A stretch of 64,000 bases of DNA. It comes from Allocoleopsis franciscana PCC 7113. Lineage in GTDB: Bacteria > Cyanobacteriota > Cyanobacteriia > Cyanobacteriales > Coleofasciculaceae. Where the stretch lies: the NCBI RefSeq assembly GCF_000317515.1, contig NC_019738.1, forward strand, positions 3,932,001 to 3,996,000, read 5' to 3'. A model generated the notes under the pieces. That model made no database searches. It was not told the DNA's origin and saw only the letters and a list, made by a program, of their open reading frames with translations. Numbering within the stretch: position 1 is the first letter of the stretch; each line of letters opens with the position of its first letter. Positions 1-64,000 of the stretch are shown in pieces. The position numbers and the translations under genes were made by a program.

Positions 1-396
1 GGCAGAAGAATCTTTCATCTATCTTCTGGCTTCGAGAGCCATTGGACAGTCACGACGGTAGAATCTAAATTCCCTATTTTTAGCTTTTTTTATAGAGGCA
101 ACTATTATTAGTTAAGCTTGTTAATTGATTATCTAAATTCAGTAGATATGAAAAAATGGTAGAGATGAATTTATATATAATTGCAAAATTAAATTTAATT
201 AAAACTAACCTTACGATAGAGGTTTATCCAGTGATTAGGGACAGTACGTTCTGCGTCACTAGAGATGATTCGGTTCAACCTATTTCCACGAAGATTCCCT
301 TGGGCATTGATCCATGCTCAGGTTTTCAACCGTATTCAGCACATAGATGTTAGCCTATAAGAAGAATTGTATTTCAAGCATACTACGTGTGATTTC
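1..396. other. Region upstream of mnmA, no supported gene
   Basis: AT-rich leader before mnmA. A 65-codon open frame at 156-353 has no recognisable family and no clear ribosome binding site, so I do not call it. No tRNA-like cloverleaf or strong terminator is visible. The first bases may be the tail of whatever lies to the left. Confidence 0.4.
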
Positions 397-1458
397 ATGA
401 ACAGAGTCGTCGTCGGCCTCTCTGGTGGAGTAGACAGTTCTGTCGCCGCCGCTACCCTACATCGTCAAGGATACGAAGTTGTTGGTCTAACCCTGTGGTT
501 AATGAAAGGGAAAGGTCAATGTTGCTCTGAGGGGATGGTCGATGCGGCGTTCATCTGTGAACAATTGGGGATTCCCCATCATATTGTGGATAGCCGCGAT
601 GTTTTTCAGCATTATATTGTGGATTATCTGGTATCGGGGTACGAGGCCGGAATCACGCCTTTGCCTTGTTCGCAGTGCAATCGGGCGGTGAAGTTTGGCC
701 CGATGCTGAGTTATGCTCGCGAACAATTGGGAATTGACCAAATTGCCACAGGTCACTACGCCCGAATTCAGTATGAGGCAACGAGCGCTCGCTATCAATT
801 GCTCAGAGCCGTGGACTTGACAAAAGACCAATCTTACTTTCTCTACGACTTAACTCAAGACCAGCTAGCGGGAACCGTCTTTCCCTTGGGAGAACTCAAG
901 AAAACAGAAACGCGACGCCTTGCGGCTGAATATAACCTCAAGACAGCCGATAAGCCAGAAAGCCAAGACTTATGCTTGATTGAATCTCATGGTTCTATGA
1001 AAGCCTTTCTGGACAAGTACATCAGCCAAAGCTCAGGTAATATTGTGGACGTGGATGGGAAGGTTTTAGGGCAGCATAACGGCATTCACCATTACACAAT
1101 TGGACAGCGTAAGGGCATTGGGATTGCGGCGGCTCAACCCTTGTATGTGATTGGCATAGACGCGGGACGGAACCAAGTGATTGTTGGCGATCGCACCCAT
1201 GCCACTCAGCCAGAATGTACAGTAGGACGAGTAAACTGGGTCTCGATCCCTGAACCCACAGCGCCTATTCGAGCGACCGCGCAAGTCCGCTATCGTTCCC
1301 CTGCTGTACCAGTGACTGTGATTCCTTTAGAAGGAAACCGCATGAAATTGGTCTTTGATGAGCCGCAATTTAGCGTCACCCCAGGACAAGCCGCTGTGTT
1401 GTACGAGGGCGATATCGTGCTCGGGGGTGGCATTATCGAACGACCGACGGCGGGTTAA
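397..1458 (+). CDS. mnmA: tRNA-specific 2-thiouridylase MnmA
   Basis: Catalyses ATP-dependent 2-thiolation of the wobble uridine (s2U34) in tRNAs for Lys, Glu and Gln, taking sulfur from a relay fed by cysteine desulfurase; cytoplasmic. The N-terminus has the PP-loop ATP pyrophosphatase motif SGGVDSS (residues 9-15). The two cysteines expected for catalysis are at C94 (in [11 protein letters not shown]) and C193 (in SQDLCLIE). The 353-aa length is normal. I start at ATG 397 because the PP-loop then lies directly behind the start; the upstream in-frame TTG at 367 would add ten unrelated residues. sat follows on the same strand after 135 bp, so the two sulfur-related genes are neighbours, though co-transcription is not shown. 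Confidence 0.95.
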
Positions 1459-1580
1459 AGTAACGGTTCCTAGGAGAGTTGGTCTTCCCCCAACAGAGAC
1501 TACTTCTCAGAGGAGGGCAACTATCAGTAAAATTGCCGTTGTATAGAAAGAAGATTAATTTGGAATTACAGTCTACGTAG

Positions 1581-1587
1581 AAAGGGG
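1581..1587 (+). promoter_or_regulatory. Ribosome binding site deciding the TTG start of sat
   Basis: AAAGGGG lies 6 bases before TTG 1594. No in-frame ATG occurs near the expected N-terminus, so this purine block supports the TTG start. Confidence 0.6.
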
Positions 1588-1593
1588 ATCATT

Positions 1594-2775
1594 TTGAGTC
1601 AGCATCCAGAGAGCATTGCCCCCCACGGCGGTCAGCTCATTCACCGTATTGCTTCGCACAACCAGCGGCATGAATTTTTAGATAAAGCCGACTTTCTCCC
1701 CAGAGTCCAACTCGACAAACGGGCAACCTCCGATTTAGAAATGATTGCCATTGGGGCATTTAGTCCCCTGATTGGCTTCATGGAGCAAGCCGACTACGAC
1801 ACAGTGGTTGAGACGATGCGGCTAGCCAACGGTTTGCCTTGGTCAATTCCGGTCACACTGTCTGTGGATGAGGCCGTAGCAGAACCGTTAAAAGAAGGCA
1901 GTTTGGTACGTTTGGATGACCCGAACGGGAACTTTGTTGGTGTTTTAGAGCTGACTCAGAAGTATCGTTACGACAAAGTTCGGGAAGCGGTGAATGTTTA
2001 CCGCACCGATGAGGAAGAACACCCTGGGGTTAAAGTCGTTTATGAGCAGGGAGACGTTAATTTAGCAGGCCCGGTTTGGTTGTTGCAACGCGACCATCAT
2101 CCCCAGTTTCCCACGTACCAAATTGACCCCGCGAAGTCTCGTGCCCTGTTTCAAGAAAAGGGCTGGAAAACAGTCGTCGGATTCCAGACCCGCAATCCCA
2201 TCCACAGAGCACACGAATACATCATCAAGTGTGCCCTAGAAACCGTAGATGGTCTGTTCCTGCATCCCCTTGTCGGTGCCACCAAGAGTGACGATATCTC
2301 CGCTGAGGTGCGGATGCGCTGCTACGAGATTATGCTGGAACTTTACTTTCCAGAAACTCGTGTGATTCTGGCGATTAATCCAGCGGCTATGCGCTATGCC
2401 GGACCCAGAGAAGCAATTTTCCACGCTCTGATTCGTAAGAATTATGGCTGTACTCACTTCATTGTGGGGCGCGACCATGCCGGTGTGGGTGATTATTATG
2501 GCACCTACGATGCCCAGCACATCTTTGATGAGTATGAGTTAGGTGAACTGGGAATCGTGCCGATGAAGTTTGAACATGCCTTCTACTGCAAGCGTACTGA
2601 GCAGATGGCAACCACGAAAACTAGCCCATCGAGACCGGAAGAGCGGGTTCATCTATCCGGAACGAAAGTCCGGGAGATGTTGCGTCGGGGCGAGTTGCCA
2701 CCGCCAGAGTTTTCACGCCCTGCTGTCGCCGCCGAATTGGCAAGAGCGATGAATATTACCAATTATGAGATTTGA
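1594..2775 (+). CDS. sat: Sulfate adenylyltransferase (ATP sulfurylase)
   Basis: Makes adenosine 5'-phosphosulfate and pyrophosphate from sulfate and ATP, the first step of assimilatory sulfate reduction; cytoplasmic. The protein is 393 aa, the usual length of the single-domain form, and shows the nucleotide-binding motifs [13 protein letters not shown] (near residue 199) and [12 protein letters not shown] (near residue 297). No APS-kinase domain is fused to it. Translation starts at TTG 1594, supported by a good Shine-Dalgarno. mnmA is immediately upstream on the same strand; the caspase-like gene downstream is separated by 154 bp. Confidence 0.95.
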
Positions 2776-2900
2776 TGGGTGCAGGATAGCCGTGCCACAG
2801 ATTTTTACTTCAGGTGTCATGATGTCAGTGCTTCCACCCACAATAAAAATCGATCTCCCCCCGATTTGCAATTCCCAATTCGACATTCCTGGTAGGCTGA

Positions 2901-2928
2901 TAGCTGATAGCTGATAGCTGATAGCTGA
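2901..2928. repeat. Heptamer tandem repeat TAGCTGA x4
   Basis: Four perfect copies of TAGCTGA run up to two bases before the ATG of the next gene, preceded by a degenerate fifth copy. The unit carries TAG and TGA, so it closes reading frames entering from upstream. It resembles the short tandemly repeated repetitive (STRR) heptamers known from cyanobacteria. Confidence 0.9.
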
Positions 2929-2929
2929 T

Positions 2930-5341
2930 ATGGGACTTAATCGGCGGACTTTTCTGCAAAAAGCTGGTTTGGGGCTAGCCATGCTGGGAGTGAGTGAGAC
3001 TGTACTATCACTCCTGGGTGATAAAAGCTTAGCCGTACCCGTGTTGGATCGCTATTTCCAAGCCTTGGCACAACCAAGCGGACGGAAGTTAGCGTTACTG
3101 GTGGGAATCAACCAGTATCCTCGGAACACGGCATTAACTGGTTGTGTCACGGATGTGGAACTGCAACGGGAACTGTTACTGCATCGATTTGGCTTCAAGC
3201 GTCAGGATATCTTGACGCTGACGGATAGCCAAGCGAGTCGGGAGAATATCGAAACCGCCTTTGTGGAGCATTTAATCGAGCAAGCGAAGGCCGGTGATGT
3301 TGTGGTGTTCCACTTCAGTGGCTATGGTAGCCGCGTCAAGATGGGTCAGGACGCTTCGGGCGATGACTCTATCCGCCTGCAAAATAGCCTCGTGCCAAGC
3401 GATGGGATCGTACAAACTAACGGCGCTTCGGTGGGGAACGATTTACTCGAAGACACCCTGATTTTGCTGCTGCGATCGCTACCGACAGACCACGTTACCA
3501 CCATCCTAGATACCAGCTACATCGCCTCAAGTCGCGTCCTGCAAGGCAATCTCCGTGTGCGGTCTTCCCCCAACCCACCCGCAGAAGCTCCGAGTCTCAA
3601 TGAGTTGGCGTTTCAAGAGCAAATCCGGCTTCGCACCAACCCCATCGGGGAAAAGCTGTTCAACACCATCAGCCCGAACCAAATGCCAGGAATTCTACTT
3701 GCCGCCGCAGGCCCCAGTGAACTGGCAACCGAGGTGCAATGGAATGGCTTTAGTGCAGGCTTATTTACCTACGCTCTTACTCAACATCTGTGGCAGGCTT
3801 CACCTGCAACAACGATTCAGATTAGCTTGAGTCGTGCGGCGGGAATGGTGAATCAAATGGTTGGAACAGAGCAACAGCCCCGCGTCATCCATCAAAAAAG
3901 CCAACAAAGTTCATTACTCGCCTATTACTTACCTCCCGATCCCAGCATCGGGGCGGATGGTGTCGTGACGGCAGTTGAAGAGAATGGCAGAACAGCACAG
4001 TTGTGGTTAGCAGGGCTTCCCGCAACCGTTCTGGAATACTACGGTTCCAATTCTATTGTCAACCTTTATCCGAATGGTTCACTTCCCTCCGTTGCTGGGG
4101 AAGGGGGGCAAGAGAGTTCTCCTGTGTCTCCTCCATCTCCCGCATCAGCACAACTGCAAATCCGCTCAAAAGAGGGGCTGACGGCAAAGGCACGAATTGT
4201 GGGTATCAGTGTGACGGATAATTCCCCACTCAAGGTTGGGCAGTTCGTACACGAAGCCGTTCGTCTCCTACCCCGCAATCTGGGTCTCACAATCGCTCTG
4301 GATGTGAGTCTAGAACGGATTGAGCGGGTGGATGCTACGAGTGCTTTTGCTGCTATTCCGCCTGTCTCATCGGTGGTGATTGCCGGAGAACAACCCGCTG
4401 ATTATGTGTTTGGCAAGGTGCCCTTATCTCCTGGGGCGGCACCTGTAGCCGCTAATGTCCCCGTGGATGTAGCCACAACACGCCCAGAGGGGATGGATAC
4501 ATTAGGACGGACGGGGGGCTATGGACTGTTCTATCTGGGTCGTGAACCCATTCGGAATACGGCAGGGGAAGCTGGAGAAGCTGTGAGGTCAGCGGTTAAT
4601 CGGCTGAACCCTAAGCTGGAAACCTTATTAGCCGCCAAGTTGTTGCGTTTAACGGTCAATGAAGGGTCTTCCCGGTTGGGCATCCGAGCATCCCTAGAGA
4701 TGGTTTCCCCTCAAGGAACCGTGGTGATGCAACGAGAAACCTGGCGGGCGTCTTCACCCTCTTCTTCTCCTGCAAAGGCATTTGCCAATAACAAGAAGAC
4801 TAGTGATTTGATTGCAAAGGCTGGAGAAGGAAATCTCCCCACCGTACCGATTGGCAGTCAGATCCAATATCGGTTGGAAAATTATAGCGATCGCCCAATT
4901 TATTTCATGCTAGTGGGCATGGATACCAGCGGCAATGCGATCGCGCTTTATCATAACCAAGTCTCTCAAAGTCCAGAGGACACAGAAAACAAACCCCCTC
5001 TCAACAATGCCTTGATTGCCCCTGGGGAAACTCTGACGCTGCCTCAATCTTCAGCGTCTAACTGGGTAATTCAAGAGCCACCAGGACTTGCAGAAATTCA
5101 ACTCATTTGCAGTCGAACACCCTTCACCAAAAGTCTCATGGCACTGGACTCGGCGCGGCGTAAAAGGGAAGGAGAACGCATCGGGGATTTATTTAATCCC
5201 TTGGAAGTCGCTCGCTCTGTGCTCCAAGATTTACACAATGCTAGTGCCGTTGCTCCAGAGTTGATTGGTACCACTTCCGATAGCTATGCATTGGATGTTA
5301 ATGCATGGGCTACTCTCAGTTTTATCTATCAGGTCGTCTGA
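2930..5341 (+). CDS. Metacaspase-like protein, Tyr/Ser dyad, Tat-type signal, DUF4384
   Basis: Caspase-fold (peptidase C14) protein of 803 aa. The N-terminus has a twin-arginine motif (NRRTFLQ, residues 4-10) followed by a hydrophobic stretch, so export by Tat is likely. The p20-like domain covers about residues 52-340 (KLALLVGINQYP). The position of the catalytic His reads Tyr132 (HFSGYGS) and that of the catalytic Cys reads Ser196 (DTSYIAS), so the His-Cys dyad is replaced by Tyr-Ser. Such YS variants are known among cyanobacterial metacaspase homologues and are not expected to be cysteine proteases. A DUF4384-like domain lies at about residues 615-760. Internal Ser/Pro-rich linkers join the parts. 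The start codon abuts the TAGCTGA array and no Shine-Dalgarno is visible. It converges with the cupin gene. Its substrate or partner is unknown. Confidence 0.85.
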   Translation: MGLNRRTFLQKAGLGLAMLGVSETVLSLLGDKSLAVPVLDRYFQALAQPSGRKLALLVGINQYPRNTALTGCVTDVELQRELLLHRFGFKRQDILTLTDSQASRENIETAFVEHLIEQAKAGDVVVFHFSGYGSRVKMGQDASGDDSIRLQNSLVPSDGIVQTNGASVGNDLLEDTLILLLRSLPTDHVTTILDTSYIASSRVLQGNLRVRSSPNPPAEAPSLNELAFQEQIRLRTNPIGEKLFNTISPNQMPGILLAAAGPSELATEVQWNGFSAGLFTYALTQHLWQASPATTIQISLSRAAGMVNQMVGTEQQPRVIHQKSQQSSLLAYYLPPDPSIGADGVVTAVEENGRTAQLWLAGLPATVLEYYGSNSIVNLYPNGSLPSVAGEGGQESSPVSPPSPASAQLQIRSKEGLTAKARIVGISVTDNSPLKVGQFVHEAVRLLPRNLGLTIALDVSLERIERVDATSAFAAIPPVSSVVIAGEQPADYVFGKVPLSPGAAPVAANVPVDVATTRPEGMDTLGRTGGYGLFYLGREPIRNTAGEAGEAVRSAVNRLNPKLETLLAAKLLRLTVNEGSSRLGIRASLEMVSPQGTVVMQRETWRASSPSSSPAKAFANNKKTSDLIAKAGEGNLPTVPIGSQIQYRLENYSDRPIYFMLVGMDTSGNAIALYHNQVSQSPEDTENKPPLNNALIAPGETLTLPQSSASNWVIQEPPGLAEIQLICSRTPFTKSLMALDSARRKREGERIGDLFNPLEVARSVLQDLHNASAVAPELIGTTSDSYALDVNAWATLSFIYQVV

Positions 5342-5372
5342 GACTTCGGGTTCAGGGTTCATCAGTTCACAA

Positions 5373-5861
5373 TTAGCCGAAGTACCCTCTCCATCCCTTC
5401 ACCATTTGCTCGGCGGCTGGGGTTCCTTCAGCCGGAAAACCGTCCAGAAACTCTTTATCCGTACTGGGATTATAGGGGCCTTCTTTGAGTTCGAGCATCA
5501 CCGTATCAGGACGCAGCACCACTAGGGTATGATAGACCCCCTCCGGCAGTTCAATCGCACGAGTCGATCCATTGGCACAGATGCGTTCGGTATGCAAAAT
5601 TTGAGCGCTCTCGTCAAAAATAATGATACCTATTTCTCCCTGAATCACCAGAAAAAACTCGAACCCATTCACCTGGGGGGGACGCTGATGTCGGTGGGGG
5701 CGGACGTAGGTTCCTGGTTGAAGCACGTTCAGGAATCGTTGAACTTTTTCGGAAGGTTCGTGAAAGTCGTAATTCTGCCGCTGTCGAGGACTGTGACGGG
5801 CTTGCTCGACGATAGTATGGAGTAATTCCTCGGTAAGGCGTTTGATCGGTAGCGATCGCAT
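5373..5861 (-). CDS. WbuC-family cupin-fold metalloprotein
   Basis: A 162-aa protein with a cupin barrel and an N-terminal helix. The pattern RPHRHQRPPQ (near residue 54) followed by GFEFFLVIQGEIGIIIFDE gives the two cupin motifs with probable metal-binding histidines; the later ELPEGVYHTLVVL provides the third histidine. It resembles WbuC-type cupins found beside polysaccharide genes in other bacteria, but no such genes are near here, so the substrate is unknown. It is convergent with the caspase-like gene (31-bp gap, no clear terminator). A HIP1 octamer overlaps its start region, and an insertion sequence lies upstream of its start. Confidence 0.8.
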   Translation of the reverse strand: MRSLPIKRLTEELLHTIVEQARHSPRQRQNYDFHEPSEKVQRFLNVLQPGTYVRPHRHQRPPQVNGFEFFLVIQGEIGIIIFDESAQILHTERICANGSTRAIELPEGVYHTLVVLRPDTVMLELKEGPYNPSTDKEFLDGFPAEGTPAAEQMVKGWRGYFG

Positions 5862-5991
5862 AGTAGATTTTCGATCTAATTTTTCATCTTTGGGATGGTA
5901 CCAAGGAAATCCGAAAAAGTAATCTCATCTACCGCATCTTTTCTGTGATATTGCACCTGTAGGGAGCGATTACAGCTTTTTGAGCGGTTTG

Positions 5992-5997
5992 TCACTC
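5992..5997. repeat. Left target-site duplication TCACTC
   Basis: Six bases directly outside the left inverted repeat of the insertion sequence, repeated at 7684-7689 directly outside the right one. Confidence 0.75.
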
Positions 5998-6015
5998 CTG
6001 GAGATTAGACTACGA
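5998..6015 (+). repeat. IS left terminal inverted repeat
   Basis: 18 bp matching the reverse complement of 7666-7683 at 17 positions. Confidence 0.85.
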
Positions 6016-6075
6016 CAAACTAACTCAGCGATAACAAAAGCTGAGAAAGAAGAACAGCCAGAGAAAAAATAGAGA

Positions 6076-7383
6076 TTAAGCAGCTTTTTTTGTCCGTTTT
6101 TTGTGTGGTGTTTTTCCTTTTTTCACTACTGGGTAACGAGTTTTTTTAGTACGTTTGTTCCCGGCTTGCCAACCCGGAGACTTTCCACGGGGTTTGGGAG
6201 AGACAGCCGGTGTGCCAATCTCCGGTAAAAGTAATGCGAACGACTCAGCCACCCGCCCAGGAGTTAAATTTGACAGGGGTTTTTGCCAAGGAAGGTGGTG
6301 TTGTGCCACCAAGTCTCTAGCTAACCATAATTCCCAAGTCAATATGGGCATTAAATCACTCCACCTTTCACATTGGCATGGAGTACTCAGTTGAGGAACT
6401 GTCCAATGTAATCGTTGTTTAAGAAAACGATACCAGTGGTCAACAGCAAAGCGACGTAAATATTGTCGCCAAATCTCAGGCAGGGGCAGCATTTCCTGAC
6501 CTACCCACACCAACCATAACGGTTGAGACTTTGAGTGTGATTGCTCCGGCAGGATACGTTCGACTAAAATTAATTGCATAGCAATTGAAGCACTACCAGA
6601 AAAATGCAGGTCTTGCCACATCCGGACTCGAAGTTGCCCAAACCTTGAGTCCTCAACTTCAACCATTTCAGTAGCTTCCCACCAAGTTGATGAGTCGTTG
6701 AGCTTAAATTTTTGACCATGTTTTCTGGGTCGTCCCTTACCTGTATAGGCAGGAGGTGCTGAGTATAAACAACGATTAGAACGAATCCTCATCAAAAAGT
6801 CGGCTTCTATCTGGGCTGTTTGATTGAGCAAGGAAGCATTGCCATATTCACTATCGAGTAAAATCATCGGACGTAGTGGCAAATACTTACAAGCTTGTTT
6901 GATTTGCCAAGCAGCTTTGCTAATCGGATTCTCCCAACTGGTAATCCGCTCATGTCTCAAAGGTAATGCCCAACTGCCCTTATGTTCGGGTATCCAAGCT
7001 ATGGTACTGTATCCTTGACCGATACTAATCGGTTTGTTGGAAGCGATCGCACTTGGCTGATGGCAGTAAGTACGGTCTTGCAATGTTGGTGAATGAACTC
7101 TTGCCCAAGCCGTATGATCTACGGCTAAAACGGGGCGCTCCTGCACTAGTATCTGTTTGATATACAGGCGCATTAACTTGTTGCGATTCGGTCTACAGTC
7201 TTGTAGAGCTTCATATATGCTCGGCCACTTCCGTCGAAAAAAGGGACTTAAAGAAAATTCAGCTAGGCTATAGACATTGCGAGTTGTGAGTACAGCATCA
7301 GTCAACTCAAAAGTAGCATCCTGCGCGAAGTTAATTAAGTCGTAAACTTGTTGGCGAAATTCTTGAAGTTGTTTATAGTTCAT
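6076..7383 (-). CDS. DDE transposase (NF041680-like)
   Basis: About 435 aa. Cut-and-paste type transposase with an RNase-H-fold core: first Asp in LAVDHTAWARV, second Asp in ILLDSEYGNAS, and a downstream region with a probable Glu. It resembles a transposase family common in cyanobacteria. The C-terminus is rich in Lys/Arg, as usual for DNA binding. I prefer the start MNYKQLQEFRQQ at 7383 over the upstream start at 7419 because the family typically begins with this sequence. The frame is uninterrupted. It is the only gene in the insertion sequence. Confidence 0.85.
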   Translation of the reverse strand: MNYKQLQEFRQQVYDLINFAQDATFELTDAVLTTRNVYSLAEFSLSPFFRRKWPSIYEALQDCRPNRNKLMRLYIKQILVQERPVLAVDHTAWARVHSPTLQDRTYCHQPSAIASNKPISIGQGYSTIAWIPEHKGSWALPLRHERITSWENPISKAAWQIKQACKYLPLRPMILLDSEYGNASLLNQTAQIEADFLMRIRSNRCLYSAPPAYTGKGRPRKHGQKFKLNDSSTWWEATEMVEVEDSRFGQLRVRMWQDLHFSGSASIAMQLILVERILPEQSHSKSQPLWLVWVGQEMLPLPEIWRQYLRRFAVDHWYRFLKQRLHWTVPQLSTPCQCERWSDLMPILTWELWLARDLVAQHHLPWQKPLSNLTPGRVAESFALLLPEIGTPAVSPKPRGKSPGWQAGNKRTKKTRYPVVKKGKTPHKKRTKKAA

Positions 7384-7665
7384 GCAGGGGAGAAATGATC
7401 GATTTTGGTTAATTATCATTTTCTCCCCTTTCCCATGACTTATACATGTCAGGTTGGATGCTCTTGATTAGGGTAGACACGGAAACACAGAACCGGAGAG
7501 ACACACGCGAGAGTTTTTGTTCTGGGCAATCATCCCGGCTTGAGCTTAAGTCTGTATCATTTCATGTCAGTTTCATTGCGCTGAGTTTTATTCGCGATTG
7601 GCACTCGCGAACTTGACTAATTTTTTTGCCGTAATTACTGCTTCTCTACTCGGCACTCCTTGCCA

Positions 7666-7683
7666 TCGTAGTCTAAACTCCAG
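7666..7683 (-). repeat. IS right terminal inverted repeat
   Basis: 18 bp; inverted match to 5998-6015 with one mismatch. Confidence 0.85.
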
Positions 7684-7689
7684 TCACTC
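7684..7689. repeat. Right target-site duplication TCACTC
   Basis: Identical to 5992-5997 and directly outside the right inverted repeat. Confidence 0.75.
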
Positions 7690-7736
7690 TTTGGCTCAAC
7701 TATGATTTGAGTACAGCCCGATAAGCAGAAAAAATC

Positions 7737-8708
7737 ATGAGTAAAAACAAACATTTACCCGAAGACAGGGAAGCACTTATTAATGGTGCAACTTACCCAG
7801 AGAGCAAAAAAACGCAACAAGCCGCCGAGAAAGCAACCACTTATGCGGCTAGCGTGACGGCACCCGAAACAGTCGTTGTGGACAAGCCGCCGCCAAAACC
7901 TAACTATCCCCTCTATCGAGTGCAACCTGGAGAGCGTATCTCCTTATCTGACATCGATCCCAATACCTCGGAGCATTACAGAAAAAAGAAAGAGGTGATG
8001 GTAGAACTAGAAAAACATCGCCAGCGAATTCGCAAGTTACAAGAGCGTTTGTATGCGGAGAACCAACGCAGCTTACTGATTGTGCTTCAAGCGATGGATA
8101 CTGGGGGCAAAGATGGCACCATTAAACACGTCTTTCGCGAAGTTAACCCTCAAGGTTGCCAAGTTTGGTCGTTTAAAATACCCAGTGATGAAGAAGCCAG
8201 CCACGATTTTCTCTGGCGCTACCACCATCGGGTACCCCAGCGTGGCATGATTACCATCTTTAACCGCGCTCACTACGAAGATGTTCTGGTTGTGCGTGTT
8301 CATGATTTAGTAAAAGAAGATGTATGGCAGCAGCGCTATCACATCATTAATGAATTTGAGCAAATGCTCACGCTCAGCAATATTACTGTTATCAAGTTTT
8401 TTCTGCATATTTCCAAAGACGAACAAAAGCGCCGCTTGGAGAGTCGATTGGAGAATCCGGACAAGCAATGGAAGTTTTCCAAAAATGACATTAAGGAGCG
8501 ACGATTGTGGGACGAATATCAGCAGGCATTTGAGGATGCGATTAGTAATTGCTCTACAGCTTATGCTCCTTGGTACGTTGTTCCAGCGAACAAGAAGTGG
8601 TATCGCAACCTAGTCGTCGCTCGCACGATCGCAGATACATTGGAGGCTATAAATCCTCAATATCCCAATGGAGAGAAGGGTTTGAAAAATATCGTCATTC
8701 CTGATTGA
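7737..8708 (+). CDS. ppk2: Polyphosphate kinase 2 family (polyphosphate:nucleotide phosphotransferase)
   Basis: Transfers phosphate between polyphosphate and nucleoside mono- or diphosphates; cytoplasmic. The 323-aa protein has an extra 55-aa N-terminal segment and then the PPK2 core: Walker A MDTGGKDGT (about 120-128), the lid/Walker B region with FNRAHYEDVLVVRVH (near 180-195), and PWYVVPANKKWYRN near the C-terminus. Which PPK2 class it belongs to, and thus AMP or ADP preference, cannot be settled by eye. The insertion sequence ends 53 bp before this ATG, so the native promoter has probably been displaced or replaced. An imperfect hairpin lies 30 bp after the stop codon. Confidence 0.9.
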   Translation: MSKNKHLPEDREALINGATYPESKKTQQAAEKATTYAASVTAPETVVVDKPPPKPNYPLYRVQPGERISLSDIDPNTSEHYRKKKEVMVELEKHRQRIRKLQERLYAENQRSLLIVLQAMDTGGKDGTIKHVFREVNPQGCQVWSFKIPSDEEASHDFLWRYHHRVPQRGMITIFNRAHYEDVLVVRVHDLVKEDVWQQRYHIINEFEQMLTLSNITVIKFFLHISKDEQKRRLESRLENPDKQWKFSKNDIKERRLWDEYQQAFEDAISNCSTAYAPWYVVPANKKWYRNLVVARTIADTLEAINPQYPNGEKGLKNIVIPD

Positions 8709-8738
8709 ATTCAAACACTCAATCCTTAGTAAAAAGAA

Positions 8739-8767
8739 ACCCCATTGGTGAGGATAGCCAATAGGGT
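8739..8767 (+). terminator. Hairpin after ppk2
   Basis: ACCC(C)ATTGG pairs with CCAAT(A)GGGT across a 10-base loop, giving nine base pairs and one mismatch. No U-run follows, so a role in termination or mRNA stability is only inferred. Confidence 0.4.
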
Positions 8768-9126
8768 CGAGAACTCTGTGTTGCATCTATTTAGAACATA
8801 GCGGAGGAAGGTAGACCCATAATCTCTCCGAAGTAAGATGCAAGCGCAGGCTCTAAAATTTGACATCTAAGCTCTCAAATTCTTGAATTACTCCCAAAGA
8901 TAGACCCAAAGCATTCCTGATGGCTCAATTTTTTCTAGAAGAGTGAAAAGTGGCGGTTGCCCTTGCCAGGATGAGCAAAACAAAGCGGTGTGTCGCCAAT
9001 AGCCAGAAAGGCGCGATTATGTTGTCTTGGCAGCGCCCAAGGTAAAGACTCGCCTATTATCACGCTCTATCAACTGGGGCGCGGTAACATTCTTCACTCT
9101 TGCTGACTTGTGGGAGACGAATCGCC
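8768..9126. other. Intergenic stretch, no gene seen
   Basis: About 360 bp between the ppk2 hairpin and the Uma2 gene. I find no convincing open frame, RNA gene or repeat in it. Confidence 0.4.
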
Positions 9127-9798
9127 ATGATGATTTCCTCGGATGGGCACAGGGGCACTGCCCTCGTCAACAGTTTGGCGACAGATACCTGGGTCAAAGC
9201 TAGCTGGGAAGAGTTTATTGCTCTGGCGGGAGATCCTGCTTATCTCGATGGCAGGTTTTATTACCATCAAGGACTCTTAAGAATTGAGATGTCGCCCCTT
9301 GGCCCTCGACATGGCCGTCAAAATTCGATTATTTCCAAGGCGGTTAGTCTTTTTGCCACCATTAAGAATGTGCGGATTGTTGAGTTTGCGAATACTAGTT
9401 TTCGGAAGGCCGGTATTGGTGAATTTCAACCCGATTTGGCATTCTATATTGGTTCGGGTTTGAGAGTGCCACCGCAAACGGATGCCCCCATCGATTTGGA
9501 AGAGTATGACCCCCCGACATTGGTTGTGGAACTTGGTAGCATTTCGGTTAGTGATGATTTGGGACGGAAGCGCTTATTGTATGAACAGTCGGGGGTTGAG
9601 GAATATTGGGTGAATGATTTGAATGTGGAGGAAGTGATTGCGTTTGCGATCGCAGATGGGCGCAGTGGTCGAGTGAGCAAGTCTCTGGTGCTGCCGGAAT
9701 TAGCGATCGCATTGGTGGAGGAAGCGATCAAACGCAGTCACCTTGAGGATGATACCAAGATTAATCTTTGGCTGCTTAAGACTTTTAGCCAAGGGTAA
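9127..9798 (+). CDS. Uma2 family protein (DUF820, PD-(D/E)XK fold)
   Basis: About 223 aa. Uma2/DUF820 proteins have a restriction-endonuclease-like fold and are very numerous in filamentous cyanobacteria; their cellular role is not established. Visible motifs: QPDLAFYIG (Asp of the PD motif), PPTLVVELGSIS (E-x-K-like core) and KRLLYEQSGVEEYWVND, the usual C-terminal block. ATG 9127 is preferred over the in-frame TTG at 9100; a GGGAGA stretch lies about 10 bases before it. Two HIP1 octamers fall within the gene. Its 3' neighbour on the opposite strand, beyond a small membrane protein, is a giant TPR-CHAT gene. Confidence 0.8.
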   Translation: MMISSDGHRGTALVNSLATDTWVKASWEEFIALAGDPAYLDGRFYYHQGLLRIEMSPLGPRHGRQNSIISKAVSLFATIKNVRIVEFANTSFRKAGIGEFQPDLAFYIGSGLRVPPQTDAPIDLEEYDPPTLVVELGSISVSDDLGRKRLLYEQSGVEEYWVNDLNVEEVIAFAIADGRSGRVSKSLVLPELAIALVEEAIKRSHLEDDTKINLWLLKTFSQG

Positions 9799-9864
9799 GG
9801 GATTGAGTACTTAATCGTACAATTGCTTAACTCATTCCGCTTGACAAATTGCGCGAATTAACAC

Positions 9865-10146
9865 TCAGAAATTGTTGGAGAACCTCGAAGCGATTACGGC
9901 AATCAGAGCGAGTAAACCTAGCGCCCTACGAAAGTAGTTAACGCCCTCGAATAGCTCCTGCCACGCCCAAGTAAACAACGAGCCAAACGCTATTGCATCT
10001 ATAGCTGTATGAATGTTGCCACTTCTCACCATTAAGCTGAGTACAGTTGCTGTAATCCCAACCAAAATCGGCAAATTTGGCGGTTGAGCAATAACAATAT
10101 TGCCCTCGCTGTCTCGAAAAGTTTTGTCGAATAAGCTATTTTCCAT
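9865..10146 (-). CDS. Small membrane protein, unknown function
   Basis: About 93 aa when started at ATG 10146 (MENSLFDKTF); an upstream start at 10179 would add 11 residues. Two hydrophobic segments are visible (LPILVGITATVLSLMV and ALGLLALIAVIA), separated by an amphipathic stretch with aromatic residues (FTWAWQELFEGVNYFRR). I do not recognise a characterised family. It lies downstream of the TPR-CHAT gene on the same strand, 199 bp away. Confidence 0.55.
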   Translation of the reverse strand: MENSLFDKTFRDSEGNIVIAQPPNLPILVGITATVLSLMVRSGNIHTAIDAIAFGSLFTWAWQELFEGVNYFRRALGLLALIAVIASRFSNNF

Positions 10147-10345
10147 GAATAAGAGTTTACTTGGCTCTCTTAAGCTCAACTCTCACCCCTTAGTCGTAAA
10201 TTCTTGAAAAACTGCCTCGCCTCTCACATCACCTTAACTGTTGTTAAAGGCAGTCAGGTTTTTCTCTTTTTGAGACTCTAAAAATCCCCAAAAATTACCC
10301 TAACTATGACCACTCTACTGACTTTTTCAGGTAGGTTATCGCATC

Positions 10346-13300
10346 TTACAAGCTGTTGCCAATTAAGACGAAGGGTGCCCAGTAGTAAGGATGAGAAAAA
10401 CCAGAAGAGGTGCTAGCAGTGGAGGGAGTGGGCGAACCCGGTCGGGCTTCAAGAACAAGACCCCTTTGTTCAGGATTGTCAGATATTGAGGCATTACCGC
10501 GCAAGAGACTCAGTTGAGCTTGCCGTAAGGCTTGAGCTTTCGTGATGGGAGCAGTTGCTTGTGCTGTGGCTAAGTTGCCGTAGAAATTTTGCATCAATTG
10601 GCGCGTGCTGTCATCGTTCACTTTCCACAGGGAAGCCATCACCGCCTTCGCGCCAGAGTTGAGAAAGTAGTAACTGATGCCATTGATTTCGGTACCATCC
10701 TGTCCTGTCCCAGCGAGTGCGGTTTCACAAGCGGACAGTACCACGAGAGAGACATTACTCAAATCTTGCAGTGTGGCAATCTTGGGAATGGCTAATTTCT
10801 CACCTGTGCCTAACAAGAGATAGGAAGCATCTGGGCTACCTGGCACAAATTCGCCGTGAGTTGCAATGTGTAACAACTGATGACCCAATAGATTATCTCG
10901 CAGCGATCGCCAATCAAAGTCCTGGTTGAGGAATTCTAGACCAGGATAAATGCCCTTTGTGTCGTTGGGTTGTTTGCGGACGATCGCATCGAGTTCGGCG
11001 GGGACATTGGGCAGGGGATTGAAGCCGGAAACGGGGTTAGAGAGTCCTAGGGCTAGAACTGAGGTGTTTTGGGTTCCGGGTGGGATGCGATCGCTCGTAT
11101 TCGTCAAGTCAGCCGATACTATCGTAGACACGGCATAATTTTCAATCAGGTATTTCTCTCCATCAAACAAGGCACTCATGGGAATGTAGCGGGTTGCCCG
11201 ATCTAGAGAGAAGACTAAATTTTGAATCTTGTTTTCCTTCAGTTCCGGTTCAATGGGTTTAATCAGCCACTCGTAAAGTTGTTTTCCGGTCGCCTGAAGT
11301 TCGGCAATGTTAGAACTGGGAGTCTCTAGAAGTTGGCGGAATTTCAAAACTGTTTCTGCTAGCTGCTTTTGTCCGACTTTGGGAACTTCAACGGTTTTAA
11401 CAATGCCTCCTTTGGACGCCCACAGTAGCCAGATTTTGTCCTCCACTACCAAGGGATAAATCAAAATAGTACCGGGTTGGGAATCAACGATTTCTTTGGC
11501 TTTTAATCCTAGTTTTTTCGGGTCGAGGAAGGAATCATCTTGAGCTCTGCGCTCGCGTACTTCTTGTTCAATACTCTGAATTTTCTGATTATACTGCTGT
11601 GTTAAGGTTTCTCGCTGGTCTAGCAGTTGACTGAGTTGGTTGCAACGGATTTGCTGACATTCATAAACTCGTTGACCAAACGCAATTAAGGTACCATTTT
11701 CTTGTTTGATCTGTTCTTCAGTTGGAGACAATGCGATTTCGGGAGTTTTCCCTCTTGTGTTGGTAAAGTCTCGGATTTCCTGCACCTTCAACAGTTCCAA
11801 CACATCTTGAGCTTCTAAAATACGTCCTTGAGAGAGCAACAAATCGGCTAATTCGCGATATGCATCAGCAGTTGTTTCTCCTTTGCGACCCGAGTACAGG
11901 AATGAGGTTTGTAACTGCGGGGGAAGTCCTTGAATTTTTTGCCGCACCTGCTCCACACTACTGACGGCTTGTTTGTAGTAGGCTATAGCGGTCGTCGGCA
12001 TATTCAACTGGCGATAAATCCGAGCTAAACCCGTGCGAACACCAGCACCACTGCCTGGAAGTTCTGGGGTGGGATTGGTTGCCAGTGCAGATTGGTAGAA
12101 AGAGATTGCCTGCTGTAGCTGTCCTGACTTGCGATAAAGATAGCCCAGTTGCCATAAGGCAAAAAATTCAGAGCTTCGGCTTTTCAGGCTTCTAGCAATA
12201 GTCAAAGCTTCCTCAGTGGCAGCAATTGCTTTGGGATAGTCCTGCAAGCCAGCATAACCACCACTGAGAATTAGCAGCGCAGCATTTTTCATCACTGGAC
12301 TTTTGCTAGCCTCGAATGCCACAGAGGCTTGTTGCGCGAGTTCAATGGTTTTTTGAGCATTGCCTTGGTTGTCGTAAATGTTGCCTAGCGACAGCAAGGT
12401 AATCCCTTCCATGAGCTGACTCTGCGTTTGCTTGGCGATCGCTAAAGCTTGCTTGTAAAACGAGATGGCTTTGGGATAGTCTCCCAGGCTGTTGTAAATA
12501 CCGCCTAGATTCCACAGCGCCGTTAATTCTGCCATTGGATTGTTGATTTCTCGGGCAATGGCTAAACTTTGTTCGGCTGTCTCAATGGCTTTGGGATATT
12601 CCCTGAGTTTTTGGTAAGACGAACTCAAATAAGCGAGTGCAAAGGATTCTAGGAAACGGTTTTTGGCTTCCCGTGCTATTGTTAATCCCTGTTGCTCCAA
12701 CTCAAACGCTTGGCGATAATCCTCCCGCCTTGCTTCATAAGCAGTGCCCAACAAGACTAAGGAAAACGCTTCTAAATCGCGATTTTTAAAGGTTTGTCCG
12801 TTAATAGAGTGTTCGCCGCGTGCAATGGCTAAAGATTGCTGACTCAAATCCAGCCCTTTCTCAAAGTCCCCTTGCATCGTGTAAGCCGCAGCAAGATTCC
12901 CTAACGACCAACCCTCGCGTTCAAGGTCTTGTGTTTCCCGCGCAATTACCAAGGCTTGCTGAGAGAATTCTATCCCTTTCGGCACGTTCCCAATATAGTT
13001 GTAAGCGGTACCAATACTCCAAAGAGCCTCTCCCTCAGCTTTGCGATTTTTGGTTTCTCGTGCAATGACTAAGGCTTGCTGAAAGTATTCAATGCTTTGC
13101 GGCCAATTGCCCAAAGTATCGCTATAACTCCCTCCCACCATCATCAGAGTGCTTCTTTCCAACTCTCTATCTTTACTTTCTCGTGCAACTTGGAGGGATT
13201 GTTTATAGTAGGCAATGGCTTTTGGGTCATCTTTTAGCTCGTAAAATGTATCACCTAGATTAGCGAGAATTTTTGTTTGAGTTTTCCAGTCTTTAAGCTC

Positions 13301-15136
13301 CTGTGCGATAACAAGTGCAGGTTGAAAGTAATCAATTGCTTTTTGGTAGTTCTTCAATTTATTGTTAGCCAGACCGAGATTTCTCAACGCGGTAAGTTGA
13401 TACGGACGATTCTTAATGTCTTGAGCAATCACTAAACTTTGCTGGAAGTATTCAATTGACTTGGCGTATTCTTCTAAGGAATCATGATAAACCGTTCCTA
13501 TACGATTCAGGGTGTCAGATTCCTCTTCGCGCTTTTTGGTTTCTCGCGCTACAGCTACCGCTTGCTGATAGTACTCGATGGCTTTTGGGTAGTTCTGCAA
13601 ATTCTTGTTAGCCAAACCGAGGTTGAGCAGAGCATTGAGTTGAGATGGACGATTCTTAATGTCTTGAGCAATCACTAAACTTTGCTGGAAGTATTCAATT
13701 GATTTTGGGTAGTCTTTTAAGGAATCATGATAAACCGTCCCTATCGTATTTAGAGTGTCAGATTCTTCTTCACGCTTTTGAGTTTCTCGCGCTACAGCTA
13801 TCGCTTGCTGATAGTAATCAATTGCTTTTGGATAATCTTGTAGAGAATTGTAAGCTTTAGCTAGACCGTAAACTAGAATGCTCAATTCACTTTCGCGGTC
13901 TTTAAGTTCCCGTGCAATGACTAGCGCTTGTTGAGAGGCTGCAATTGCTTTTGAATAGTCTTTCTGGGAATTATAAGTGTCCAATATACCCTTCAACGCG
14001 CTTAATTCACAATCATGCTTGTTAGCTTTTCGCGCAATTTCTAAGGCTTGTTGATAGTAACTCAGGGCTTTGGGATAGTCTTCTATCAAATATTCATAAG
14101 CTGCACCAAGAGCATAGGAATTGTTAGATTCGCAATTAAGTTTTTGATTTTCTAAATTAATCAAAACAGCTTGTCGATGATAATCAATAGCTTGCTGCTC
14201 GTCTTTTTGGGACTTATAAACTTGAGCTAGGGAGAACAAAAGGGATTTTTCGCGATCGCGATTTTTGATTTCCCGTGAAATACTTAAAGCTTGCTGATAA
14301 TAATCGAGAGCTTGTTGGTCTTGTTTTAGGGAATCATGGTAAATATCACCAATTCCCTGGAGCATAGATGATTCTAAATCACGATCTTTTGTCTTTCTGG
14401 CAATTTTCAAAGTTTGTTTACCATAGTCAATCGCTTTTTGATAATTTTTCAGCGAGTAATAAACATCCCCCAAACTCCTAAGAGCATACGTCGCTAACTT
14501 ATTATTTTTATTCTCCTGGGCAACTGTTAAGCTTTGCTGATAGGAATTAATGGCTTTTGGGTAATTCTCCTGAGCAGAATAAACATGACCGATACGCCGC
14601 AAAGCGTTTGATTCCAGGTCACTATTTTTAATTTCTTGTGCAATGACTAGTGCTTGTTGTTGGTAATCGAGGGCTTTAGTAAACTCGTTCAATCCCTTGT
14701 AAGCCACACCCAAAATACTCAAGGATTTGCCTTCTAGTTCGCGGTCTTTAATTTCTCGTGCAATACCTAAACTCTGCTGAGAGAATTCAATCCCTTTCTC
14801 ATGGTTATCTAGGAAAGCGTGAGCGCTTCCCATACCTTGTAATGCCTTGCCTTCTCCCAAACGGTCTTTGATTTCCCGGTAGATGGTTAGTGCTTGTTGA
14901 AAAGACTGCAAAGCCGCTTCATTATCTTCATTGAGCTGTTTAGTCCCTTGTTCCACAAGCTTGTCCGCCTCCGCTTTGCGGCTTTGAGTTGCGGGTGCTT
15001 GTGCTTGAGCAATTAAGAGTACAGGAGTTGTGCTTGCAAATCCTAGAGGAGAAACTAAACAGAGAAATGCAGTAATAGTAAAAAGGCTAAGGGATTTCAA
15101 CCAGAGATACATAGGAGGAATCCTCACTAAGCGCAT
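10346..15136 (-). CDS. Exported TPR-CHAT caspase-like protease (1596 aa)
   Basis: The N-terminus is a signal peptide (basic start, hydrophobic LFTITAFLCLVSPLGFA, then AQA). About 25 tetratricopeptide-type repeats of 40-41 aa follow (roughly residues 50-1090), each with the pattern Y-x-K-A-I-x-Y-x-Q-Q-A-L. The C-terminal CHAT domain (about 1240-1596) has the catalytic His1427 in HIATHGEF and Cys1470 in LSACETAL and ends in the typical SHPYYWAPFVLIG. CHAT proteases belong to the caspase-gingipain clan; TPR-CHAT proteins include Csx29 of type III-E CRISPR, but this one is predicted to be exported and no CRISPR genes are near. Repeats 10-13 contain a recent 243-bp duplication. An upstream ATG choice (15136 or 15112) remains open. 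Substrate unknown. Confidence 0.9.
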   Translation of the reverse strand: MRLVRIPPMYLWLKSLSLFTITAFLCLVSPLGFASTTPVLLIAQAQAPATQSRKAEADKLVEQGTKQLNEDNEAALQSFQQALTIYREIKDRLGEGKALQGMGSAHAFLDNHEKGIEFSQQSLGIAREIKDRELEGKSLSILGVAYKGLNEFTKALDYQQQALVIAQEIKNSDLESNALRRIGHVYSAQENYPKAINSYQQSLTVAQENKNNKLATYALRSLGDVYYSLKNYQKAIDYGKQTLKIARKTKDRDLESSMLQGIGDIYHDSLKQDQQALDYYQQALSISREIKNRDREKSLLFSLAQVYKSQKDEQQAIDYHRQAVLINLENQKLNCESNNSYALGAAYEYLIEDYPKALSYYQQALEIARKANKHDCELSALKGILDTYNSQKDYSKAIAASQQALVIARELKDRESELSILVYGLAKAYNSLQDYPKAIDYYQQAIAVARETQKREEESDTLNTIGTVYHDSLKDYPKSIEYFQQSLVIAQDIKNRPSQLNALLNLGLANKNLQNYPKAIEYYQQAVAVARETKKREEESDTLNRIGTVYHDSLEEYAKSIEYFQQSLVIAQDIKNRPYQLTALRNLGLANNKLKNYQKAIDYFQPALVIAQELKDWKTQTKILANLGDTFYELKDDPKAIAYYKQSLQVARESKDRELERSTLMMVGGSYSDTLGNWPQSIEYFQQALVIARETKNRKAEGEALWSIGTAYNYIGNVPKGIEFSQQALVIARETQDLEREGWSLGNLAAAYTMQGDFEKGLDLSQQSLAIARGEHSINGQTFKNRDLEAFSLVLLGTAYEARREDYRQAFELEQQGLTIAREAKNRFLESFALAYLSSSYQKLREYPKAIETAEQSLAIAREINNPMAELTALWNLGGIYNSLGDYPKAISFYKQALAIAKQTQSQLMEGITLLSLGNIYDNQGNAQKTIELAQQASVAFEASKSPVMKNAALLILSGGYAGLQDYPKAIAATEEALTIARSLKSRSSEFFALWQLGYLYRKSGQLQQAISFYQSALATNPTPELPGSGAGVRTGLARIYRQLNMPTTAIAYYKQAVSSVEQVRQKIQGLPPQLQTSFLYSGRKGETTADAYRELADLLLSQGRILEAQDVLELLKVQEIRDFTNTRGKTPEIALSPTEEQIKQENGTLIAFGQRVYECQQIRCNQLSQLLDQRETLTQQYNQKIQSIEQEVRERRAQDDSFLDPKKLGLKAKEIVDSQPGTILIYPLVVEDKIWLLWASKGGIVKTVEVPKVGQKQLAETVLKFRQLLETPSSNIAELQATGKQLYEWLIKPIEPELKENKIQNLVFSLDRATRYIPMSALFDGEKYLIENYAVSTIVSADLTNTSDRIPPGTQNTSVLALGLSNPVSGFNPLPNVPAELDAIVRKQPNDTKGIYPGLEFLNQDFDWRSLRDNLLGHQLLHIATHGEFVPGSPDASYLLLGTGEKLAIPKIATLQDLSNVSLVVLSACETALAGTGQDGTEINGISYYFLNSGAKAVMASLWKVNDDSTRQLMQNFYGNLATAQATAPITKAQALRQAQLSLLRGNASISDNPEQRGLVLEARPGSPTPSTASTSSGFSHPYYWAPFVLIGNSL
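13404..13889. repeat. 243-bp tandem duplication inside the TPR array
   Basis: Two successive units of 243 bp (81 codons, two TPRs). The stretch GGACGATTCTTAATGTCTTG begins at 13404 and again at 13647, with near-identity continuing for tens of bases. The unit is a multiple of three, so the frame is kept. Confidence 0.75.
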
Positions 15137-15244
15137 ATCAGCAAGTTAACTTCTTAATACGCTATATCTCTAGGCTTTGGGAGCTTATGCAACAAAAAAT
15201 TAGAACTAAGGGTTTTGTGGTGGGTTACGGTCGCAACAATTCAT

Positions 15245-15320
15245 TTCAAGCCATCCATGTGTGTTGTTAAGTTGTTTGCAGATGATCGCATCTAATTCAG
15301 CATGTACATAATCACCTGGT
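15245..15320 (-). pseudogene. Decayed fragment of a CHAT-domain gene
   Basis: About 49 bases at 15258-15306 match 10959-11007, within the CHAT gene to the left, at about 78% identity. Translated on the minus strand it gives HAELDAIICKQLNNTHG, matching PAELDAIVRKQPNDTKG of the intact CHAT domain. The surrounding bases do not continue the match far, so this is a relic of a lost or rearranged CHAT copy. It sits just before the peroxiredoxin-like gene. Confidence 0.6.
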
Positions 15321-15378
15321 AGATTCTTAAAAGAGATTATACTTTTTTTGATTCTCCCGTTTTTCAATCAACCATTTT

Positions 15379-16164
15379 ATGGATGCTTACGCCATCTTCA
15401 ATCAGGCTCAATACCAGCGAGTTAGCGATGGAGCGATCGCGCCACTGTTGAGCAATTGCGAGTTGTCCAATCGACTTTTAGTCCTAGTTTGGCCTCAACT
15501 GGGAGATTTTGACACTCTTGAATATGCTTGGTGGCTACAACGTGAAGCTTTCCGGATTCAAAAGCAAGGAGTGATGATCCGGGCTGTGGGTATTGGCGAT
15601 CGCACATCGGGGCAACAATTTTGTGAGTACACAGGGTTTCCACCCGATTGTCTATTTGTCGATCCCAAGGCAGAACTACACCAAAAGCTTGAACTCTATC
15701 CAGGGCTATCCCTTAAACTTAAGAGCCTCTCGACGGCTCAAAACGCCTGGATTAATTTGATGCTGATGTGTGCAGGGATCGGGAGTCCTGGAACTCTAGC
15801 GGAAGTATTTCGCGGTTATTTGGGCGATCGCAAAGCACCCCAGTTGATTGGCGATCAGGAGGTTGTGAAGGCGAAACCTCTACCCCCACTCAAGGGTTCA
15901 TTCTTCAATCTAGCTGGAGGTACAGGGTTTCAGCGTCCCTTTGAACTGGCAACTCTGCGACTGCGAAATATGGTAGAAGTCTTAAGCCATTGGAACACTT
16001 ACGTGCCAGATCCAGCTTATTTAACGCAGCGAGGAGGAACCTTTTTATTCAATGCTCAGGGGGAATTACTTTACGAACACCGCGATCCGGGAATTCTTGG
16101 TTTTGCGGCTAATATGAGCTATCCGCTCTCGTTTCTGGGTCTTGAACAGGATGAAATTGTCTAA
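15379..16164 (+). CDS. Peroxiredoxin-like (AhpC/TSA-type) protein lacking active-site cysteines
   Basis: A 261-aa protein with a thioredoxin-fold core resembling the PRXL2/AhpC-TSA_2 group: LLVLVWPQLGDFDTLEYAW aligns with the segment that usually holds a CxxC, followed by GVMIRAVGIGD and the strand-turn CLFVDPKAELHQKLEL. The usual FGCPFCR-type motif reads LGDFDTLE, so the peroxidatic cysteine is missing. The C-terminal half (RGGTFLFNAQGELLYEHRDPGILGF) is typical of the family. A redox role is therefore doubtful; a binding role is possible. It is flanked by CHAT genes and an SLH protein. Confidence 0.65.
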   Translation: MDAYAIFNQAQYQRVSDGAIAPLLSNCELSNRLLVLVWPQLGDFDTLEYAWWLQREAFRIQKQGVMIRAVGIGDRTSGQQFCEYTGFPPDCLFVDPKAELHQKLELYPGLSLKLKSLSTAQNAWINLMLMCAGIGSPGTLAEVFRGYLGDRKAPQLIGDQEVVKAKPLPPLKGSFFNLAGGTGFQRPFELATLRLRNMVEVLSHWNTYVPDPAYLTQRGGTFLFNAQGELLYEHRDPGILGFAANMSYPLSFLGLEQDEIV

Positions 16165-16270
16165 TAGCACTTTCATTTAATGCTGCTACAGTTAGCTAAA
16201 AAACTTTAGTTTTTGCAACAAATTTCTCCTAAAATTCTTCAAAGAATCCTGTTGACATTGAAGTGTTTTG

Positions 16271-18202
16271 ATGCGTTTCAACTTAAGTTTTCTGGCGACT
16301 AGTTTTGCTTTGTTGAACTTATCCATTCCTAGTGCGTTGGCATTTACTGACATCCAAACTCATTGGGCGCAAGCGTGTATCAATCAGATGGCACCGCGAA
16401 AGCTGGTGAGTGGTTACCCGGATGGGACTTTTCGTCCTAATGCAACGATTACCCGTGCTGAGTTTGCGGTTTTGATGCTCAATGCTTTTCCTTATGCCCC
16501 CGAAAAGCGGGCTGGTACAACGTTTAAAGATGTGCCGACGAGTCACTGGGCGCATAAAGCGATTCAGGATGCTTACAAACGCGGGTTTTTTTCCGGTTAT
16601 CCCGGTGGGATGTTTCTTCCAAACCAAGCGATTCCCAGAGTGCAAGCGATTGGTGTTTTGGCAGGGGCAAAGAATTTGAGTTTTTCCGGCAATGCGGAGG
16701 GAACACTCAGGCAGTATTTTACCGATGCGGGGCAGATTCCGGATTATGCCAAAAATGCGATCGCCGCTGCCACCATTAATAGTCTTGTCGTCAACTATCC
16801 CAACGTCAAACAGCTCAAACCCAATCAAACTGCCACTCGTGGAGAAGTTGCATCGCTAATTTGTCGGGCGTTATTTATCTATGCGGTGCAGCCGCAGTAC
16901 ATTGCTGGGGTAGAAACTCGCCCCCAAGCGGTTCGGGCACTACCGGGAAAACTCGATACCGTTCCTACTTTTAACAGCAATAGTCCGGAATTGGTGAAAA
17001 CAGAAGGGATTTTGCTGTCAACTTTCCCACCCGAAGGAAAACAGGTACCCTCTGCCCATCTCAACTTCCCCTTTGAGGGACGATTTGATGTCTTTACTCA
17101 CCATATCGCTAGGGCGGAAACTCAGGCTGAAACGGGTGCTCTTTACCAGGGGGTGATTGTCCACAATCCCAGTGACAAACCCGTCACGGTGGAGGTTTTG
17201 CAAGCCGCTAGTTACCTTTCAACTCCAGAAGCGCCCTTTAAAGAGTTGCCCGATATGAAGGATAATGCCGATGGCAGCGTCTACTCTGGCCCTGGTAGTC
17301 GGACGATGGGTGATGTTCTACGAGGAGTGCGGCAGGGGATTTTTCCAGCGCAGTTGGTGATTGAGCCAGGACAAAGTCAGATATTAATGAATCAGCCGAT
17401 TACGATAGAACGGGCACCCGCTTCTAATGGTCGTTCTACGATGATGCGGTTGAGGAGTAATGGCGCGGTTTATGTGGCGAATTTAGCCAAGAGAGGTGTC
17501 CGCAATAGCAATGGAACCTACCGAGCACCGACGCTGAAGGAATGGCAAGGATTACTGGAAACTGGAGGTTTTGCAGGGCCGCGCGACCCGATTCCCACAC
17601 CTCTCGATCCCCCCAGAGAACCAACGGTATTTAGTCGTGTGGCGGGTGTTTCTGAGGGAGCGCAATGGCAGGTCGAGATTACAGATAGTCCGAATGGGGA
17701 ACATCTCAGCCTTCCTGAACCAGGGAAGGCGTTCTCCTACGTCGTGGGTACATTGCATTTGATTACTCTAGGCACGGGGCAAATCCAAAGTGCACGCATG
17801 TTAAAGCGCTATGAAGATACAGCTTATTTTGCCCACAGTAATTATGGGGTGGAATACAATCTCACATTGCCCCTCAAAAACACCACCAATCAACCTCAGA
17901 CGGTGACGGTATCCCTGCAAACGCCCTTAAAAGATGAGGGGGGGAAAGATTTACTGCTGTTCTTGAACCCACGAGTTGACCAGATTTTCTTTCGCGGTAC
18001 GGTGAAGGTAAGTTATGACGATGATGCGGGACAATTGCAGACGCGCTACGTCCATCTAATACAGCGACGAGGGCAACCTGGTGAACCCTTAATCACACTG
18101 AATTTATCACCTGGGACAAGTCGCGAAGTCCAGGTAAGCTTACTCTATCCTCCAGATTCCACACCACCGCAGGTTTTGACAGTGAAGACGTTGGATAGAT
18201 AG
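16271..18202 (+). CDS. SLH-domain protein with DUF3370
   Basis: About 643 aa. A signal peptide (LSFLATSFALLNLSIPSALA) is followed by three S-layer-homology domains at about residues 25-70, 85-140 and 150-195; the first contains GYPDGTFRPNATITRAEFA, the second the variant GYPGGMFLPNQAIPR. The remainder (about 210-640) resembles DUF3370, a domain known essentially from cyanobacteria. SLH domains bind secondary cell-wall polymers or peptidoglycan, so the protein is expected in the periplasm or at the outer membrane. ATG 16271 is chosen; the in-frame TTG just before adds one residue. Function of DUF3370 is unknown. Confidence 0.85.
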   Translation: MRFNLSFLATSFALLNLSIPSALAFTDIQTHWAQACINQMAPRKLVSGYPDGTFRPNATITRAEFAVLMLNAFPYAPEKRAGTTFKDVPTSHWAHKAIQDAYKRGFFSGYPGGMFLPNQAIPRVQAIGVLAGAKNLSFSGNAEGTLRQYFTDAGQIPDYAKNAIAAATINSLVVNYPNVKQLKPNQTATRGEVASLICRALFIYAVQPQYIAGVETRPQAVRALPGKLDTVPTFNSNSPELVKTEGILLSTFPPEGKQVPSAHLNFPFEGRFDVFTHHIARAETQAETGALYQGVIVHNPSDKPVTVEVLQAASYLSTPEAPFKELPDMKDNADGSVYSGPGSRTMGDVLRGVRQGIFPAQLVIEPGQSQILMNQPITIERAPASNGRSTMMRLRSNGAVYVANLAKRGVRNSNGTYRAPTLKEWQGLLETGGFAGPRDPIPTPLDPPREPTVFSRVAGVSEGAQWQVEITDSPNGEHLSLPEPGKAFSYVVGTLHLITLGTGQIQSARMLKRYEDTAYFAHSNYGVEYNLTLPLKNTTNQPQTVTVSLQTPLKDEGGKDLLLFLNPRVDQIFFRGTVKVSYDDDAGQLQTRYVHLIQRRGQPGEPLITLNLSPGTSREVQVSLLYPPDSTPPQVLTVKTLDR

Positions 18203-18238
18203 TTATATCCTTTCCGTTTGCATCCCAATCACGGCATC

Positions 18239-18300
18239 TTGCCCTAAAAACTCTGCGTTCCTTCGCGCCGCCCTCTGCGTAACTCTGCGTTAAAAAAACC
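18239..18300. repeat. CTCTGCGT-type intergenic repeat
   Basis: The stretch carries three copies of the core CTCTGCG(T/t) (around 18250, 18273 and 18283) followed by an A-run. Similar sequence is, from memory, multicopy in cyanobacterial intergenic regions; only the internal repetition is seen here. Confidence 0.4.
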
Positions 18301-18438
18301 CACCTTCAGGGTATCAACAGAGATGTGCGGCATGTAATTGTGTTCCGTATCATATCTTGTGCATAACCTCCATTACCATCAGAGGTATGTTTTAAGTAGG
18401 TAAGCAATTTTATCGCTTGCCCAGGGAGGCTTCTACTA

Positions 18439-21048
18439 ATGCAACCTCGAACAATCACTATCACCGCTCTCATCACTCTATTGGCTGCTACTACCACCGG
18501 CATAACTCCTAATGTTTCACAGCCTTTTTCTGCACAAATAGCACTGGCTCAAGCCCCATTGACTCACAATCCAGAAGCCTACCGCTTAATAGAGCAAGGA
18601 AATCAACAGTATAAAATCAGTGAATTTCAAGCAGCTATACAGTCTTGGCAACAAGCATTAGCCATATATCAGAAGAGCGGTGAGCAGATCGGGGAAGGAA
18701 TTGCTCTAATTAATTTGGGTCATGCTTACTTTTCCGTAGGAGAATACCAAAAAGCCCTCGAATTCTATCAGCAATCCCTGGCCATTCAACAGCAACTGCG
18801 AGATTGTCCAGGAGAAGCGAATTCTCTCAACCATCTAGGTGAAGTTTACCGGGTCTTGGGGCAATATCAAAAAGCAATCGAGTTTTATCAGAAATCATTA
18901 GCACTCATCCGAGAGATAGGTCAGTCAGCGAACACCGATCACTATGCCCTACTCCAACAAGAAGCTACTTCGCTCAGCAATCTTGGTAATGCTTACCGGA
19001 ATCTAGGGCAATACCAGAAAGCGATCGAAGTTGGCGAGCAATCCTTGGCTTTGCTCAAAAAAATGAGTGAATTACCTAGCCGCGATTCCTTCGCTATACT
19101 CAAAGAAACAGTCAATTCACTCACTAATCTAGGTCATGTTTATTTTTATCTAGGTAACTATCAAAAGGCCGTCGAATGTTATAAGCAATCATTAGCAGTT
19201 GTTCGGGAAATAGGAGATCGTCAAGGGGAAGCAAACACCTTAGGAGGTTTGGGCAATATTTACTATTCCTCAGAGCAATATCAAAATGGGATGAAGATTT
19301 ATCAACAGTCCTTGGCTATTGCACGAGGAATTGGCGATCGCACAAGCGAAGGAATAGTTCTCAACAATATTGGTGCCCTACTCGCAACCAATAACCAGCC
19401 AGAACTAGCCATTATTTTCTACAAGCAATCGGTTAATGTTCGAGAAGCAATTCGCCGAGATATCCAAGGGTTGCCGAAAGAACAACAACAGTCTTATATA
19501 GAGACGATTGCCAATACCTATCGCTCTTTAGCTGACTTACTGCTCAAGCAAGATCGAGTCTTAGAAGCGCAACGAGTCTTAGATTTGCTCAAAGTGCAGG
19601 AGCTGGAGGACTATCTCCATGACGTGCGGGCTAGTGAAAATCTGAGTAATGGTATTGCCGATCGCGCCCCAGAACAGCAAATTAAAAAGGGCTATGAAGC
19701 AATTTTAAACCAAGCCATTGAACAGGGAAAAGAACTCTCGCAGTTGGAGAGCCTTCCTGTATCCAATAGAACAGAAGTCCAACAACAGCGTGTTATCGAA
19801 CTCAGGAAGAATCAAGAGCAAATTACCCAACAGTTTCAAGAATTTCTCAAGAGTTCTGAAGTTGCAGCACTGCTAATCCAGTTACGGCAAACCACCGTCG
19901 GAGAGGGCTTTGACTTAGATAAATACGCCACCAGTTTACAGGATAACCTCAAGCGACTCCAACAAGATGCCGTCATTCTCTATCCCTTCGTTCTAGAGGA
20001 TCGCTTGGAATTAGTATTAGTGACCTCTTACACTCCCCCAATCCGCCGAACTGTCGCTGTCAAACGCAAAGACCTCAATCGAGCTATTCTAGAATTCCGT
20101 GATGTTCTGAAAACTCCTAGCCGAGATGCCAAAGATTCTGCTCAGAAACTCTATAATTGGCTGATTAAACCCATTGCCAATGACTTAGCTCAAGCTAAAG
20201 CCAAAACTATTATCTACGCCCCTGACGGGCAACTGCGTTATATCCCCCTTGCCGCTCTCTATGATGGCAACCAGTGGCTTGTACAGCGCTTTGGTATCAA
20301 CAATATTACCGCCCTCAGCCTTACCGAATTCAATACGAAACCTCAAAGTAAGTTGCACATCTTTGCAGGTGCTTTTACCCAAGGCAATTACAGTATCCAA
20401 GTTGGCAGTCGGCAGTTCAATTTTCAGGGTCTCAAATATGCCGGGATAGAGATAGAAAATCTGGCGAAAATCGTTCCTAGTACGACACGATTGTTAGATC
20501 AGCAGTTCAGCCGAGATACTGTTCTTCAGATGAACGACTACTCCGTTGTCCATCTAGCCACTCATGCTGCGTTTGTCGAAGGTCAGCCAGAGCAGTCGTT
20601 TATTCTGTTTGGTGATGGCAAGTACGTCACTCTCCGAGATGTTGGAAGCTGGCGTTTACCCAATGTTGATTTAGTGGTACTTTCCGCTTGCGAAACGGGT
20701 TTAGGCGATAAGCTCGGCGATGGGAAAGAGGTTCTGGGATTTGGCTACCAGATGCAACGAGCGGGAGCGAGAGCCGCTATTGCTTCGCTATGGCAAGTGG
20801 ATGATGGCGGTACCCAAGCCATGATGGATGCCTTCTATGCCGCACTGGAAAATGGCAGTACCACTAAAGCCAAAGCTTTACGACAAGCTCAAATCGCCCT
20901 GATTACTGGGGATTACAAAGCCTTGGGACAACAACGGGGGCTGGAAGTACAGCAGGGCACCAGAAGTCGTTTATCGCCTACGGTAAATAGTCGCCTCAGC
21001 CATCCTTACTACTGGGCACCATTCATTCTGATCGGTAACGGGTTGTAA
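18439..21048 (+). CDS. Exported TPR-CHAT caspase-like protease (869 aa)
   Basis: Signal peptide at residues 1-38 (ITALITLLAATTTGI, then ALAQA). Seven or eight TPR motifs follow (about 50-345), for example YQKALEFYQQSLAIQQQL, then a helical linker rich in Gln/Glu. The CHAT domain covers about residues 510-869, with His709 in HLATHAAF and Cys751 in LSACETGL, and the closing SHPYYWAPFILIGNGL. It is about half the size of the TPR-CHAT protein to its left and less similar to it than the broken copy is. GGGAGG at 18424-18429 lies 9 bases before the ATG. Both dyad residues are present, so proteolytic activity is plausible. Substrate unknown. Confidence 0.9.
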   Translation: MQPRTITITALITLLAATTTGITPNVSQPFSAQIALAQAPLTHNPEAYRLIEQGNQQYKISEFQAAIQSWQQALAIYQKSGEQIGEGIALINLGHAYFSVGEYQKALEFYQQSLAIQQQLRDCPGEANSLNHLGEVYRVLGQYQKAIEFYQKSLALIREIGQSANTDHYALLQQEATSLSNLGNAYRNLGQYQKAIEVGEQSLALLKKMSELPSRDSFAILKETVNSLTNLGHVYFYLGNYQKAVECYKQSLAVVREIGDRQGEANTLGGLGNIYYSSEQYQNGMKIYQQSLAIARGIGDRTSEGIVLNNIGALLATNNQPELAIIFYKQSVNVREAIRRDIQGLPKEQQQSYIETIANTYRSLADLLLKQDRVLEAQRVLDLLKVQELEDYLHDVRASENLSNGIADRAPEQQIKKGYEAILNQAIEQGKELSQLESLPVSNRTEVQQQRVIELRKNQEQITQQFQEFLKSSEVAALLIQLRQTTVGEGFDLDKYATSLQDNLKRLQQDAVILYPFVLEDRLELVLVTSYTPPIRRTVAVKRKDLNRAILEFRDVLKTPSRDAKDSAQKLYNWLIKPIANDLAQAKAKTIIYAPDGQLRYIPLAALYDGNQWLVQRFGINNITALSLTEFNTKPQSKLHIFAGAFTQGNYSIQVGSRQFNFQGLKYAGIEIENLAKIVPSTTRLLDQQFSRDTVLQMNDYSVVHLATHAAFVEGQPEQSFILFGDGKYVTLRDVGSWRLPNVDLVVLSACETGLGDKLGDGKEVLGFGYQMQRAGARAAIASLWQVDDGGTQAMMDAFYAALENGSTTKAKALRQAQIALITGDYKALGQQRGLEVQQGTRSRLSPTVNSRLSHPYYWAPFILIGNGL

Positions 21049-21090
21049 GCTCCATTAGCCTAGACAGCTTGGCAGAAATAACCTACCAGT

Positions 21091-21108
21091 GAACCATGAA
21101 CCATGAAC
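21091..21108. repeat. Heptamer repeat GAACCAT
   Basis: Two perfect copies of GAACCAT and a partial third in the intergenic region after the CHAT gene. Confidence 0.6.
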
Positions 21109-21217
21109 AAATCTTACCGAAAACATGTCAATACTATCGAACGCGATATCACTTGAGAATGGTACTTTCTGAACTGAAGACCAATAGCGCTCTCGCTAAG
21201 ATGGAAAATTAATAGGT

Positions 21218-21943
21218 GTGCAATTTGTGAAAAAGATTCTGATCGTCGTTCATCAACCCACCTCTAATACTGGACTCGTGGGGCAAATCCTTCGCGCTTG
21301 GGGCTATACCCTCGATATCCGAGTACCGAGTCAGCAGGACGAACTCCCCCCAACGATGGATAATCACGAAGGTGTGATCATTTTTGGGGGGCCGATGAGT
21401 GCAAATGATCGCGAAACTCTCCCCTTTATCGGTACCGAACTGGATTGGATTCCAGTGGCTCTAGAATCGGGTAAGCCTTACCTGGGAATTTGCCTTGGTG
21501 CTCAATTATTAGCCTGTGTCCTCGGTGCAACGGTTCAACCTCATCCTGATGGCATGGTAGAAATCGGCTACTTCCCAGTGATGCCGACGGGAATGGATAG
21601 CGAACATTTCGATCAGCCGTTGTATGTCTACCACTGGCACCGTGAAGGATTTGAACTACCGAAGGGTGCGGTTTCCCTGTTTGAAGGCGAAATTTTTAAG
21701 AATCAGGCATTTTGCTATGGTGAGAACGCCTATGGTGTGCAGTTTCATCCGGAGATGACGCGGCAGATGATGGAACGCTGGACGACAGAAGGTGCTCACA
21801 TGCTAACCCTTCCAGGGGCACAGTCCCGTGATGAGCATTTCTACCAGCATTCGTTATATGCGATCGCCATGGAAAATTGGCTCAAAGGATTTCTCTGCCA
21901 CTGGTTAGGACAAGATGCGATTACTCAAAAAATCTGTGCCTGA
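21218..21943 (+). CDS. Class I glutamine amidotransferase (GMP synthase-like)
   Basis: A 241-aa stand-alone class I GATase. The nucleophile is Cys92 in GICLGAQ and the His-Glu pair is H177/E179 in QFHPE. The oxyanion strand is present (GVIIFGGPMS). Such proteins release ammonia from glutamine or act on gamma-glutamyl compounds; the acceptor is not known because no synthase partner lies nearby. Translation probably starts at GTG 21218; a second GTG at 21227 is an alternative and neither has a strong Shine-Dalgarno. It has no evident functional link to the CHAT gene upstream. Confidence 0.8.
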   Translation: MQFVKKILIVVHQPTSNTGLVGQILRAWGYTLDIRVPSQQDELPPTMDNHEGVIIFGGPMSANDRETLPFIGTELDWIPVALESGKPYLGICLGAQLLACVLGATVQPHPDGMVEIGYFPVMPTGMDSEHFDQPLYVYHWHREGFELPKGAVSLFEGEIFKNQAFCYGENAYGVQFHPEMTRQMMERWTTEGAHMLTLPGAQSRDEHFYQHSLYAIAMENWLKGFLCHWLGQDAITQKICA

Positions 21944-22003
21944 ACTCTAGAATCCGTCTGATTTATGTCAGAAACTGATCCGGATAACTTGATGGTTGAA
22001 CGT

Positions 22004-22660
22004 TCAGGGTTGTTCATGCCTTGCTAATTGTCCTCTCACCCAAGCCCGGAAAGATTTCATTGTCGCATTTCTTCCTCTTACTTTACTTTGTTCCACAAAA
22101 TCGTGGAGAACATCGGCAATAGGTAAATTGGGAAAAGCCGAGCTAGTTTCTGACTGAACGTATTCGCCAGACTGAAGAATATTAATTTCTATTTTTTTGC
22201 CGTTATAACGCCAGAGTTCAGTCACTCCTAATTCTTGATAATTATTAAACTTAGTTCTCGATGTAATATCAATTTCAATGGCTAATTCGGGCGGCGGGTC
22301 TATTTTTAAATTTAGCCGTTTCTTGCCTCTAATTTGGGCTTCTTTCTGAATATAAAAACAATCATCGGGTTCAACGGCTTGTCTCATCGCTTCATTCTCA
22401 AACGTCGTTGAGCCAAGGCTCCTAAACTCGATATCCATTTCTTCCAGAATTGCCTTGATAAAATCTCCAATAATGACTTTATCATCTTCATGTTCTGGTA
22501 GTGGAGTCATAATTTCCAGCGTTCCTTGACTATAAGAAAGTCTCGCACTACGACTTTCACCCAAATTTTTTAAAATATCTTGGAATTGCTGCCAGCTCAC
22601 ATTTTTTAAGAGCAGTTTATGTCCGGGTGGTACGATAATTTGTTCGAGGGCTAACAGCAT
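22004..22660 (-). CDS. Uma2 family protein (DUF820)
   Basis: About 218 aa from ATG 22660 (MLLALEQIIVPPG); the open frame extends upstream to a TTG at 22690. Nuclease-like motifs: VEPDDCFYIQ, then PPPELAIEIDITS and the closing ELGVTELWRYNG block. It begins about 130 bp downstream of the stop of the broken TPR-CHAT gene, on the same strand. The role of Uma2 proteins is unproven. Confidence 0.8.
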   Translation of the reverse strand: MLLALEQIIVPPGHKLLLKNVSWQQFQDILKNLGESRSARLSYSQGTLEIMTPLPEHEDDKVIIGDFIKAILEEMDIEFRSLGSTTFENEAMRQAVEPDDCFYIQKEAQIRGKKRLNLKIDPPPELAIEIDITSRTKFNNYQELGVTELWRYNGKKIEINILQSGEYVQSETSSAFPNLPIADVLHDFVEQSKVRGRNATMKSFRAWVRGQLARHEQP

Positions 22661-22763
22661 TTTTTTCTGTCCAGAATTCAAGCTATGCAAGGAACATTTT
22701 GCAATACGGATTTGAACATATCCAGGCTAACATTCTTCTAACGAACGATGAAAGCCGTTTTTC

Positions 22764-22784
22764 TTGACTTTTGACTTTTGACTG
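22764..22784. repeat. Heptamer repeat TTGACTT x3
   Basis: Three tandem copies (the last reads TTGACTG), directly after the 3' end of the broken TPR-CHAT gene. Confidence 0.6.
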
Positions 22785-22789
22785 TCGCT

Positions 22790-25700
22790 TTACAAACCAT
22801 TGCCAATTAGAATGAAGGGTGCCCAGTAGTAGGGGTGAGACAAATTGGAACTGCTGCTATTATCGGCGCTAGTCTCTACCTCTGGTTTAGCGACAACTTC
22901 AAGACCTCGTTGTGGGGCATCTTTAGCAGTAAGTTTACCTTGCAATAGGCTTAGTTGTGCTTGACGCAAGGCTTCGGCTTTGGTCATTGGTTTTTCAGAT
23001 GTTCCAGTAGCTAAATTCTTGTAAAATTGCTGCATCAATAGACTAGTGCTGCCATCGTTCACAAGCCATAGGGATGCCATTACTGCCTTCGCTGCATTGT
23101 TCATAAAGTAGTAAGCAAGGGCGTTAATTTCTACACCGTCTTGTTGAGAACCACCAAGCGCTGTTTGACAGGCTGATAGCACGACGAGATGAATGTCACT
23201 TAATCCTGTCAAGGCACTAATCATATCTGGAGTCAGGGGTATGCCAGTTCCTAGCAGAATGTAAGATTTATTTGAGCTAGTTGGGTCAAATACACCGTGA
23301 GTCGCAAGGTGCAGAATTTTGTGTCCTTTGAGATTGTCTCGCAGGGTGCGAAAGTCAAAGGTGCGGTTTAGGTACTTTTCTCCTGGATAAATTCCTTGAG
23401 TATCGTTGGTTTGCGATCGCACAATACCATCTAATTCAATGGGTACATTAAGTAAAGGATCAAAACCAGGAACACGATCAGATAGTCCCATTGCCAGAAC
23501 TGAGGTATTTTGAGTACCGATGGGTAATTTATCCTTCGTGTCTGCTAAGGCTGCGGAAGGTGCGATCGCAATGGTATAGTTCTCCATCAGATATTGTTTC
23601 CCATCAAACAGGGCACTCATGGGCATATAGCGCGTTACCCTATCCAGGGCAAAAACCAGATGTTTGACGGAGTTTGCCTTGAGTTCGCCTTCGATGGGTT
23701 GAATCAGCCAGTTGTAGAGTTTTTGACTGACGGCTTGCGCTTTGGGAATATCCGCAGAACCGCAAGTACGCTTCTCGCACTCTTCCATTAGCTTGCGAAA
23801 CTCTAAAACGGTGTTTCCTAATTCCTCTCGGCTGACGGGAACTTTAACGGTTTTGATCACATCCCCTGTGGCATAAAGCTGTAACTGTAGCTCTTTTTCT
23901 AGCACCAAGGGGTAAATCATCACCGTGTTGGGTTGAGCGTTGACAATTTCTCTAATTTTCCCGAAGTTCTGAGGGTCAAAGAAGATATCATCTTTTTGAC
24001 GGTTTTCACGAATTTCTTTGTCTATTTTCTGTAATTCCTGAACATTTGCCGTAATCAGAGCTGTTTGTTGGTCTTTGAGTTGGCTGCATTGTTGACTGTT
24101 TGTCTGTTCGCACTCGCTGATCTGTCGTCCCAATGCTACGATTGACTGATTAGGAGCGGGAATTTTGGCTTCAGTTGGAGTTAGGGGAATTTGGGGTTTG
24201 TCGCCTGTTCTATTGCCAGCACTGATGAAATCACGTATTTCTTGCCCTCTTAATAGTTCCTGTACATACAGTGCTTCTTTGTCTCTTCCTTGGGAGAGCA
24301 ACAACTCTGCTAACTGGCGATAAATATCAGATACTTTCACTTGGTCAAAATCAACGGTTGCTTCCAGGAATGATTTCTGTAACTCTGGTGGTAATCCTTG
24401 GATATTGCGCCGGACTTCTTCTATTTGGTTAACAGATTGTTTGTAGTAGTTGATGGCAATATTGGGTTGATTTAAGTCGCGGTAAATGCGAGCTAAACCA
24501 TACAAGCTGTAAGCTTTACCACCCGCTACTTCTGTCGGAGTAGAAATGGCTAATGCGGCTTGATAGGCGGCTATGGCTTGCTCGTTCCGTCCAAATTTGC
24601 GATGTAATTGCCCTAATAGATTGAGTGCTTGTTTTTCCCAGGTGGGATTTTGGGTTTTTCGGGTGAAGGCTAAAAAGGCTTGTGCTGACTCCATCGCTTT
24701 GGCATCATTTCCTAATGCAGCGTAGCCAACACTCAACATCCTAGTGGCGAATACTTCCATCCCAGGAACTTTAATTTCCTGGAATATAGTTAATGCTTGT
24801 TGGGCGAATTCTATAGTTTGTTGCGGTTCTGCAAGGCTAGCGAGATTTAATAAAGCATTACCTTCACCTTGGCGGTTTTTGAGTTGCCGCATGGTGGTGA
24901 GTGCTTGTTGGTAAAACTCATTGCTTTTCTGGTAATTTCCCAAGTTCCTGTAGATATGACCGAGATTAAATTGTGGTATCGATTGAAGGGATGGACTCTT
25001 AAGTTCTGTGGCTATTTTCAAACTTTGCTGATTCAACTCTAGGGCTTTTTGAAAGTCGTTGCTATTGTTGTAAAGATTACCCAGATAAGATAACGCCTGA
25101 GCTTCCAAACCAGGATTTTTTAACTCTCTTGCAATTACTAAACTTTGCTCGATGAACTCTTTACCTTTGGTGTAGTTGCCAACAACTTGGTAAGCATCGC
25201 CTAAATTCATTAGCAACCTTGCTTCCCTTTCGCGGTTTTTGTATTTTCTTGCAGATACTAAGCCTGGTTCAGCGACGGAAATTACTTTTTGATAGTCTCC
25301 TAGTTTCTGATAGGCATCACTGAGAGACTCCGCAGCGTGGGCTTCACCTAGGAAGCTTCTGAGTTTTTGAGCAATAGCCAAGCTTTGTTGTCCTACTTCG
25401 ATCCCCTGCTCATATTTTCCCTGTGCATTGTAGGCTTGACTAAGAGTTGCCAAAGCTTGTCCTTCAAAATAGGGATTTTGCTGTTGTCGAAACTTTGCCA
25501 AAGCTTGGTTTGCCACTTCAATTGCTTTTTGCGTGTCTCCTACATTCTGATAACTGTGGCTCAAATACTGTAAAGCCAAGCCATCATCTTTTTTTGTCTG
25601 CTGTAGCAGTGCCAAGCTTTGTTGTGCTAACTCCAGGGCTTTTTGATAGTTACCTTGGTTATCATAAATATCCTGGAGTTCACCCAAAGTACGCTGTTCA

Positions 25701-27649
25701 ATATCGGTATTTCCTAGTCGTCTAGCAATTTGTAAAGCTTGGTGTGCTAACTCTATCGCCTGGGGATGCTTGCCCTGTTTAGTGTAGGATTGACTGAGTT
25801 GTTGTAACGCATCTGCTTCTGTTTTTGGGTCTTTGATTTGCCGTGCAATACTTAAGGCTTGCTGAGTTGATTCTATAGCGTTGGGCAAATCCCGCATATC
25901 TGTATAGAGTTCGCCTAAATTAATTAACGCCTCTGCCTCTAAATTTGGTTTTTTGAGTGTTTGCACGTATGTTAAACTTTGCTTAGCAAAATCAAGGGCT
26001 TTGTCAAATTCCCCAAGACTCCTGTAACCCAAACTCAATCCCTGTAGGGTACCAGGCAGGATTTTCAAATTACTCTCTTGTAGGCTGGGATCTAATAGAG
26101 AAAAATTGATTTACCGCGCCTTGGCTAAAGCTTGCTGGTATAGTTCAATCCCTTTTTCGTATTCTCCCAACTCAGTATAGATACTGGCAAGAACGTTTAA
26201 AGAAGATGCCTCACTCAAAGGATCTTTTTGTTCCCGTGCGATTTCTATTTTTCGCTGGCTTAACTCAATGATCTGTCTGTCCTTCCCTTGATCACGGTAA
26301 ATTGATGAAAGAAGAGATAAGGCTGTTGTTTCTGTCTGTAATTCTTTAATTTGGCGAGCAATCTTCAACGATTGTTGTAAGAATTCAGTTGCTTTGTTGT
26401 AGTCTCCCAATATGTAGTAGACTCTTCCTAACTTCTGTAAAACAAATGCTTCCTTATCTGGCTGTTTGAGTTCTCGCGCCATCTGTAAAACGTCCTGCGC
26501 CAATTTAATATCATGAGGTGCTTCGGCTCTAGCTTGAGAATAGAATCCTTTGCTATACAAATCAGATGCTTTAGAACCAAACACCATGATCATTGTCAGG
26601 GTACCCAGTTGGGAACTGCTGTCTTTGATTTCCCGTTGAATTGCCAATGATTGCTGGAGAAACTCTACCGCACGTTCTTTGTCGCCTTTTATCCCGTAAG
26701 TGGTACTTATCAGATTCAGTACTCTATATTCGAGGAAGCGATTACCTACCTCTCGACTTGCTGCTAACGATTTCTTAGACCACTCCAAAGTGCGAGGATA
26801 GTCTTGCAAATCGTCATAAGTTACTGCTATCGAGAAAAGTGTATAACCAGCTTGAAATTTATCTCCTACTTCTTGCTGAATTGCCAAGGTTTGGTTGTAT
26901 ATTTCTAGGGCTTTAGGATTTTGTTTTAAATTAGAGTAAGTCACCCCTATCTTTCTCAGAGTCCTGCCTTCCCCTGCCCTATCTTTTACTTCGCGACTAA
27001 TAGCTAAGGCTTGCTGGAAAGTTTCCAAGGCTTTGTCATATTGGCTTTTTAAGAGGTAAACTGAGCCAAGGTTATCGAGTGTTTCTCCTTCCCCTTTTCG
27101 GTCTTTCAGTTCCCGCCGAATTGCCAAAGCTTGCTGCAAGACTTCCGAGGCTTTGTCAGCTTGCGATAAACCGAGGTAAACCTCGCCCATATTGTTAAGG
27201 GTTTGCCCAATTCCGGCTTTGTCATTCAGTTGTTGGCGTATTTCTAGTACTCATTGATAGGTAGCGAGTGCTTTTGGGTAGTACCCTTGGCGATACTGCT
27301 GCACTCCCTCTTGGAATAGCTTATCTACCTCGGTTTGGCGATTTTGAGTGGTGGGTGTTTGTGCTGAGACAGAGAGTAGGGGCACCATCGGTGTCAACTT
27401 AAGCCCTGGCGAATGGAATTCGCGGCTATAAAAACGAAGTCCGCCTGCGTGGACTAACGGAAAAACTAGAGTTTTGAAACCTGCGTAGGCAGGTTTTGTT
27501 TGTATAGCTGCGGTTTCAACCGCCCAGCTAACGTTAAGTTGACACCAATGGATATGTCGTGCCCCTACAGAACTAGGGAATAGGGAAGGAGTCAGGGAAA
27601 GCAGCAATGTTGTCGTAAAAAAGCTGATGGACTTGAGAGGGGGGTGCAT
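22790..27649 (-). pseudogene. TPR-CHAT protease gene broken by two in-frame stop codons
   Basis: One reading frame runs for about 1620 codons, close to the 1596-aa intact relative, but two stop codons cut it: TGA at 27251-27253 and TAA at 26111-26113. No frameshift is needed to join the three parts (27251-27649, 26111-27250, 22790-26110). Part one holds the signal peptide and first TPR, part two about nine TPRs, part three the remaining TPRs and an intact-looking CHAT domain (HLATHGVF and LSACQTAL, ending SHPYYWAPFILIGNGL). By comparison with neighbours, TAA probably replaced a Glu codon (AR-stop-IN against AREIN). The signal-peptide region also carries an inverted-repeat element. The third part could be translated from TTG 26068, but would lack a signal peptide. 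Sequencing error is possible yet two separate errors are less likely. Confidence 0.8.
27377..27567. repeat. MITE-like inverted-repeat element nested in a palindrome
   Basis: Inner element: 18-bp ends at 27385-27402 and 27534-27551 with one mismatch, containing a perfect 13-bp pair (GGTGTCAACTTAA and its inverse). Outer arms: TAGGGGCAC at 27377-27385 and its inverse GTGCCCCTA at 27559-27567. Inside are short perfect hairpins, such as AACCTGC-GTAG-GCAGGTT. There is no open frame for a transposase. It lies in the signal-peptide region of the broken CHAT gene and adds about 60 codons without shifting frame. Confidence 0.7.
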
Positions 27650-27766
27650 GGGACAAGTCCTGTGTTGGTAGAGGATGACTGACGTAACAGAAGTTAAAAT
27701 AAACAGACCGCCCTCTAAACTTGTTATTTCTAAGTTTCTAAGTGTGGAAACAAACTGGAGACTCAA

Positions 27767-28363
27767 ATGACCCCAGCAACAATCGCAACATCCACGCATG
27801 TATCACCCCTTTTGTTTGAGGGAGTAACTTGGAGAGAGTTCAAAGCCGTTGAGCAATTATTAGATCGTCCAGGATATCGACTCTCTTTCCTCGATGGAGT
27901 TTTGGAGATTCGACGAATGCCAGGAGAACCCCACGAAACAGTTAAAAAGAGGATTGCTGCATTGTTGGAACTTTACTTGCTCATGGCAGGGTTTGACTTT
28001 ACTCCAACTGGCTCAATGACTCTAGAAAGTGAAGGGGGTGCTGTCAAGCGAGAGGCGGATGAATCCTATAAACTTTCCCCAGGTCGAGTGCGTCCCGATC
28101 TAGCGATCGAGGTGGTGTTTACGAGTGGCGGCATCAACAAGTTAGAGGTATACAAGCGGCTGAAAATAAAGGAAGTGTGGTTTTGGGAAGACGGCGTGTT
28201 AGAGGTTTATCACTTACGGGAAGAGGGCAATACACTTCACTATGAAAAGGTTTCTAGTAGTGAAGAGGTGAAAGGGATCGATCTAGATTTGTTGTTACGT
28301 TGCATCAATATGGTGAATCATGTTGATGCGATCAAGACGTTTCAGCAGGCACTTCAGCAATAG
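27767..28363 (+). CDS. Uma2 family protein (DUF820)
   Basis: A 198-aa protein with Uma2 motifs: FEGVTWREFKAVEQLL at the start, RPDLAIEVVFTSGG (nuclease-like core) and KRLKIKEVWFWEDG. GGAG at 27754-27757 precedes the ATG by 9 bases. It is divergent from the broken TPR-CHAT gene; about 117 bp between the starts would hold both promoters. It is the third Uma2 gene next to a CHAT gene in this window. Confidence 0.8.
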   Translation: MTPATIATSTHVSPLLFEGVTWREFKAVEQLLDRPGYRLSFLDGVLEIRRMPGEPHETVKKRIAALLELYLLMAGFDFTPTGSMTLESEGGAVKREADESYKLSPGRVRPDLAIEVVFTSGGINKLEVYKRLKIKEVWFWEDGVLEVYHLREEGNTLHYEKVSSSEEVKGIDLDLLLRCINMVNHVDAIKTFQQALQQ

Positions 28364-28406
28364 CCGAGGATAGGCTGTCCCGCTATAGATTAGATCCCCC
28401 TCGCAT

Positions 28407-28423
28407 CCCCCTTAAAAAGGGGG
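28407..28423. terminator. Bidirectional hairpin between Uma2 and ilvD
   Basis: CCCCCTT pairs with AAGGGGG around an AAA loop. It lies in the 77-bp gap between two convergent genes, which suits a shared terminator. Confidence 0.6.
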
Positions 28424-28440
28424 ACTTTGAGCAAACAAAC

Positions 28441-30126
28441 TTAACCCAATCCCAAATCCGTCACCGCACCGACACTGCTAGAAGAAACTAACTTGGCATA
28501 TTTGGCCAGCACACCTTTTGTATAACGAGATTTGGGCGGTTGCCAGTTAGCACGGCGTCGTTCGAGTTCCTCATCCGACACATTGAGCTGTAACAACCGC
28601 GCTGGGGCATCAATGGTAATAGTGTCACCTTCTTGAACTAACCCAATTGTCCCTCCAACCGCTGCCTCTGGTGCCACATGTCCCACAACCATGCCGTAGG
28701 TGCCCCCAGAAAACCGCCCGTCGGTAATTAAACCCACCGCATCGCCTAAACCCGCACCAATAAGCGCAGATGTGGGAGCCAGCATTTCTCGCATTCCTGG
28801 CCCACCTTTTGGCCCTTCATAACGGACGACAATCACATCTCCTGCCTGAATCTGACCGGCAAGAATGGCATCTAGGCAAGCTTCCTCAGATTCAAAAACT
28901 CGTGCAGGGCCAGTAATTTGTGGCTTTTTGACCCCGGTGATTTTCGCCACCGCGCCCTCTGTCGCCAGATTCCCTCTCAAAATCGCCAAGTGCCCTTGAG
29001 CATACATCGGATTATCCCAAGGACGAATCACATCCTGGTCTTTTGCGGGTTCTTCTGGAACATCGGCTAATATTTCAGCAATGGTTTGACCCGTAATCGT
29101 TAAGGCATCGCCATGTATTAAATCATGTACCAGCAGCATTTTCATCACTTGAGGAATGCCGCCAGCTCGATGTAAATCAGTGGCTACATATCGACCACTG
29201 GGTTTCAGGTCACACAGTACCGGCACTTTAGCACGAATCGTTTCAAAATCATCGAGAATTAACTCTACTCCAGCCGAATGCGCGATCGCTAATAAATGTA
29301 ATACGGCATTCGTAGAACCCCCGATCGCCATAATCACAGAAATTGCATTTTCAAATGCCTTGCGTGTCAGAATCTGGCGGGGCAATAACTGTTTACGAAT
29401 CGCCTCCACCAAGACAAGAGCAGATTTTTCGGCACTGTCTGCTTTTTCTGCATCCTCAGCTGCCATTGTGGAGGAATATGGTAGGCTCATCCCCATCGCT
29501 TCAAAGGCGGAAGACATCGTATTCGCTGTATACATCCCACCGCAGGAACCTGCACCAGGGCAAGCCTTGCGTTCGACTTCCATCAGTTCGTTTTCATCAA
29601 TCTTGCCTGCGCTGTATTGTCCCACCGCTTCAAAGGCACTAACAACCGTCAAGTCGCGTCCGTTGTGATGTCCGGGTTTGATCGTACCCCCGTAGACGAA
29701 AATAGCGGGGATATTCATCCGTGCCATGGCAATCATCGCCCCTGGCATATTCTTATCACAACCGCCAATTGCCAGCACTCCATCCATACTCTGACCATTG
29801 CAGGCTGTCTCTATCGAGTCTGCAATCACGTCTCGCGACACGAGGGAATACTTCATCCCTTCCGTACCCATCGAGATACCGTCGCTAATGGTAATCGTGC
29901 CGAACATCTGAGGCATGGCACTGGCGTTTTTAACGGCTGCCTCTGCTCGTTGAGCAAGCACATTGATGCCCATATTGCAAGGGGTAATCGTGCTGTACCC
30001 ATTGGCAATTCCCACAATGGGCTTGGTAAAATCTTGGTCTTGGAAACCCACAGCCCGTAGCATGGCACGGTTAGGCGATCGCTGAACGCCCTGGGTAACG
30101 ACTTGGCTTCTAACGTTGTCCGGCAT
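28441..30126 (-). CDS. ilvD: Dihydroxy-acid dehydratase
   Basis: Dehydrates 2,3-dihydroxy-isovalerate and 2,3-dihydroxy-3-methylvalerate in valine and isoleucine synthesis; cytoplasmic Fe-S enzyme. The 561-aa length is normal. Cluster-ligand cysteines are at C50 (TITPCN), C123 (GGCDKN) and C195 ([12 protein letters not shown]), the pattern of the [2Fe-2S] class. The C-terminal [15 protein letters not shown] is typical. It starts at ATG 30126. CTATCCG heptamers and a copy of a 25-bp interspersed repeat lie just upstream. No other branched-chain gene is nearby. Confidence 0.96.
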
Positions 30127-30144
30127 TGGTGTGTTCTTCCTTGG

Positions 30145-30165
30145 CTATCCGCTATCCGCTATCAG
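30145..30165. repeat. Heptamer repeat CTATCCG x3
   Basis: Two perfect copies and one variant (CTATCAG) about 20 bases upstream of the ilvD start. Confidence 0.55.
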
Positions 30166-30215
30166 CAACATGGGTTGGAGGTTAGTGCTTAGAGCAAATA
30201 ACGCCTAACCTTGCA

Positions 30216-30240
30216 ACATTCAATCGGCTAACCTTCCAAC
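30216..30240. repeat. 25-bp interspersed repeat, copy 1
   Basis: Matches 42316-42340 at 21 of 25 positions, with core ATTCAA(T/C)CGGCT. Lies in the ilvD upstream region. Confidence 0.5.
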
Positions 30241-30326
30241 TTGACAAAAGGATCTTGCGCTGACAGCTATTTTTTGATTGTCTCAGAATGTATGATGCAT
30301 AGTCCGAATTGTATTCGGCTCATTCT

Positions 30327-30761
30327 TCAGAAACTCTCAACATATCGCTTCAGTTCCCTTGCCATTCGTTGATTCCCTCGCTGTTCATCTACCCGTATAA
30401 ACGGCAGAAATACACGAGTTAAGAACCCTGAATAATAATTTTTGTGAATATATTGGGTACGACCCACACCAATTTCTTGCAACTCAAACACATACTCATT
30501 GCGAAAGCCAGGAATGGAGGAAACCCAGCTAAGGCAGACATGGGGCTGAACTTGTATTACCAAAGGCTCAAACTCGGTTTCATCTTCGTAGGGAATCCGT
30601 CGTAGAGAGAGGCAAACTTCGTTTCCCTGGCGAAAGGGAACATTTGAGTTACGGTCATATAAAAACGTATTCCAGTGCTTCCATTGCTCTTTCTGGAACA
30701 ATGCCTGCCAAACCTTCTGTTTCGGCGCATTAATCACAATTTCAGTGTAAAGACTCGTCAT
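30327..30761 (-). CDS. SRPBCC-family protein
   Basis: A 144-aa protein with the START/SRPBCC helix-grip pattern: an N-terminal strand and helix (EIVINAPKQKVWQALF), KHWNTFLYD, then alternating strands and a long C-terminal helix ending ARELKRYVESF. This fold binds hydrophobic ligands in a central cavity; neither ligand nor reaction can be read from the sequence. It lies between ilvD and the malic enzyme gene on the minus strand. Confidence 0.75.
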   Translation of the reverse strand: MTSLYTEIVINAPKQKVWQALFQKEQWKHWNTFLYDRNSNVPFRQGNEVCLSLRRIPYEDETEFEPLVIQVQPHVCLSWVSSIPGFRNEYVFELQEIGVGRTQYIHKNYYSGFLTRVFLPFIRVDEQRGNQRMARELKRYVESF

Positions 30762-30823
30762 AAAAAAGGCATATCACCTCCTACTCGTAGTCTGTCAACC
30801 TTGAATTGAAGGGTTGGTAGAAG

Positions 30824-30922
30824 ATAAGGGGACAAGGGGACAAGGGGGACAAAGAAGACAAGGGGGACAAAGAAGACAAAGGGGACAAAGAAGACAAGGG
30901 GACAAGGAGATAGGAGATAAGA
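30824..30922. repeat. Purine-rich minisatellite (18-bp units)
   Basis: Three 18-bp units of the form GGGGGACAAAGAAGACAA at 30844-30897, flanked by shorter GGGGACAA and GGAGATAA variants. One strand is almost purely purine. A 63-codon open frame across it encodes only low-complexity FVPLVFF-type sequence and is not a gene. Confidence 0.8.
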
Positions 30923-31092
30923 GAGAAGTTTTATTAAATTACCCCTCAAATCTACCTTGATGCTCTACTAGGTGTAACTGAGTACAATGAGTAACCCATT
31001 CGCCCTGTAGGCTAGGTGTTATTTGAGATTTTAGATTAATAAATTGGAAATCAATCTAAAATCTACAAGTTAAAAGCCAAAATTGATATAGC

Positions 31093-32484
31093 ATGGCAGA
31101 CTTAACACCCAATCCTAGCTTCAGTTTAACGATCCGCGTACAAGTGCCCAACCGTGCCGGGATGTTAGCCAGCGTGACACAGGCGATCGCAGATGTGGGA
31201 GGGAACCTTGGACAAATTAAGCTCCTCGAACAAACTCGCAAGATTGCCATTCGCGACATTACAGTGGATGCGACAAGCACGGAACACGCCGAACAAATTG
31301 TAAACGCGGTTAAAGCCGTGAGCCATATCAAAGTGCTCAATGTCTACGATCGCACATTTAACATGCATCGGGGCGGCAAAATTTGTATCCAAGGCAAAAT
31401 GCCGCTAGAAACTCAAGCCGATTTAGCCATGGCTTACACCCCCGGTGTGGGTCGAATTTGTGAAGCGATCGCAGAAGACCCAGAAAAAGTTTACTCCCTC
31501 ACGATCAAAAGCAACACCGTCGCCATTGTCACCGATGGCAGTGCCGTATTGGGATTGGGCAACTTAGGCGCAGAGGCAGCGCTGCCAGTCATGGAAGGCA
31601 AAGCCATGCTGTTTAAAAAGTTTGCGGGGATTGATGCTTTTCCCATTTGTCTAGCGAACCAAAGTACAGACCAAATTGTCGAAACCGTCAAGAATATCGC
31701 TCCCGTATTTGGGGGTGTCAACCTGGAAGATATCAGTGCGCCTCGCTGCTTTGAAATTGAAGAACGACTGCGACGGGAATTGGATATTCCTGTGTTTCAC
31801 GATGACCAACATGGTACAGCGATTGTCAGCCTCGCGGCTTTGATTAACGCCCTGAAGTTGGTACACAAATCCATGGAAGACGTGAGGATTGTGATTAATG
31901 GGGCGGGTGCGGCTGGAATTGCGATCGCCCGCTTACTGCGGAAAGCCGGTGCTAAGACCATCTTAATGTGCGACTCTCAAGGCATCCTCTCCAAAAGCCG
32001 TGCTGACTTAACCTCGCAAAAGAAAGAATTTGCCGTTGATGCGGCAGGTTCCCTTGCCGGTGCCATGTCCGGTGCCGATGTATTTTTGGGGGTTAGTGTG
32101 CCCCATGTCTTAACGCCACAGATGGTGCTGTCGATGGCTAAAAAACCCATTGTCATGGCGATGGCAAATCCCATCCCAGAAATTCAGCCGGAATTAGTGG
32201 AACATGATGTGGCGGTGATGGCAACCGGTCGGAGTGATTACCCCAATCAAATTAATAACGTCCTCGCCTTTCCGGGAATTTTTCGCGGTGCTCTAGATTG
32301 CCGTGCACAGGAAATTACCACCAATATGTATTTAGAAGCGGCAAATGCGATCGCCTCCCTGATTCATGCCTCAGATTTAGATCGAGAACACATCATTCCT
32401 TCGGTATTTGATGAGCGAGTCGTAACAGCCGTTGCCGGTGCTGTGCAGCGTGCGGCACGACAAGATGGTGTAGCCCGTCGGTAA
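31093..32484 (+). CDS. Malic enzyme with N-terminal ACT domain
   Basis: Oxidative decarboxylation of malate to pyruvate with NAD(P). The 463-aa protein has an ACT regulatory domain at about residues 10-85 (TIRVQVPNRAGMLASVTQAIADVGGNLG), then the malic N-domain (AYTPGVGRICEAI, GDG-like TDGSAVLGLGNLG) and the NAD-binding C-domain with INGAGAAGIAIARLLRKAG. The metal and malate region FHDDQHGTA is intact. The ACT fusion suggests control by a small ligand such as an amino acid. Cofactor preference is not readable by eye. A convergent ATPase gene follows behind repeats. Confidence 0.9.
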   Translation: MADLTPNPSFSLTIRVQVPNRAGMLASVTQAIADVGGNLGQIKLLEQTRKIAIRDITVDATSTEHAEQIVNAVKAVSHIKVLNVYDRTFNMHRGGKICIQGKMPLETQADLAMAYTPGVGRICEAIAEDPEKVYSLTIKSNTVAIVTDGSAVLGLGNLGAEAALPVMEGKAMLFKKFAGIDAFPICLANQSTDQIVETVKNIAPVFGGVNLEDISAPRCFEIEERLRRELDIPVFHDDQHGTAIVSLAALINALKLVHKSMEDVRIVINGAGAAGIAIARLLRKAGAKTILMCDSQGILSKSRADLTSQKKEFAVDAAGSLAGAMSGADVFLGVSVPHVLTPQMVLSMAKKPIVMAMANPIPEIQPELVEHDVAVMATGRSDYPNQINNVLAFPGIFRGALDCRAQEITTNMYLEAANAIASLIHASDLDREHIIPSVFDERVVTAVAGAVQRAARQDGVARR

Positions 32485-32502
32485 TTCTTTTCTGCTTTTG
32501 TT

Positions 32503-32545
32503 CCCCCCTTTTTAACCGGAGCTCATACGAGGAGGGTTAGGGGGG
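32503..32545. terminator. Hairpin between convergent malic enzyme and ATPase genes
   Basis: CCCCCCT-AACC pairs with GGTTAGGGGGG, with a four-base T bulge on the left arm. The position after the malic enzyme stop suits a terminator. Confidence 0.5.
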
Positions 32546-32626
32546 ATCGTAGTCGGATTTGCGGTGTTCATTCTCCTTTTTCTTAATATTATGTCCGGCT
32601 GAATACTTACACTTTGGTGGAGGTAA

Positions 32627-32680
32627 GGCAGATGGCAGAAGGCAGAAGGCAGAAGGCAGAAGGCAGAAGGCAGAAGGCAG
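32627..32680. repeat. Heptamer tandem repeat GGCAGAA (about 7 units)
   Basis: A degenerate first copy (GGCAGAT), six perfect copies from 32634 to 32675 and a partial copy. Intergenic between convergent genes. Confidence 0.85.
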
Positions 32681-32732
32681 CGTTCTCCCTTGTCCTTCTA
32701 TCTACTACCTTTGACTGCAACTTGATATGAAG

Positions 32733-33848
32733 CTATAAAATGCGATGTTTCAACCAAAATGATAAAAGTGGCATTGCCACTCGATACCCTACTTTTGCTC
32801 CATAAATTAATCCTTTCTGTTCCAATCCTGTAAGCGCCCCCTGAAACCCACCACCTCTTGAAAACTGGTGTTTCTGAAGATAGGGGCGTGAATGGGGGCT
32901 ATCTGTCGGATCGATCGCTAAACTTTCCAGAACCCGTGCCTGAATGGGAGGCAGGAGGAGTAGAAGAGATTCAAAGGTAACAGACAGATCCTCGACCAAT
33001 CTTAATGTGCTGCGATGGACGTGATCGAGTTGGATGAGTTTTGGAGAAGATGGCAAGGAAAACCGAGTTTCTTCATCCTGATAAAAGCAACGATGGTCAC
33101 TCCAAATTCGCCGCGCTAAGGCGATCGCATCTCCAACATGCCCCTGTGTGTAATCTAGAAATAATTCCAGGGCATCCCCTTCAAACTTTAAGCCTTCTGC
33201 TGCCATGGCTTCAACGAGCCACGTTTCAAGTTCTTGATGTTGCACGGGAAGCAGGGAAACGATTTGAACCTCGCTCCCTTCCACCCAGTCTTCTGGTGTT
33301 GTTGCCAGGACAACATAGCTGACCCGATTTTGCCGTTGAATTTCCTGCCGCAAATAGGATTCCCATCGACCGGCCCGATCCCAAGAACGAATATGGGGGA
33401 AATTCTGGAAGACAAACACCACTCGACCGCTTAACTGTTCTGCTATGACCTGGGGAAGGTTTAATAAGGCTTCCAGGATCAGCCATTCATCATTGAGGGC
33501 AACCTGCCAAACAAAACGGGCTTGATGGACTGTTGGTTGTTCTAATTGCAGAGGATAGCTAGAAGCCCACTGCTCGATCAACGTTCGTTCTTCCGATGTG
33601 GCAAAGATATGAAGCATTCCCTCTGCCAACAACTCTAAAAAGCGAGAAGAGGTGGTGGCCCTTAGGCAATCGATCTCTAAAACTCTGGCTCCAATTTGCT
33701 GTGCTGCATGGCGAATCAGCGATCGCCTCCCGCTTCCAGTCACACCAGTCAGCATCAAATCCTGGTCAGCCGCCAAAATTGTACAGATTTGCTCTAGCTC
33801 AATCTGCCTGCCAATCAACCCCTGCGGCTTAAACGTATCATTCATCAT
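32733..33848 (-). CDS. AAA/STAND-like ATP-binding protein
   Basis: About 371 aa, starting at ATG 33848 or 33845 (the frame extends to a TTG at 33854). The N-terminal region GLIGRQIELEQI resembles STAND/AAA proteins, with Walker A GVTGSGRRS at about residues 36-44. The Walker B-like strand RVVFVFQNF lacks the usual acidic pair. Residues 270-371 look helical and may form a winged-helix domain. Its function is unknown. It is divergent from the P-type ATPase, and the 160-bp gap has operator-like repeats, so regulation of the pump by this protein is a possibility only. Confidence 0.65.
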   Translation of the reverse strand: MMNDTFKPQGLIGRQIELEQICTILAADQDLMLTGVTGSGRRSLIRHAAQQIGARVLEIDCLRATTSSRFLELLAEGMLHIFATSEERTLIEQWASSYPLQLEQPTVHQARFVWQVALNDEWLILEALLNLPQVIAEQLSGRVVFVFQNFPHIRSWDRAGRWESYLRQEIQRQNRVSYVVLATTPEDWVEGSEVQIVSLLPVQHQELETWLVEAMAAEGLKFEGDALELFLDYTQGHVGDAIALARRIWSDHRCFYQDEETRFSLPSSPKLIQLDHVHRSTLRLVEDLSVTFESLLLLLPPIQARVLESLAIDPTDSPHSRPYLQKHQFSRGGGFQGALTGLEQKGLIYGAKVGYRVAMPLLSFWLKHRIL

Positions 33849-33939
33849 AGTCAACCTATCATCCTCACCCTGAAGCCCGCCTTACATTGAGAAACCATTG
33901 ACTTTTTTCTTTCCACCCCAAAGGAATTTTCGATGCACT

Positions 33940-33999
33940 GGTGCTTGCACCAAAAAATAGTGCAATGATAGTTTTAAAGAACTATTTTTTAGTGCAAGG
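33940..33999. promoter_or_regulatory. Operator-like repeats before the P-type ATPase
   Basis: GGTGC-TT-GCACC (33940-33951); AAAAAATAGT (33952-33961) with its perfect 10-bp inverse ACTATTTTTT (33981-33990); and TAGTGCAA repeated directly at 33958-33965 and 33990-33997, 32 bp apart (about three helical turns). The ATG lies at 34010. The arrangement suits one or two binding sites of a dimeric regulator; which regulator is unknown. Confidence 0.5.
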
Positions 34000-34009
34000 T
34001 TGTTGACCC

Positions 34010-36835
34010 ATGTCTGCCATCTCCTCGCGCTCTCAGATTTCTCAACCCTCTACGAGCCAATCCTGGCACACAATCGAAGCGGAAAAAGCCCTTTGGCTGC
34101 TCAAGAGCGATCGCACACAGGGTTTAACCCAGAACCAGGTTGACCAGAATTTACAGGACTACGGTACAAACGAGCTGGTCGAAACGGCAGGGCGTTCGCC
34201 GCTGGAAATTTTCTGGGATCAGTTTAAGAACATCATGTTGCTGATGCTGATCGCCGTTGCCATTATTTCCACGATTCTAGATGTGCGCGAATCCCTGACG
34301 AAGGGGCAGTTCATCTTTCCCAAAGACGCAGTGGCCATCTTTGCGGTGGTGCTGCTGAATGGGCTACTGGGCTATCTTCAGGAGAGCGGAGCCGAAAAAG
34401 CACTGGCAGCCCTGAAAAACATGGCATCCTCCAAAGTCCGGTTGCTCCGTAATGGAAAACCTGTAGAAGTGGAGTCTAAGGAACTGGTTCCGGGCGATAT
34501 CATGCTGCTGGAGGCAGGGGTCAAGGTGGCAGCCGATGGGCGAATTTTGGAAGCTGCAAATTTACAGGTGCGAGAAGCCGCCCTCACGGGAGAAGCACAC
34601 GCCGTGGAAAAACAAGCCAGTGCAATTTTGCCAGAGGATGCCCCGTTAGGCGATCGCATCAATCTGGTCTTTTCTGGAACAGAGGTGGTGCAGGGACGAG
34701 CAACAGTGCTGGTGACAGGCACCGGGATGCAGACTGAATTGGGTAAGATCGCCACGGCGCTGCAATCCGTTGAAACAGAGCCTACACCACTGCAAAAACG
34801 TATGACCCAACTGGGAAATACGTTGGTGACAGGGTCGTTAATTCTGGTAGGACTCGTCATTGCTGGTGGGACGCTATTTAATCCTTCATTGTTTGAGGAA
34901 CTGGTTAAAGTTTCTCTCAGTATGGCGGTTGCAGTTGTCCCAGAAGGCTTACCCGCTGTGATTACCGTTACCCTGGCATTGGGCACGCAACGCATGGTGA
35001 AGCGCAATGCCCTGATTCGCAAACTACCTGCGGTGGAAACCCTTGGTTCTGTCACCACCATTTGTTCAGACAAAACGGGAACCCTGACGCAGAACAAAAT
35101 GGTGGTGCAGGCAGTCCATACCCATCGCTACGCGGCTCGTGTGACAGGGGAGGGATACAGTCCTGAAGGCAAATTCTATCCGCAGGCTAATGCAGAATCA
35201 TCGCCAGAAATTTCCGGGTCGGCAGAACCAGAATTGCGATCGCTCTTAATGGCATGTGTGCTTTGCAATGATGCTGTGTTGCAGAAAGAGCATGGCGACT
35301 GGGCAATTTTGGGCGATCCAACCGAAGGAGCACTGCTGGCAGTCGCCGGAAAAGGGGGATTCCGCAAAGACCAGGAAGAACAGCAGTTACCTCGTGTTGC
35401 TGAGTTTCCGTTTTCCTCTGAACGCAAGCGGATGAGCGTGGTTGTGCAGGATGCATCCGGCAAACTGGGAGATAGTCCATTGGTTATGTTTACCAAAGGT
35501 TCACCTGAACTGGTGCTGGAACGCTGTACCCACATTCAGCAGGACAATCAGGCTCAACCAATTACAACCCAACAACGTCAGCAAATTTTAGAGCAGAACA
35601 ATCAACTTGCCAGCCGAGGGTTGCGTGTCTTAGGGTTTGCTAGCAAGAACTTGACAGAGTTATCACAAGATTCAGACGATAAGGCTGAAACCAACTTGAC
35701 CTGGTTGGGATTAGTGGGAATGCTGGATGCCCCTCGTCCGGAAGTGCGCGAGGCGGTGGAAAAATGCCGTGCCGCCGGGATTCGTCCGGTGATGATTACA
35801 GGCGATCACCAACTTACTGCTCAGGCGATCGCAGAAGACCTGGGCATTGCAAAAATGGGCGATCGCTGCCTGACAGGACAGGAACTCCAGAAGCTTTCCC
35901 AGCCAGAACTGGAAGCCGAAGTTCATCACGTCAGTGTTTATGCTCGCGTTGCCCCTGAACACAAGTTACGCATTGTCCAGGCGCTCCAGCAGCAGGGACA
36001 GATTGTTGCGATGACCGGGGATGGAGTCAACGATGCTCCAGCCTTGAAACAAGCGGATATCGGAGTAGCAATGGGCATCACAGGCACCGATGTTAGTAAA
36101 GAAGCCAGTGACATGGTGCTGCTGGATGACAATTTTGCCACGATTGTTTCGGCAGTTGAAGAAGGTCGAGTCGTTTATATCAACATTCGTCGCTTCATTC
36201 GCTACATCCTGGGTAGTAATATTGGCGAGGTCTTGACGATCGCAGCTGCGCCCTTGTTGGGATTAGGAGGTGTACCCCTCTCTCCCCTGCAAATTCTTTG
36301 GATGAACTTAGTCACTGATGGTCTGCCTGCTTTAGCACTGGCAGTAGAACCGGGTAGACCAATCGTCATGCAGCAACCACCTAAAGATCCAAAGGAGAGC
36401 ATTTTTGCCAGGGGTTTAGGCTCTTACATGATTCGGATTGGTATTATTCTGGCAGTGCTCGCGATTTTGATGATGGTCTGGGCATACGGTTATACCGAAC
36501 AGGTGCAAAGTGAGTTGTTAGACCGCGATCGCTGGCAAACAATGGTGTTCACCACCCTCTGTTTAGCTCAGATGGGACATGCACTGGCGATTCGCTCCAA
36601 CACGCGGTTGATGGTAGAAGTAAATCCCTTCTCAAATCCCTATCTGCTGCTATCCGTTGCCGTCACCAGCATCCTGCAACTGATGCTTATTTACATTGAA
36701 CCACTTCGGAACTTCTTCAATACTCATTACTTGAGTGGATTAGAGCTATTGATTTGCATTGGATTTAGCGCTCTTGTGTTCATCTGGATTGAAGCAGAGA
36801 AGCTATTTATCCGCTGGTATGCCGCTCGTAAGTAG
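34010..36835 (+). CDS. P-type cation ATPase (P2A/PacL-like, probably Ca2+)
   Basis: A 941-aa integral membrane pump. The N-terminal cation-ATPase domain precedes the actuator domain ([10 protein letters not shown]). The phosphorylated Asp354 is in [12 protein letters not shown], with the hinge motif [21 protein letters not shown] shortened here to [10 protein letters not shown] (about residue 670). The membrane-4 motif [14 protein letters not shown] is characteristic of P2-type pumps rather than heavy-metal pumps, which have CPC. About ten membrane segments are visible, four of them after the hinge. The closest familiar model is PacL of cyanobacteria. Ca2+ is likely, but Mn2+ or another cation is not excluded. 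Confidence 0.9.
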
Positions 36836-36997
36836 TCGCTCATGAACCGCTTACACCAGAACGCATAAAAATCTATCCCCTATTTTCAAGTCAGGCACCA
36901 TGGGCAGTAGCTCACAACGAAAAAATGAAAAATCTTATCCCGTCTGCCGCCTGCCTTATTTTCAAGCTAATTCAAACCTAACCCATTAGCCCGGTTG

Positions 36998-37825
36998 ATG
37001 TTTCTTATGAATAAAGCCGATTCACCTTGTGGTATTCAAACGTATAACCAAGGGGACATCACACTTGACCTGGAACTGAGTATTTATCAGCAATTGCAAA
37101 AACAATCTGTCAATCTTGCTGAATTCATACAAAAGTTGAGTTGTTTCATCACAGCATTAGAACACAACCCGGAGAGATACAACATCAACCCCTACACAGA
37201 AAAATTCAATCGAGGAATTCACATTCTAGGTAAGTATGATTCTGAACTAGGTGTTTTTCCTCATTCACATCTAGCCTTGAAATGTTCAGAAGGCCGCTGG
37301 GGTGCAGAAAACCCAAAAAAACAATTTTCCAGAAGCATTCAATTAGCCTGGGAATTTGAAACCCGGTTAAACAACCAAGAGAAGGCACTACTCCAGATTT
37401 GTCCTGTCTACTTGCACTTCCAAACACGAGTCAAGAATGCCCTTTTTAAGAAAATTTTATTTATGCCAAAAATTGAGGGTACCACTTTAGGAAAAACCAA
37501 AGCCGGATTCAGCCCTGAATTTTGTCAGACATTCAAGATTCCCAATTTCCAGGAAATCCTCCACAAATTCAGGTTTTCTTTACATCGTTTTATCGATCCT
37601 GACAAGAAACGTCAACTGCTCAAAATTCAATCTGCCTATTTATTTCAACGTTTGTCTGCAAGAGGAATTATAATCCCTAGTTTAAATCAGAAGAATATTC
37701 TGGCAACATTAAACACGAACAATAAACAAGTTCAATATGTCATTATTGATCCGATCGCGGATTACTATTTACCAATTTCTCCTGCCTATAATCTTCTGAC
37801 AGGCTACCTGTGTAAATTTAAATAA
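36998..37825 (+). CDS. Unknown protein, faint kinase-like motifs
   Basis: About 275 aa (ATG 36998; ATG 37007 is the alternative). I recognise no family with confidence. The second half has a weak resemblance to kinase or aminoglycoside-phosphotransferase folds: ILFMPKIEGTTLGK like a hinge region, SARGIIIPSLNQKNILA where a catalytic loop with His/Asp and Asn would lie, and QYVIIDPIADYY where a metal-binding Asp motif would lie. The catalytic His/Asp of the loop are absent, so a pseudokinase is one reading. The codon and base use does not look foreign. It lies between the P-type ATPase and the SDH protease. Confidence 0.6.
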   Translation: MFLMNKADSPCGIQTYNQGDITLDLELSIYQQLQKQSVNLAEFIQKLSCFITALEHNPERYNINPYTEKFNRGIHILGKYDSELGVFPHSHLALKCSEGRWGAENPKKQFSRSIQLAWEFETRLNNQEKALLQICPVYLHFQTRVKNALFKKILFMPKIEGTTLGKTKAGFSPEFCQTFKIPNFQEILHKFRFSLHRFIDPDKKRQLLKIQSAYLFQRLSARGIIIPSLNQKNILATLNTNNKQVQYVIIDPIADYYLPISPAYNLLTGYLCKFK

Positions 37826-37862
37826 TTTTATATCCCCTTACTACTTTTATCTGTGGCAATAC

Positions 37863-37886
37863 AGAAGTGGTAGCATGACCACTTCT
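37863..37886 (+). terminator. Hairpin after the unknown gene
   Basis: AGAAGTGGT pairs perfectly with ACCACTTCT around a six-base loop (AGCATG), 38 bases after the stop. CTTT follows, a weak U-run. Confidence 0.5.
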
Positions 37887-37902
37887 CTTTGCAGGGTAAG
37901 GA

Positions 37903-37917
37903 CACGACATTGTCGTG
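37903..37917. repeat. Palindrome CACGACA-T-TGTCGTG
   Basis: Perfect 7-bp arms around one base. Its TGTCGTG arm also occurs at 27555-27561, in the outer part of the inverted-repeat element in the broken CHAT gene. Probably a short palindromic repeat family. Confidence 0.5.
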
Positions 37918-38034
37918 CGCTTCTTTTTGCAAGTACACAGCAAATTGGCCCAACTATAACCCAAGTACGATGCCAGTCGCTTGCTGCTAATGATAGCAAT
38001 ATGAAACCGTTTACAGCATGATGGGTTCAAAACC

Positions 38035-38922
38035 ATGAATTTTAACTTTTTTGACCTATTCTGGATTTTTTTGGTTTTCTCCTCACTCCAACCTTGGTGG
38101 CAAAAACGCCAGATGGAAGTCCGTCGAGTGCAAACCCTCCGAGCGTTTGAGCAACAGCGACGCAGCCGAGTTATTTTGCTGATTCATCGGCAAGAGTCCG
38201 TGAGCTTCCTGGGAATTCCTATATCCCGCTACATCTCAATTGAAGACTCAGAACAGGTGTTGCGAGCGATTCGCTTCACCCCTCCCGATACACCCATCGA
38301 TCTGATTCTCCATACACCAGGAGGTCTTGTTCTTGCCACAGAGCAGATTGCCAGAGCACTCATTCGCCACCAAGCCAAAGTCACCGTTTTTGTTCCTCAT
38401 TACGCCATGAGTGGTGGCACAATGCTCGCTTTAGCAGCCGATGAAATTGTTATGGATGCCAACGCCGTCTTAGGACCGGTCGATCCCCAACTGGGCAATA
38501 TGGCAGCGGCAAGTGTCCTCAAGGTCGTTGAACAGAAGCCCATTGAGAAAATTGACGACCAAACCTTGATTATGGCAGACCTATCTCGCAAAGCTCTACA
38601 ACAAGTTCAGCGGTTTGTGCGGACGCTTTTAAAAGACCAAGTCCCGCAACCAAAGATTGCTCCAGAAAATATCGAAAAAATTGTTGAAGCCCTGACTACA
38701 GGAAAAGTCACCCATGACTATCCCGTTACAGTTGAGGAGGCGACAGAACTGGGTTTACCGATTACCGTTGGTCTGCCGCCTGCCATCTACAATCTCATGG
38801 AGTTATACCCACAACCCCAAGGAGGACGCCCTTCTGTGCAATATATCCCCATGCCTTATGGTCAGCGTCCGGCTTTACCAGAGCCTAAGGGAAGACCTTT
38901 ACCGGAGTCAGCTAAGTTTTGA
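38035..38922 (+). CDS. SDH-family Clp-fold serine protease, membrane-anchored
   Basis: A 295-aa protein of the serine-dehydrogenase-proteinase family (related to SppA/ClpP). An N-terminal hydrophobic segment (FFDLFWIFLVFSSL) anchors it to the membrane. The crotonase/Clp core has LHTPGG (93-97) as oxyanion-hole strand and the nucleophile Ser126 in YAMSGGTM; the dyad or triad is completed by acidic and His residues such as those in AADEIVMDANAV. The C-terminus is proline-rich. Such proteins are likely membrane-protein or signal-peptide quality-control proteases. No NfeD partner is adjacent. Confidence 0.75.
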   Translation: MNFNFFDLFWIFLVFSSLQPWWQKRQMEVRRVQTLRAFEQQRRSRVILLIHRQESVSFLGIPISRYISIEDSEQVLRAIRFTPPDTPIDLILHTPGGLVLATEQIARALIRHQAKVTVFVPHYAMSGGTMLALAADEIVMDANAVLGPVDPQLGNMAAASVLKVVEQKPIEKIDDQTLIMADLSRKALQQVQRFVRTLLKDQVPQPKIAPENIEKIVEALTTGKVTHDYPVTVEEATELGLPITVGLPPAIYNLMELYPQPQGGRPSVQYIPMPYGQRPALPEPKGRPLPESAKF

Positions 38923-38954
38923 TCTACGGGATGCTCAAGGTTAACACCTTAGCG

Positions 38955-39620
38955 TTACGGAGAGGGACTTGTCTGTGGTGATGGACTGGGTGATGGGCTG
39001 GGTGACAGAGAAGGTGATGGGCTTGGTGACGTAGAAGGTGATGGGCTTGGTGATGGAGAGGGTGGTGTTGTTTGGGGGGTTGCCCGTGGAGTTGGGGTTG
39101 GGGTTGGGGTTGGTTTGGGGCTGGGAGTTGGAGTTGAGGTTGGTTTGGGCTTACCCAGAATTGATCTTGCCTCCTGATCAAGTCGCTGACGAACTTGTAA
39201 ATTAGCCACTCCCGTCACTGGCAAACTCACTTGCTCTTGAAATCTCTTGACAGCAGCTTCAGTTTGTGAGTCATAAAACTGAGTAATGGGCAAAGCAGGG
39301 CTAGGCTGAAGCGTCAGGTTCAGGTTGGATTTGAGAATTTTGACAATATTAGCTGCAAAATTCTGGGTCTGAGGGCCAGCAATCCCATCAACTTGTAGCT
39401 TATATCCCTGCTGAAACTGGCGAATAGCTGCTCTGGTTGCCTCATCTGTGAGGGTATCTCCTAGGGTAACGTTGTAGCCAAAGCCACGCAAAACAGCGCG
39501 AAACTCTCTTGGGGTGTAATCCCGGCTACGCTGGGCAAAGGCGACTTCACAACTCACCACACTGGCGGCTAATCCCAAGCCAATGATGGCAACGGGGACT
39601 CCATATCGATTCCACATCAT
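38955..39620 (-). CDS. Exported peptidoglycan-binding protein with Ser/Pro-rich tail
   Basis: A 221-aa protein. A signal peptide (VPVAIIGLGLAASVVSCEVAFA) is followed by two peptidoglycan-binding (PG_binding_1) domains at about residues 35-95 (RGFGYNVTLGDTLTDEAT and IRQFQQGYKLQVDGIAGPQT) and 100-150 (VKRFQEQVSLPVTGVAN). The last 65 residues are almost entirely Pro, Ser and Thr in P-S-P and T-P repeats, seen in the DNA as a GGTGATGGG-type minisatellite at 38970-39150. It probably binds the cell wall; the tail may be a spacer or a glycosylation region. It converges with the SDH protease. Confidence 0.8.
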   Translation of the reverse strand: MMWNRYGVPVAIIGLGLAASVVSCEVAFAQRSRDYTPREFRAVLRGFGYNVTLGDTLTDEATRAAIRQFQQGYKLQVDGIAGPQTQNFAANIVKILKSNLNLTLQPSPALPITQFYDSQTEAAVKRFQEQVSLPVTGVANLQVRQRLDQEARSILGKPKPTSTPTPSPKPTPTPTPTPRATPQTTPPSPSPSPSPSTSPSPSPSLSPSPSPSPSPQTSPSP

Positions 39621-39931
39621 TTACAATCCTCACACCACTGATTGAGCCGATAACAAATTGAACAGGTATAGTTTAATCTGAAAGATGCTGTTCTTGATAA
39701 TTGATATACTATTTTTCTTGTTTTAGACAATACCAATTTGATGGACAAAACGCAAGGATAGCAACGCCTTTTCATGGGTCTGCTGTCAGAGTTGTATGGG
39801 TTCTGTAAGATTGGGTAAATGAGTAGAGCAATCCAGTCGTATACTCAACGGATTTTTATACCTTCGCTATATAAATAAATGATGTTTAGAATGCACTCCT
39901 CTGGCATGAATAATCTCTAACCACAAAAAAC
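39621..39931. other. Divergent intergenic region
   Basis: 311 bp between the starts of the peptidoglycan-binding gene and the 510-aa membrane protein. AT-rich, likely to hold both promoters. No gene or repeat is visible. Confidence 0.4.
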
Positions 39932-41464
39932 ATGTCATCCTTGCCAAAACTGACCCCCATAAAAACTAAAACGCAAGTACGCCGAAGCCTTTGGTTTGAA
40001 CGAGTCATGGCACTCATTGCGTCAGCGAACCTGGCTCTTGTTCTGTTTGATTTGAGCTACATTTCTTTACGAAATTTCTGGCTTCAAGGCAGAATCAAGA
40101 TTCCTTTGCTCAATCAAACCATTCAGGTTCCTCTGCCACCAATCGCCAAGTGGTATGACCCGTTTAAAGGGATTGAACCCAACCGAGATACACAAAAGTA
40201 TTTGGAAACAGTAGATAATCTGGAGAGGCAGCTTGGCCTGATTCAGTCGCCCCCACTACAAACTCAAGAAATCTTAAGCCGATTACGCTCACGTCAGACA
40301 GCAGAAATTATCGAAGCGCTGCGTCTTCAGAGTGAAGAAATGGTAGATACGAATCCGTTTCAGGTCGCCAATAAGACAGGTACCCTGGAAAAGATCAAAA
40401 ATCGAATGCGCGATCGTGTTCCCAATCAGGAGAATTCAGCTAAACAATCATTCAGACAATTTTGGAGCCAAGACTACTTAGACTTAAATGGTGTCAGGGG
40501 AGAATTGATTTTTTTTGATGAGGAAATTCGACCTTTAATAGAAACCAACTACTATCGTCCAATTGGAGAAAATGGCGAATTTATAGACCGTTTTTGGAAG
40601 ATTGACTTACCCTTTGTCATCCTGTTTGGTCTAGAGTTTTTGGCACGTACTTGGTTAATTAGTCGCCGTCATACTGCTGTCAGTTGGCGAGATGCCATGC
40701 TGTGGCGTTGGTACGACCTCTTCCTCGTGCTACCGTTTTCTCTGGTGCCGTTTTTGCGCTATGGTCTACTACTGCGGATCATCCCTGTAACAATTCGCTT
40801 AAGTCAGGCGGAACTGATAGACCTAGAGCGTATCCAAAAGCAAATTAGTCAGGGGTTTGTTGCCACCATTGCTGAAGATTTGACAGAAGTTGTGGTGGTT
40901 CGGGTGATTAATCAGGTACAAGGATCTATTCGCGGAGGCGACCTAGCTCGATGGCTCTCCCAACGGGATGTTCGTCCCTATATCGACCTTAATAATACCG
41001 ATGAAGTGGCAGCGCTCACAACGTTGATGACGCAGCTTGTGGTTTATCAAATTCTTCCTAAAATTAGACCTGACCTAGAAGCATTGCTGCAACATAACCT
41101 GGAAAAAGTGATTAAACAGTCTCCGGCTTACCAGAGTCTTGAGAAATTACCAGGACTCATTGGACTCCAACACCAACTCACTGAACAATTGACCAAAGAA
41201 ATCATTCAAGCTGTCTACGATGGTCTCAATGCGGCAATGGAAGAAGACCCGGTTGGAGACCAATTGCTGAAACAATTGATTGAACACTTGAGCGAGGCTT
41301 TAGGGACAGAAATACAGGGTAAGCAGACCTTACAAAAAATTCAGGTTTTATTGACGGATTTATTGGAGGAAGTCAAGATTAATTACGTCGAACGCTTGTC
41401 TGAAGAAGACTTTGAAGAAATCTTAGAACAAACCAGAGCCATCCGTCACATTGCTCAGCAGTAG
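39932..41464 (+). CDS. Cyanobacterial membrane protein, unknown function
   Basis: A 510-aa protein. One hydrophobic segment lies near the N-terminus (VMALIASANLALVLFDLSYISL) and two or three near residues 225-290 (FVILFGLEFLARTWLI; YDLFLVLPFSLVPFL; YGLLLRIIPVTIRL). The last 200 residues are helical, with Glu- and Gln-rich segments. I do not recognise a characterised domain; an ion-channel-like or signalling role cannot be claimed. Length and composition are compatible with a conserved cyanobacterial protein. It is followed by the translation cluster after 199 bp. Confidence 0.65.
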   Translation: MSSLPKLTPIKTKTQVRRSLWFERVMALIASANLALVLFDLSYISLRNFWLQGRIKIPLLNQTIQVPLPPIAKWYDPFKGIEPNRDTQKYLETVDNLERQLGLIQSPPLQTQEILSRLRSRQTAEIIEALRLQSEEMVDTNPFQVANKTGTLEKIKNRMRDRVPNQENSAKQSFRQFWSQDYLDLNGVRGELIFFDEEIRPLIETNYYRPIGENGEFIDRFWKIDLPFVILFGLEFLARTWLISRRHTAVSWRDAMLWRWYDLFLVLPFSLVPFLRYGLLLRIIPVTIRLSQAELIDLERIQKQISQGFVATIAEDLTEVVVVRVINQVQGSIRGGDLARWLSQRDVRPYIDLNNTDEVAALTTLMTQLVVYQILPKIRPDLEALLQHNLEKVIKQSPAYQSLEKLPGLIGLQHQLTEQLTKEIIQAVYDGLNAAMEEDPVGDQLLKQLIEHLSEALGTEIQGKQTLQKIQVLLTDLLEEVKINYVERLSEEDFEEILEQTRAIRHIAQQ

Positions 41465-41663
41465 CGCGAGTCCCTGTGGGCAGACTAGAACAACCCGTCA
41501 AAAATCAAACTCTCAATCCCTAATCGCCCGTCACAGCTAAGGCAGATTGCGCTACACTCGAACATAGCAGGAAGTCTTTGCGATTTGCTGCGGGGCTTCT
41601 TGTTGGAAGAAATTTTACCTGGAAGTGGGGTTGACCCACTTTTTTTGTTGTTGGAGTGCTTCA

Positions 41664-42125
41664 ATGACTCATCCCCTAATTCCCCAACTCATCGATTTGG
41701 CGACGCCAGTAGCCGAAAATCTGGGATTGGAAGTCGTCGGGGCTGTTTTTCACACGAACAGACGCCCCCCTGTACTGCGTGTGGATATCCGTAACTGCGC
41801 TGATGATACCAGTTTGGATGACTGCGAACGGATGAGTCGGGCACTGGAAGAGCAGCTAGATGCTTTAGATCTCATTCCAGACTCCTATGTTTTGGAAATT
41901 TCCAGTCCTGGGATCTCCCGTGAACTCACGACAGACCGAGAGTTCATTTCTTTCAAAGGGTTCTCTGTCATTGTCAAGACATCTGAACCTTTTGAAGGTC
42001 ACACCGAGTGGCGCGGAAAGTTAATTCGCCGGGATGACACCGGAGTTTACCTGAACCAGAAAGGTCGTGCGCTTGCCATTCCCCGTCCACTGATTATCAG
42101 GGTGCAGTTGGAAGAAAAGGTTTGA
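41664..42125 (+). CDS. rimP: Ribosome maturation factor RimP
   Basis: Assists assembly of the 30S subunit; cytoplasmic. The 153-aa protein has the RimP alpha/beta N-domain ([25 protein letters not shown]) and the SH3-like C-domain ([12 protein letters not shown]). SISSPG-type motif reads [13 protein letters not shown] choose ATG 41664 because GGAG at 41653-41656 sits 7 bases before it; the frame extends upstream to 41625 without homology. It is the first gene of rimP-nusA-ylxR-infB, the order seen in most cyanobacteria. Confidence 0.92.
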
Positions 42126-42395
42126 ATCCGGGTTGAAGCTAGAAGGTGGTAGACGCTTAGAGGCTTCTGCACTCCTTTGAGTCTAGTCGCTTCTCTAGGA
42201 GACGCTCATTGCCGTTTCTGTTTGGACAAAGCTGGCTGGGCAAGAGTCAGCACCATCGGCTCTTTCCCTGAGCAAACGAGACTCCTTAGCCTCTTCGAGA
42301 GTAGCGTCGGTTAAAACATTCAACCGGCTCACCTTCGACCCGGAGACAAACCTGTCAACTTTTATTTATTCATCATTCATTACGGAGATTTGCTT
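42126..42395. other. rimP-nusA intergenic leader
   Basis: 270 bp with several short G/C-rich complementary stretches such as GACGCT and AGCGTC, and a copy of the 25-bp interspersed repeat at 42316-42340. It may fold into an RNA leader; no start or gene is visible. Confidence 0.3.
42316..42340. repeat. 25-bp interspersed repeat, copy 2
   Basis: Matches 30216-30240 at 21 of 25 positions; about 55 bp before nusA. Confidence 0.5.
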
Positions 42396-43679
42396 ATGTC
42401 AATCGTTGCCTTACCGGGCCTGAAGAAGATGATTGAAGAAATCAGTCAAAGTCACAATCTACCGAAATCTGCCGTTCAACAAGCGCTACGGGAAGCTCTC
42501 TTAAAAGGATATGAGCGTTATCGTCGCGCTCAACGTCTTGATCGGTACCATTTTGAAGAAGAGTACTTCAACAACTTTGAAGTTGATCTAGATATTGACG
42601 AAGAAGGTTTTCGCGTCTTATCGACCAAAACGATTGTTGAAGAAGTCAGTAACAGTGATCATCAAATTTCACTGCAAGAAGTTCAGGAAGTAGCCTCGGA
42701 AGCTCAACTTGGGGATTCGGTTGTTTTAGATGTGACTCCAGATCAAAGCGAATTTGGGCGGATGGCGGCTATTCAAACGAAGCAGGTACTCTCCCAAAAA
42801 TTACGAGACCAGCAGCGTAAACTTATCCAAGAAGAGTTTGAGGAACTAGAAGGCACAGTTTTACAAGCTAGAGCGCTAAGATTTGAACGCCAATCGGTGA
42901 TTATGGCGATTAGCAGTGGCTTTGGTCAGCCAGAAGTCGAAGCGGAATTGCCCAAGCGGGAGCAGCTCCCCAATGATAACTATCGCATCAATGCCACATT
43001 TAAGGTGTTTCTCAAAAAGGTGCGCGAAGGTCCTCATCGGGGGCCACAGCTTGTCGTTTCCAGAGGGGCGGCGGGTTTGGTGGTTTATTTATTTGCTAAC
43101 GAAGTTCCCGAAATCGAAGACGAAGTCGTGCGGATTGTGGCTGTGGCACGGGAAGCCAACCCTCCCTCTCGCCATGTCGGCCCTAGAACTAAAATTGCCG
43201 TTGATACTCTAGAGCGAGATGTTGATCCGGTTGGGGCTTGTATTGGGGCTAGGGGATCGCGCATTCAAGTCGTGGTCAATGAATTACGGGGTGAAAAAAT
43301 TGACGTGATTCGCTGGTCGCCTGACCCATCCACCTATATTGCCAACGCTCTCAGCCCAGCACGGGTGGAGCAAGTGCTACTGGTCAATCCAGAAGGACGT
43401 CAGGCGCATGTTTTAGTGCCGGAAGACCAGCTCAGTTTAGCGATTGGGAAAGAAGGTCAGAATGTTCGCCTTGCGGCTCGCCTCACCGGCTGGAAGATTG
43501 ATATTAAAGATGTGGCTAAGTACGATTATGAGGCCGAACATCGCAAAATAGAGGCATTAATCGCCAGTTCTCCTGATGTTGACGAGATCTACGAGGAGGA
43601 TGAAGAAGAAGTCGTAGAAACACTGAATCTGAAGGATTCAGAGCCAGTGGATGAAAGGCTCGATCAAGAAGAGGAGTAG
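42396..43679 (+). CDS. nusA: Transcription termination/antitermination factor NusA
   Basis: Binds RNA polymerase and nascent RNA, affecting pausing, termination and antitermination. The 427-aa protein has the NusA N-domain (about 1-130), an S1 domain (about 135-200, GTVLQARALRFERQSVIMAI shows it) and two KH domains (residues 225-345), with IGARGSRIQVVVNEL and IGKEGQNVRLAARLTGW as the GXXG motifs. The C-terminus is acidic (EEDEEEVVE). It lacks the extra AR domains of E. coli NusA, as usual outside proteobacteria. ATG 42396 is preceded by ACGGAG at 42382-42387. Co-transcription with ylxR is likely. Confidence 0.95.
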   Translation: MSIVALPGLKKMIEEISQSHNLPKSAVQQALREALLKGYERYRRAQRLDRYHFEEEYFNNFEVDLDIDEEGFRVLSTKTIVEEVSNSDHQISLQEVQEVASEAQLGDSVVLDVTPDQSEFGRMAAIQTKQVLSQKLRDQQRKLIQEEFEELEGTVLQARALRFERQSVIMAISSGFGQPEVEAELPKREQLPNDNYRINATFKVFLKKVREGPHRGPQLVVSRGAAGLVVYLFANEVPEIEDEVVRIVAVAREANPPSRHVGPRTKIAVDTLERDVDPVGACIGARGSRIQVVVNELRGEKIDVIRWSPDPSTYIANALSPARVEQVLLVNPEGRQAHVLVPEDQLSLAIGKEGQNVRLAARLTGWKIDIKDVAKYDYEAEHRKIEALIASSPDVDEIYEEDEEEVVETLNLKDSEPVDERLDQEEE

Positions 43680-43845
43680 GAGACGAATTTGGCTTAGTGC
43701 TCCGTTGGCATTGGCCTTTTCAGTATGATGGCGCTTGGTGCGGCTCTCTTGTGCGATCGCTACTCAAGTTAAACGCCTTAAACGGTTCACAACAGACAAC
43801 AACACTTGTTTGCCTTTAAGGAATACAAAACCTCTCACCCATTCT

Positions 43846-44139
43846 ATGGAGCCTAACTATCGTCGTTGTCTGAGCTGCCGCAAGGTGGCTCCCAAAAAGG
43901 CGTTCTGGCGCGTTGTCCGACTCTACCCATCGCGACAGGTACAATTAGATCAGGGGATGGGGCGTTCTGCTTACCTCTGTCCTCAAGCAAGTTGTCTGGC
44001 AGCAGCTCAAAAGAAAAACCGATTGGGGCGGAGTCTTCGTACCTCCGTACCCGAAAAACTTTATGAAGCTCTATGGCAGCGTTTAGCCCCTAAACCAGCA
44101 ACACCAACTCAACCCAGGGAAGGAGAGATAGAACCGTGA
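43846..44139 (+). CDS. YlxR family RNA-binding protein (DUF448)
   Basis: A 97-aa protein. The family lies between nusA and infB in many bacteria; RNA binding is inferred from its fold. Signature: YRRCLSCRKVAPKKAFWRVVR, followed by GMGRSAYLCPQASCLAAAQKKNRLGRSL. The frame runs 37 codons upstream (43735) but the family begins at MEPNYRRC, so I start at ATG 43846. It has no close Shine-Dalgarno. infB follows after 401 bp. Confidence 0.88.
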   Translation: MEPNYRRCLSCRKVAPKKAFWRVVRLYPSRQVQLDQGMGRSAYLCPQASCLAAAQKKNRLGRSLRTSVPEKLYEALWQRLAPKPATPTQPREGEIEP

Positions 44140-44540
44140 CGCCGTCAATGGCTTTCAGTGAATCCAACAATCGTTAGGATAGATAGAGAGTGATTGGTTT
44201 TTGGGGTTGTCTCGATCGGAGGTGAGTCAGGTGCAACCCAAATCAGCCACTTAAGTCAAGAAAACCAAGTTGAAACGGAAATAACACAAAACCTATATCA
44301 GTTTTTTTAAGATTTGTGCAAGATTAGAGAGGAAGGGTCTAACGGCTTAATAACTATCCAATAGGTTTCGGGGCAATAGGCTCTTCTCCAGCCTTAAGGA
44401 TTAACCCTTTAATTTAGAAGCGCACTCACATTCACACAAAGATAACAACTTCACCCATTGGTCACAAAACAAATGAACAAGCAGTCATTCGAGCATGTCG
44501 ATATGGTGTAAAACTGGTAGTTACGACGGGGAAATACTGG
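44140..44540. other. infB upstream region
   Basis: 401 bp without a supported gene. It may hold an infB promoter and leader. GGGGA at 44528-44532 is the ribosome binding site of infB. Confidence 0.4.
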
Positions 44541-47500
44541 ATGAACAACGGCAAAGTAAGAATTTACGAATTATCACGGGAATTGGATTTGGACAATAAG
44601 CACATTTTGGACATCTGTGAAGACCTCAATATTGCGGTTAAAAGTCACAGTAGTACGATCACGGAATCCGAGGCGGAACGCATTCGTGCGGCTTCAGAAA
44701 AATTGGCTGTCAGAAGCCGTGGCGGTGCGACCTCCACAGAAGGAGGTACAGGATCACCTCCTCATAAATTTGCGACCCGTCCCAAGGGTCAGCCCAGGCA
44801 ACAAATCGTAGGAATCAAGCCGAAGTCTCCTACCAGTCCTAGATCGCAACAGGAGGATAATAGAGTGGGAATTCCTCCTCAACCCCCCGTCAAGCCATCG
44901 GTGACGCCCCCCCCCAAGCCGACGCTGAATCGACCCGCTATAAAGACGCCGGAACGTCCATCTGAGCCGATCATTGAGCAGGAACCGCCGGAGTTACAAG
45001 AGATAGTACCCCCGGACGTTCAAGTTGAAACCGAGCCGGCTCAACTGGCAGGCCCACCTGTAAGACCAACGCCGCCCAAAAATCCTCAGCTAACACAGGT
45101 TGAGCGACCGATTTTGAAACGAGAGCGGTCAGAGCCTTCGCCGGCTAAACCGAGTGGGACTCCAGTGCCACGTCAGCCAGTTAGTGCCAACCCATCCTCA
45201 ACCGCAACTGAGTCCTCACCGCCAGCACGTCGGAGTCCAGCGCCAGTGGCTCCCGTACAGCCAAAACTTTACGGGCCACCGAAAAGACCCCAACCCCCTC
45301 GTGAAGGTCAAGGTGTTGATGTGGCGGCAACCCTAGGAGCCGATGACTTTGCTGGGCCGGACGAGGATATCGAAGGGATCTCATCAGAGATTAAGGAGCT
45401 GAAGGCACCCAAACGCCTGACTCCTCCCCGACCCCCGACGAAGAAGAAAGAATGGGTTGATGAAGATGATGAGTCGCAAGAGCTGGCTAAGGCCGGAAAA
45501 GCGGGTGCCAAACTCAAGCGGCGACCTGAACTGTTTGAAGATGATGAGGAAGATTTTGAAGATCAGCTAGCCGAACTAGGGGCACCCGTCATCGCTACTC
45601 AGGCCATAGCTCGTCCTGCCAAGCCCAAGTCTCAGCAAAAACAACCTGTGTCGGCGGCTATGCCTACGACGAGCCAGAGAAGGAAGCCCGGTGTCAGAGG
45701 CAGCGACCATAACAAATCGGATGCGCGCGATCGCCAACGGGATAAGAAAGCAACTCCAGAACGCCCAGAAACAATCGAGTTGACTGGCTCTGTGACGATT
45801 CGAGAACTGGCGACGGCTTTGGGGATTGCTGAAACAGAGATTATTAAAAAGCTGTTCTTCAAAGGAATGGCAGTGAGCATCACCCAAACCTTGGATATCC
45901 CCACAGCCAGCCTAGTGGCAGAGGAACTGGGAGTGACCGTTCAGACGACCGAAGAAGCACCTGCTGCTACGAAGGTGACAGTAATGGTGGGTGAAGAAGA
46001 CATAGAAAACCTGCAAAGGCGTCCACCCGTCGTCACCATTATGGGTCACGTCGATCACGGAAAAACCACCCTGCTCGATGCGATCCGCGAAACCAAAGTG
46101 GCGCAGGGAGAAGCGGGTGGGATTACCCAGCACATTGGCGCTTACCATGTTGATGTTGACCATGACGGTCAAACTCAGCAGGTGGTCTTCCTCGACACTC
46201 CTGGACACGAAGCTTTCACCGCCATGCGAGCGCGTGGAGCAAGAGTCACTGACATCGCTATCTTGGTGGTGGCTGCCGACGATGGTGTCCAACCTCAAAC
46301 CGTTGAAGCCATTAGCCACGCCAAAGCGGCTGAAGTTCCCATTGTTGTTGCCATCAATAAAATTGACAAACCCGGAGCCCAGCCTGACCGCGTTAAGCAG
46401 GAATTAACGGACCGAGGTTTGCAGCCAGAAGAGTGGGGCGGCGACACAATTATGGTTCCTGTAAGCGCTATCCAAAAAGAAAACCTGGATACATTGCTGG
46501 AGATGATCTTGTTGGTAGCGGAAGTCGAAGACCTTCACGCTAACCCGGATCGACCGGCTAGAGGTACAGTGATCGAAGCGAACCTGGATAAAACCAGAGG
46601 ACCGGTTGCTACCCTGTTGGTACAAAATGGCACCCTGCGGGTTGGGGATACCCTCGTGGCTGGCTCAGTCTTCTGTAAAGTGCGAGCGATGATCGATGAC
46701 CGGGGGGCACGGGTTGAAGCCGCAGGGCCATCCTTTGCCGTGGAAGTCTTAGGTTTGAACGAGGTTCCCGCTGCTGGTGATGAGTTTGAAGTCTTTGAAA
46801 GCGAAAAAGAAGCCCGTTCGACCGCCAACAAAAGGGCAGATGAGCAGCGGCAATCTCGCCTGCAACAGGTGATGGCGTCACGCCGAGTCACCCTCAATAG
46901 TCTCTCCGCCCAGGCTCAAGAAGGTGAACTCAAAGAACTCAACTTGATTTTGAAAGCAGACGTTCAAGGCTCCGTCGAAGCTATTCTCGGTGCCCTCAAG
47001 CAACTGCCACAAAATGAAGTGCAAATCCGAGTTCTGCTGGGAGGAGCCGGCGAAGTCACCGAGACAGATGTTGACTTAGCAGCGGCTAGTGGTGCTGTAA
47101 TTATTGGCTTCAATACCACACTGGCTCATGGTTCTCGACAGGCGGCTGACCGAGAAGGGGTCGATATCCGCGAATACAACATCATCTACAAACTCCTTGA
47201 TGATATTCAAGCGGCGATGGAAGGTCTGTTAGAACCCGAAATGGTCGAAGAACCACTCGGTCAAGTCGAAGTTCGAGCCGTCTTCCCCGTCGGGCGCGGT
47301 GCGGTTGCGGGTTGCTATGTGTTGACGGGCAAAGCCGTTCGGAATTGCAACATCCGAGTCCGTCGCGGTAGCAAAGTAGTCCATGAAGGTATCCTGGATT
47401 CCCTGAAGCGGATGAAGGATGATGCCAAGGAAGTCAATGCTGGCTACGAATGTGGAGTTGGCCTCGATAAGTTCAATGACTGGCATGAAGGCGACATCAT

Positions 47501-47549
47501 TGAGACCTTCAAGATGGTCAGCCGACGCCGGACGTTGTCAGCCACTTAA
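44541..47549 (+). CDS. infB: Translation initiation factor IF-2
   Basis: GTPase that brings initiator tRNA to the 30S subunit and promotes subunit joining. The 1002-aa protein has an IF2 N-domain (1-55, [19 protein letters not shown]), a long Pro-rich, low-complexity segment (about 60-420), a second IF2-N-like helix block (about 418-470), and the GTP-binding domain with [16 protein letters not shown] and NKID. Domains II, III and IV follow; the C-terminal domain IV ends in [19 protein letters not shown]. The long proline-rich insert is usual for cyanobacteria. ATG 44541 is 8 bases after GGGGA. Confidence 0.97.
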
Positions 47550-47560
47550 AGAGTAAAGAG

Positions 47561-47641
47561 TTGAAGGTTGGTCGGTTGAAGGTTGAAAATCTGAAGGTTC
47601 ACTCCCTATAACCTGCCACTTATTAACCGACTAACCTTCAA
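47561..47641 (+). terminator. Large inverted repeat after infB
   Basis: TTGAAGGTTGGTCGGTT (47561-47577) pairs with AACCGACTAACCTTCAA (47625-47641) at 16 of 17 positions around a 47-base loop. The loop begins with a tandem heptamer (GGTTGAA at 47574 and 47581). It may act as a terminator for infB or a processing site; the same sequence family occurs upstream of ilvD and nusA. Confidence 0.5.
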
Positions 47642-47672
47642 CCCCCACTAACCTGCAACCCAATCCGAACTT

Positions 47673-48329
47673 ATGCGCTCTTTCTGGACTGAACCTTTTT
47701 TGTGGATTCATCTTGCTGGATTAGCCGCATGTCCCCTTGCCTTGGAACTTGTTTGGCTCGGACTGGCGGTGGGTGACCCCATCTTGCCAGTCTGGCTAGA
47801 GTTCTTTTTGGTGGCGGCGATTGGACTAGGGCCGATTTTGTGGATGCAATTGACCCGCCCCTTCGACATTTTCAGCATCCTGATCTTTGCCCTGAAGCCA
47901 GAGCAACTAACACAGGAGCAGCGACGCCTCTTAAGCTTGTTCAAAACAAAGACAAATCGAGTGATTACGATTGCGGCGACTGTCTTGCTGCTCTGGGTGC
48001 TGTGGCAAATCTACCGAGTGGCTCCCGTAGCAGCACCAGTCGTTCCCTTATCACCCCGTTGGCATTTCCTGGGACTGCTTGGTGCGGGATTGGCTTTTCT
48101 CATCAGTCATTTGTTTTTACAAGTCCCGGTTGCTGTGGCACAAGTCCTTCTAACTAGCGAGTCTGAGTTTGTCGCCGCCACACCCTACCCCGTTGAGAAA
48201 ATACCGCAGGACTTTACAGTTCCCGGTGTACGAGTCAATAAAATTTTGTCCCTCACGGCAAAAGAGGCTGCAACCCCCTCAGTTCCTGCCACTTCATCCT
48301 CAGCAGAGTTGACGGCTGATCAAGAGTGA
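47673..48329 (+). CDS. Low-complexity-tail membrane protein
   Basis: A 218-aa protein with four hydrophobic segments (LAGLAACPLALELVWLGLAV; WLEFFLVAAIGLGPILWM; VITIAATVLLLWVLWQIY; FLGLLGAGLAFLISHLFL) and a Ser/Thr/Ala-rich tail. It belongs to a cyanobacterial membrane-protein family named for this tail, often placed next to infB. The conserved LKPEQLTQEQRRLLSLFKT lies between segments two and three. Function unknown. Confidence 0.75.
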   Translation: MRSFWTEPFLWIHLAGLAACPLALELVWLGLAVGDPILPVWLEFFLVAAIGLGPILWMQLTRPFDIFSILIFALKPEQLTQEQRRLLSLFKTKTNRVITIAATVLLLWVLWQIYRVAPVAAPVVPLSPRWHFLGLLGAGLAFLISHLFLQVPVAVAQVLLTSESEFVAATPYPVEKIPQDFTVPGVRVNKILSLTAKEAATPSVPATSSSAELTADQE

Positions 48330-48632
48330 AGCCTGCGGCGCTCTTAAAGGGAGAAGGCAGAAGGCTATTCGGTTTATCACCAGTAAGTGGTCGCAAGAGT
48401 CGTTAAAGAAAGTCCTACCCTGTATAGCGACAGCTATACCTATTCGACGCTACTCTATTGAGCTGTAGATTGCTCTCGTTAAATTCTCAATTCATTAAGT
48501 TGTTGTCGATCGCACAATCTGAATAAAATAGCCAGGTTATCCTGAAAGAAAAGCAAAAACCTGGACTTTTATCGCGCTCCTTTCCCAAGAAGCGCTATTG
48601 GACTAGGCCGTTTAGAGTTTTTAAGGTATTTT
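48330..48632. other. Intergenic stretch, no gene seen
   Basis: 303 bp with no supported gene. A partial palindrome (GCGACAGCTATA region near 48426) is visible but not informative. Confidence 0.35.
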
Positions 48633-48836
48633 ATGGAAAGCTCAGCTACTCCTGCATCCGCTCAATTTCCTCAAGACAGCCAAATCTGGGATAGCCTCAA
48701 ACAAGCGATCGCCACCAGTTCGGGATTTCAGCGATGGCAGATGGAACATCGAGTCATCGATCAATCTCAGGATTATAACCTAGATAACCGCGTGCGGCGG
48801 TATCTCAGGGAAACTTTAGAAACTTTAGCTTATTAG
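48633..48836 (+). CDS. Small conserved cyanobacterial protein (67 aa)
   Basis: The C-terminus reads LDNRVRRYLRETLETLAY, which I recall as conserved across cyanobacteria; the centre holds IWDSLKQAIATSSGFQRWQ. It is hydrophilic, without signal peptide or membrane segment. A rather conserved tail with a variable head suggests a soluble regulatory or binding role, but no function is known to me. It is convergent with the DUF1400 gene (27-bp gap). Confidence 0.65.
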   Translation: MESSATPASAQFPQDSQIWDSLKQAIATSSGFQRWQMEHRVIDQSQDYNLDNRVRRYLRETLETLAY

Positions 48837-48863
48837 AACAAAGCTCTTTTAGGGAGCATTGTC

Positions 48864-49418
48864 TCACAATCGGGGCAGTGGCGGCAGGCGTCCGAGTACC
48901 TTGCTAATGTCCTGAATAACCTCAGCAAGGCGTTCACCCTCGACATGAACCTCTGGCGTTGGGTAGTTTTGCAGTGTTTCGATTAAGGTAATATTGCCAT
49001 CCGGCAAAGCCGAACTTACCAAAGCTCCTCGTAAAGACTCCCGGTTAGCTCGATTAGTGGGAGTATGAATCACCTGACTGACTTGATCGAGCATTACTTG
49101 TCCTACGGGAGTTCTGAGGACTTGATACAGGAAAGTCGGGTTAACTTTAACCTCTTGCGTCAAAGTGCGCCGCAACTCGGCGGGTTCTTTTTTGGCAAGC
49201 TTGAGATAAGCTCGCAGCGATCTAGAAAGTTCCCCTGTTTTAACGAACGTTGTCAGTTCAGGCACCGATACTCTCTCTCGCAAAAAACGGTATTTCAGCA
49301 CTGCCCATTCAGCCGCTTCTGCGCGATCGCTCCAGAAGCAAACACACAGGAGTCCGACGAACCCAACAATCCAACCCCGTAAACAAAAGTAACTATTTCT
49401 TTTGTTTTGTTTTGGCAC
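48864..49418 (-). CDS. Exported DUF1400 protein
   Basis: A 184-aa protein. The signal peptide (IVGFVGLLCVCFWSDRAEAAE) is followed by a DUF1400 domain (LKYRFLRERVSVPELTTFVKTGELS). In other cyanobacterial proteins this domain precedes an alpha/beta-hydrolase domain; here it stands alone, and no hydrolase domain follows in any frame. It may be a binding partner of an exported hydrolase encoded elsewhere. It is the last gene of the minus-strand block with DUF928, the CHASE2-cyclase and the TPS-CHAT protein, though a 235-bp gap separates it from DUF928. Confidence 0.75.
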   Translation of the reverse strand: MPKQNKRNSYFCLRGWIVGFVGLLCVCFWSDRAEAAEWAVLKYRFLRERVSVPELTTFVKTGELSRSLRAYLKLAKKEPAELRRTLTQEVKVNPTFLYQVLRTPVGQVMLDQVSQVIHTPTNRANRESLRGALVSSALPDGNITLIETLQNYPTPEVHVEGERLAEVIQDISKVLGRLPPLPRL

Positions 49419-49653
49419 ATTTCACCTCCGCTATCGGTAATCATCTCATCCTGTCGGCTCTTCTAGGGTCGATAACATTTTTGGACTCAGCATCGGTATA
49501 AGGATAGAAACGCCTATCAGAGTCAAATTGTACTACCCAATTTGAATTTTTTTGTGATCACCTTTTCCTAGTCCGCATTTCGCATTCTTAGCACCTCCTA
49601 AGGCCGCAGAGCTACTACAGCCTCGTGAGGACATTGCGATCGCACTCCAATCT

Positions 49654-50388
49654 TTAAGGCTTCTCGCCCCTTAAACTCCCCATGAGAGGCTGGGAAGCAA
49701 TTTTGTCCAATCCCTCCGACCTTAACAAGTTTTCCCACGCAGCCGCGAGCGCAGAATCATCCGGATTCAAGCGGCGTTTCTCAGCCAAGGTTGCCACACT
49801 GTCGTACCACAGATTATTCTGACCACCGCGAGAGACTCGTTGAACCCATCCATCTACATAAATATCCCCACTCCCTAGCTGTGGACAAGTGATTTGAAAG
49901 TACCAATGATAGTTTTTTCCCACTACTAGGGGTGGCAAAGATTTGTCGTCAGGAAGGCGAAGATCAAAAATACCAGAGATGCGAGAACTTGGAAACGTTT
50001 TCTCATAAACCTTATTGTCATCTTCCTGAAGAAGAGTAAACTTCACCGCTGTTGCGGACATTTGAGGAATATAGAAAAAGAATTTGGGATAGGCGGCAAT
50101 CGTGAATCCCAGATTGGTTTCTGGACTCAATGCTGTCAGTGGCAAGTTGGGTACATTAGCCCCACAACCCCGTCCAGCCGCAGGTTCTCTCCTGCCAGGG
50201 AGCGGTCGTCGTTCATCCTTTAAACGCAGCGTGAACCAAGCAGGAGATTGCCTGTTCCCCGATTGCCCTTGAACTTGTAAATTTGAAGGCTGGGCAATAA
50301 CTTGTAGGGGCACAACAGACAAAAACAAACCAACAAAAAAAGCGATACAGAACGTGATAAGAGTCGTGCGAGACTTTGTCCAAAACAT
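49654..50388 (-). CDS. Exported DUF928 protein
   Basis: A 244-aa protein. A signal peptide (LITFCIAFFVGLFLSVVPLQVIAQ) is followed by a DUF928 domain: GRGCGANVPNLPLTALSPETN, then GFTIAAYPKFFFYIPQM and KNYHWYFQITCPQ. The fold and role of DUF928 are not known to me. DUF928 genes are frequent neighbours of CHAT and CHASE2 genes in cyanobacteria (recollection). It starts only 35 bp after the cyclase stop on the same strand, so co-transcription is likely. Confidence 0.8.
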   Translation of the reverse strand: MFWTKSRTTLITFCIAFFVGLFLSVVPLQVIAQPSNLQVQGQSGNRQSPAWFTLRLKDERRPLPGRREPAAGRGCGANVPNLPLTALSPETNLGFTIAAYPKFFFYIPQMSATAVKFTLLQEDDNKVYEKTFPSSRISGIFDLRLPDDKSLPPLVVGKNYHWYFQITCPQLGSGDIYVDGWVQRVSRGGQNNLWYDSVATLAEKRRLNPDDSALAAAWENLLRSEGLDKIASQPLMGSLRGEKP

Positions 50389-50422
50389 AATAGGTTACCT
50401 CCGAACACTGATGAAGTGACTT

Positions 50423-52444
50423 TCAAGCATTACGACCCAGCACCCGGTAAACATCAACCTTGTGCTTTTTTCCCTTCAATTGCAGTGCACCCCAAGCTTC
50501 CACCTGAAACTCATCCTGGAGATAAACCAGAGTTTCGTGAGCAATCAAGATTCGACAGTCGCTCGGTTGACTGTCTTTTTTACAACTTTCCAAACGAGAG
50601 GCAATATTGACACTGTCCCCAATCACCCCATACTCCAAACGTTCCTTGCCGCCTAAACTACCGACCATGACAGGGCCGGTATAAATTCCCACCCGCATTT
50701 GAACCAACGGCAAACCTCGATTGCGCCAATTCCGGTTGAGTTCTTGCAAGCGATCGCCCATCGCCAGAGCACAAGCTACACCCCGTCGAGCATCTTCTGC
50801 CACAACGGCCTCGGTTGTAGCGGGTACAGGCACCCCAAACACCGCTAACAGACCATCGCCAGTGAACTTGTTGATAATTCCACGGTAGTTTTGCACTTCC
50901 CGCACCATGATGGGCAAATATTCATTCAACCAAGCCATCACCTCTTCTGGCGGCATTTGTTCCGAGATGGTGCTAAATCCTTTGATGTCAGTCAGTAATA
51001 TCGTCGCGATCACTCGTTGACCGGGTAGCAGACCTGAATCCAGCAAACGGTCATGCTCATTCCAAAGCGCTTGGGCAATTTCCGGTGAAGTTTGCTGTCC
51101 TAAGAGCTTCATCACCATCTGTTCTTGGCGTTGGAAACGTTGCCGTTGGTAAGTCTCCACCGCCAAACCCGTGACAATTAATCCGATCGTCGGTGCCGCT
51201 AAGGGTATCCATCCCGACTGCATCAACAGCGATAGGGTAATACCAAACAACAAACTCAGACAGCCTAGACCACTCAACCCCAGGATCAGCAGATTCTGAA
51301 TTCGTACCACCAAAATGCCCCCCACCAAAGACCAAGCGACAATCCACAAGAGTTCTTCCTGTTCAGACCAATACCAAAACAAGGGACGACGATCCAAAAC
51401 AGCACTCAAAATTTGGCTCACCATCTGGGAGTGAAGCAGAACCCCCGCCATCCGAGGAATGGCTTTTTCTCTGGCGCTGTAGGGGGTAGAGAACAAATCT
51501 TTTGCCGTTGGAGCGGTTGCGCCAATGAGTACAATCTTGCCTCTCACCCAGTTTGGGTCAATCTGCCCATTTAAAACCTGTGTAAAGTTAACGCTGCGTG
51601 CGACATTTCGAGGTGAACGATAATTCAACAGAATTTGATAGCCACCATCATCAATATTTTGATAACCACCGGAATTGAAAGCCAACCAGTTAAATACCGT
51701 TGTACCTAATTGAAGTTCCTCGGTTTTGGTAAATTGAGGGTTAATCCCTTTGTGTTTAAGATAAGCGAGGGCGACACGGAGGGAAAACGAGTAGAGGGTC
51801 GTTTGTTCATCAATCGGAGCGACCATAAAATTGCGACGAACCACGTTATCGGGGTCAACCACAACATCACTGAAACCTACCCGTTCCTGGGATACTCCGG
51901 GTGGGGGGATAACCGCCTCGGCTTCGGTGTTGCCAATATTGGCGATCGCAATCACCTTGGGACTTTGGAATCGAGCTATCAACTCAGCCTGACCTGTCCC
52001 TTGTGGCACATTACGAGCCAAATCCACACCGATGACCATGGGTTGATGCCGCTCCAATTCTCCCAAGACCTTGGCTAACAGCCCGTCGGAGATAGGATAT
52101 TGATTCAGAACTTGGATATCTCGCTCTGTAATCTCCACCACTAGCAAGCGCGGATCGGGGCCTTCATCCGGGCGCAGGCGAACCATGAGATCGAAAGCCG
52201 CTAATTCCAAAGGCTGTAGCCAGCCTAACTGCCGTAATCCCAGGAACAAGCCAAACGCAGCAAGGCTGGTGATAACTAAGTCAAGATTCTTTGACGTAAC
52301 GCTCTTTTTCCAAAAACTATTAAAAACCTGAGCAAATTGAGAAATTAAGGAATGATTTTTATAATTCATTTCAGTTGCACCAATCTGGGGAAATGCGTCC
52401 TCGCTTAGATTCATGTGTAATTTTGTGAGCGAATCGGGACGCAT
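50423..52444 (-). CDS. CHASE2-domain adenylate cyclase (class III)
   Basis: A 673-aa membrane receptor cyclase. After an N-terminal membrane segment (about 57-73) comes an extracellular CHASE2 sensor domain (about 75-350), three membrane segments (about 365-450) and a cytoplasmic class III cyclase domain (about 481-673). Metal-binding Asp486 (TDIKGF) and Asp530 (GDGLLAVFG) are intact, as are Lys526 and Asp610 that favour ATP over GTP, and Asn613/Arg617 of the transition-state set. It should therefore make cAMP in response to an unknown periplasmic ligand. An upstream start at 52444 is used; M26 at 52369 is an alternative. A TPS-CHAT gene starts its 3' end 58 bp upstream. Confidence 0.9.
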   Translation of the reverse strand: MRPDSLTKLHMNLSEDAFPQIGATEMNYKNHSLISQFAQVFNSFWKKSVTSKNLDLVITSLAAFGLFLGLRQLGWLQPLELAAFDLMVRLRPDEGPDPRLLVVEITERDIQVLNQYPISDGLLAKVLGELERHQPMVIGVDLARNVPQGTGQAELIARFQSPKVIAIANIGNTEAEAVIPPPGVSQERVGFSDVVVDPDNVVRRNFMVAPIDEQTTLYSFSLRVALAYLKHKGINPQFTKTEELQLGTTVFNWLAFNSGGYQNIDDGGYQILLNYRSPRNVARSVNFTQVLNGQIDPNWVRGKIVLIGATAPTAKDLFSTPYSAREKAIPRMAGVLLHSQMVSQILSAVLDRRPLFWYWSEQEELLWIVAWSLVGGILVVRIQNLLILGLSGLGCLSLLFGITLSLLMQSGWIPLAAPTIGLIVTGLAVETYQRQRFQRQEQMVMKLLGQQTSPEIAQALWNEHDRLLDSGLLPGQRVIATILLTDIKGFSTISEQMPPEEVMAWLNEYLPIMVREVQNYRGIINKFTGDGLLAVFGVPVPATTEAVVAEDARRGVACALAMGDRLQELNRNWRNRGLPLVQMRVGIYTGPVMVGSLGGKERLEYGVIGDSVNIASRLESCKKDSQPSDCRILIAHETLVYLQDEFQVEAWGALQLKGKKHKVDVYRVLGRNA

Positions 52445-52501
52445 TAAATCCGAGGCTTGTCAGTTAATAATTTCAATCATTAAAAAAACCATCTAAGCTC
52501 C

Positions 52502-55500
52502 TTACCAAGGATTGCCAATCAGCGTAAATGCCGCCCAAAATTTGGGATGAGACAGCGTTTGATTTCCCAGTTTGGCTAGTTCTGGTGGTAAAGGAAGTGT
52601 CTGACTTGGAGTTATTAATTGACCATCCTCCAGCTTGATTTCTCCCTTGAGCATGGCTACCTGTGCCCGTCGCAATGCCTCCGCCTTAATCGGGGCTTCT
52701 TGCAATTGCTCATAAAACTCCGTCATCAGTGCCATGGTTCCTTCATCGCTGATAAAGGATAAGCTTGCCAGGGCTGACTTAACGCCAGCTTGGACGGCTA
52801 AGCCAGCAAAACCCAACTCCACCTCTTCATTGCCCTGGGCCGTTTTACAAGCACTCAGCACTAACAACTCCACGGCTGGATCATTCCAGCCCAATTGCTG
52901 GAGTTGGTTCAGGCGTAGCTTAGTGTCCGATAACTGGATATAGGAGTTGCTCGGTTCCCCCGGTTGAAAAAAGGCATGGGTGGCAAGGTGGACAATGCCA
53001 AACGGTTTTTGGCGGCGTTGCGCCTTCAGATTCGTCAGCGTAAATTCTTTATTGAGGAAGGATTGACCTTTCCATAACGATGTAATTTGAGACAACTCTA
53101 CAGGGACAGCAGGTAAAGGAGCTTGGTTGCTAAATTTTGAGGCTCCCATGGCTAAGACTTGGCTGTCTTTGATGTCTTGGTAGCGGGTATCCGTTAAGCT
53201 AAGGCTCGGCATTAGGGCTACGCTATATTTTTCTACCAGAAAGCCTTGACCATCATGAAGGGCGCTCATAGGGATGGAACGTAGCCCGGAATCCATCACA
53301 AAGACAAGGTTCTGGATATTTTGGGCTTTTAAATCAGCCTCTAACGGAGCAACCAACCACTGGTACATATTTTGGGCAGGAGGAAGGTACTCCGAAGAAC
53401 GACTGGTGATGTCGGTGAGTTCACTGCGTAATTGCTCTGCTACCTTAAGCACTGAGGCGCGTGTTGTTCCAACCACCCGCTTACGAATGGCTTTGCCCTC
53501 TGGGGTAACCAAGATTAATTCTAAGTGGTCACTATCTTGGCGTGGTCTATCCAATTCATGGAGATGGAGTCCCAGATTAGGGGAGGATTGATCACTCCCA
53601 GTTGCCGAAGCCGCCAAGGTTGAGGGAACGAAAACCGCATAAATGATGGCGGGCTTAACCCGCGTGGCACTTTCGATCCGGCGTAGACTATTTTGAGCAT
53701 CTGCCAAGGTGATGCTTTTTCTTTGGCTCAGGCTGAGATATTTTTTAAATTCATTGGTGAATAGCTGATCGACAGTCGCCACAGAGTCATTCAGCTCAAC
53801 AGACAGGGGCGGTGGTGGTGCTGATGTGAGTAAGGGGGGTGATGCATAAGGTAGTGTCGGTTGTGAGGTGGCTTGCGGTGAGGGTTGTGTCGGAGGAGTA
53901 GGCGAGGGTTGTGCCGGAGGAGTTGGGGGGGGTGATGGCACACTAATAACGCTAATGTTGACACCATTGGTATAGGTGTAAGGCAAGGATTGGAAGGGCA
54001 AGATTGACGGGCCTCCAGCACTCACAATCGCGCCCCCTGTACCGTTCTTGCTGGCATCTCCAACATCAAAAGGAGTAATACCCTGGCCTCCATGACGGAT
54101 GGTGATAGAGCCACCTCCAGCCCCGCCAGCGCTACAAATACTGGTGTTGAGACAATTGCCTAAGCTGAAAATCCCCGTCGCACGGAAAAATTGCTCGGTG
54201 GTGATGTCAATATTTCCCCCTCTACCGTTGGCTCCACCTTGGGCGTTAATTGAGGTGACTTGGATATCACCCGGTGGATCGAGGAGAACATTGCCTCCAT
54301 CGCCATTACTCGAACTGGTGTCAATCTGTCCTGTGGTAATGCTCTCACCGGATTGAACAGTAAGGCTTCCACCCCCTGCCACGCCGGAAGCATTCAAGTC
54401 TTTACTAATAATGGCTCCTGGATTGGTAAGTGAAATATCACCACCCCTGCCTAAAGTTGAGCTGGAATTGAGATTAGATGTGGTCAACTTGCCATTATTT
54501 GCACTCAGAGCGATCGCTCCTCCATTCCCATTGCTCGAACTAGAGTTGATATTCCCTGTGGTGTTGTCTGTGCCTGACTCAACGGTAATTTTGCCACCCC
54601 CTGTCGCGCCGGAAGCATTTAAATCTCCACTAAGAATCGATCCTTGATTACTCAGGAGTGAAATATCACCACCCCTGCCTAAAGTTGAGCTGGAATTGAG
54701 ATTAGATGTGGTCAACTTGCCATTATTTGCACTCAGAGCGATCGCTCCTCCATTCCCATTACTCGAATTAGAGTTAATATTTCCTGTGGTGTTATCTGTG
54801 CCTGACTTAACAGTAATGTTTCCACCTCCTGTCGCGCCGGCAGCATTCAAGTCTCCACTAGTAATGGCTCCTGAATTGGTGAGTGAAATATCGCCACCCC
54901 TACCAGAAGTTGAGCTGGAATTCAGGTTAGAGAGGGTTAGCTGAGTATTATTGGCTGTGAGAGCGATCGCTCCTCCATTGCCATTCGTATTGCTGGAGTC
55001 TAGGAGGGCGGTGTTCAGGCTTGTTCCCGTTAGGGTAATCGCTCCTCCAGCCGTCTTTAAGTCGCCCAACAGCGTGATCGCGCCCGTACTAGTGAAGTTG
55101 ACATTCCCACCTAAAGTGGACAAAGCCGAATTCACATTAATCTGACTTGGAGCTGTTATATCCCCAATTACAATGTCGCCTCCCCTGGGCAATGTGGTGG
55201 AAATCGCTCCGTTGAGGTTGACAATGTCAGGCGTATTGATTTTGAACAAAGGATTAATCCCTGAGCCAGAATTGGGACTCAAGGTAACTGCACCGGTGGT
55301 AATCGCCTGATTCGCCGTGAGGAAGATGTTGCTTCCCGCTAAGGTGCCACCCGTGGTGTCGATGATGCCTGAACTGAGTATGGTAATATCACCGGTTCCA
55401 GAGGAACGCAACTCAGCACCATTACGAAGCTGCACGTCCGTCCCAACCAGTTGCAAGCTACCGTTATCAGCACTCAAAATCACGTCATCGAGGAGAATTT

Positions 55501-57529
55501 TCCCTGTGCCATTGGGGGTATTGAGCTTGATATTGCCGCCACTGGCACTTTCAAAGTTCGCACCCGTCAGTTCGATATCGTTACTGGTGAGCCTGATTTC
55601 TCCAGTGCCGGAACTCAGTCGGGCACCGTTGAGATTGAGGCTGGTTGCCGGAGTCGTTGACGGGTTGCTGCTACCGCCGAGGATGATATCGCCACCGTTA
55701 GAGTTAATGGGAGCGTTATTACTGATGGTAATTGCCCCTGCGCCAAGAAAAATATCACCTCCATTGGAATTGATGGGAGCACCGAGGATAGCGATCGCTC
55801 CTGCACTGAGGCTGATATCGCCACCGTTGGAGTCAATCAGAGCGTTGTTATTGATGGTAATTGCTCCTGCACCATTCCCACCTTGACCCGCGCTAAGATT
55901 AACATCCAACCTTCCCGTACCTGTGGCGGCTAAAGTTGAACCCGAATTAACAATAATATTGTTATTGGCTAATAAATTTAGTTCTCGATTCGCCGCGCCA
56001 GCGTAAATAATATTGGCACCGGAATTGATCGTGATATTGTTATCGGCAAGCAGTGTCAGAGAGAAACCATTCTCCCAATTGATGGGATTATTAACAGTAA
56101 TATTTCCCGCCCCACCCCCATCCGATGCCGTGGAAACGGTGACATTGCCAAACATGAGTTGATTGACGAGGGTGGCAGTACTGATATTGGAGGGAGGATT
56201 ATCGGTATCGCCGATAATGATATCTGTAGGGTCTAACAACAACGTCCCCGCCGCACCCGCCGGTGCTAACAAGTCAGCCAGACCTTTAAATTCTAGAGAT
56301 TGCTTGCCGGAAACCTCAGCAAACCCTCCATCTCCAGAGTTTAATCCGCCGCGAGCACTGATTTTGCCCAAGAATCGATTGGACTTATCTGCCCAGGCAA
56401 TCACTCGTCCACCCTTGCCCTGAGACAAGGCATCAGCCTTGATATTCGTATCCGCACTGACAAACGTGTCAGAGGCATTGGGTATTGTCCCCTTACCCTG
56501 ATAATCGCCGCCAATTCGTACATTACCGCCGCCATCGGTGCCAGAGGCGTCTAGATTGGCACTCAGAAGTTGAACTTGGTCGCCCAAAACATTGATATTG
56601 CCACCCACTCCCCCTTGGTTGGGGGGGGTGGATACATCCAGTGTGCCAGAGGCGATCGCTGTACCCGCCTCAGAGGGAATCTCTATACCAGAAGCCGTTA
56701 ATTCGACCTGACCATTACCATTAACAGTTAAGCCTGTTGCCTGAGTTCCCCCCTCACCCGTGAGCAATTCCGGCAGTGATAAGACCGGAATTGTCCCACC
56801 TCCAGCTTCGCTTGGATCAACCTCCAAACTCAAGAGATTCCCCGGTTGGCTGATGCGTACCAATTTTTGACCCGGTACCGCCGCCATTGTGATCGTTCCC
56901 TGAGGTGCTTCCAACTGCCCGGTATTCACCACTGTGCCACCTAAGAGGGTAAGATTCTGACCCTTGGCAACCGCCAACTGTCCCGCATTAACAATAACTC
57001 CTGGTTGAGATGGGTTGTTAAAAGCAAATGTATTGGGGCTACCCACTAAGGCCGCATAATCATTGTTACCGATGGCATTAAACCAATTATTGTTAAACCC
57101 AATCCCTGTAGCCGTAGTGGCAGTGAAGGAAGCGGGGACATTCAGGCGGGCATCCGCACCAAAAATCATGCCTGCTGGGTTCATCAGGTACAGATTAGCG
57201 TTCCCACCTGTCACTTGAATCAGTCCATTAATAATTGAGGCATCTCCACCCGTAACCCGCCCCAAAATATTCTGAATGGTTGGATTAGCAAGAAAATTGG
57301 CTGTCTCCCCGGAATTGAGACCCAATTTTTGAAAGCTGTGGAATAGGTTCGCCCCATCTCCTGAAAGTGTGCCGCCGCTAATATCAAGCTGGTTACCATT
57401 GGGCGTTACTATCGTTCCGGTCGTTTGATCAGAAACAATGGACTGAGCAAAAATGGGTGTGATGCCAACAAATCCCGTGAGCAACAGGGTGGTTAACGCG
57501 GTGCTTGTGAGTGAAAGAGATGCTTGCAT
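52502..57529 (-). CDS. TPS-type haemagglutinin-like exoprotein with C-terminal CHAT protease domain
   Basis: About 1675 aa from ATG 57529, with a signal peptide (LTTLLLTGFVGITPIFAQS). The filamentous-haemagglutinin N-domain (two-partner secretion domain) covers about residues 30-155, with NLFHSFQKLGL and NPAGMIFG (117-124). A long Gly/Asn/Ser-rich stretch (to about 1220) looks like a right-handed beta-helix, with a 76-aa repeat in three copies. A proline-rich linker follows, then a CHAT domain (about 1340-1675) with catalytic His1518 (HLATHAFF) and Cys1561 (LSACKTAQ). No TpsB outer-membrane pore is in the window. The architecture puts a caspase-fold protease on a secreted beta-helix. The gene converges on no neighbour; the cyclase follows 57 bp after. 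Confidence 0.88.
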   Translation of the reverse strand: MQASLSLTSTALTTLLLTGFVGITPIFAQSIVSDQTTGTIVTPNGNQLDISGGTLSGDGANLFHSFQKLGLNSGETANFLANPTIQNILGRVTGGDASIINGLIQVTGGNANLYLMNPAGMIFGADARLNVPASFTATTATGIGFNNNWFNAIGNNDYAALVGSPNTFAFNNPSQPGVIVNAGQLAVAKGQNLTLLGGTVVNTGQLEAPQGTITMAAVPGQKLVRISQPGNLLSLEVDPSEAGGGTIPVLSLPELLTGEGGTQATGLTVNGNGQVELTASGIEIPSEAGTAIASGTLDVSTPPNQGGVGGNINVLGDQVQLLSANLDASGTDGGGNVRIGGDYQGKGTIPNASDTFVSADTNIKADALSQGKGGRVIAWADKSNRFLGKISARGGLNSGDGGFAEVSGKQSLEFKGLADLLAPAGAAGTLLLDPTDIIIGDTDNPPSNISTATLVNQLMFGNVTVSTASDGGGAGNITVNNPINWENGFSLTLLADNNITINSGANIIYAGAANRELNLLANNNIIVNSGSTLAATGTGRLDVNLSAGQGGNGAGAITINNNALIDSNGGDISLSAGAIAILGAPINSNGGDIFLGAGAITISNNAPINSNGGDIILGGSSNPSTTPATSLNLNGARLSSGTGEIRLTSNDIELTGANFESASGGNIKLNTPNGTGKILLDDVILSADNGSLQLVGTDVQLRNGAELRSSGTGDITILSSGIIDTTGGTLAGSNIFLTANQAITTGAVTLSPNSGSGINPLFKINTPDIVNLNGAISTTLPRGGDIVIGDITAPSQINVNSALSTLGGNVNFTSTGAITLLGDLKTAGGAITLTGTSLNTALLDSSNTNGNGGAIALTANNTQLTLSNLNSSSTSGRGGDISLTNSGAITSGDLNAAGATGGGNITVKSGTDNTTGNINSNSSNGNGGAIALSANNGKLTTSNLNSSSTLGRGGDISLLSNQGSILSGDLNASGATGGGKITVESGTDNTTGNINSSSSNGNGGAIALSANNGKLTTSNLNSSSTLGRGGDISLTNPGAIISKDLNASGVAGGGSLTVQSGESITTGQIDTSSSNGDGGNVLLDPPGDIQVTSINAQGGANGRGGNIDITTEQFFRATGIFSLGNCLNTSICSAGGAGGGSITIRHGGQGITPFDVGDASKNGTGGAIVSAGGPSILPFQSLPYTYTNGVNISVISVPSPPPTPPAQPSPTPPTQPSPQATSQPTLPYASPPLLTSAPPPPLSVELNDSVATVDQLFTNEFKKYLSLSQRKSITLADAQNSLRRIESATRVKPAIIYAVFVPSTLAASATGSDQSSPNLGLHLHELDRPRQDSDHLELILVTPEGKAIRKRVVGTTRASVLKVAEQLRSELTDITSRSSEYLPPAQNMYQWLVAPLEADLKAQNIQNLVFVMDSGLRSIPMSALHDGQGFLVEKYSVALMPSLSLTDTRYQDIKDSQVLAMGASKFSNQAPLPAVPVELSQITSLWKGQSFLNKEFTLTNLKAQRRQKPFGIVHLATHAFFQPGEPSNSYIQLSDTKLRLNQLQQLGWNDPAVELLVLSACKTAQGNEEVELGFAGLAVQAGVKSALASLSFISDEGTMALMTEFYEQLQEAPIKAEALRRAQVAMLKGEIKLEDGQLITPSQTLPLPPELAKLGNQTLSHPKFWAAFTLIGNPW
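54431..55010. repeat. 228-bp repeats in the TPS-CHAT gene
   Basis: The stretch TGAAATATC(A/G)CCACCCCT begins at 54431, 54659 and 54884, spacing 228 and 225 bp. Each unit encodes 75-76 residues of beta-helix with the SSNGNGGAIAL core. The first two units are nearly identical. Confidence 0.8.
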
Positions 57530-58226
57530 AAATGGGAGATTCTCAGTTGCAGGACTTCTATCCAATTTTTGAGATACACCCAGGTCAAGCCGAGAAAGAA
57601 ACTGATTTTATCAGTTGTAATATCCTCAATGTGATTCGCTCATGATCGGTAGAATGAAGCACCTTCAACGTACAAACTCAGGGGATGGTTATTCAACCTT
57701 TTCCATCCACCTTGGTGAGTTGTATCCCCCTTAGGGCATAGTTCCTGAAAATCAGATCTGACCGGAACAAAACAATAGTTCCAGCCAAGAAACAGGGGAT
57801 GAACTTAAATCCATCAATTTTAAATGTTGCCTATTTTGACCGATTTCAGTTGTTTTTAGGGAAACATTTAACAGAGAAGAAATAATTTTCCAAGAGGATT
57901 AAAGGGAAATAGGAGAGGTTTTGTTAACTTGAATACTAATTGTTAACTCTAATACTAACTCTTATACAAGAATGCGGATGTATTTCCGGAAAAATTTAAG
58001 CGTGAGACAGCCTAAAAACTAACGTCAGCGTCAGCGAACATTCATGCTGACACAGCTCTAGTAGAACAGCACAGATCTCCTCTTCAGTCCGTAAATTCAG
58101 TTGATTGAGAGCCTTCAGGGTCAGTCGCGACGCACCTGAATCCTGCCATCCCGGCATGGCTCGTCCCTATCGTCTTGTTAACAAAAATCTATACTAAAGA
58201 GAGTAGGCAATTCGTGATAGAAGAAC
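57530..58226. other. Long divergent intergenic region
   Basis: About 700 bp between the TPS-CHAT gene and the next plus-strand gene. AATACTAA occurs near 57935 and 57952 and GTCAGC near 58024; no gene or clear hairpin was found. It should contain the TPS-CHAT promoter. Confidence 0.4.
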
Positions 58227-59564
58227 ATGGTTCGCGATCCCAGAATAATGAAGGCGGTTGAGCAGCTGGGCTACCGCGTTACGGTTGGGGACGTTGCTGC
58301 TCAGGTAGGATTAAATATCAATCTGGCAGAGCAAGGATTACTGGCTCTCGCTTCTGAGGCGGGTGGACATTTACAAGTCGCCGAATCGGGCGAGATTGCT
58401 TACCTATTTCCGAAACACTTTCGTGCCATTCTCCGCAACAAGTTCCTGCGCGTCCGGTTACAAGAATGGTGGCAAAAAATTTGGCGTGTTTTGTTCTATC
58501 TGATTCGGATTTCCTTTGGGGTTATCCTGATTCTTTCCATCGTTCTGATCTTTGTGGCGATCGCTGTTATCCTGATCGCCATCAGTGCTAGTAACAGCGA
58601 TAACGATTCAGGGGGTGGCGATAGCCGTCATTCCAGTGGTGGTGGCATTTTCTTTATGCCTAACTTCTGGCTGTGGTCGGATATGTGGTGGTTCTTCAGT
58701 CCAGGTTATGATCCCTATGATCGACGCCATCGGCGGCAACGGAAATCCTCTCGCTCCTCTTCAGGCAGTGAGATGAGTTTTCTGGAGTCCATCTTCTCGT
58801 TTTTATTTGGGGATGGTAATCCAAATGCCGATTTAGAAGATCGCCGCTGGCAAGAAATCGGTACCGTGATTCGCAACTTTGGCGGTGCTGTCGCAGCGGA
58901 ACAGATCGCCCCCTATCTCGACGATATCCCAGAAGGATACAAGCGTGAATCGGAAGACTATATGCTACCCGTACTCACCCGATTCAATGGGCGTCCTGAA
59001 GTGAGTCCAGATGGGGATATTGTCTATCACTTCCCCGATTTGCAGACAACCGCTTCATCCTGGCAACCGCAGCCTGTACCCCCCTACCTTCAAGAGAAGC
59101 TGTGGCGCTTTAGTCGAGCTAGTAGTGGGCAAAATATGCTGGCAATTGGGCTAGGTGGGGTTAATATCATTGGTGCCTTGATGTTGGGTTCTCTGTTGAG
59201 AGATGGCTTAATCGCTGCCCAAATCGGAGGATTGATTGCCTTCGTCCAGTCCATTTACTGGCTCTTACTGGGTTATGGTATCGGTTTTTTAACCATTCCG
59301 CTGATTCGTTATTTCTGGATTCAGTGGAAAAATAGCCAGGTGGAAGCACGCAATCAAAAACGGCAGCAGCAAGGGGTTATCCTCGGTCAAGCCGATGCTA
59401 CTTTACAGAAGAAAATCGGTTATGCTCAGCAGTTTGCCGCTCAAAATGTGATTAAAAATGAGGACTTAGTTTACACCAGCGAAACAGACTTGCTCGATCA
59501 ACAGCTTGAACGGAAAGACAAAATTGATGCTGAATGGCAGCGACGCTTAGATTCAGGTTCATGA
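58227..59564 (+). CDS. Conserved membrane protein, plant-plastid-like family
   Basis: A 445-aa protein. The N-terminal 80 residues (AVEQLGYRVTVGDVAAQVGLNINLAEQGLLAL) look like a winged-helix or similar helical domain. One membrane segment (LFYLIRISFGVILILSIVLIFVAIAVILIAI) follows, then a Ser/Gly-rich and arginine-rich region, a second copy of the helix motif (TVIRNFGGAVAAEQIAPYLDDI), and two or three membrane segments near residues 300-375. It resembles a plant chloroplast protein family of uncertain function (At5g03900-like, from memory). Role unknown. Confidence 0.7.
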   Translation: MVRDPRIMKAVEQLGYRVTVGDVAAQVGLNINLAEQGLLALASEAGGHLQVAESGEIAYLFPKHFRAILRNKFLRVRLQEWWQKIWRVLFYLIRISFGVILILSIVLIFVAIAVILIAISASNSDNDSGGGDSRHSSGGGIFFMPNFWLWSDMWWFFSPGYDPYDRRHRRQRKSSRSSSGSEMSFLESIFSFLFGDGNPNADLEDRRWQEIGTVIRNFGGAVAAEQIAPYLDDIPEGYKRESEDYMLPVLTRFNGRPEVSPDGDIVYHFPDLQTTASSWQPQPVPPYLQEKLWRFSRASSGQNMLAIGLGGVNIIGALMLGSLLRDGLIAAQIGGLIAFVQSIYWLLLGYGIGFLTIPLIRYFWIQWKNSQVEARNQKRQQQGVILGQADATLQKKIGYAQQFAAQNVIKNEDLVYTSETDLLDQQLERKDKIDAEWQRRLDSGS

Positions 59565-59666
59565 GATTAAGGGACATCCTTCATCCTGCACCCAGTGATT
59601 AAGGATTTACACATTGGTTTGAGCGATCGCCAACCGAACCGTCGCCATCAACTAGCGTTATTTGTT

Positions 59667-60815
59667 CTACTGAAGTTGGGAAAGAATCGCATTGGGGTAA
59701 TAATGAGTCAAAATCTGCTGGTAGTTAACGCCCTGATTGGCTAAATTGCGTGCGCCCCACTGACTCATACCCAAGCCGTGACCATAACCGCGACCACTAA
59801 TTTCAAACTTATCGCCTGTTTGATTCACCACAAAAAGTGTACTTCTCAAGCCCAAGGCGCTGCGTAGATCCGTGCCACTGACACGCCGCGTGCCGCGATC
59901 GCCTTCGACAACCATCGTCACAATGCGTCCTTGGGGCGTCGTGCGCTCTGGAGTCATTGATTTAACATTGCCCACCCCAGAAATTTTGCCACTAAGTTCG
60001 CGGCGAGAAAAGCTTTTTTGCCACTGATAAACCGGTGCTCCCTGGTCATAATCCACCACACCCCGAAGGTAGGGAATGAACGGGCTTTTCCAGATATCTT
60101 CCACATTTTCTGTATGTCCCCCAGATGCCGCATGGAAGGCTGCCAGAATCACTTGACCGTCATAAGTCATCACCTGTCCGGCAGTGGCCTGAACGGCTGT
60201 CTGAGTATTAGGAGATTCGCTCTCTAGCCCTTTGTAAACTTGCCAGGATGTGGTGTCACCCACATCAAAGACATCATTCCCCCCCGTCGCACGCTTATGG
60301 AGGGCATAAGAACGAGCCGCAACAGCTTGCGCCTTTAGGGCTTCTAGAGGCCAACTCGCACTCATTTCAGCACCGAGGACACTGTAGAGATATTGCTCTA
60401 AATCCACAAGATTGACTGCCGTCAGCCCTTTAGCCGTCGGAACCAGTTGGGTACGCCCCCGGTACCAGCGTTTGCCAATCCAAACATAACCATCACCCGT
60501 GGGTTCAATCCACAGCAATGGCGATCGCCACTGAGCCAGAGCGATGCTACCTCCCCCAGCTTGAGCTTTGTAGCCGTTCATCGCCGTTAGTTCCCCAACT
60601 TCCTGACCTGCTGCATCTCGGACAAGCGCCTTCGTTGAACTTCCGACTTGCACCTGAGTGACACCGTCTTCAATGGCGACTCGCAATTCTAGTGCTTGAA
60701 CTGGAGCCACTAACAACATCCAGAATGACAACGAGAGCCACCAGCGACGCCCGCCCAGCAAACCGATGGGCTGGAACACAGACACAACAGAGACGGATAA
60801 ACCTCTAAAGACCAT
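59667..60815 (-). CDS. SpoIID/LytB-domain protein, exported
   Basis: A 382-aa protein. The hydrophobic N-terminus (LSLSFWMLLVAPVQALE) is a signal peptide. The SpoIID/LytB domain shows EMSASWPLEALKAQAVAARSYAL and GYGHGLGMSQWGARNLANQG near the C-terminus. In Bacillus SpoIID is a lytic transglycosylase acting on peptidoglycan; in cyanobacteria the homologues are thought to act on the cell wall, but the role is unproven. Divergent from rnz across 373 bp. Confidence 0.85.
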   Translation of the reverse strand: MVFRGLSVSVVSVFQPIGLLGGRRWWLSLSFWMLLVAPVQALELRVAIEDGVTQVQVGSSTKALVRDAAGQEVGELTAMNGYKAQAGGGSIALAQWRSPLLWIEPTGDGYVWIGKRWYRGRTQLVPTAKGLTAVNLVDLEQYLYSVLGAEMSASWPLEALKAQAVAARSYALHKRATGGNDVFDVGDTTSWQVYKGLESESPNTQTAVQATAGQVMTYDGQVILAAFHAASGGHTENVEDIWKSPFIPYLRGVVDYDQGAPVYQWQKSFSRRELSGKISGVGNVKSMTPERTTPQGRIVTMVVEGDRGTRRVSGTDLRSALGLRSTLFVVNQTGDKFEISGRGYGHGLGMSQWGARNLANQGVNYQQILTHYYPNAILSQLQ

Positions 60816-61188
60816 CTTTAAAACTTCCTCTCGCGATCACTATTCTCGTTTTCAGGATTAAGGGTACTCTCACTCAAGACATAGGGTAGATTGAAGGGTT
60901 CCCAAGGCTTGAGAAAAAATCTCCAATGGATGGGTCTTCGGATTTTGTTGAAAGTCCCCATTTTCTCTGTCCAGAGTCATACTCCTATCGTTATATTTCT
61001 TCGCCTACATTTAGCATATTTACTGATGAGCGCCTACTAAGCAACTGCCATTTCTCTTTTAATCCGCCAGAGGCAATCTGTGTTTCCTATCCCTACTCTG
61101 GTTAACAAAACGATGAGGGACTGGAGCTTGTGTACCATAGGGATAAGATGTAATTCCCTGGATGGGAGTGGGGTAGAAAGCTAAGCCT
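60816..61188. other. Divergent region between SpoIID-like gene and rnz
   Basis: 373 bp; likely promoters on both sides. No gene is supported and no strong repeat is visible. Confidence 0.4.
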
Positions 61189-62148
61189 GTGCAAATTACT
61201 TTTTTAGGAACAAGCTCTGGAGTCCCGACACGTTCGCGGAATGTGTCTAGCGTCGCACTACGTCTACCCCAACGTGCAGAAGTATGGCTGTTTGACTGTG
61301 GCGAAGGGACTCAGCATCAACTGTTACGCAGTGAACTCAAAAGTAGCCAGATTCGGCGTATTTTTGTCACCCACATGCATGGTGACCATATCTATGGCTT
61401 AATGGGGCTTTTGGCAAGCTGTGGTTTGGCTGGCAGTACTGAGCGCATGGATATCTATGGCCCTGCGGATTTAGACGACTACTTGCGAGCTGGGAAACGG
61501 TATTCTCAGACAAATTTCTCCTACCCTGTGCAAATTCATGCCGTACAACCTGGAATCATCTACGAAGATGAAGAATTTATCGTCAGTTGCCGGATGCTCA
61601 AGCATCGGGTTCCAGCTTTCGGCTACCGGGTGGAGGAAAAAGACCGACCAGGGCGCTTTGATGTAAAAAAAGCCACAGCTCTGGGAATTCCTGCCGGTCC
61701 CATCTATGGCCTCCTCAAGCGGGGGGAAACCGTGACTCTGCCCGATGGTCGCCAGATCAACGGTTCCGAGCTGTGTGGAGAGCCTGAAATGGGTCGTAAA
61801 GTGGTTTATTGCACTGACACAGTCTACTGTGACAACGCTGTAGAACTGGCAAAGGATGCGGATGTTTTAATTCATGAAGCGACCTTTGCCCATCAAGACG
61901 CTCAGTTAGCCTTTGAACGCTTGCATTCTACCTCAACAATGGCTGCACAAGTGGCTCATCTGGCTGGGGTCAAGCAGCTCATTATGACTCATTTCAGTCC
62001 CCGTTATGCTCCGGGAAATGCGATCATGTTGGATGACTTACTGGAGGAAGCACGGGCAATTTTCCCCAAAACTAAGTTAGCTTATGATTTCTTGAGCTAT
62101 GATGTGCCTCGGCGTCTCCCCAATGAAATGACCCAGACGAATGCCTAA
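61189..62148 (+). CDS. rnz: Ribonuclease Z
   Basis: Removes the 3' trailer of tRNA precursors; a metallo-beta-lactamase-fold zinc enzyme. The 319-aa protein has the metal motif HMHGDH at residues 62-67 and further ligands in [10 protein letters not shown] and MTHFSPRY, and the N-terminal start [18 protein letters not shown] is diagnostic. It starts at GTG 61189. The long-form tRNase Z domain pair is absent, so this is the usual short form. Confidence 0.94.
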
Positions 62149-62238
62149 TTCTGCTCTCAAAAGGCAGAAACATCAATGAACTACCCCGCCTCGTAGTTTG
62201 ATCGATACAAAACCAGCCGAAATCTCAAATCGAAGGCT

Positions 62239-62784
62239 TCAGTTACTGTTGGCTTGGTTTAAGCGATCGCCAATTTCACTGAGACGCCCTTGACCCCTAC
62301 CCGTGCTGCGAGGTATTGGTAATTCGGGTGTCGGATGAGTCGATACATCGTCCTGTAACTCTCCCTCCGGCTGAGCGTGGTTTAAGCGATCGCGAATCTG
62401 ACTCAGGCGTGTCTGAGTACTAACGGGTTCTCGCGGAGCGGGTATTTCTGTATTCGGCCAAGTCGGTAGATCGTTGCAGGGGCAAAGTTCTGGTGGTAGG
62501 CCAATGTTGATCAGGGGTACGGGCATCTCACAACGAACACAAGGTTCTATTTCCCACTTGGGTGTTAACAACTCACCAATGGTTTGGTGGGTGGCTTCTA
62601 GGTAGCAATCACCACTCTCTGGTGAGAGAATTAATTCCCAAATTTTCTCAAATTCCTCACTGTACCGATCGCCTGCAATTACTGATTGCGGGAGCACGGA
62701 TGAGTCACCGTTGTAAATTACAACTTTTTTGCCTAACTGAAACCAATAGGCTAGATAGCGTTTTACTTGTTGTTCAGATGCCAT
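62239..62784 (-). CDS. Putative zinc-binding protein, duplicated C-terminal motif
   Basis: A 181-aa soluble protein of unknown function. Four cysteines, CVRC (82-85) and CPC (about 101-103), in EPCVRCEMPVPL and LPPELCPCNDLP, suggest one zinc site. The C-terminus has two copies of a helical motif (RLSQIRDRLNHA and RLSEIGDRLNQA); both are encoded over HIP1 octamers at 62386-62393 and 62263-62270. The N-terminal half (KRYLAYWFQLGKKVVIYNG) is conserved-looking but unassigned. Minus strand, between rnz and cobU. Confidence 0.6.
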   Translation of the reverse strand: MASEQQVKRYLAYWFQLGKKVVIYNGDSSVLPQSVIAGDRYSEEFEKIWELILSPESGDCYLEATHQTIGELLTPKWEIEPCVRCEMPVPLINIGLPPELCPCNDLPTWPNTEIPAPREPVSTQTRLSQIRDRLNHAQPEGELQDDVSTHPTPELPIPRSTGRGQGRLSEIGDRLNQANSN

Positions 62785-62889
62785 GAATGGTATTGTACGC
62801 TCCGTTTGAGGTCTTGGATCTTGAGAACTTTCTCCAATCCCTAGTTTGTTCTGATACCTTCATGGTAACGACCGAATTGAGTTTTTAAT

Positions 62890-63459
62890 CTACTTTTGGA
62901 GGGGTGATCCCAGGGCACTGAGATTGAGCACATGACCTCCAGTTACTAAGTAGACGGTGTTAGCAATGATACCTATCTTACGGACTAATTCTCCCAGGCG
63001 ATCGCGAAATAATCGACCAATCGGATAAGCCGGCACAACCCCCCAACCGGTCTCCTCTGCTACAAAAATTACATAACCAGTGGTTTGTACCAGACTGTTC
63101 AATAAATCTTGTAACGTTTTTTCCCAATCCGCCTCATCCTGTTCTAATAAATTGGCGACCCAAGTTCCAAGAGAATCAACCAACAGACAGCAACCGCTAT
63201 CCCCATAGTCTCGGATGGTTGCCGCCAACTCCACGGGCACCAACTGAGTTGTCCACTCCACTGGGCGTCGCTGCTGATGCGTTTCGATCCGAGTAAGCCA
63301 TTCTACATCATCAGGATTAGCGATCGCAGTTGCCACATAAATCACCGATTGAGCAGTTTGTCTTGCCAAGTCTTCTGCCCACTCACTTTTCCCAGACCGC
63401 GCTGGCCCTGTGACTAAGATGATTTGAGAGGTATAAATTGTCATATCCAGTTTGTTCAA
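62890..63459 (-). CDS. cobU: Adenosylcobinamide kinase / adenosylcobinamide-phosphate guanylyltransferase
   Basis: Phosphorylates adenosylcobinamide and attaches GMP in cobalamin (or pseudocobalamin) nucleotide-loop assembly; cytoplasmic. The 189-aa protein has the P-loop GPARSGKS (18-25), YVATA, the guanylylated His region RIETHQQRRP (about 57-66), and EETGWGVVPAYPIGRLFRD near residue 140. An alternative start at M6 would drop five residues. No other cob gene is nearby. It lies divergent from the partial gene at the right edge. Confidence 0.9.
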   Translation of the reverse strand: MNKLDMTIYTSQIILVTGPARSGKSEWAEDLARQTAQSVIYVATAIANPDDVEWLTRIETHQQRRPVEWTTQLVPVELAATIRDYGDSGCCLLVDSLGTWVANLLEQDEADWEKTLQDLLNSLVQTTGYVIFVAEETGWGVVPAYPIGRLFRDRLGELVRKIGIIANTVYLVTGGHVLNLSALGSPLQK

Positions 63460-63671
63460 TGGCTTCGTTGAGCGTCTTGTTGTTCATTCACAATGGGAAA
63501 TGGGTGGCAGCGTAAACCTTGCCCTCTCCCCTTGACAGGTTTAATGCAGTTAAAATGACCTCAAAATGAAAAAATTGCAACTCTCAAGATTCATTGGTGC
63601 GTTAGCCTCAAGCCAGGGGGCTATGCTGAGATTAAGGAGTTGGTGATTTGAACACAGTGGTAAGAAGAACC

Positions 63672-64000
63672 ATGAAACCAGAACTGCAACGGATCGAGAC
63701 AGCTTTAAATCAATTGATGCCAGCCCGACCGAGTGACAGCCAGAAGAGATCTGCTACTGTGGGACACCCAACCGATCACCTTGGAGAAGGGAATGAGCGC
63801 GATCAAGACAAGCGTGACCCTTCATTCTCAGTGTCTGTACAGCCTTTCCCGGCCCGCAAGAACTCCATTAAGACGCCAACGCTACCCAAACTGAAACCCG
63901 CTAAAATCAGTGAGCATCGTCACGCGGCTAACCCCGCCTTGGCAATGACGTTGCTCAATGAGATTCAAGATATTGTCGCTCATTGGCAAACCGAACTGCA
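63672..64000 (+). CDS. Partial conserved cyanobacterial protein (cut by window end)
   Basis: An open frame starting at ATG 63672 runs to the window edge without a stop (109 codons). The N-terminus begins MKPELQRIETALNQLM, followed by a low-complexity Lys/Asp/Pro-rich linker, and then NPALAMTLLNEIQDIVAHW, which I recall as part of a conserved cyanobacterial family. Its C-terminus lies beyond the window, so function and length are unknown. It is divergent from cobU. Confidence 0.6.
   Translation, partial: MKPELQRIETALNQLMPARPSDSQKRSATVGHPTDHLGEGNERDQDKRDPSFSVSVQPFPARKNSIKTPTLPKLKPAKISEHRHAANPALAMTLLNEIQDIVAHWQTEL

Follow-up and report, generated by a model that had tools for sequence, protein, structure and literature searches.

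A candidate envelope-sensing module of cyanobacteria in which an exported DUF928 protein is paired with CHASE2 receptors of varied output

Introduction

CHASE2 one-component receptors have been described in Leptolyngbya (Dgc2, PMC10581220) and Anabaena (All1219, PMC13075795), and the available excerpts of both reports describe the ligand as unknown. In Nostoc punctiforme, one of seven species, a cluster of genes for WD40 proteins, a CHASE2 sensor and DUF928 was reported (PMC5587647). EACC2-caspase-CHASE2 proteins accompanied by an ECF sigma factor and DUF1822 are proposed, in the accessible part of another report, to be cell-death or conflict systems (PMC8195603), and the same has been proposed for CHASE2 orthocaspases (PMC7475262). 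Our literature search found a single mention of DUF928, and nothing combining CHASE2 with CHAT or TPS with CHAT.

Here, we describe a locus in the window, a stretch of 64,000 nucleotides from Allocoleopsis franciscana PCC 7113, in which an earlier note had seen a module of four genes coupling cAMP signalling to protease action.

Organization of the Locus

Four open reading frames were confirmed on the minus strand of the window, encoding a TPS-CHAT protein, a CHASE2-adenylate cyclase, a DUF928 protein and a DUF1400 protein, in this order and with intergenic gaps of 57, 34 and 235 nt. The common direction and the domain assignments of the earlier note are borne out by the reading frames and by Pfam, in which all matches of the four proteins far exceed the curated cut-offs; of the two spacings that it gave, 57 bp agrees, and the other, 35 bp, is 34 nt by our measurement. 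Flanking genes are SpoIID, a 445-aa gene without a Pfam match, and, beside DUF1400, a 218-aa gene and infB. Since consensus promoter and terminator matches across the region are no more numerous than in shuffles, transcript limits are not readable from the sequence. The order of four genes is kept in a sister genome of the same genus (G292, locus L110), with protein identities of 85–93% and with about 350 nt, instead of 57 nt, between TPS-CHAT and CHASE2; the exact four-gene block was found elsewhere only there. A search of the plasmid collection gave weak fragments only.

The TPS-CHAT gene (52502..57529, minus strand, 1675 aa) encodes a signal peptide, a TPS domain, haemagglutinin-type repeats, a Pro-rich linker and a C-terminal CHAT domain. 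The mechanical reading frame opens at a TTG at 57565, and the ATG at 57529 is preferred, which begins a good signal peptide as judged by inspection. The TPS secretion domain (residues 31–234, 56828..57439; PF05860, E 1e-41; TIGR01901, 4e-21) comes after the signal peptide as in TpsA proteins, and the N-terminal part matches structures of EtpA (8vba/8cpk). No TpsB/ShlB transporter gene lies beside TPS-CHAT; the genome has six POTRA_2 genes, the nearest about 410 kb off. In the CHAT caspase-fold domain (residues 1383–1673, 52511..53383; PF12770, E 2e-72), both members of the catalytic dyad are retained, His1518 in an LATHA motif (52976..52978) and Cys1561 in an LSACK motif (52847..52849), at positions computed from the translation. 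The domain is a predicted protease, and the protein fits the putative secreted caspase-fold protein of the earlier note.

The CHASE2-adenylate cyclase (50423..52444, minus strand, 673 aa) consists of one transmembrane segment, an extracytoplasmic CHASE2 domain (residues 64–377 by Pfam, 51314..52255; PF05226, E 6e-70), three transmembrane segments and a cytosolic class III cyclase domain (residues 481–667, 50444..51004; PF00211, Guanylate_cyc, E 2e-22). It has the layout of a CHASE2 receptor, with a membrane-flanked sensor and a cytosolic output. In an alignment with 97 homologs, the active site is complete and of adenylate type: the metal ligands D486 and D530, the adenine-contacting K526 and D610, and N613 and R617 are all present, which is the full residue set of a class III adenylate cyclase (two metal Asp, transition-state Asn and Arg, Lys with Asp/Thr). 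The sensor cyclase that the earlier note had proposed is indeed there, and its predicted activity is cAMP synthesis from ATP. The AlphaFold model (mean pLDDT 82.4) matches CyaB (3r5g, Z 27.6) and CyaC (1wc1, Z 27.1) in the cyclase part. A scan of the genome collection for the CHASE2-cyclase gave no confirmed relatives, the peptide patterns, derived from a single protein, being too strict.

The DUF928 gene (49654..50388, minus strand) encodes 244 aa with a signal peptide and belongs clearly to its family (PF06051, E 2e-47; 161.6 bits against a Pfam gathering score of 26). Its AlphaFold model (mean pLDDT 79.5) is an Ig/FN3-like beta-sandwich with a C-terminal helical hairpin, a predicted sandwich of binding type. 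Sequence search against solved structures gave no significant match. Because the fold comparison returned generic Ig/FN3-like sandwiches with a best Z of just 7.3 (8wae_B, rmsd 3.4 over 103 residues; 4z29_A), no family can be named.

The fourth gene (48864..49418, minus strand, 184 aa, exported, DUF1400 only; PF07176, E 8e-40) is a neighbour outside the module. Six genomes from the wider order (L142–L146, L148) have its ortholog beside the same 200–250-aa gene and infB, and in them the other three genes are absent. The synteny rules out DUF1400 as a module member: the gene is an ancestral neighbour of infB, unrelated to the other three, and its place as fourth member in the earlier note has to be given up.

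Pairing of DUF928 With CHASE2 Receptors

The survey covered 78 distinct DUF928 genes in 49 cyanobacterial genomes. A CHASE2 receptor gene lies within one gene of DUF928 in 51 of the 78 and within two genes in 57, and 49 of these 57 pairs are on the same strand (binomial p 3e-8). A further, partly overlapping set, made up of organism-named records, has CHASE2 next to DUF928 in 66/80. Furthermore, 12 of the 15 DUF928 genes in the window's own genome are at most 6 kb from one of its 16 CHASE2 genes, against a mean of 0.36 and a maximum of 4 in 20,000 rotations (p 5e-5). A functional pairing of DUF928 with CHASE2 is in our judgement likely. No CHASE2 lies within two genes of the other 21 DUF928 genes of the survey, some of which stand with a gene for an FHA/cNMP-binding protein instead.

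DUF928 occurs in 82 of 292 sampled genomes, and all 82 carry CHASE2 (hypergeometric 3e-6), an association confounded by lineage and genome size. Few extracytoplasmic sensor domains of cyanobacteria are as common as CHASE2 itself (256/292), and its presence in 174 of the 210 genomes lacking DUF928 indicates that it does not need this partner. DUF928 and its neighbouring CHASE2 co-vary with r 0.85 over all 128 pairs, a value confounded by descent, and the correlation of paralog distances in the own genome, where one CHASE2 is counted twice, drops from r 0.65 to 0.15 once close duplicates are removed; for these reasons co-variation is not counted as support for the pairing.

This drop would also suit co-regulation alone, by which DUF928, CHASE2 and TPS/CHAT share a surface or multicellularity regulon, with neither contact nor signal between the proteins. 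Both gene orders occur and 8/57 pairs are on opposite strands, as such a regulon would allow, and the genome is rich in all of the families, with about 46 exported-type CHAT and about 33 TPS genes besides the 16 CHASE2 and 15 DUF928. However, the adjacency of DUF928 and CHASE2, immediate neighbours in 51/78, is much tighter than the links of CHAT or TPS, and it is the sensor that stays with DUF928 as outputs vary. Co-regulation alone is rather unlikely to be the whole explanation.

Exchangeable Outputs and Secreted Companions

At the 57 DUF928-CHASE2 loci, the output is CHAT in 22, class III cyclase in 21, histidine kinase in five, GGDEF-EAL in three and triple TIR in one, with none recognised in five. 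Because the output differs while the pair is fixed, DUF928 tracks the sensor rather than any one output. Some of these outputs bring to mind a cell-death or conflict system (PMC8195603, PMC7475262), in which the receptor would fire a suicide or defence output such as CHAT caspase, TIR or cyclic nucleotide: proteins with N-terminal CHAT and CHASE2, and the triple-TIR-CHASE2 protein, which in its TIR part matches TIRs of Thoeris and of other defence systems, adjoin DUF928, often with DUF1822 upstream. The window copy, however, has a cyclase output and no DUF1822, sigma gene, cytosolic caspase or TIR, and elsewhere the output is in many cases an ordinary signalling domain (cyclase, histidine kinase, GGDEF-EAL). 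Although the cyclase matches PycC models of Pycsar, the matches span the generic cyclase fold only, and no TIR, PycTIR or PycTM effector gene is adjacent. We hold this explanation to be quite improbable for the module.

A TPS and/or CHAT gene is found within three genes of 25 of the 57 pairs, in 19 genomes, and rotation of the own genome gave p 5e-5 for CHAT and p 7.5e-4 for TPS within 6 kb of DUF928. Some arrangements of these parts are compact. In Oscillatoria (L196/L197), DUF928 and TPS-CHAT overlap by 26 bp and a CHASE2-kinase follows; in L074 the two genes are 6 nt apart. L190 has the order TPS, CHAT, DUF928, CHASE2-cyclase, DUF928, TPS. In L121/L123, a TPS and CHAT pair has a paralogous CHASE2-cyclase on one side and a universal-stress-protein gene on the other; at this place relatives (L118, L129–L131) have only a short gap. 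CHASE2-cyclase/DUF928 pairs with 62–64% identity (L111, L113–L115) have no TPS-CHAT on the DNA examined.

The close spacing of DUF928 and TPS-CHAT in Oscillatoria and L074, the occurrence of TPS proteins in 80/82 DUF928 genomes and the strong association of DUF928 with TPS presence within the class would be expected if DUF928 served TPS/CHAT secretion, be it as a chaperone in the periplasm, an anchor or a substrate of the protease, with CHASE2 just reporting on secretion. Against this, only 17 of the 78 DUF928 genes have TPS within three genes, compared with 57 that have CHASE2 within two, and genome size and lineage confound the association by presence; we regard the explanation as improbable.

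The original proposal, that the four-gene unit is one pathway coupling cAMP synthesis to proteolysis, draws on the co-orientation and on the order kept in the sister genome. It fits poorly with the infB neighbourhood of DUF1400, with a cyclase that is replaceable by other outputs, and with the nine TPS-CHAT fusions of the genome, eight of which are far from any CHASE2, and we give it hardly any credence. DUF928 is the constant partner, the cyclase and CHAT are exchangeable parts, and a specific cAMP-protease coupling is therefore not supported. The co-occurrence in other genomes that the earlier note had looked for holds for CHASE2, DUF928 and secreted TPS/CHAT, whose clustering is well beyond chance in the window's own genome and recurs in many others, so these three do not fall under its refuting case of occurring together in no other genome; with DUF1400 included, the block was found only in the sister genome.

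A Possible Mechanism

Domain content, conserved active-site residues, the recurrent adjacency of DUF928 and CHASE2 with exchangeable outputs, and the frequent TPS/CHAT neighbours are observed. A three-gene envelope-sensing module of TPS-CHAT, CHASE2-cyclase and DUF928 explains them best, a reading that we hold to be about as likely as not; for it we infer where each protein resides, that DUF928 touches CHASE2 directly, that cAMP is made, and any proteolytic step. In the most likely mechanism, DUF928 would reach the periplasm by export, and its Ig/FN3-like putative binding domain may there act on the extracytoplasmic CHASE2 as a ligand, a co-receptor or a load-dependent inhibitor. Direct contact as the mechanism is plausible, with our view leaning slightly against it. 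CHASE2 would then relay its state across the membrane to the fused output, in the window copy the conversion of ATP to cAMP. The secreted TPS-CHAT would be a cell-surface accessory, either an effector under control of the module or the item that is monitored, in which case its export or proteolysis may alter the occupancy of DUF928 or CHASE2; any specific role for it in the module is doubtful. Judged by its domains, the window copy appears to be the adenylate-cyclase version of the module plus a TPS-CHAT fusion.

A wider reading can be offered tentatively, as possible and short of probable: the CHASE2 receptors of cyanobacteria may have in DUF928 their long-missing cognate partner, an Ig-like protein that is exported and would set the activity of the receptor, with interchangeable outputs (cAMP, c-di-GMP, phosphorelay, CHAT protease, TIR) and with secreted TPS/CHAT monitored or deployed outside.

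Comparison With Known Systems

The predicted cyclase resembles CyaC (1wc1) and the guanylate cyclase Cya2 (2w01) in catalytic fold and residues, but it is coupled to CHASE2, and its specificity residues K526/D610 are of adenylate type, unlike those of Cya2. TPS-CHAT shares with two-partner secretion proteins (TpsA/FhaB, EtpA) an N-terminal TPS domain and a repeat stalk, and differs in ending in a CHAT protease domain and in having no TpsB gene nearby. As in the EACC2-caspase systems, according to the accessible part of PMC8195603, caspase-fold, CHASE2 and DUF1822 come together in one neighbourhood at the CHAT-CHASE2 loci; that part names no DUF928, and the window copy is without a cytosolic caspase, DUF1822 or a sigma gene. 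In its CHASE2 protein the cyclase is C-terminal, and no domain stands at the N-terminus, where those proteins have a caspase-fold; neither ECF sigma nor DUF1822 genes were found among the neighbouring genes.

Dgc2 and All1219 are alike to the window protein in joining extracytoplasmic CHASE2 to a cytosolic output of nucleotide-cyclase type; the available excerpts describe no exported partner, whereas the window has an adjacent DUF928 and a class III output of adenylate type. The Nostoc punctiforme cluster, in which the genes for a CHASE2 sensor and DUF928 likewise adjoin, was read through its WD40 proteins, while here the pair has varied outputs and TPS/CHAT neighbours. The DUF928-CHASE2 pair, earlier reported for one of seven species, is shown here by gene neighbourhoods to be general in cyanobacteria. 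DUF928 is a concrete candidate partner for a very common sensor and, since the pairing spans several second-messenger and cell-death-type outputs, an answer obtained for one output might hold for the rest.

The four-gene locus

Within the 8.0-Mb genome (window G000:C1:3932001-3996000), assigned to the cyanobacteria from its gene content and the relatives recovered, four minus-strand open reading frames were confirmed, with very strong Pfam scores, at the positions and with the domains that the earlier note had given: TPS-CHAT (52502-57529), CHASE2-cyclase (50423-52444), DUF928 (49654-50388) and DUF1400 (48864-49418), separated by 57, 34 and 235 nt. The TPS-CHAT protein (1675 aa) begins with a signal peptide, recognized by inspection, and a TPS secretion domain; repeats of the haemagglutinin type, which match EtpA structures, follow, and the C-terminal CHAT domain retains the caspase-fold dyad (H1518 and C1561). 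As for co-occurrence elsewhere, CHASE2, DUF928 and TPS/CHAT parts are found in other genomes, while the complete order was found, besides the window, only in the same-genus genome G292 (locus L110; protein identities 0.91 for TPS-CHAT, 0.93 for CHASE2-cyclase, 0.85 for DUF928 and 0.90 for DUF1400). The CHASE2-DUF928 gap is 34 nt in both, whereas that between TPS-CHAT and CHASE2 is 57 nt in the window and about 350 nt in L110. Copy-number changes in the TPS-CHAT repeat region also distinguish the two genomes, and one 100-aa block shows 22% identity to L110 against about 90% elsewhere.

DUF1400, formerly counted in the module, is a bystander. The predicted exported protein (184 aa) is composed of the DUF1400 domain alone, without the hydrolase part suggested by the Pfam name. 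Its orthologs of similar length stay with infB and the same 200-250-aa gene in L142-L146 and L148, on DNA where none of CHASE2, DUF928 and TPS-CHAT is present, and the closest CHASE2-cyclase/DUF928 pairs (62-64% identity; L111, L113-L115) are located on other contigs.

DUF928 as a candidate partner of the CHASE2 sensor

Besides the window, the survey covered 72 stretches with a DUF928 gene, drawn from 49 genomes, and their neighbours were marked by profiles made from these data. CHASE2 is directly beside DUF928 in 51 of 78 distinct genes and at most two genes away in 57, although this set was taken from the best-scoring matches and may lean towards typical members. The pairs are mostly co-oriented (49/57, p 3e-8). 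In a second, partly overlapping set leaning towards Nostoc-type cyclase loci, 66 of 80 organism-named, motif-found DUF928 records have a CHASE2 neighbour. In the window's own genome, CHASE2 lies within 6 kb of 12 of the 15 DUF928 genes (expected 0.36; p 5e-5). All of the 82 genomes with DUF928, among 292 of the phylum, also have CHASE2, an association whose weight is reduced by lineage and genome size.

The CHASE2 proteins beside DUF928 carry a class III cyclase, a histidine kinase (in some cases joined by a receiver), GGDEF-EAL, three TIR domains or, at the N-terminus, CHAT. The output is thus an exchangeable part, and DUF928 tracks the sensor. It is mainly for this reason that a sensor partner is preferred over the coupling of cAMP signalling and protease action proposed earlier. 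In the DUF928 protein, a signal peptide was recognized by inspection, and the predicted structure, with a mean pLDDT of 79.5 and values over 90 for most of residues 81-240, is an Ig/FN3-like beta-sandwich with two helices after it. Comparison of this fold gave generic matches (best Z 7.3), so it may be called a binding-type domain, nothing narrower. In another context, DUF928 is followed by an about 1100-aa FHA and cyclic-nucleotide-binding protein and then an FHA and FAD/NAD/2Fe-2S oxidoreductase (L202:11015-14350 and 14520-16271; similar in L203, L204, L206, L207, L212 and L214).

The window receptor is composed of one TM helix, extracytoplasmic CHASE2, three TM helices and a class III cyclase. 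Because its active site is complete (metal-binding D486/D530, N613, R617 and the adenine pair K526/D610), its assignment as an adenylate cyclase is well supported, and it would produce cAMP; the adenine reading agrees with the titles of PDB entries on the guanylyl cyclase Cya2 and on "KDA to EGY" mutants of Ma1120. Among cyclases adjoining DUF928, the K/D signature occurs in 43 proteins, including the window's, and most others have E/S or similar, so that a considerable share of them are unlikely to be adenylate cyclases. About half have Glu (or Asp) and Ser/Asn/His at these positions (e.g., L062:4235-6544, L015:4418-6664, L016:7243-9480).

TPS and CHAT genes near the pair

A TPS and/or exported-type CHAT gene is located within three genes of 25 of the 57 DUF928-CHASE2 pairs, in 19 genomes, and enrichment near DUF928 is significant for both in the window's genome. 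In Oscillatoria (L196/L197), DUF928 and TPS-CHAT overlap by 26 bp, followed by a CHASE2-kinase and a hybrid kinase; L190 has the order TPS, CHAT, DUF928, CHASE2-cyclase, DUF928, TPS. At a paralogous locus, a TPS and CHAT pair separates a CHASE2-cyclase gene from a universal-stress-protein gene (family assigned by eye) in L121 and L123, while the two directly adjoin in L118 and L129-L131; the pair is read as a separate insertion. Counting against a tight TPS-CHAT link, eight of nine TPS-CHAT fusions in the window's genome are far from any CHASE2, and no TpsB gene was found near the window's TPS-CHAT. This genome has about 33 TPS-domain and about 46 exported-type CHAT genes and only six POTRA_2 genes, so most TpsA-like proteins are without an adjacent transporter. 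Another caspase-fold concentration, three TPR-CHAT genes and one caspase-like gene (C14-type by eye), lies about 25 kb from the module (window 2930-5341, 10346-15136, 18439-21048 and 22790-26068).

Proposed role and comparison with known systems

Gene content, residues and recurrence suggest an envelope-state receptor. Exported DUF928 would be located where it could contact and act on CHASE2, which would set the output, here presumably cAMP; the TPS/CHAT protein would be a surface protein monitored or deployed, possibly through proteolysis, and the genes may be jointly transcribed. A comparison of co-variation between DUF928 and CHASE2 added nothing in favour of this reading.

The individual parts were known before: as far as the sources were covered, CHASE2 and DUF928 in one cluster of Nostoc punctiforme (PMC5587647), CHASE2 orthocaspases (PMC2853523, PMC7475262), and caspase-CHASE2 proteins accompanied by ECF sigma and DUF1822, which were interpreted as cell-death systems (PMC8195603). 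The general pairing and output swapping may be new, with no statement of either in the partially covered literature. The Glu/Asp and Ser/Asn/His group is closer to Cya2 at the signature positions, and many of these so-called adenylate cyclases may produce cGMP or something else. In the window's genome, one CHASE2 protein, encoded beside DUF928 and TPS/CHAT genes (L018:10677-13877), is a fusion with three TIR domains, and its TIR part resembles Thoeris-type defence TIRs.
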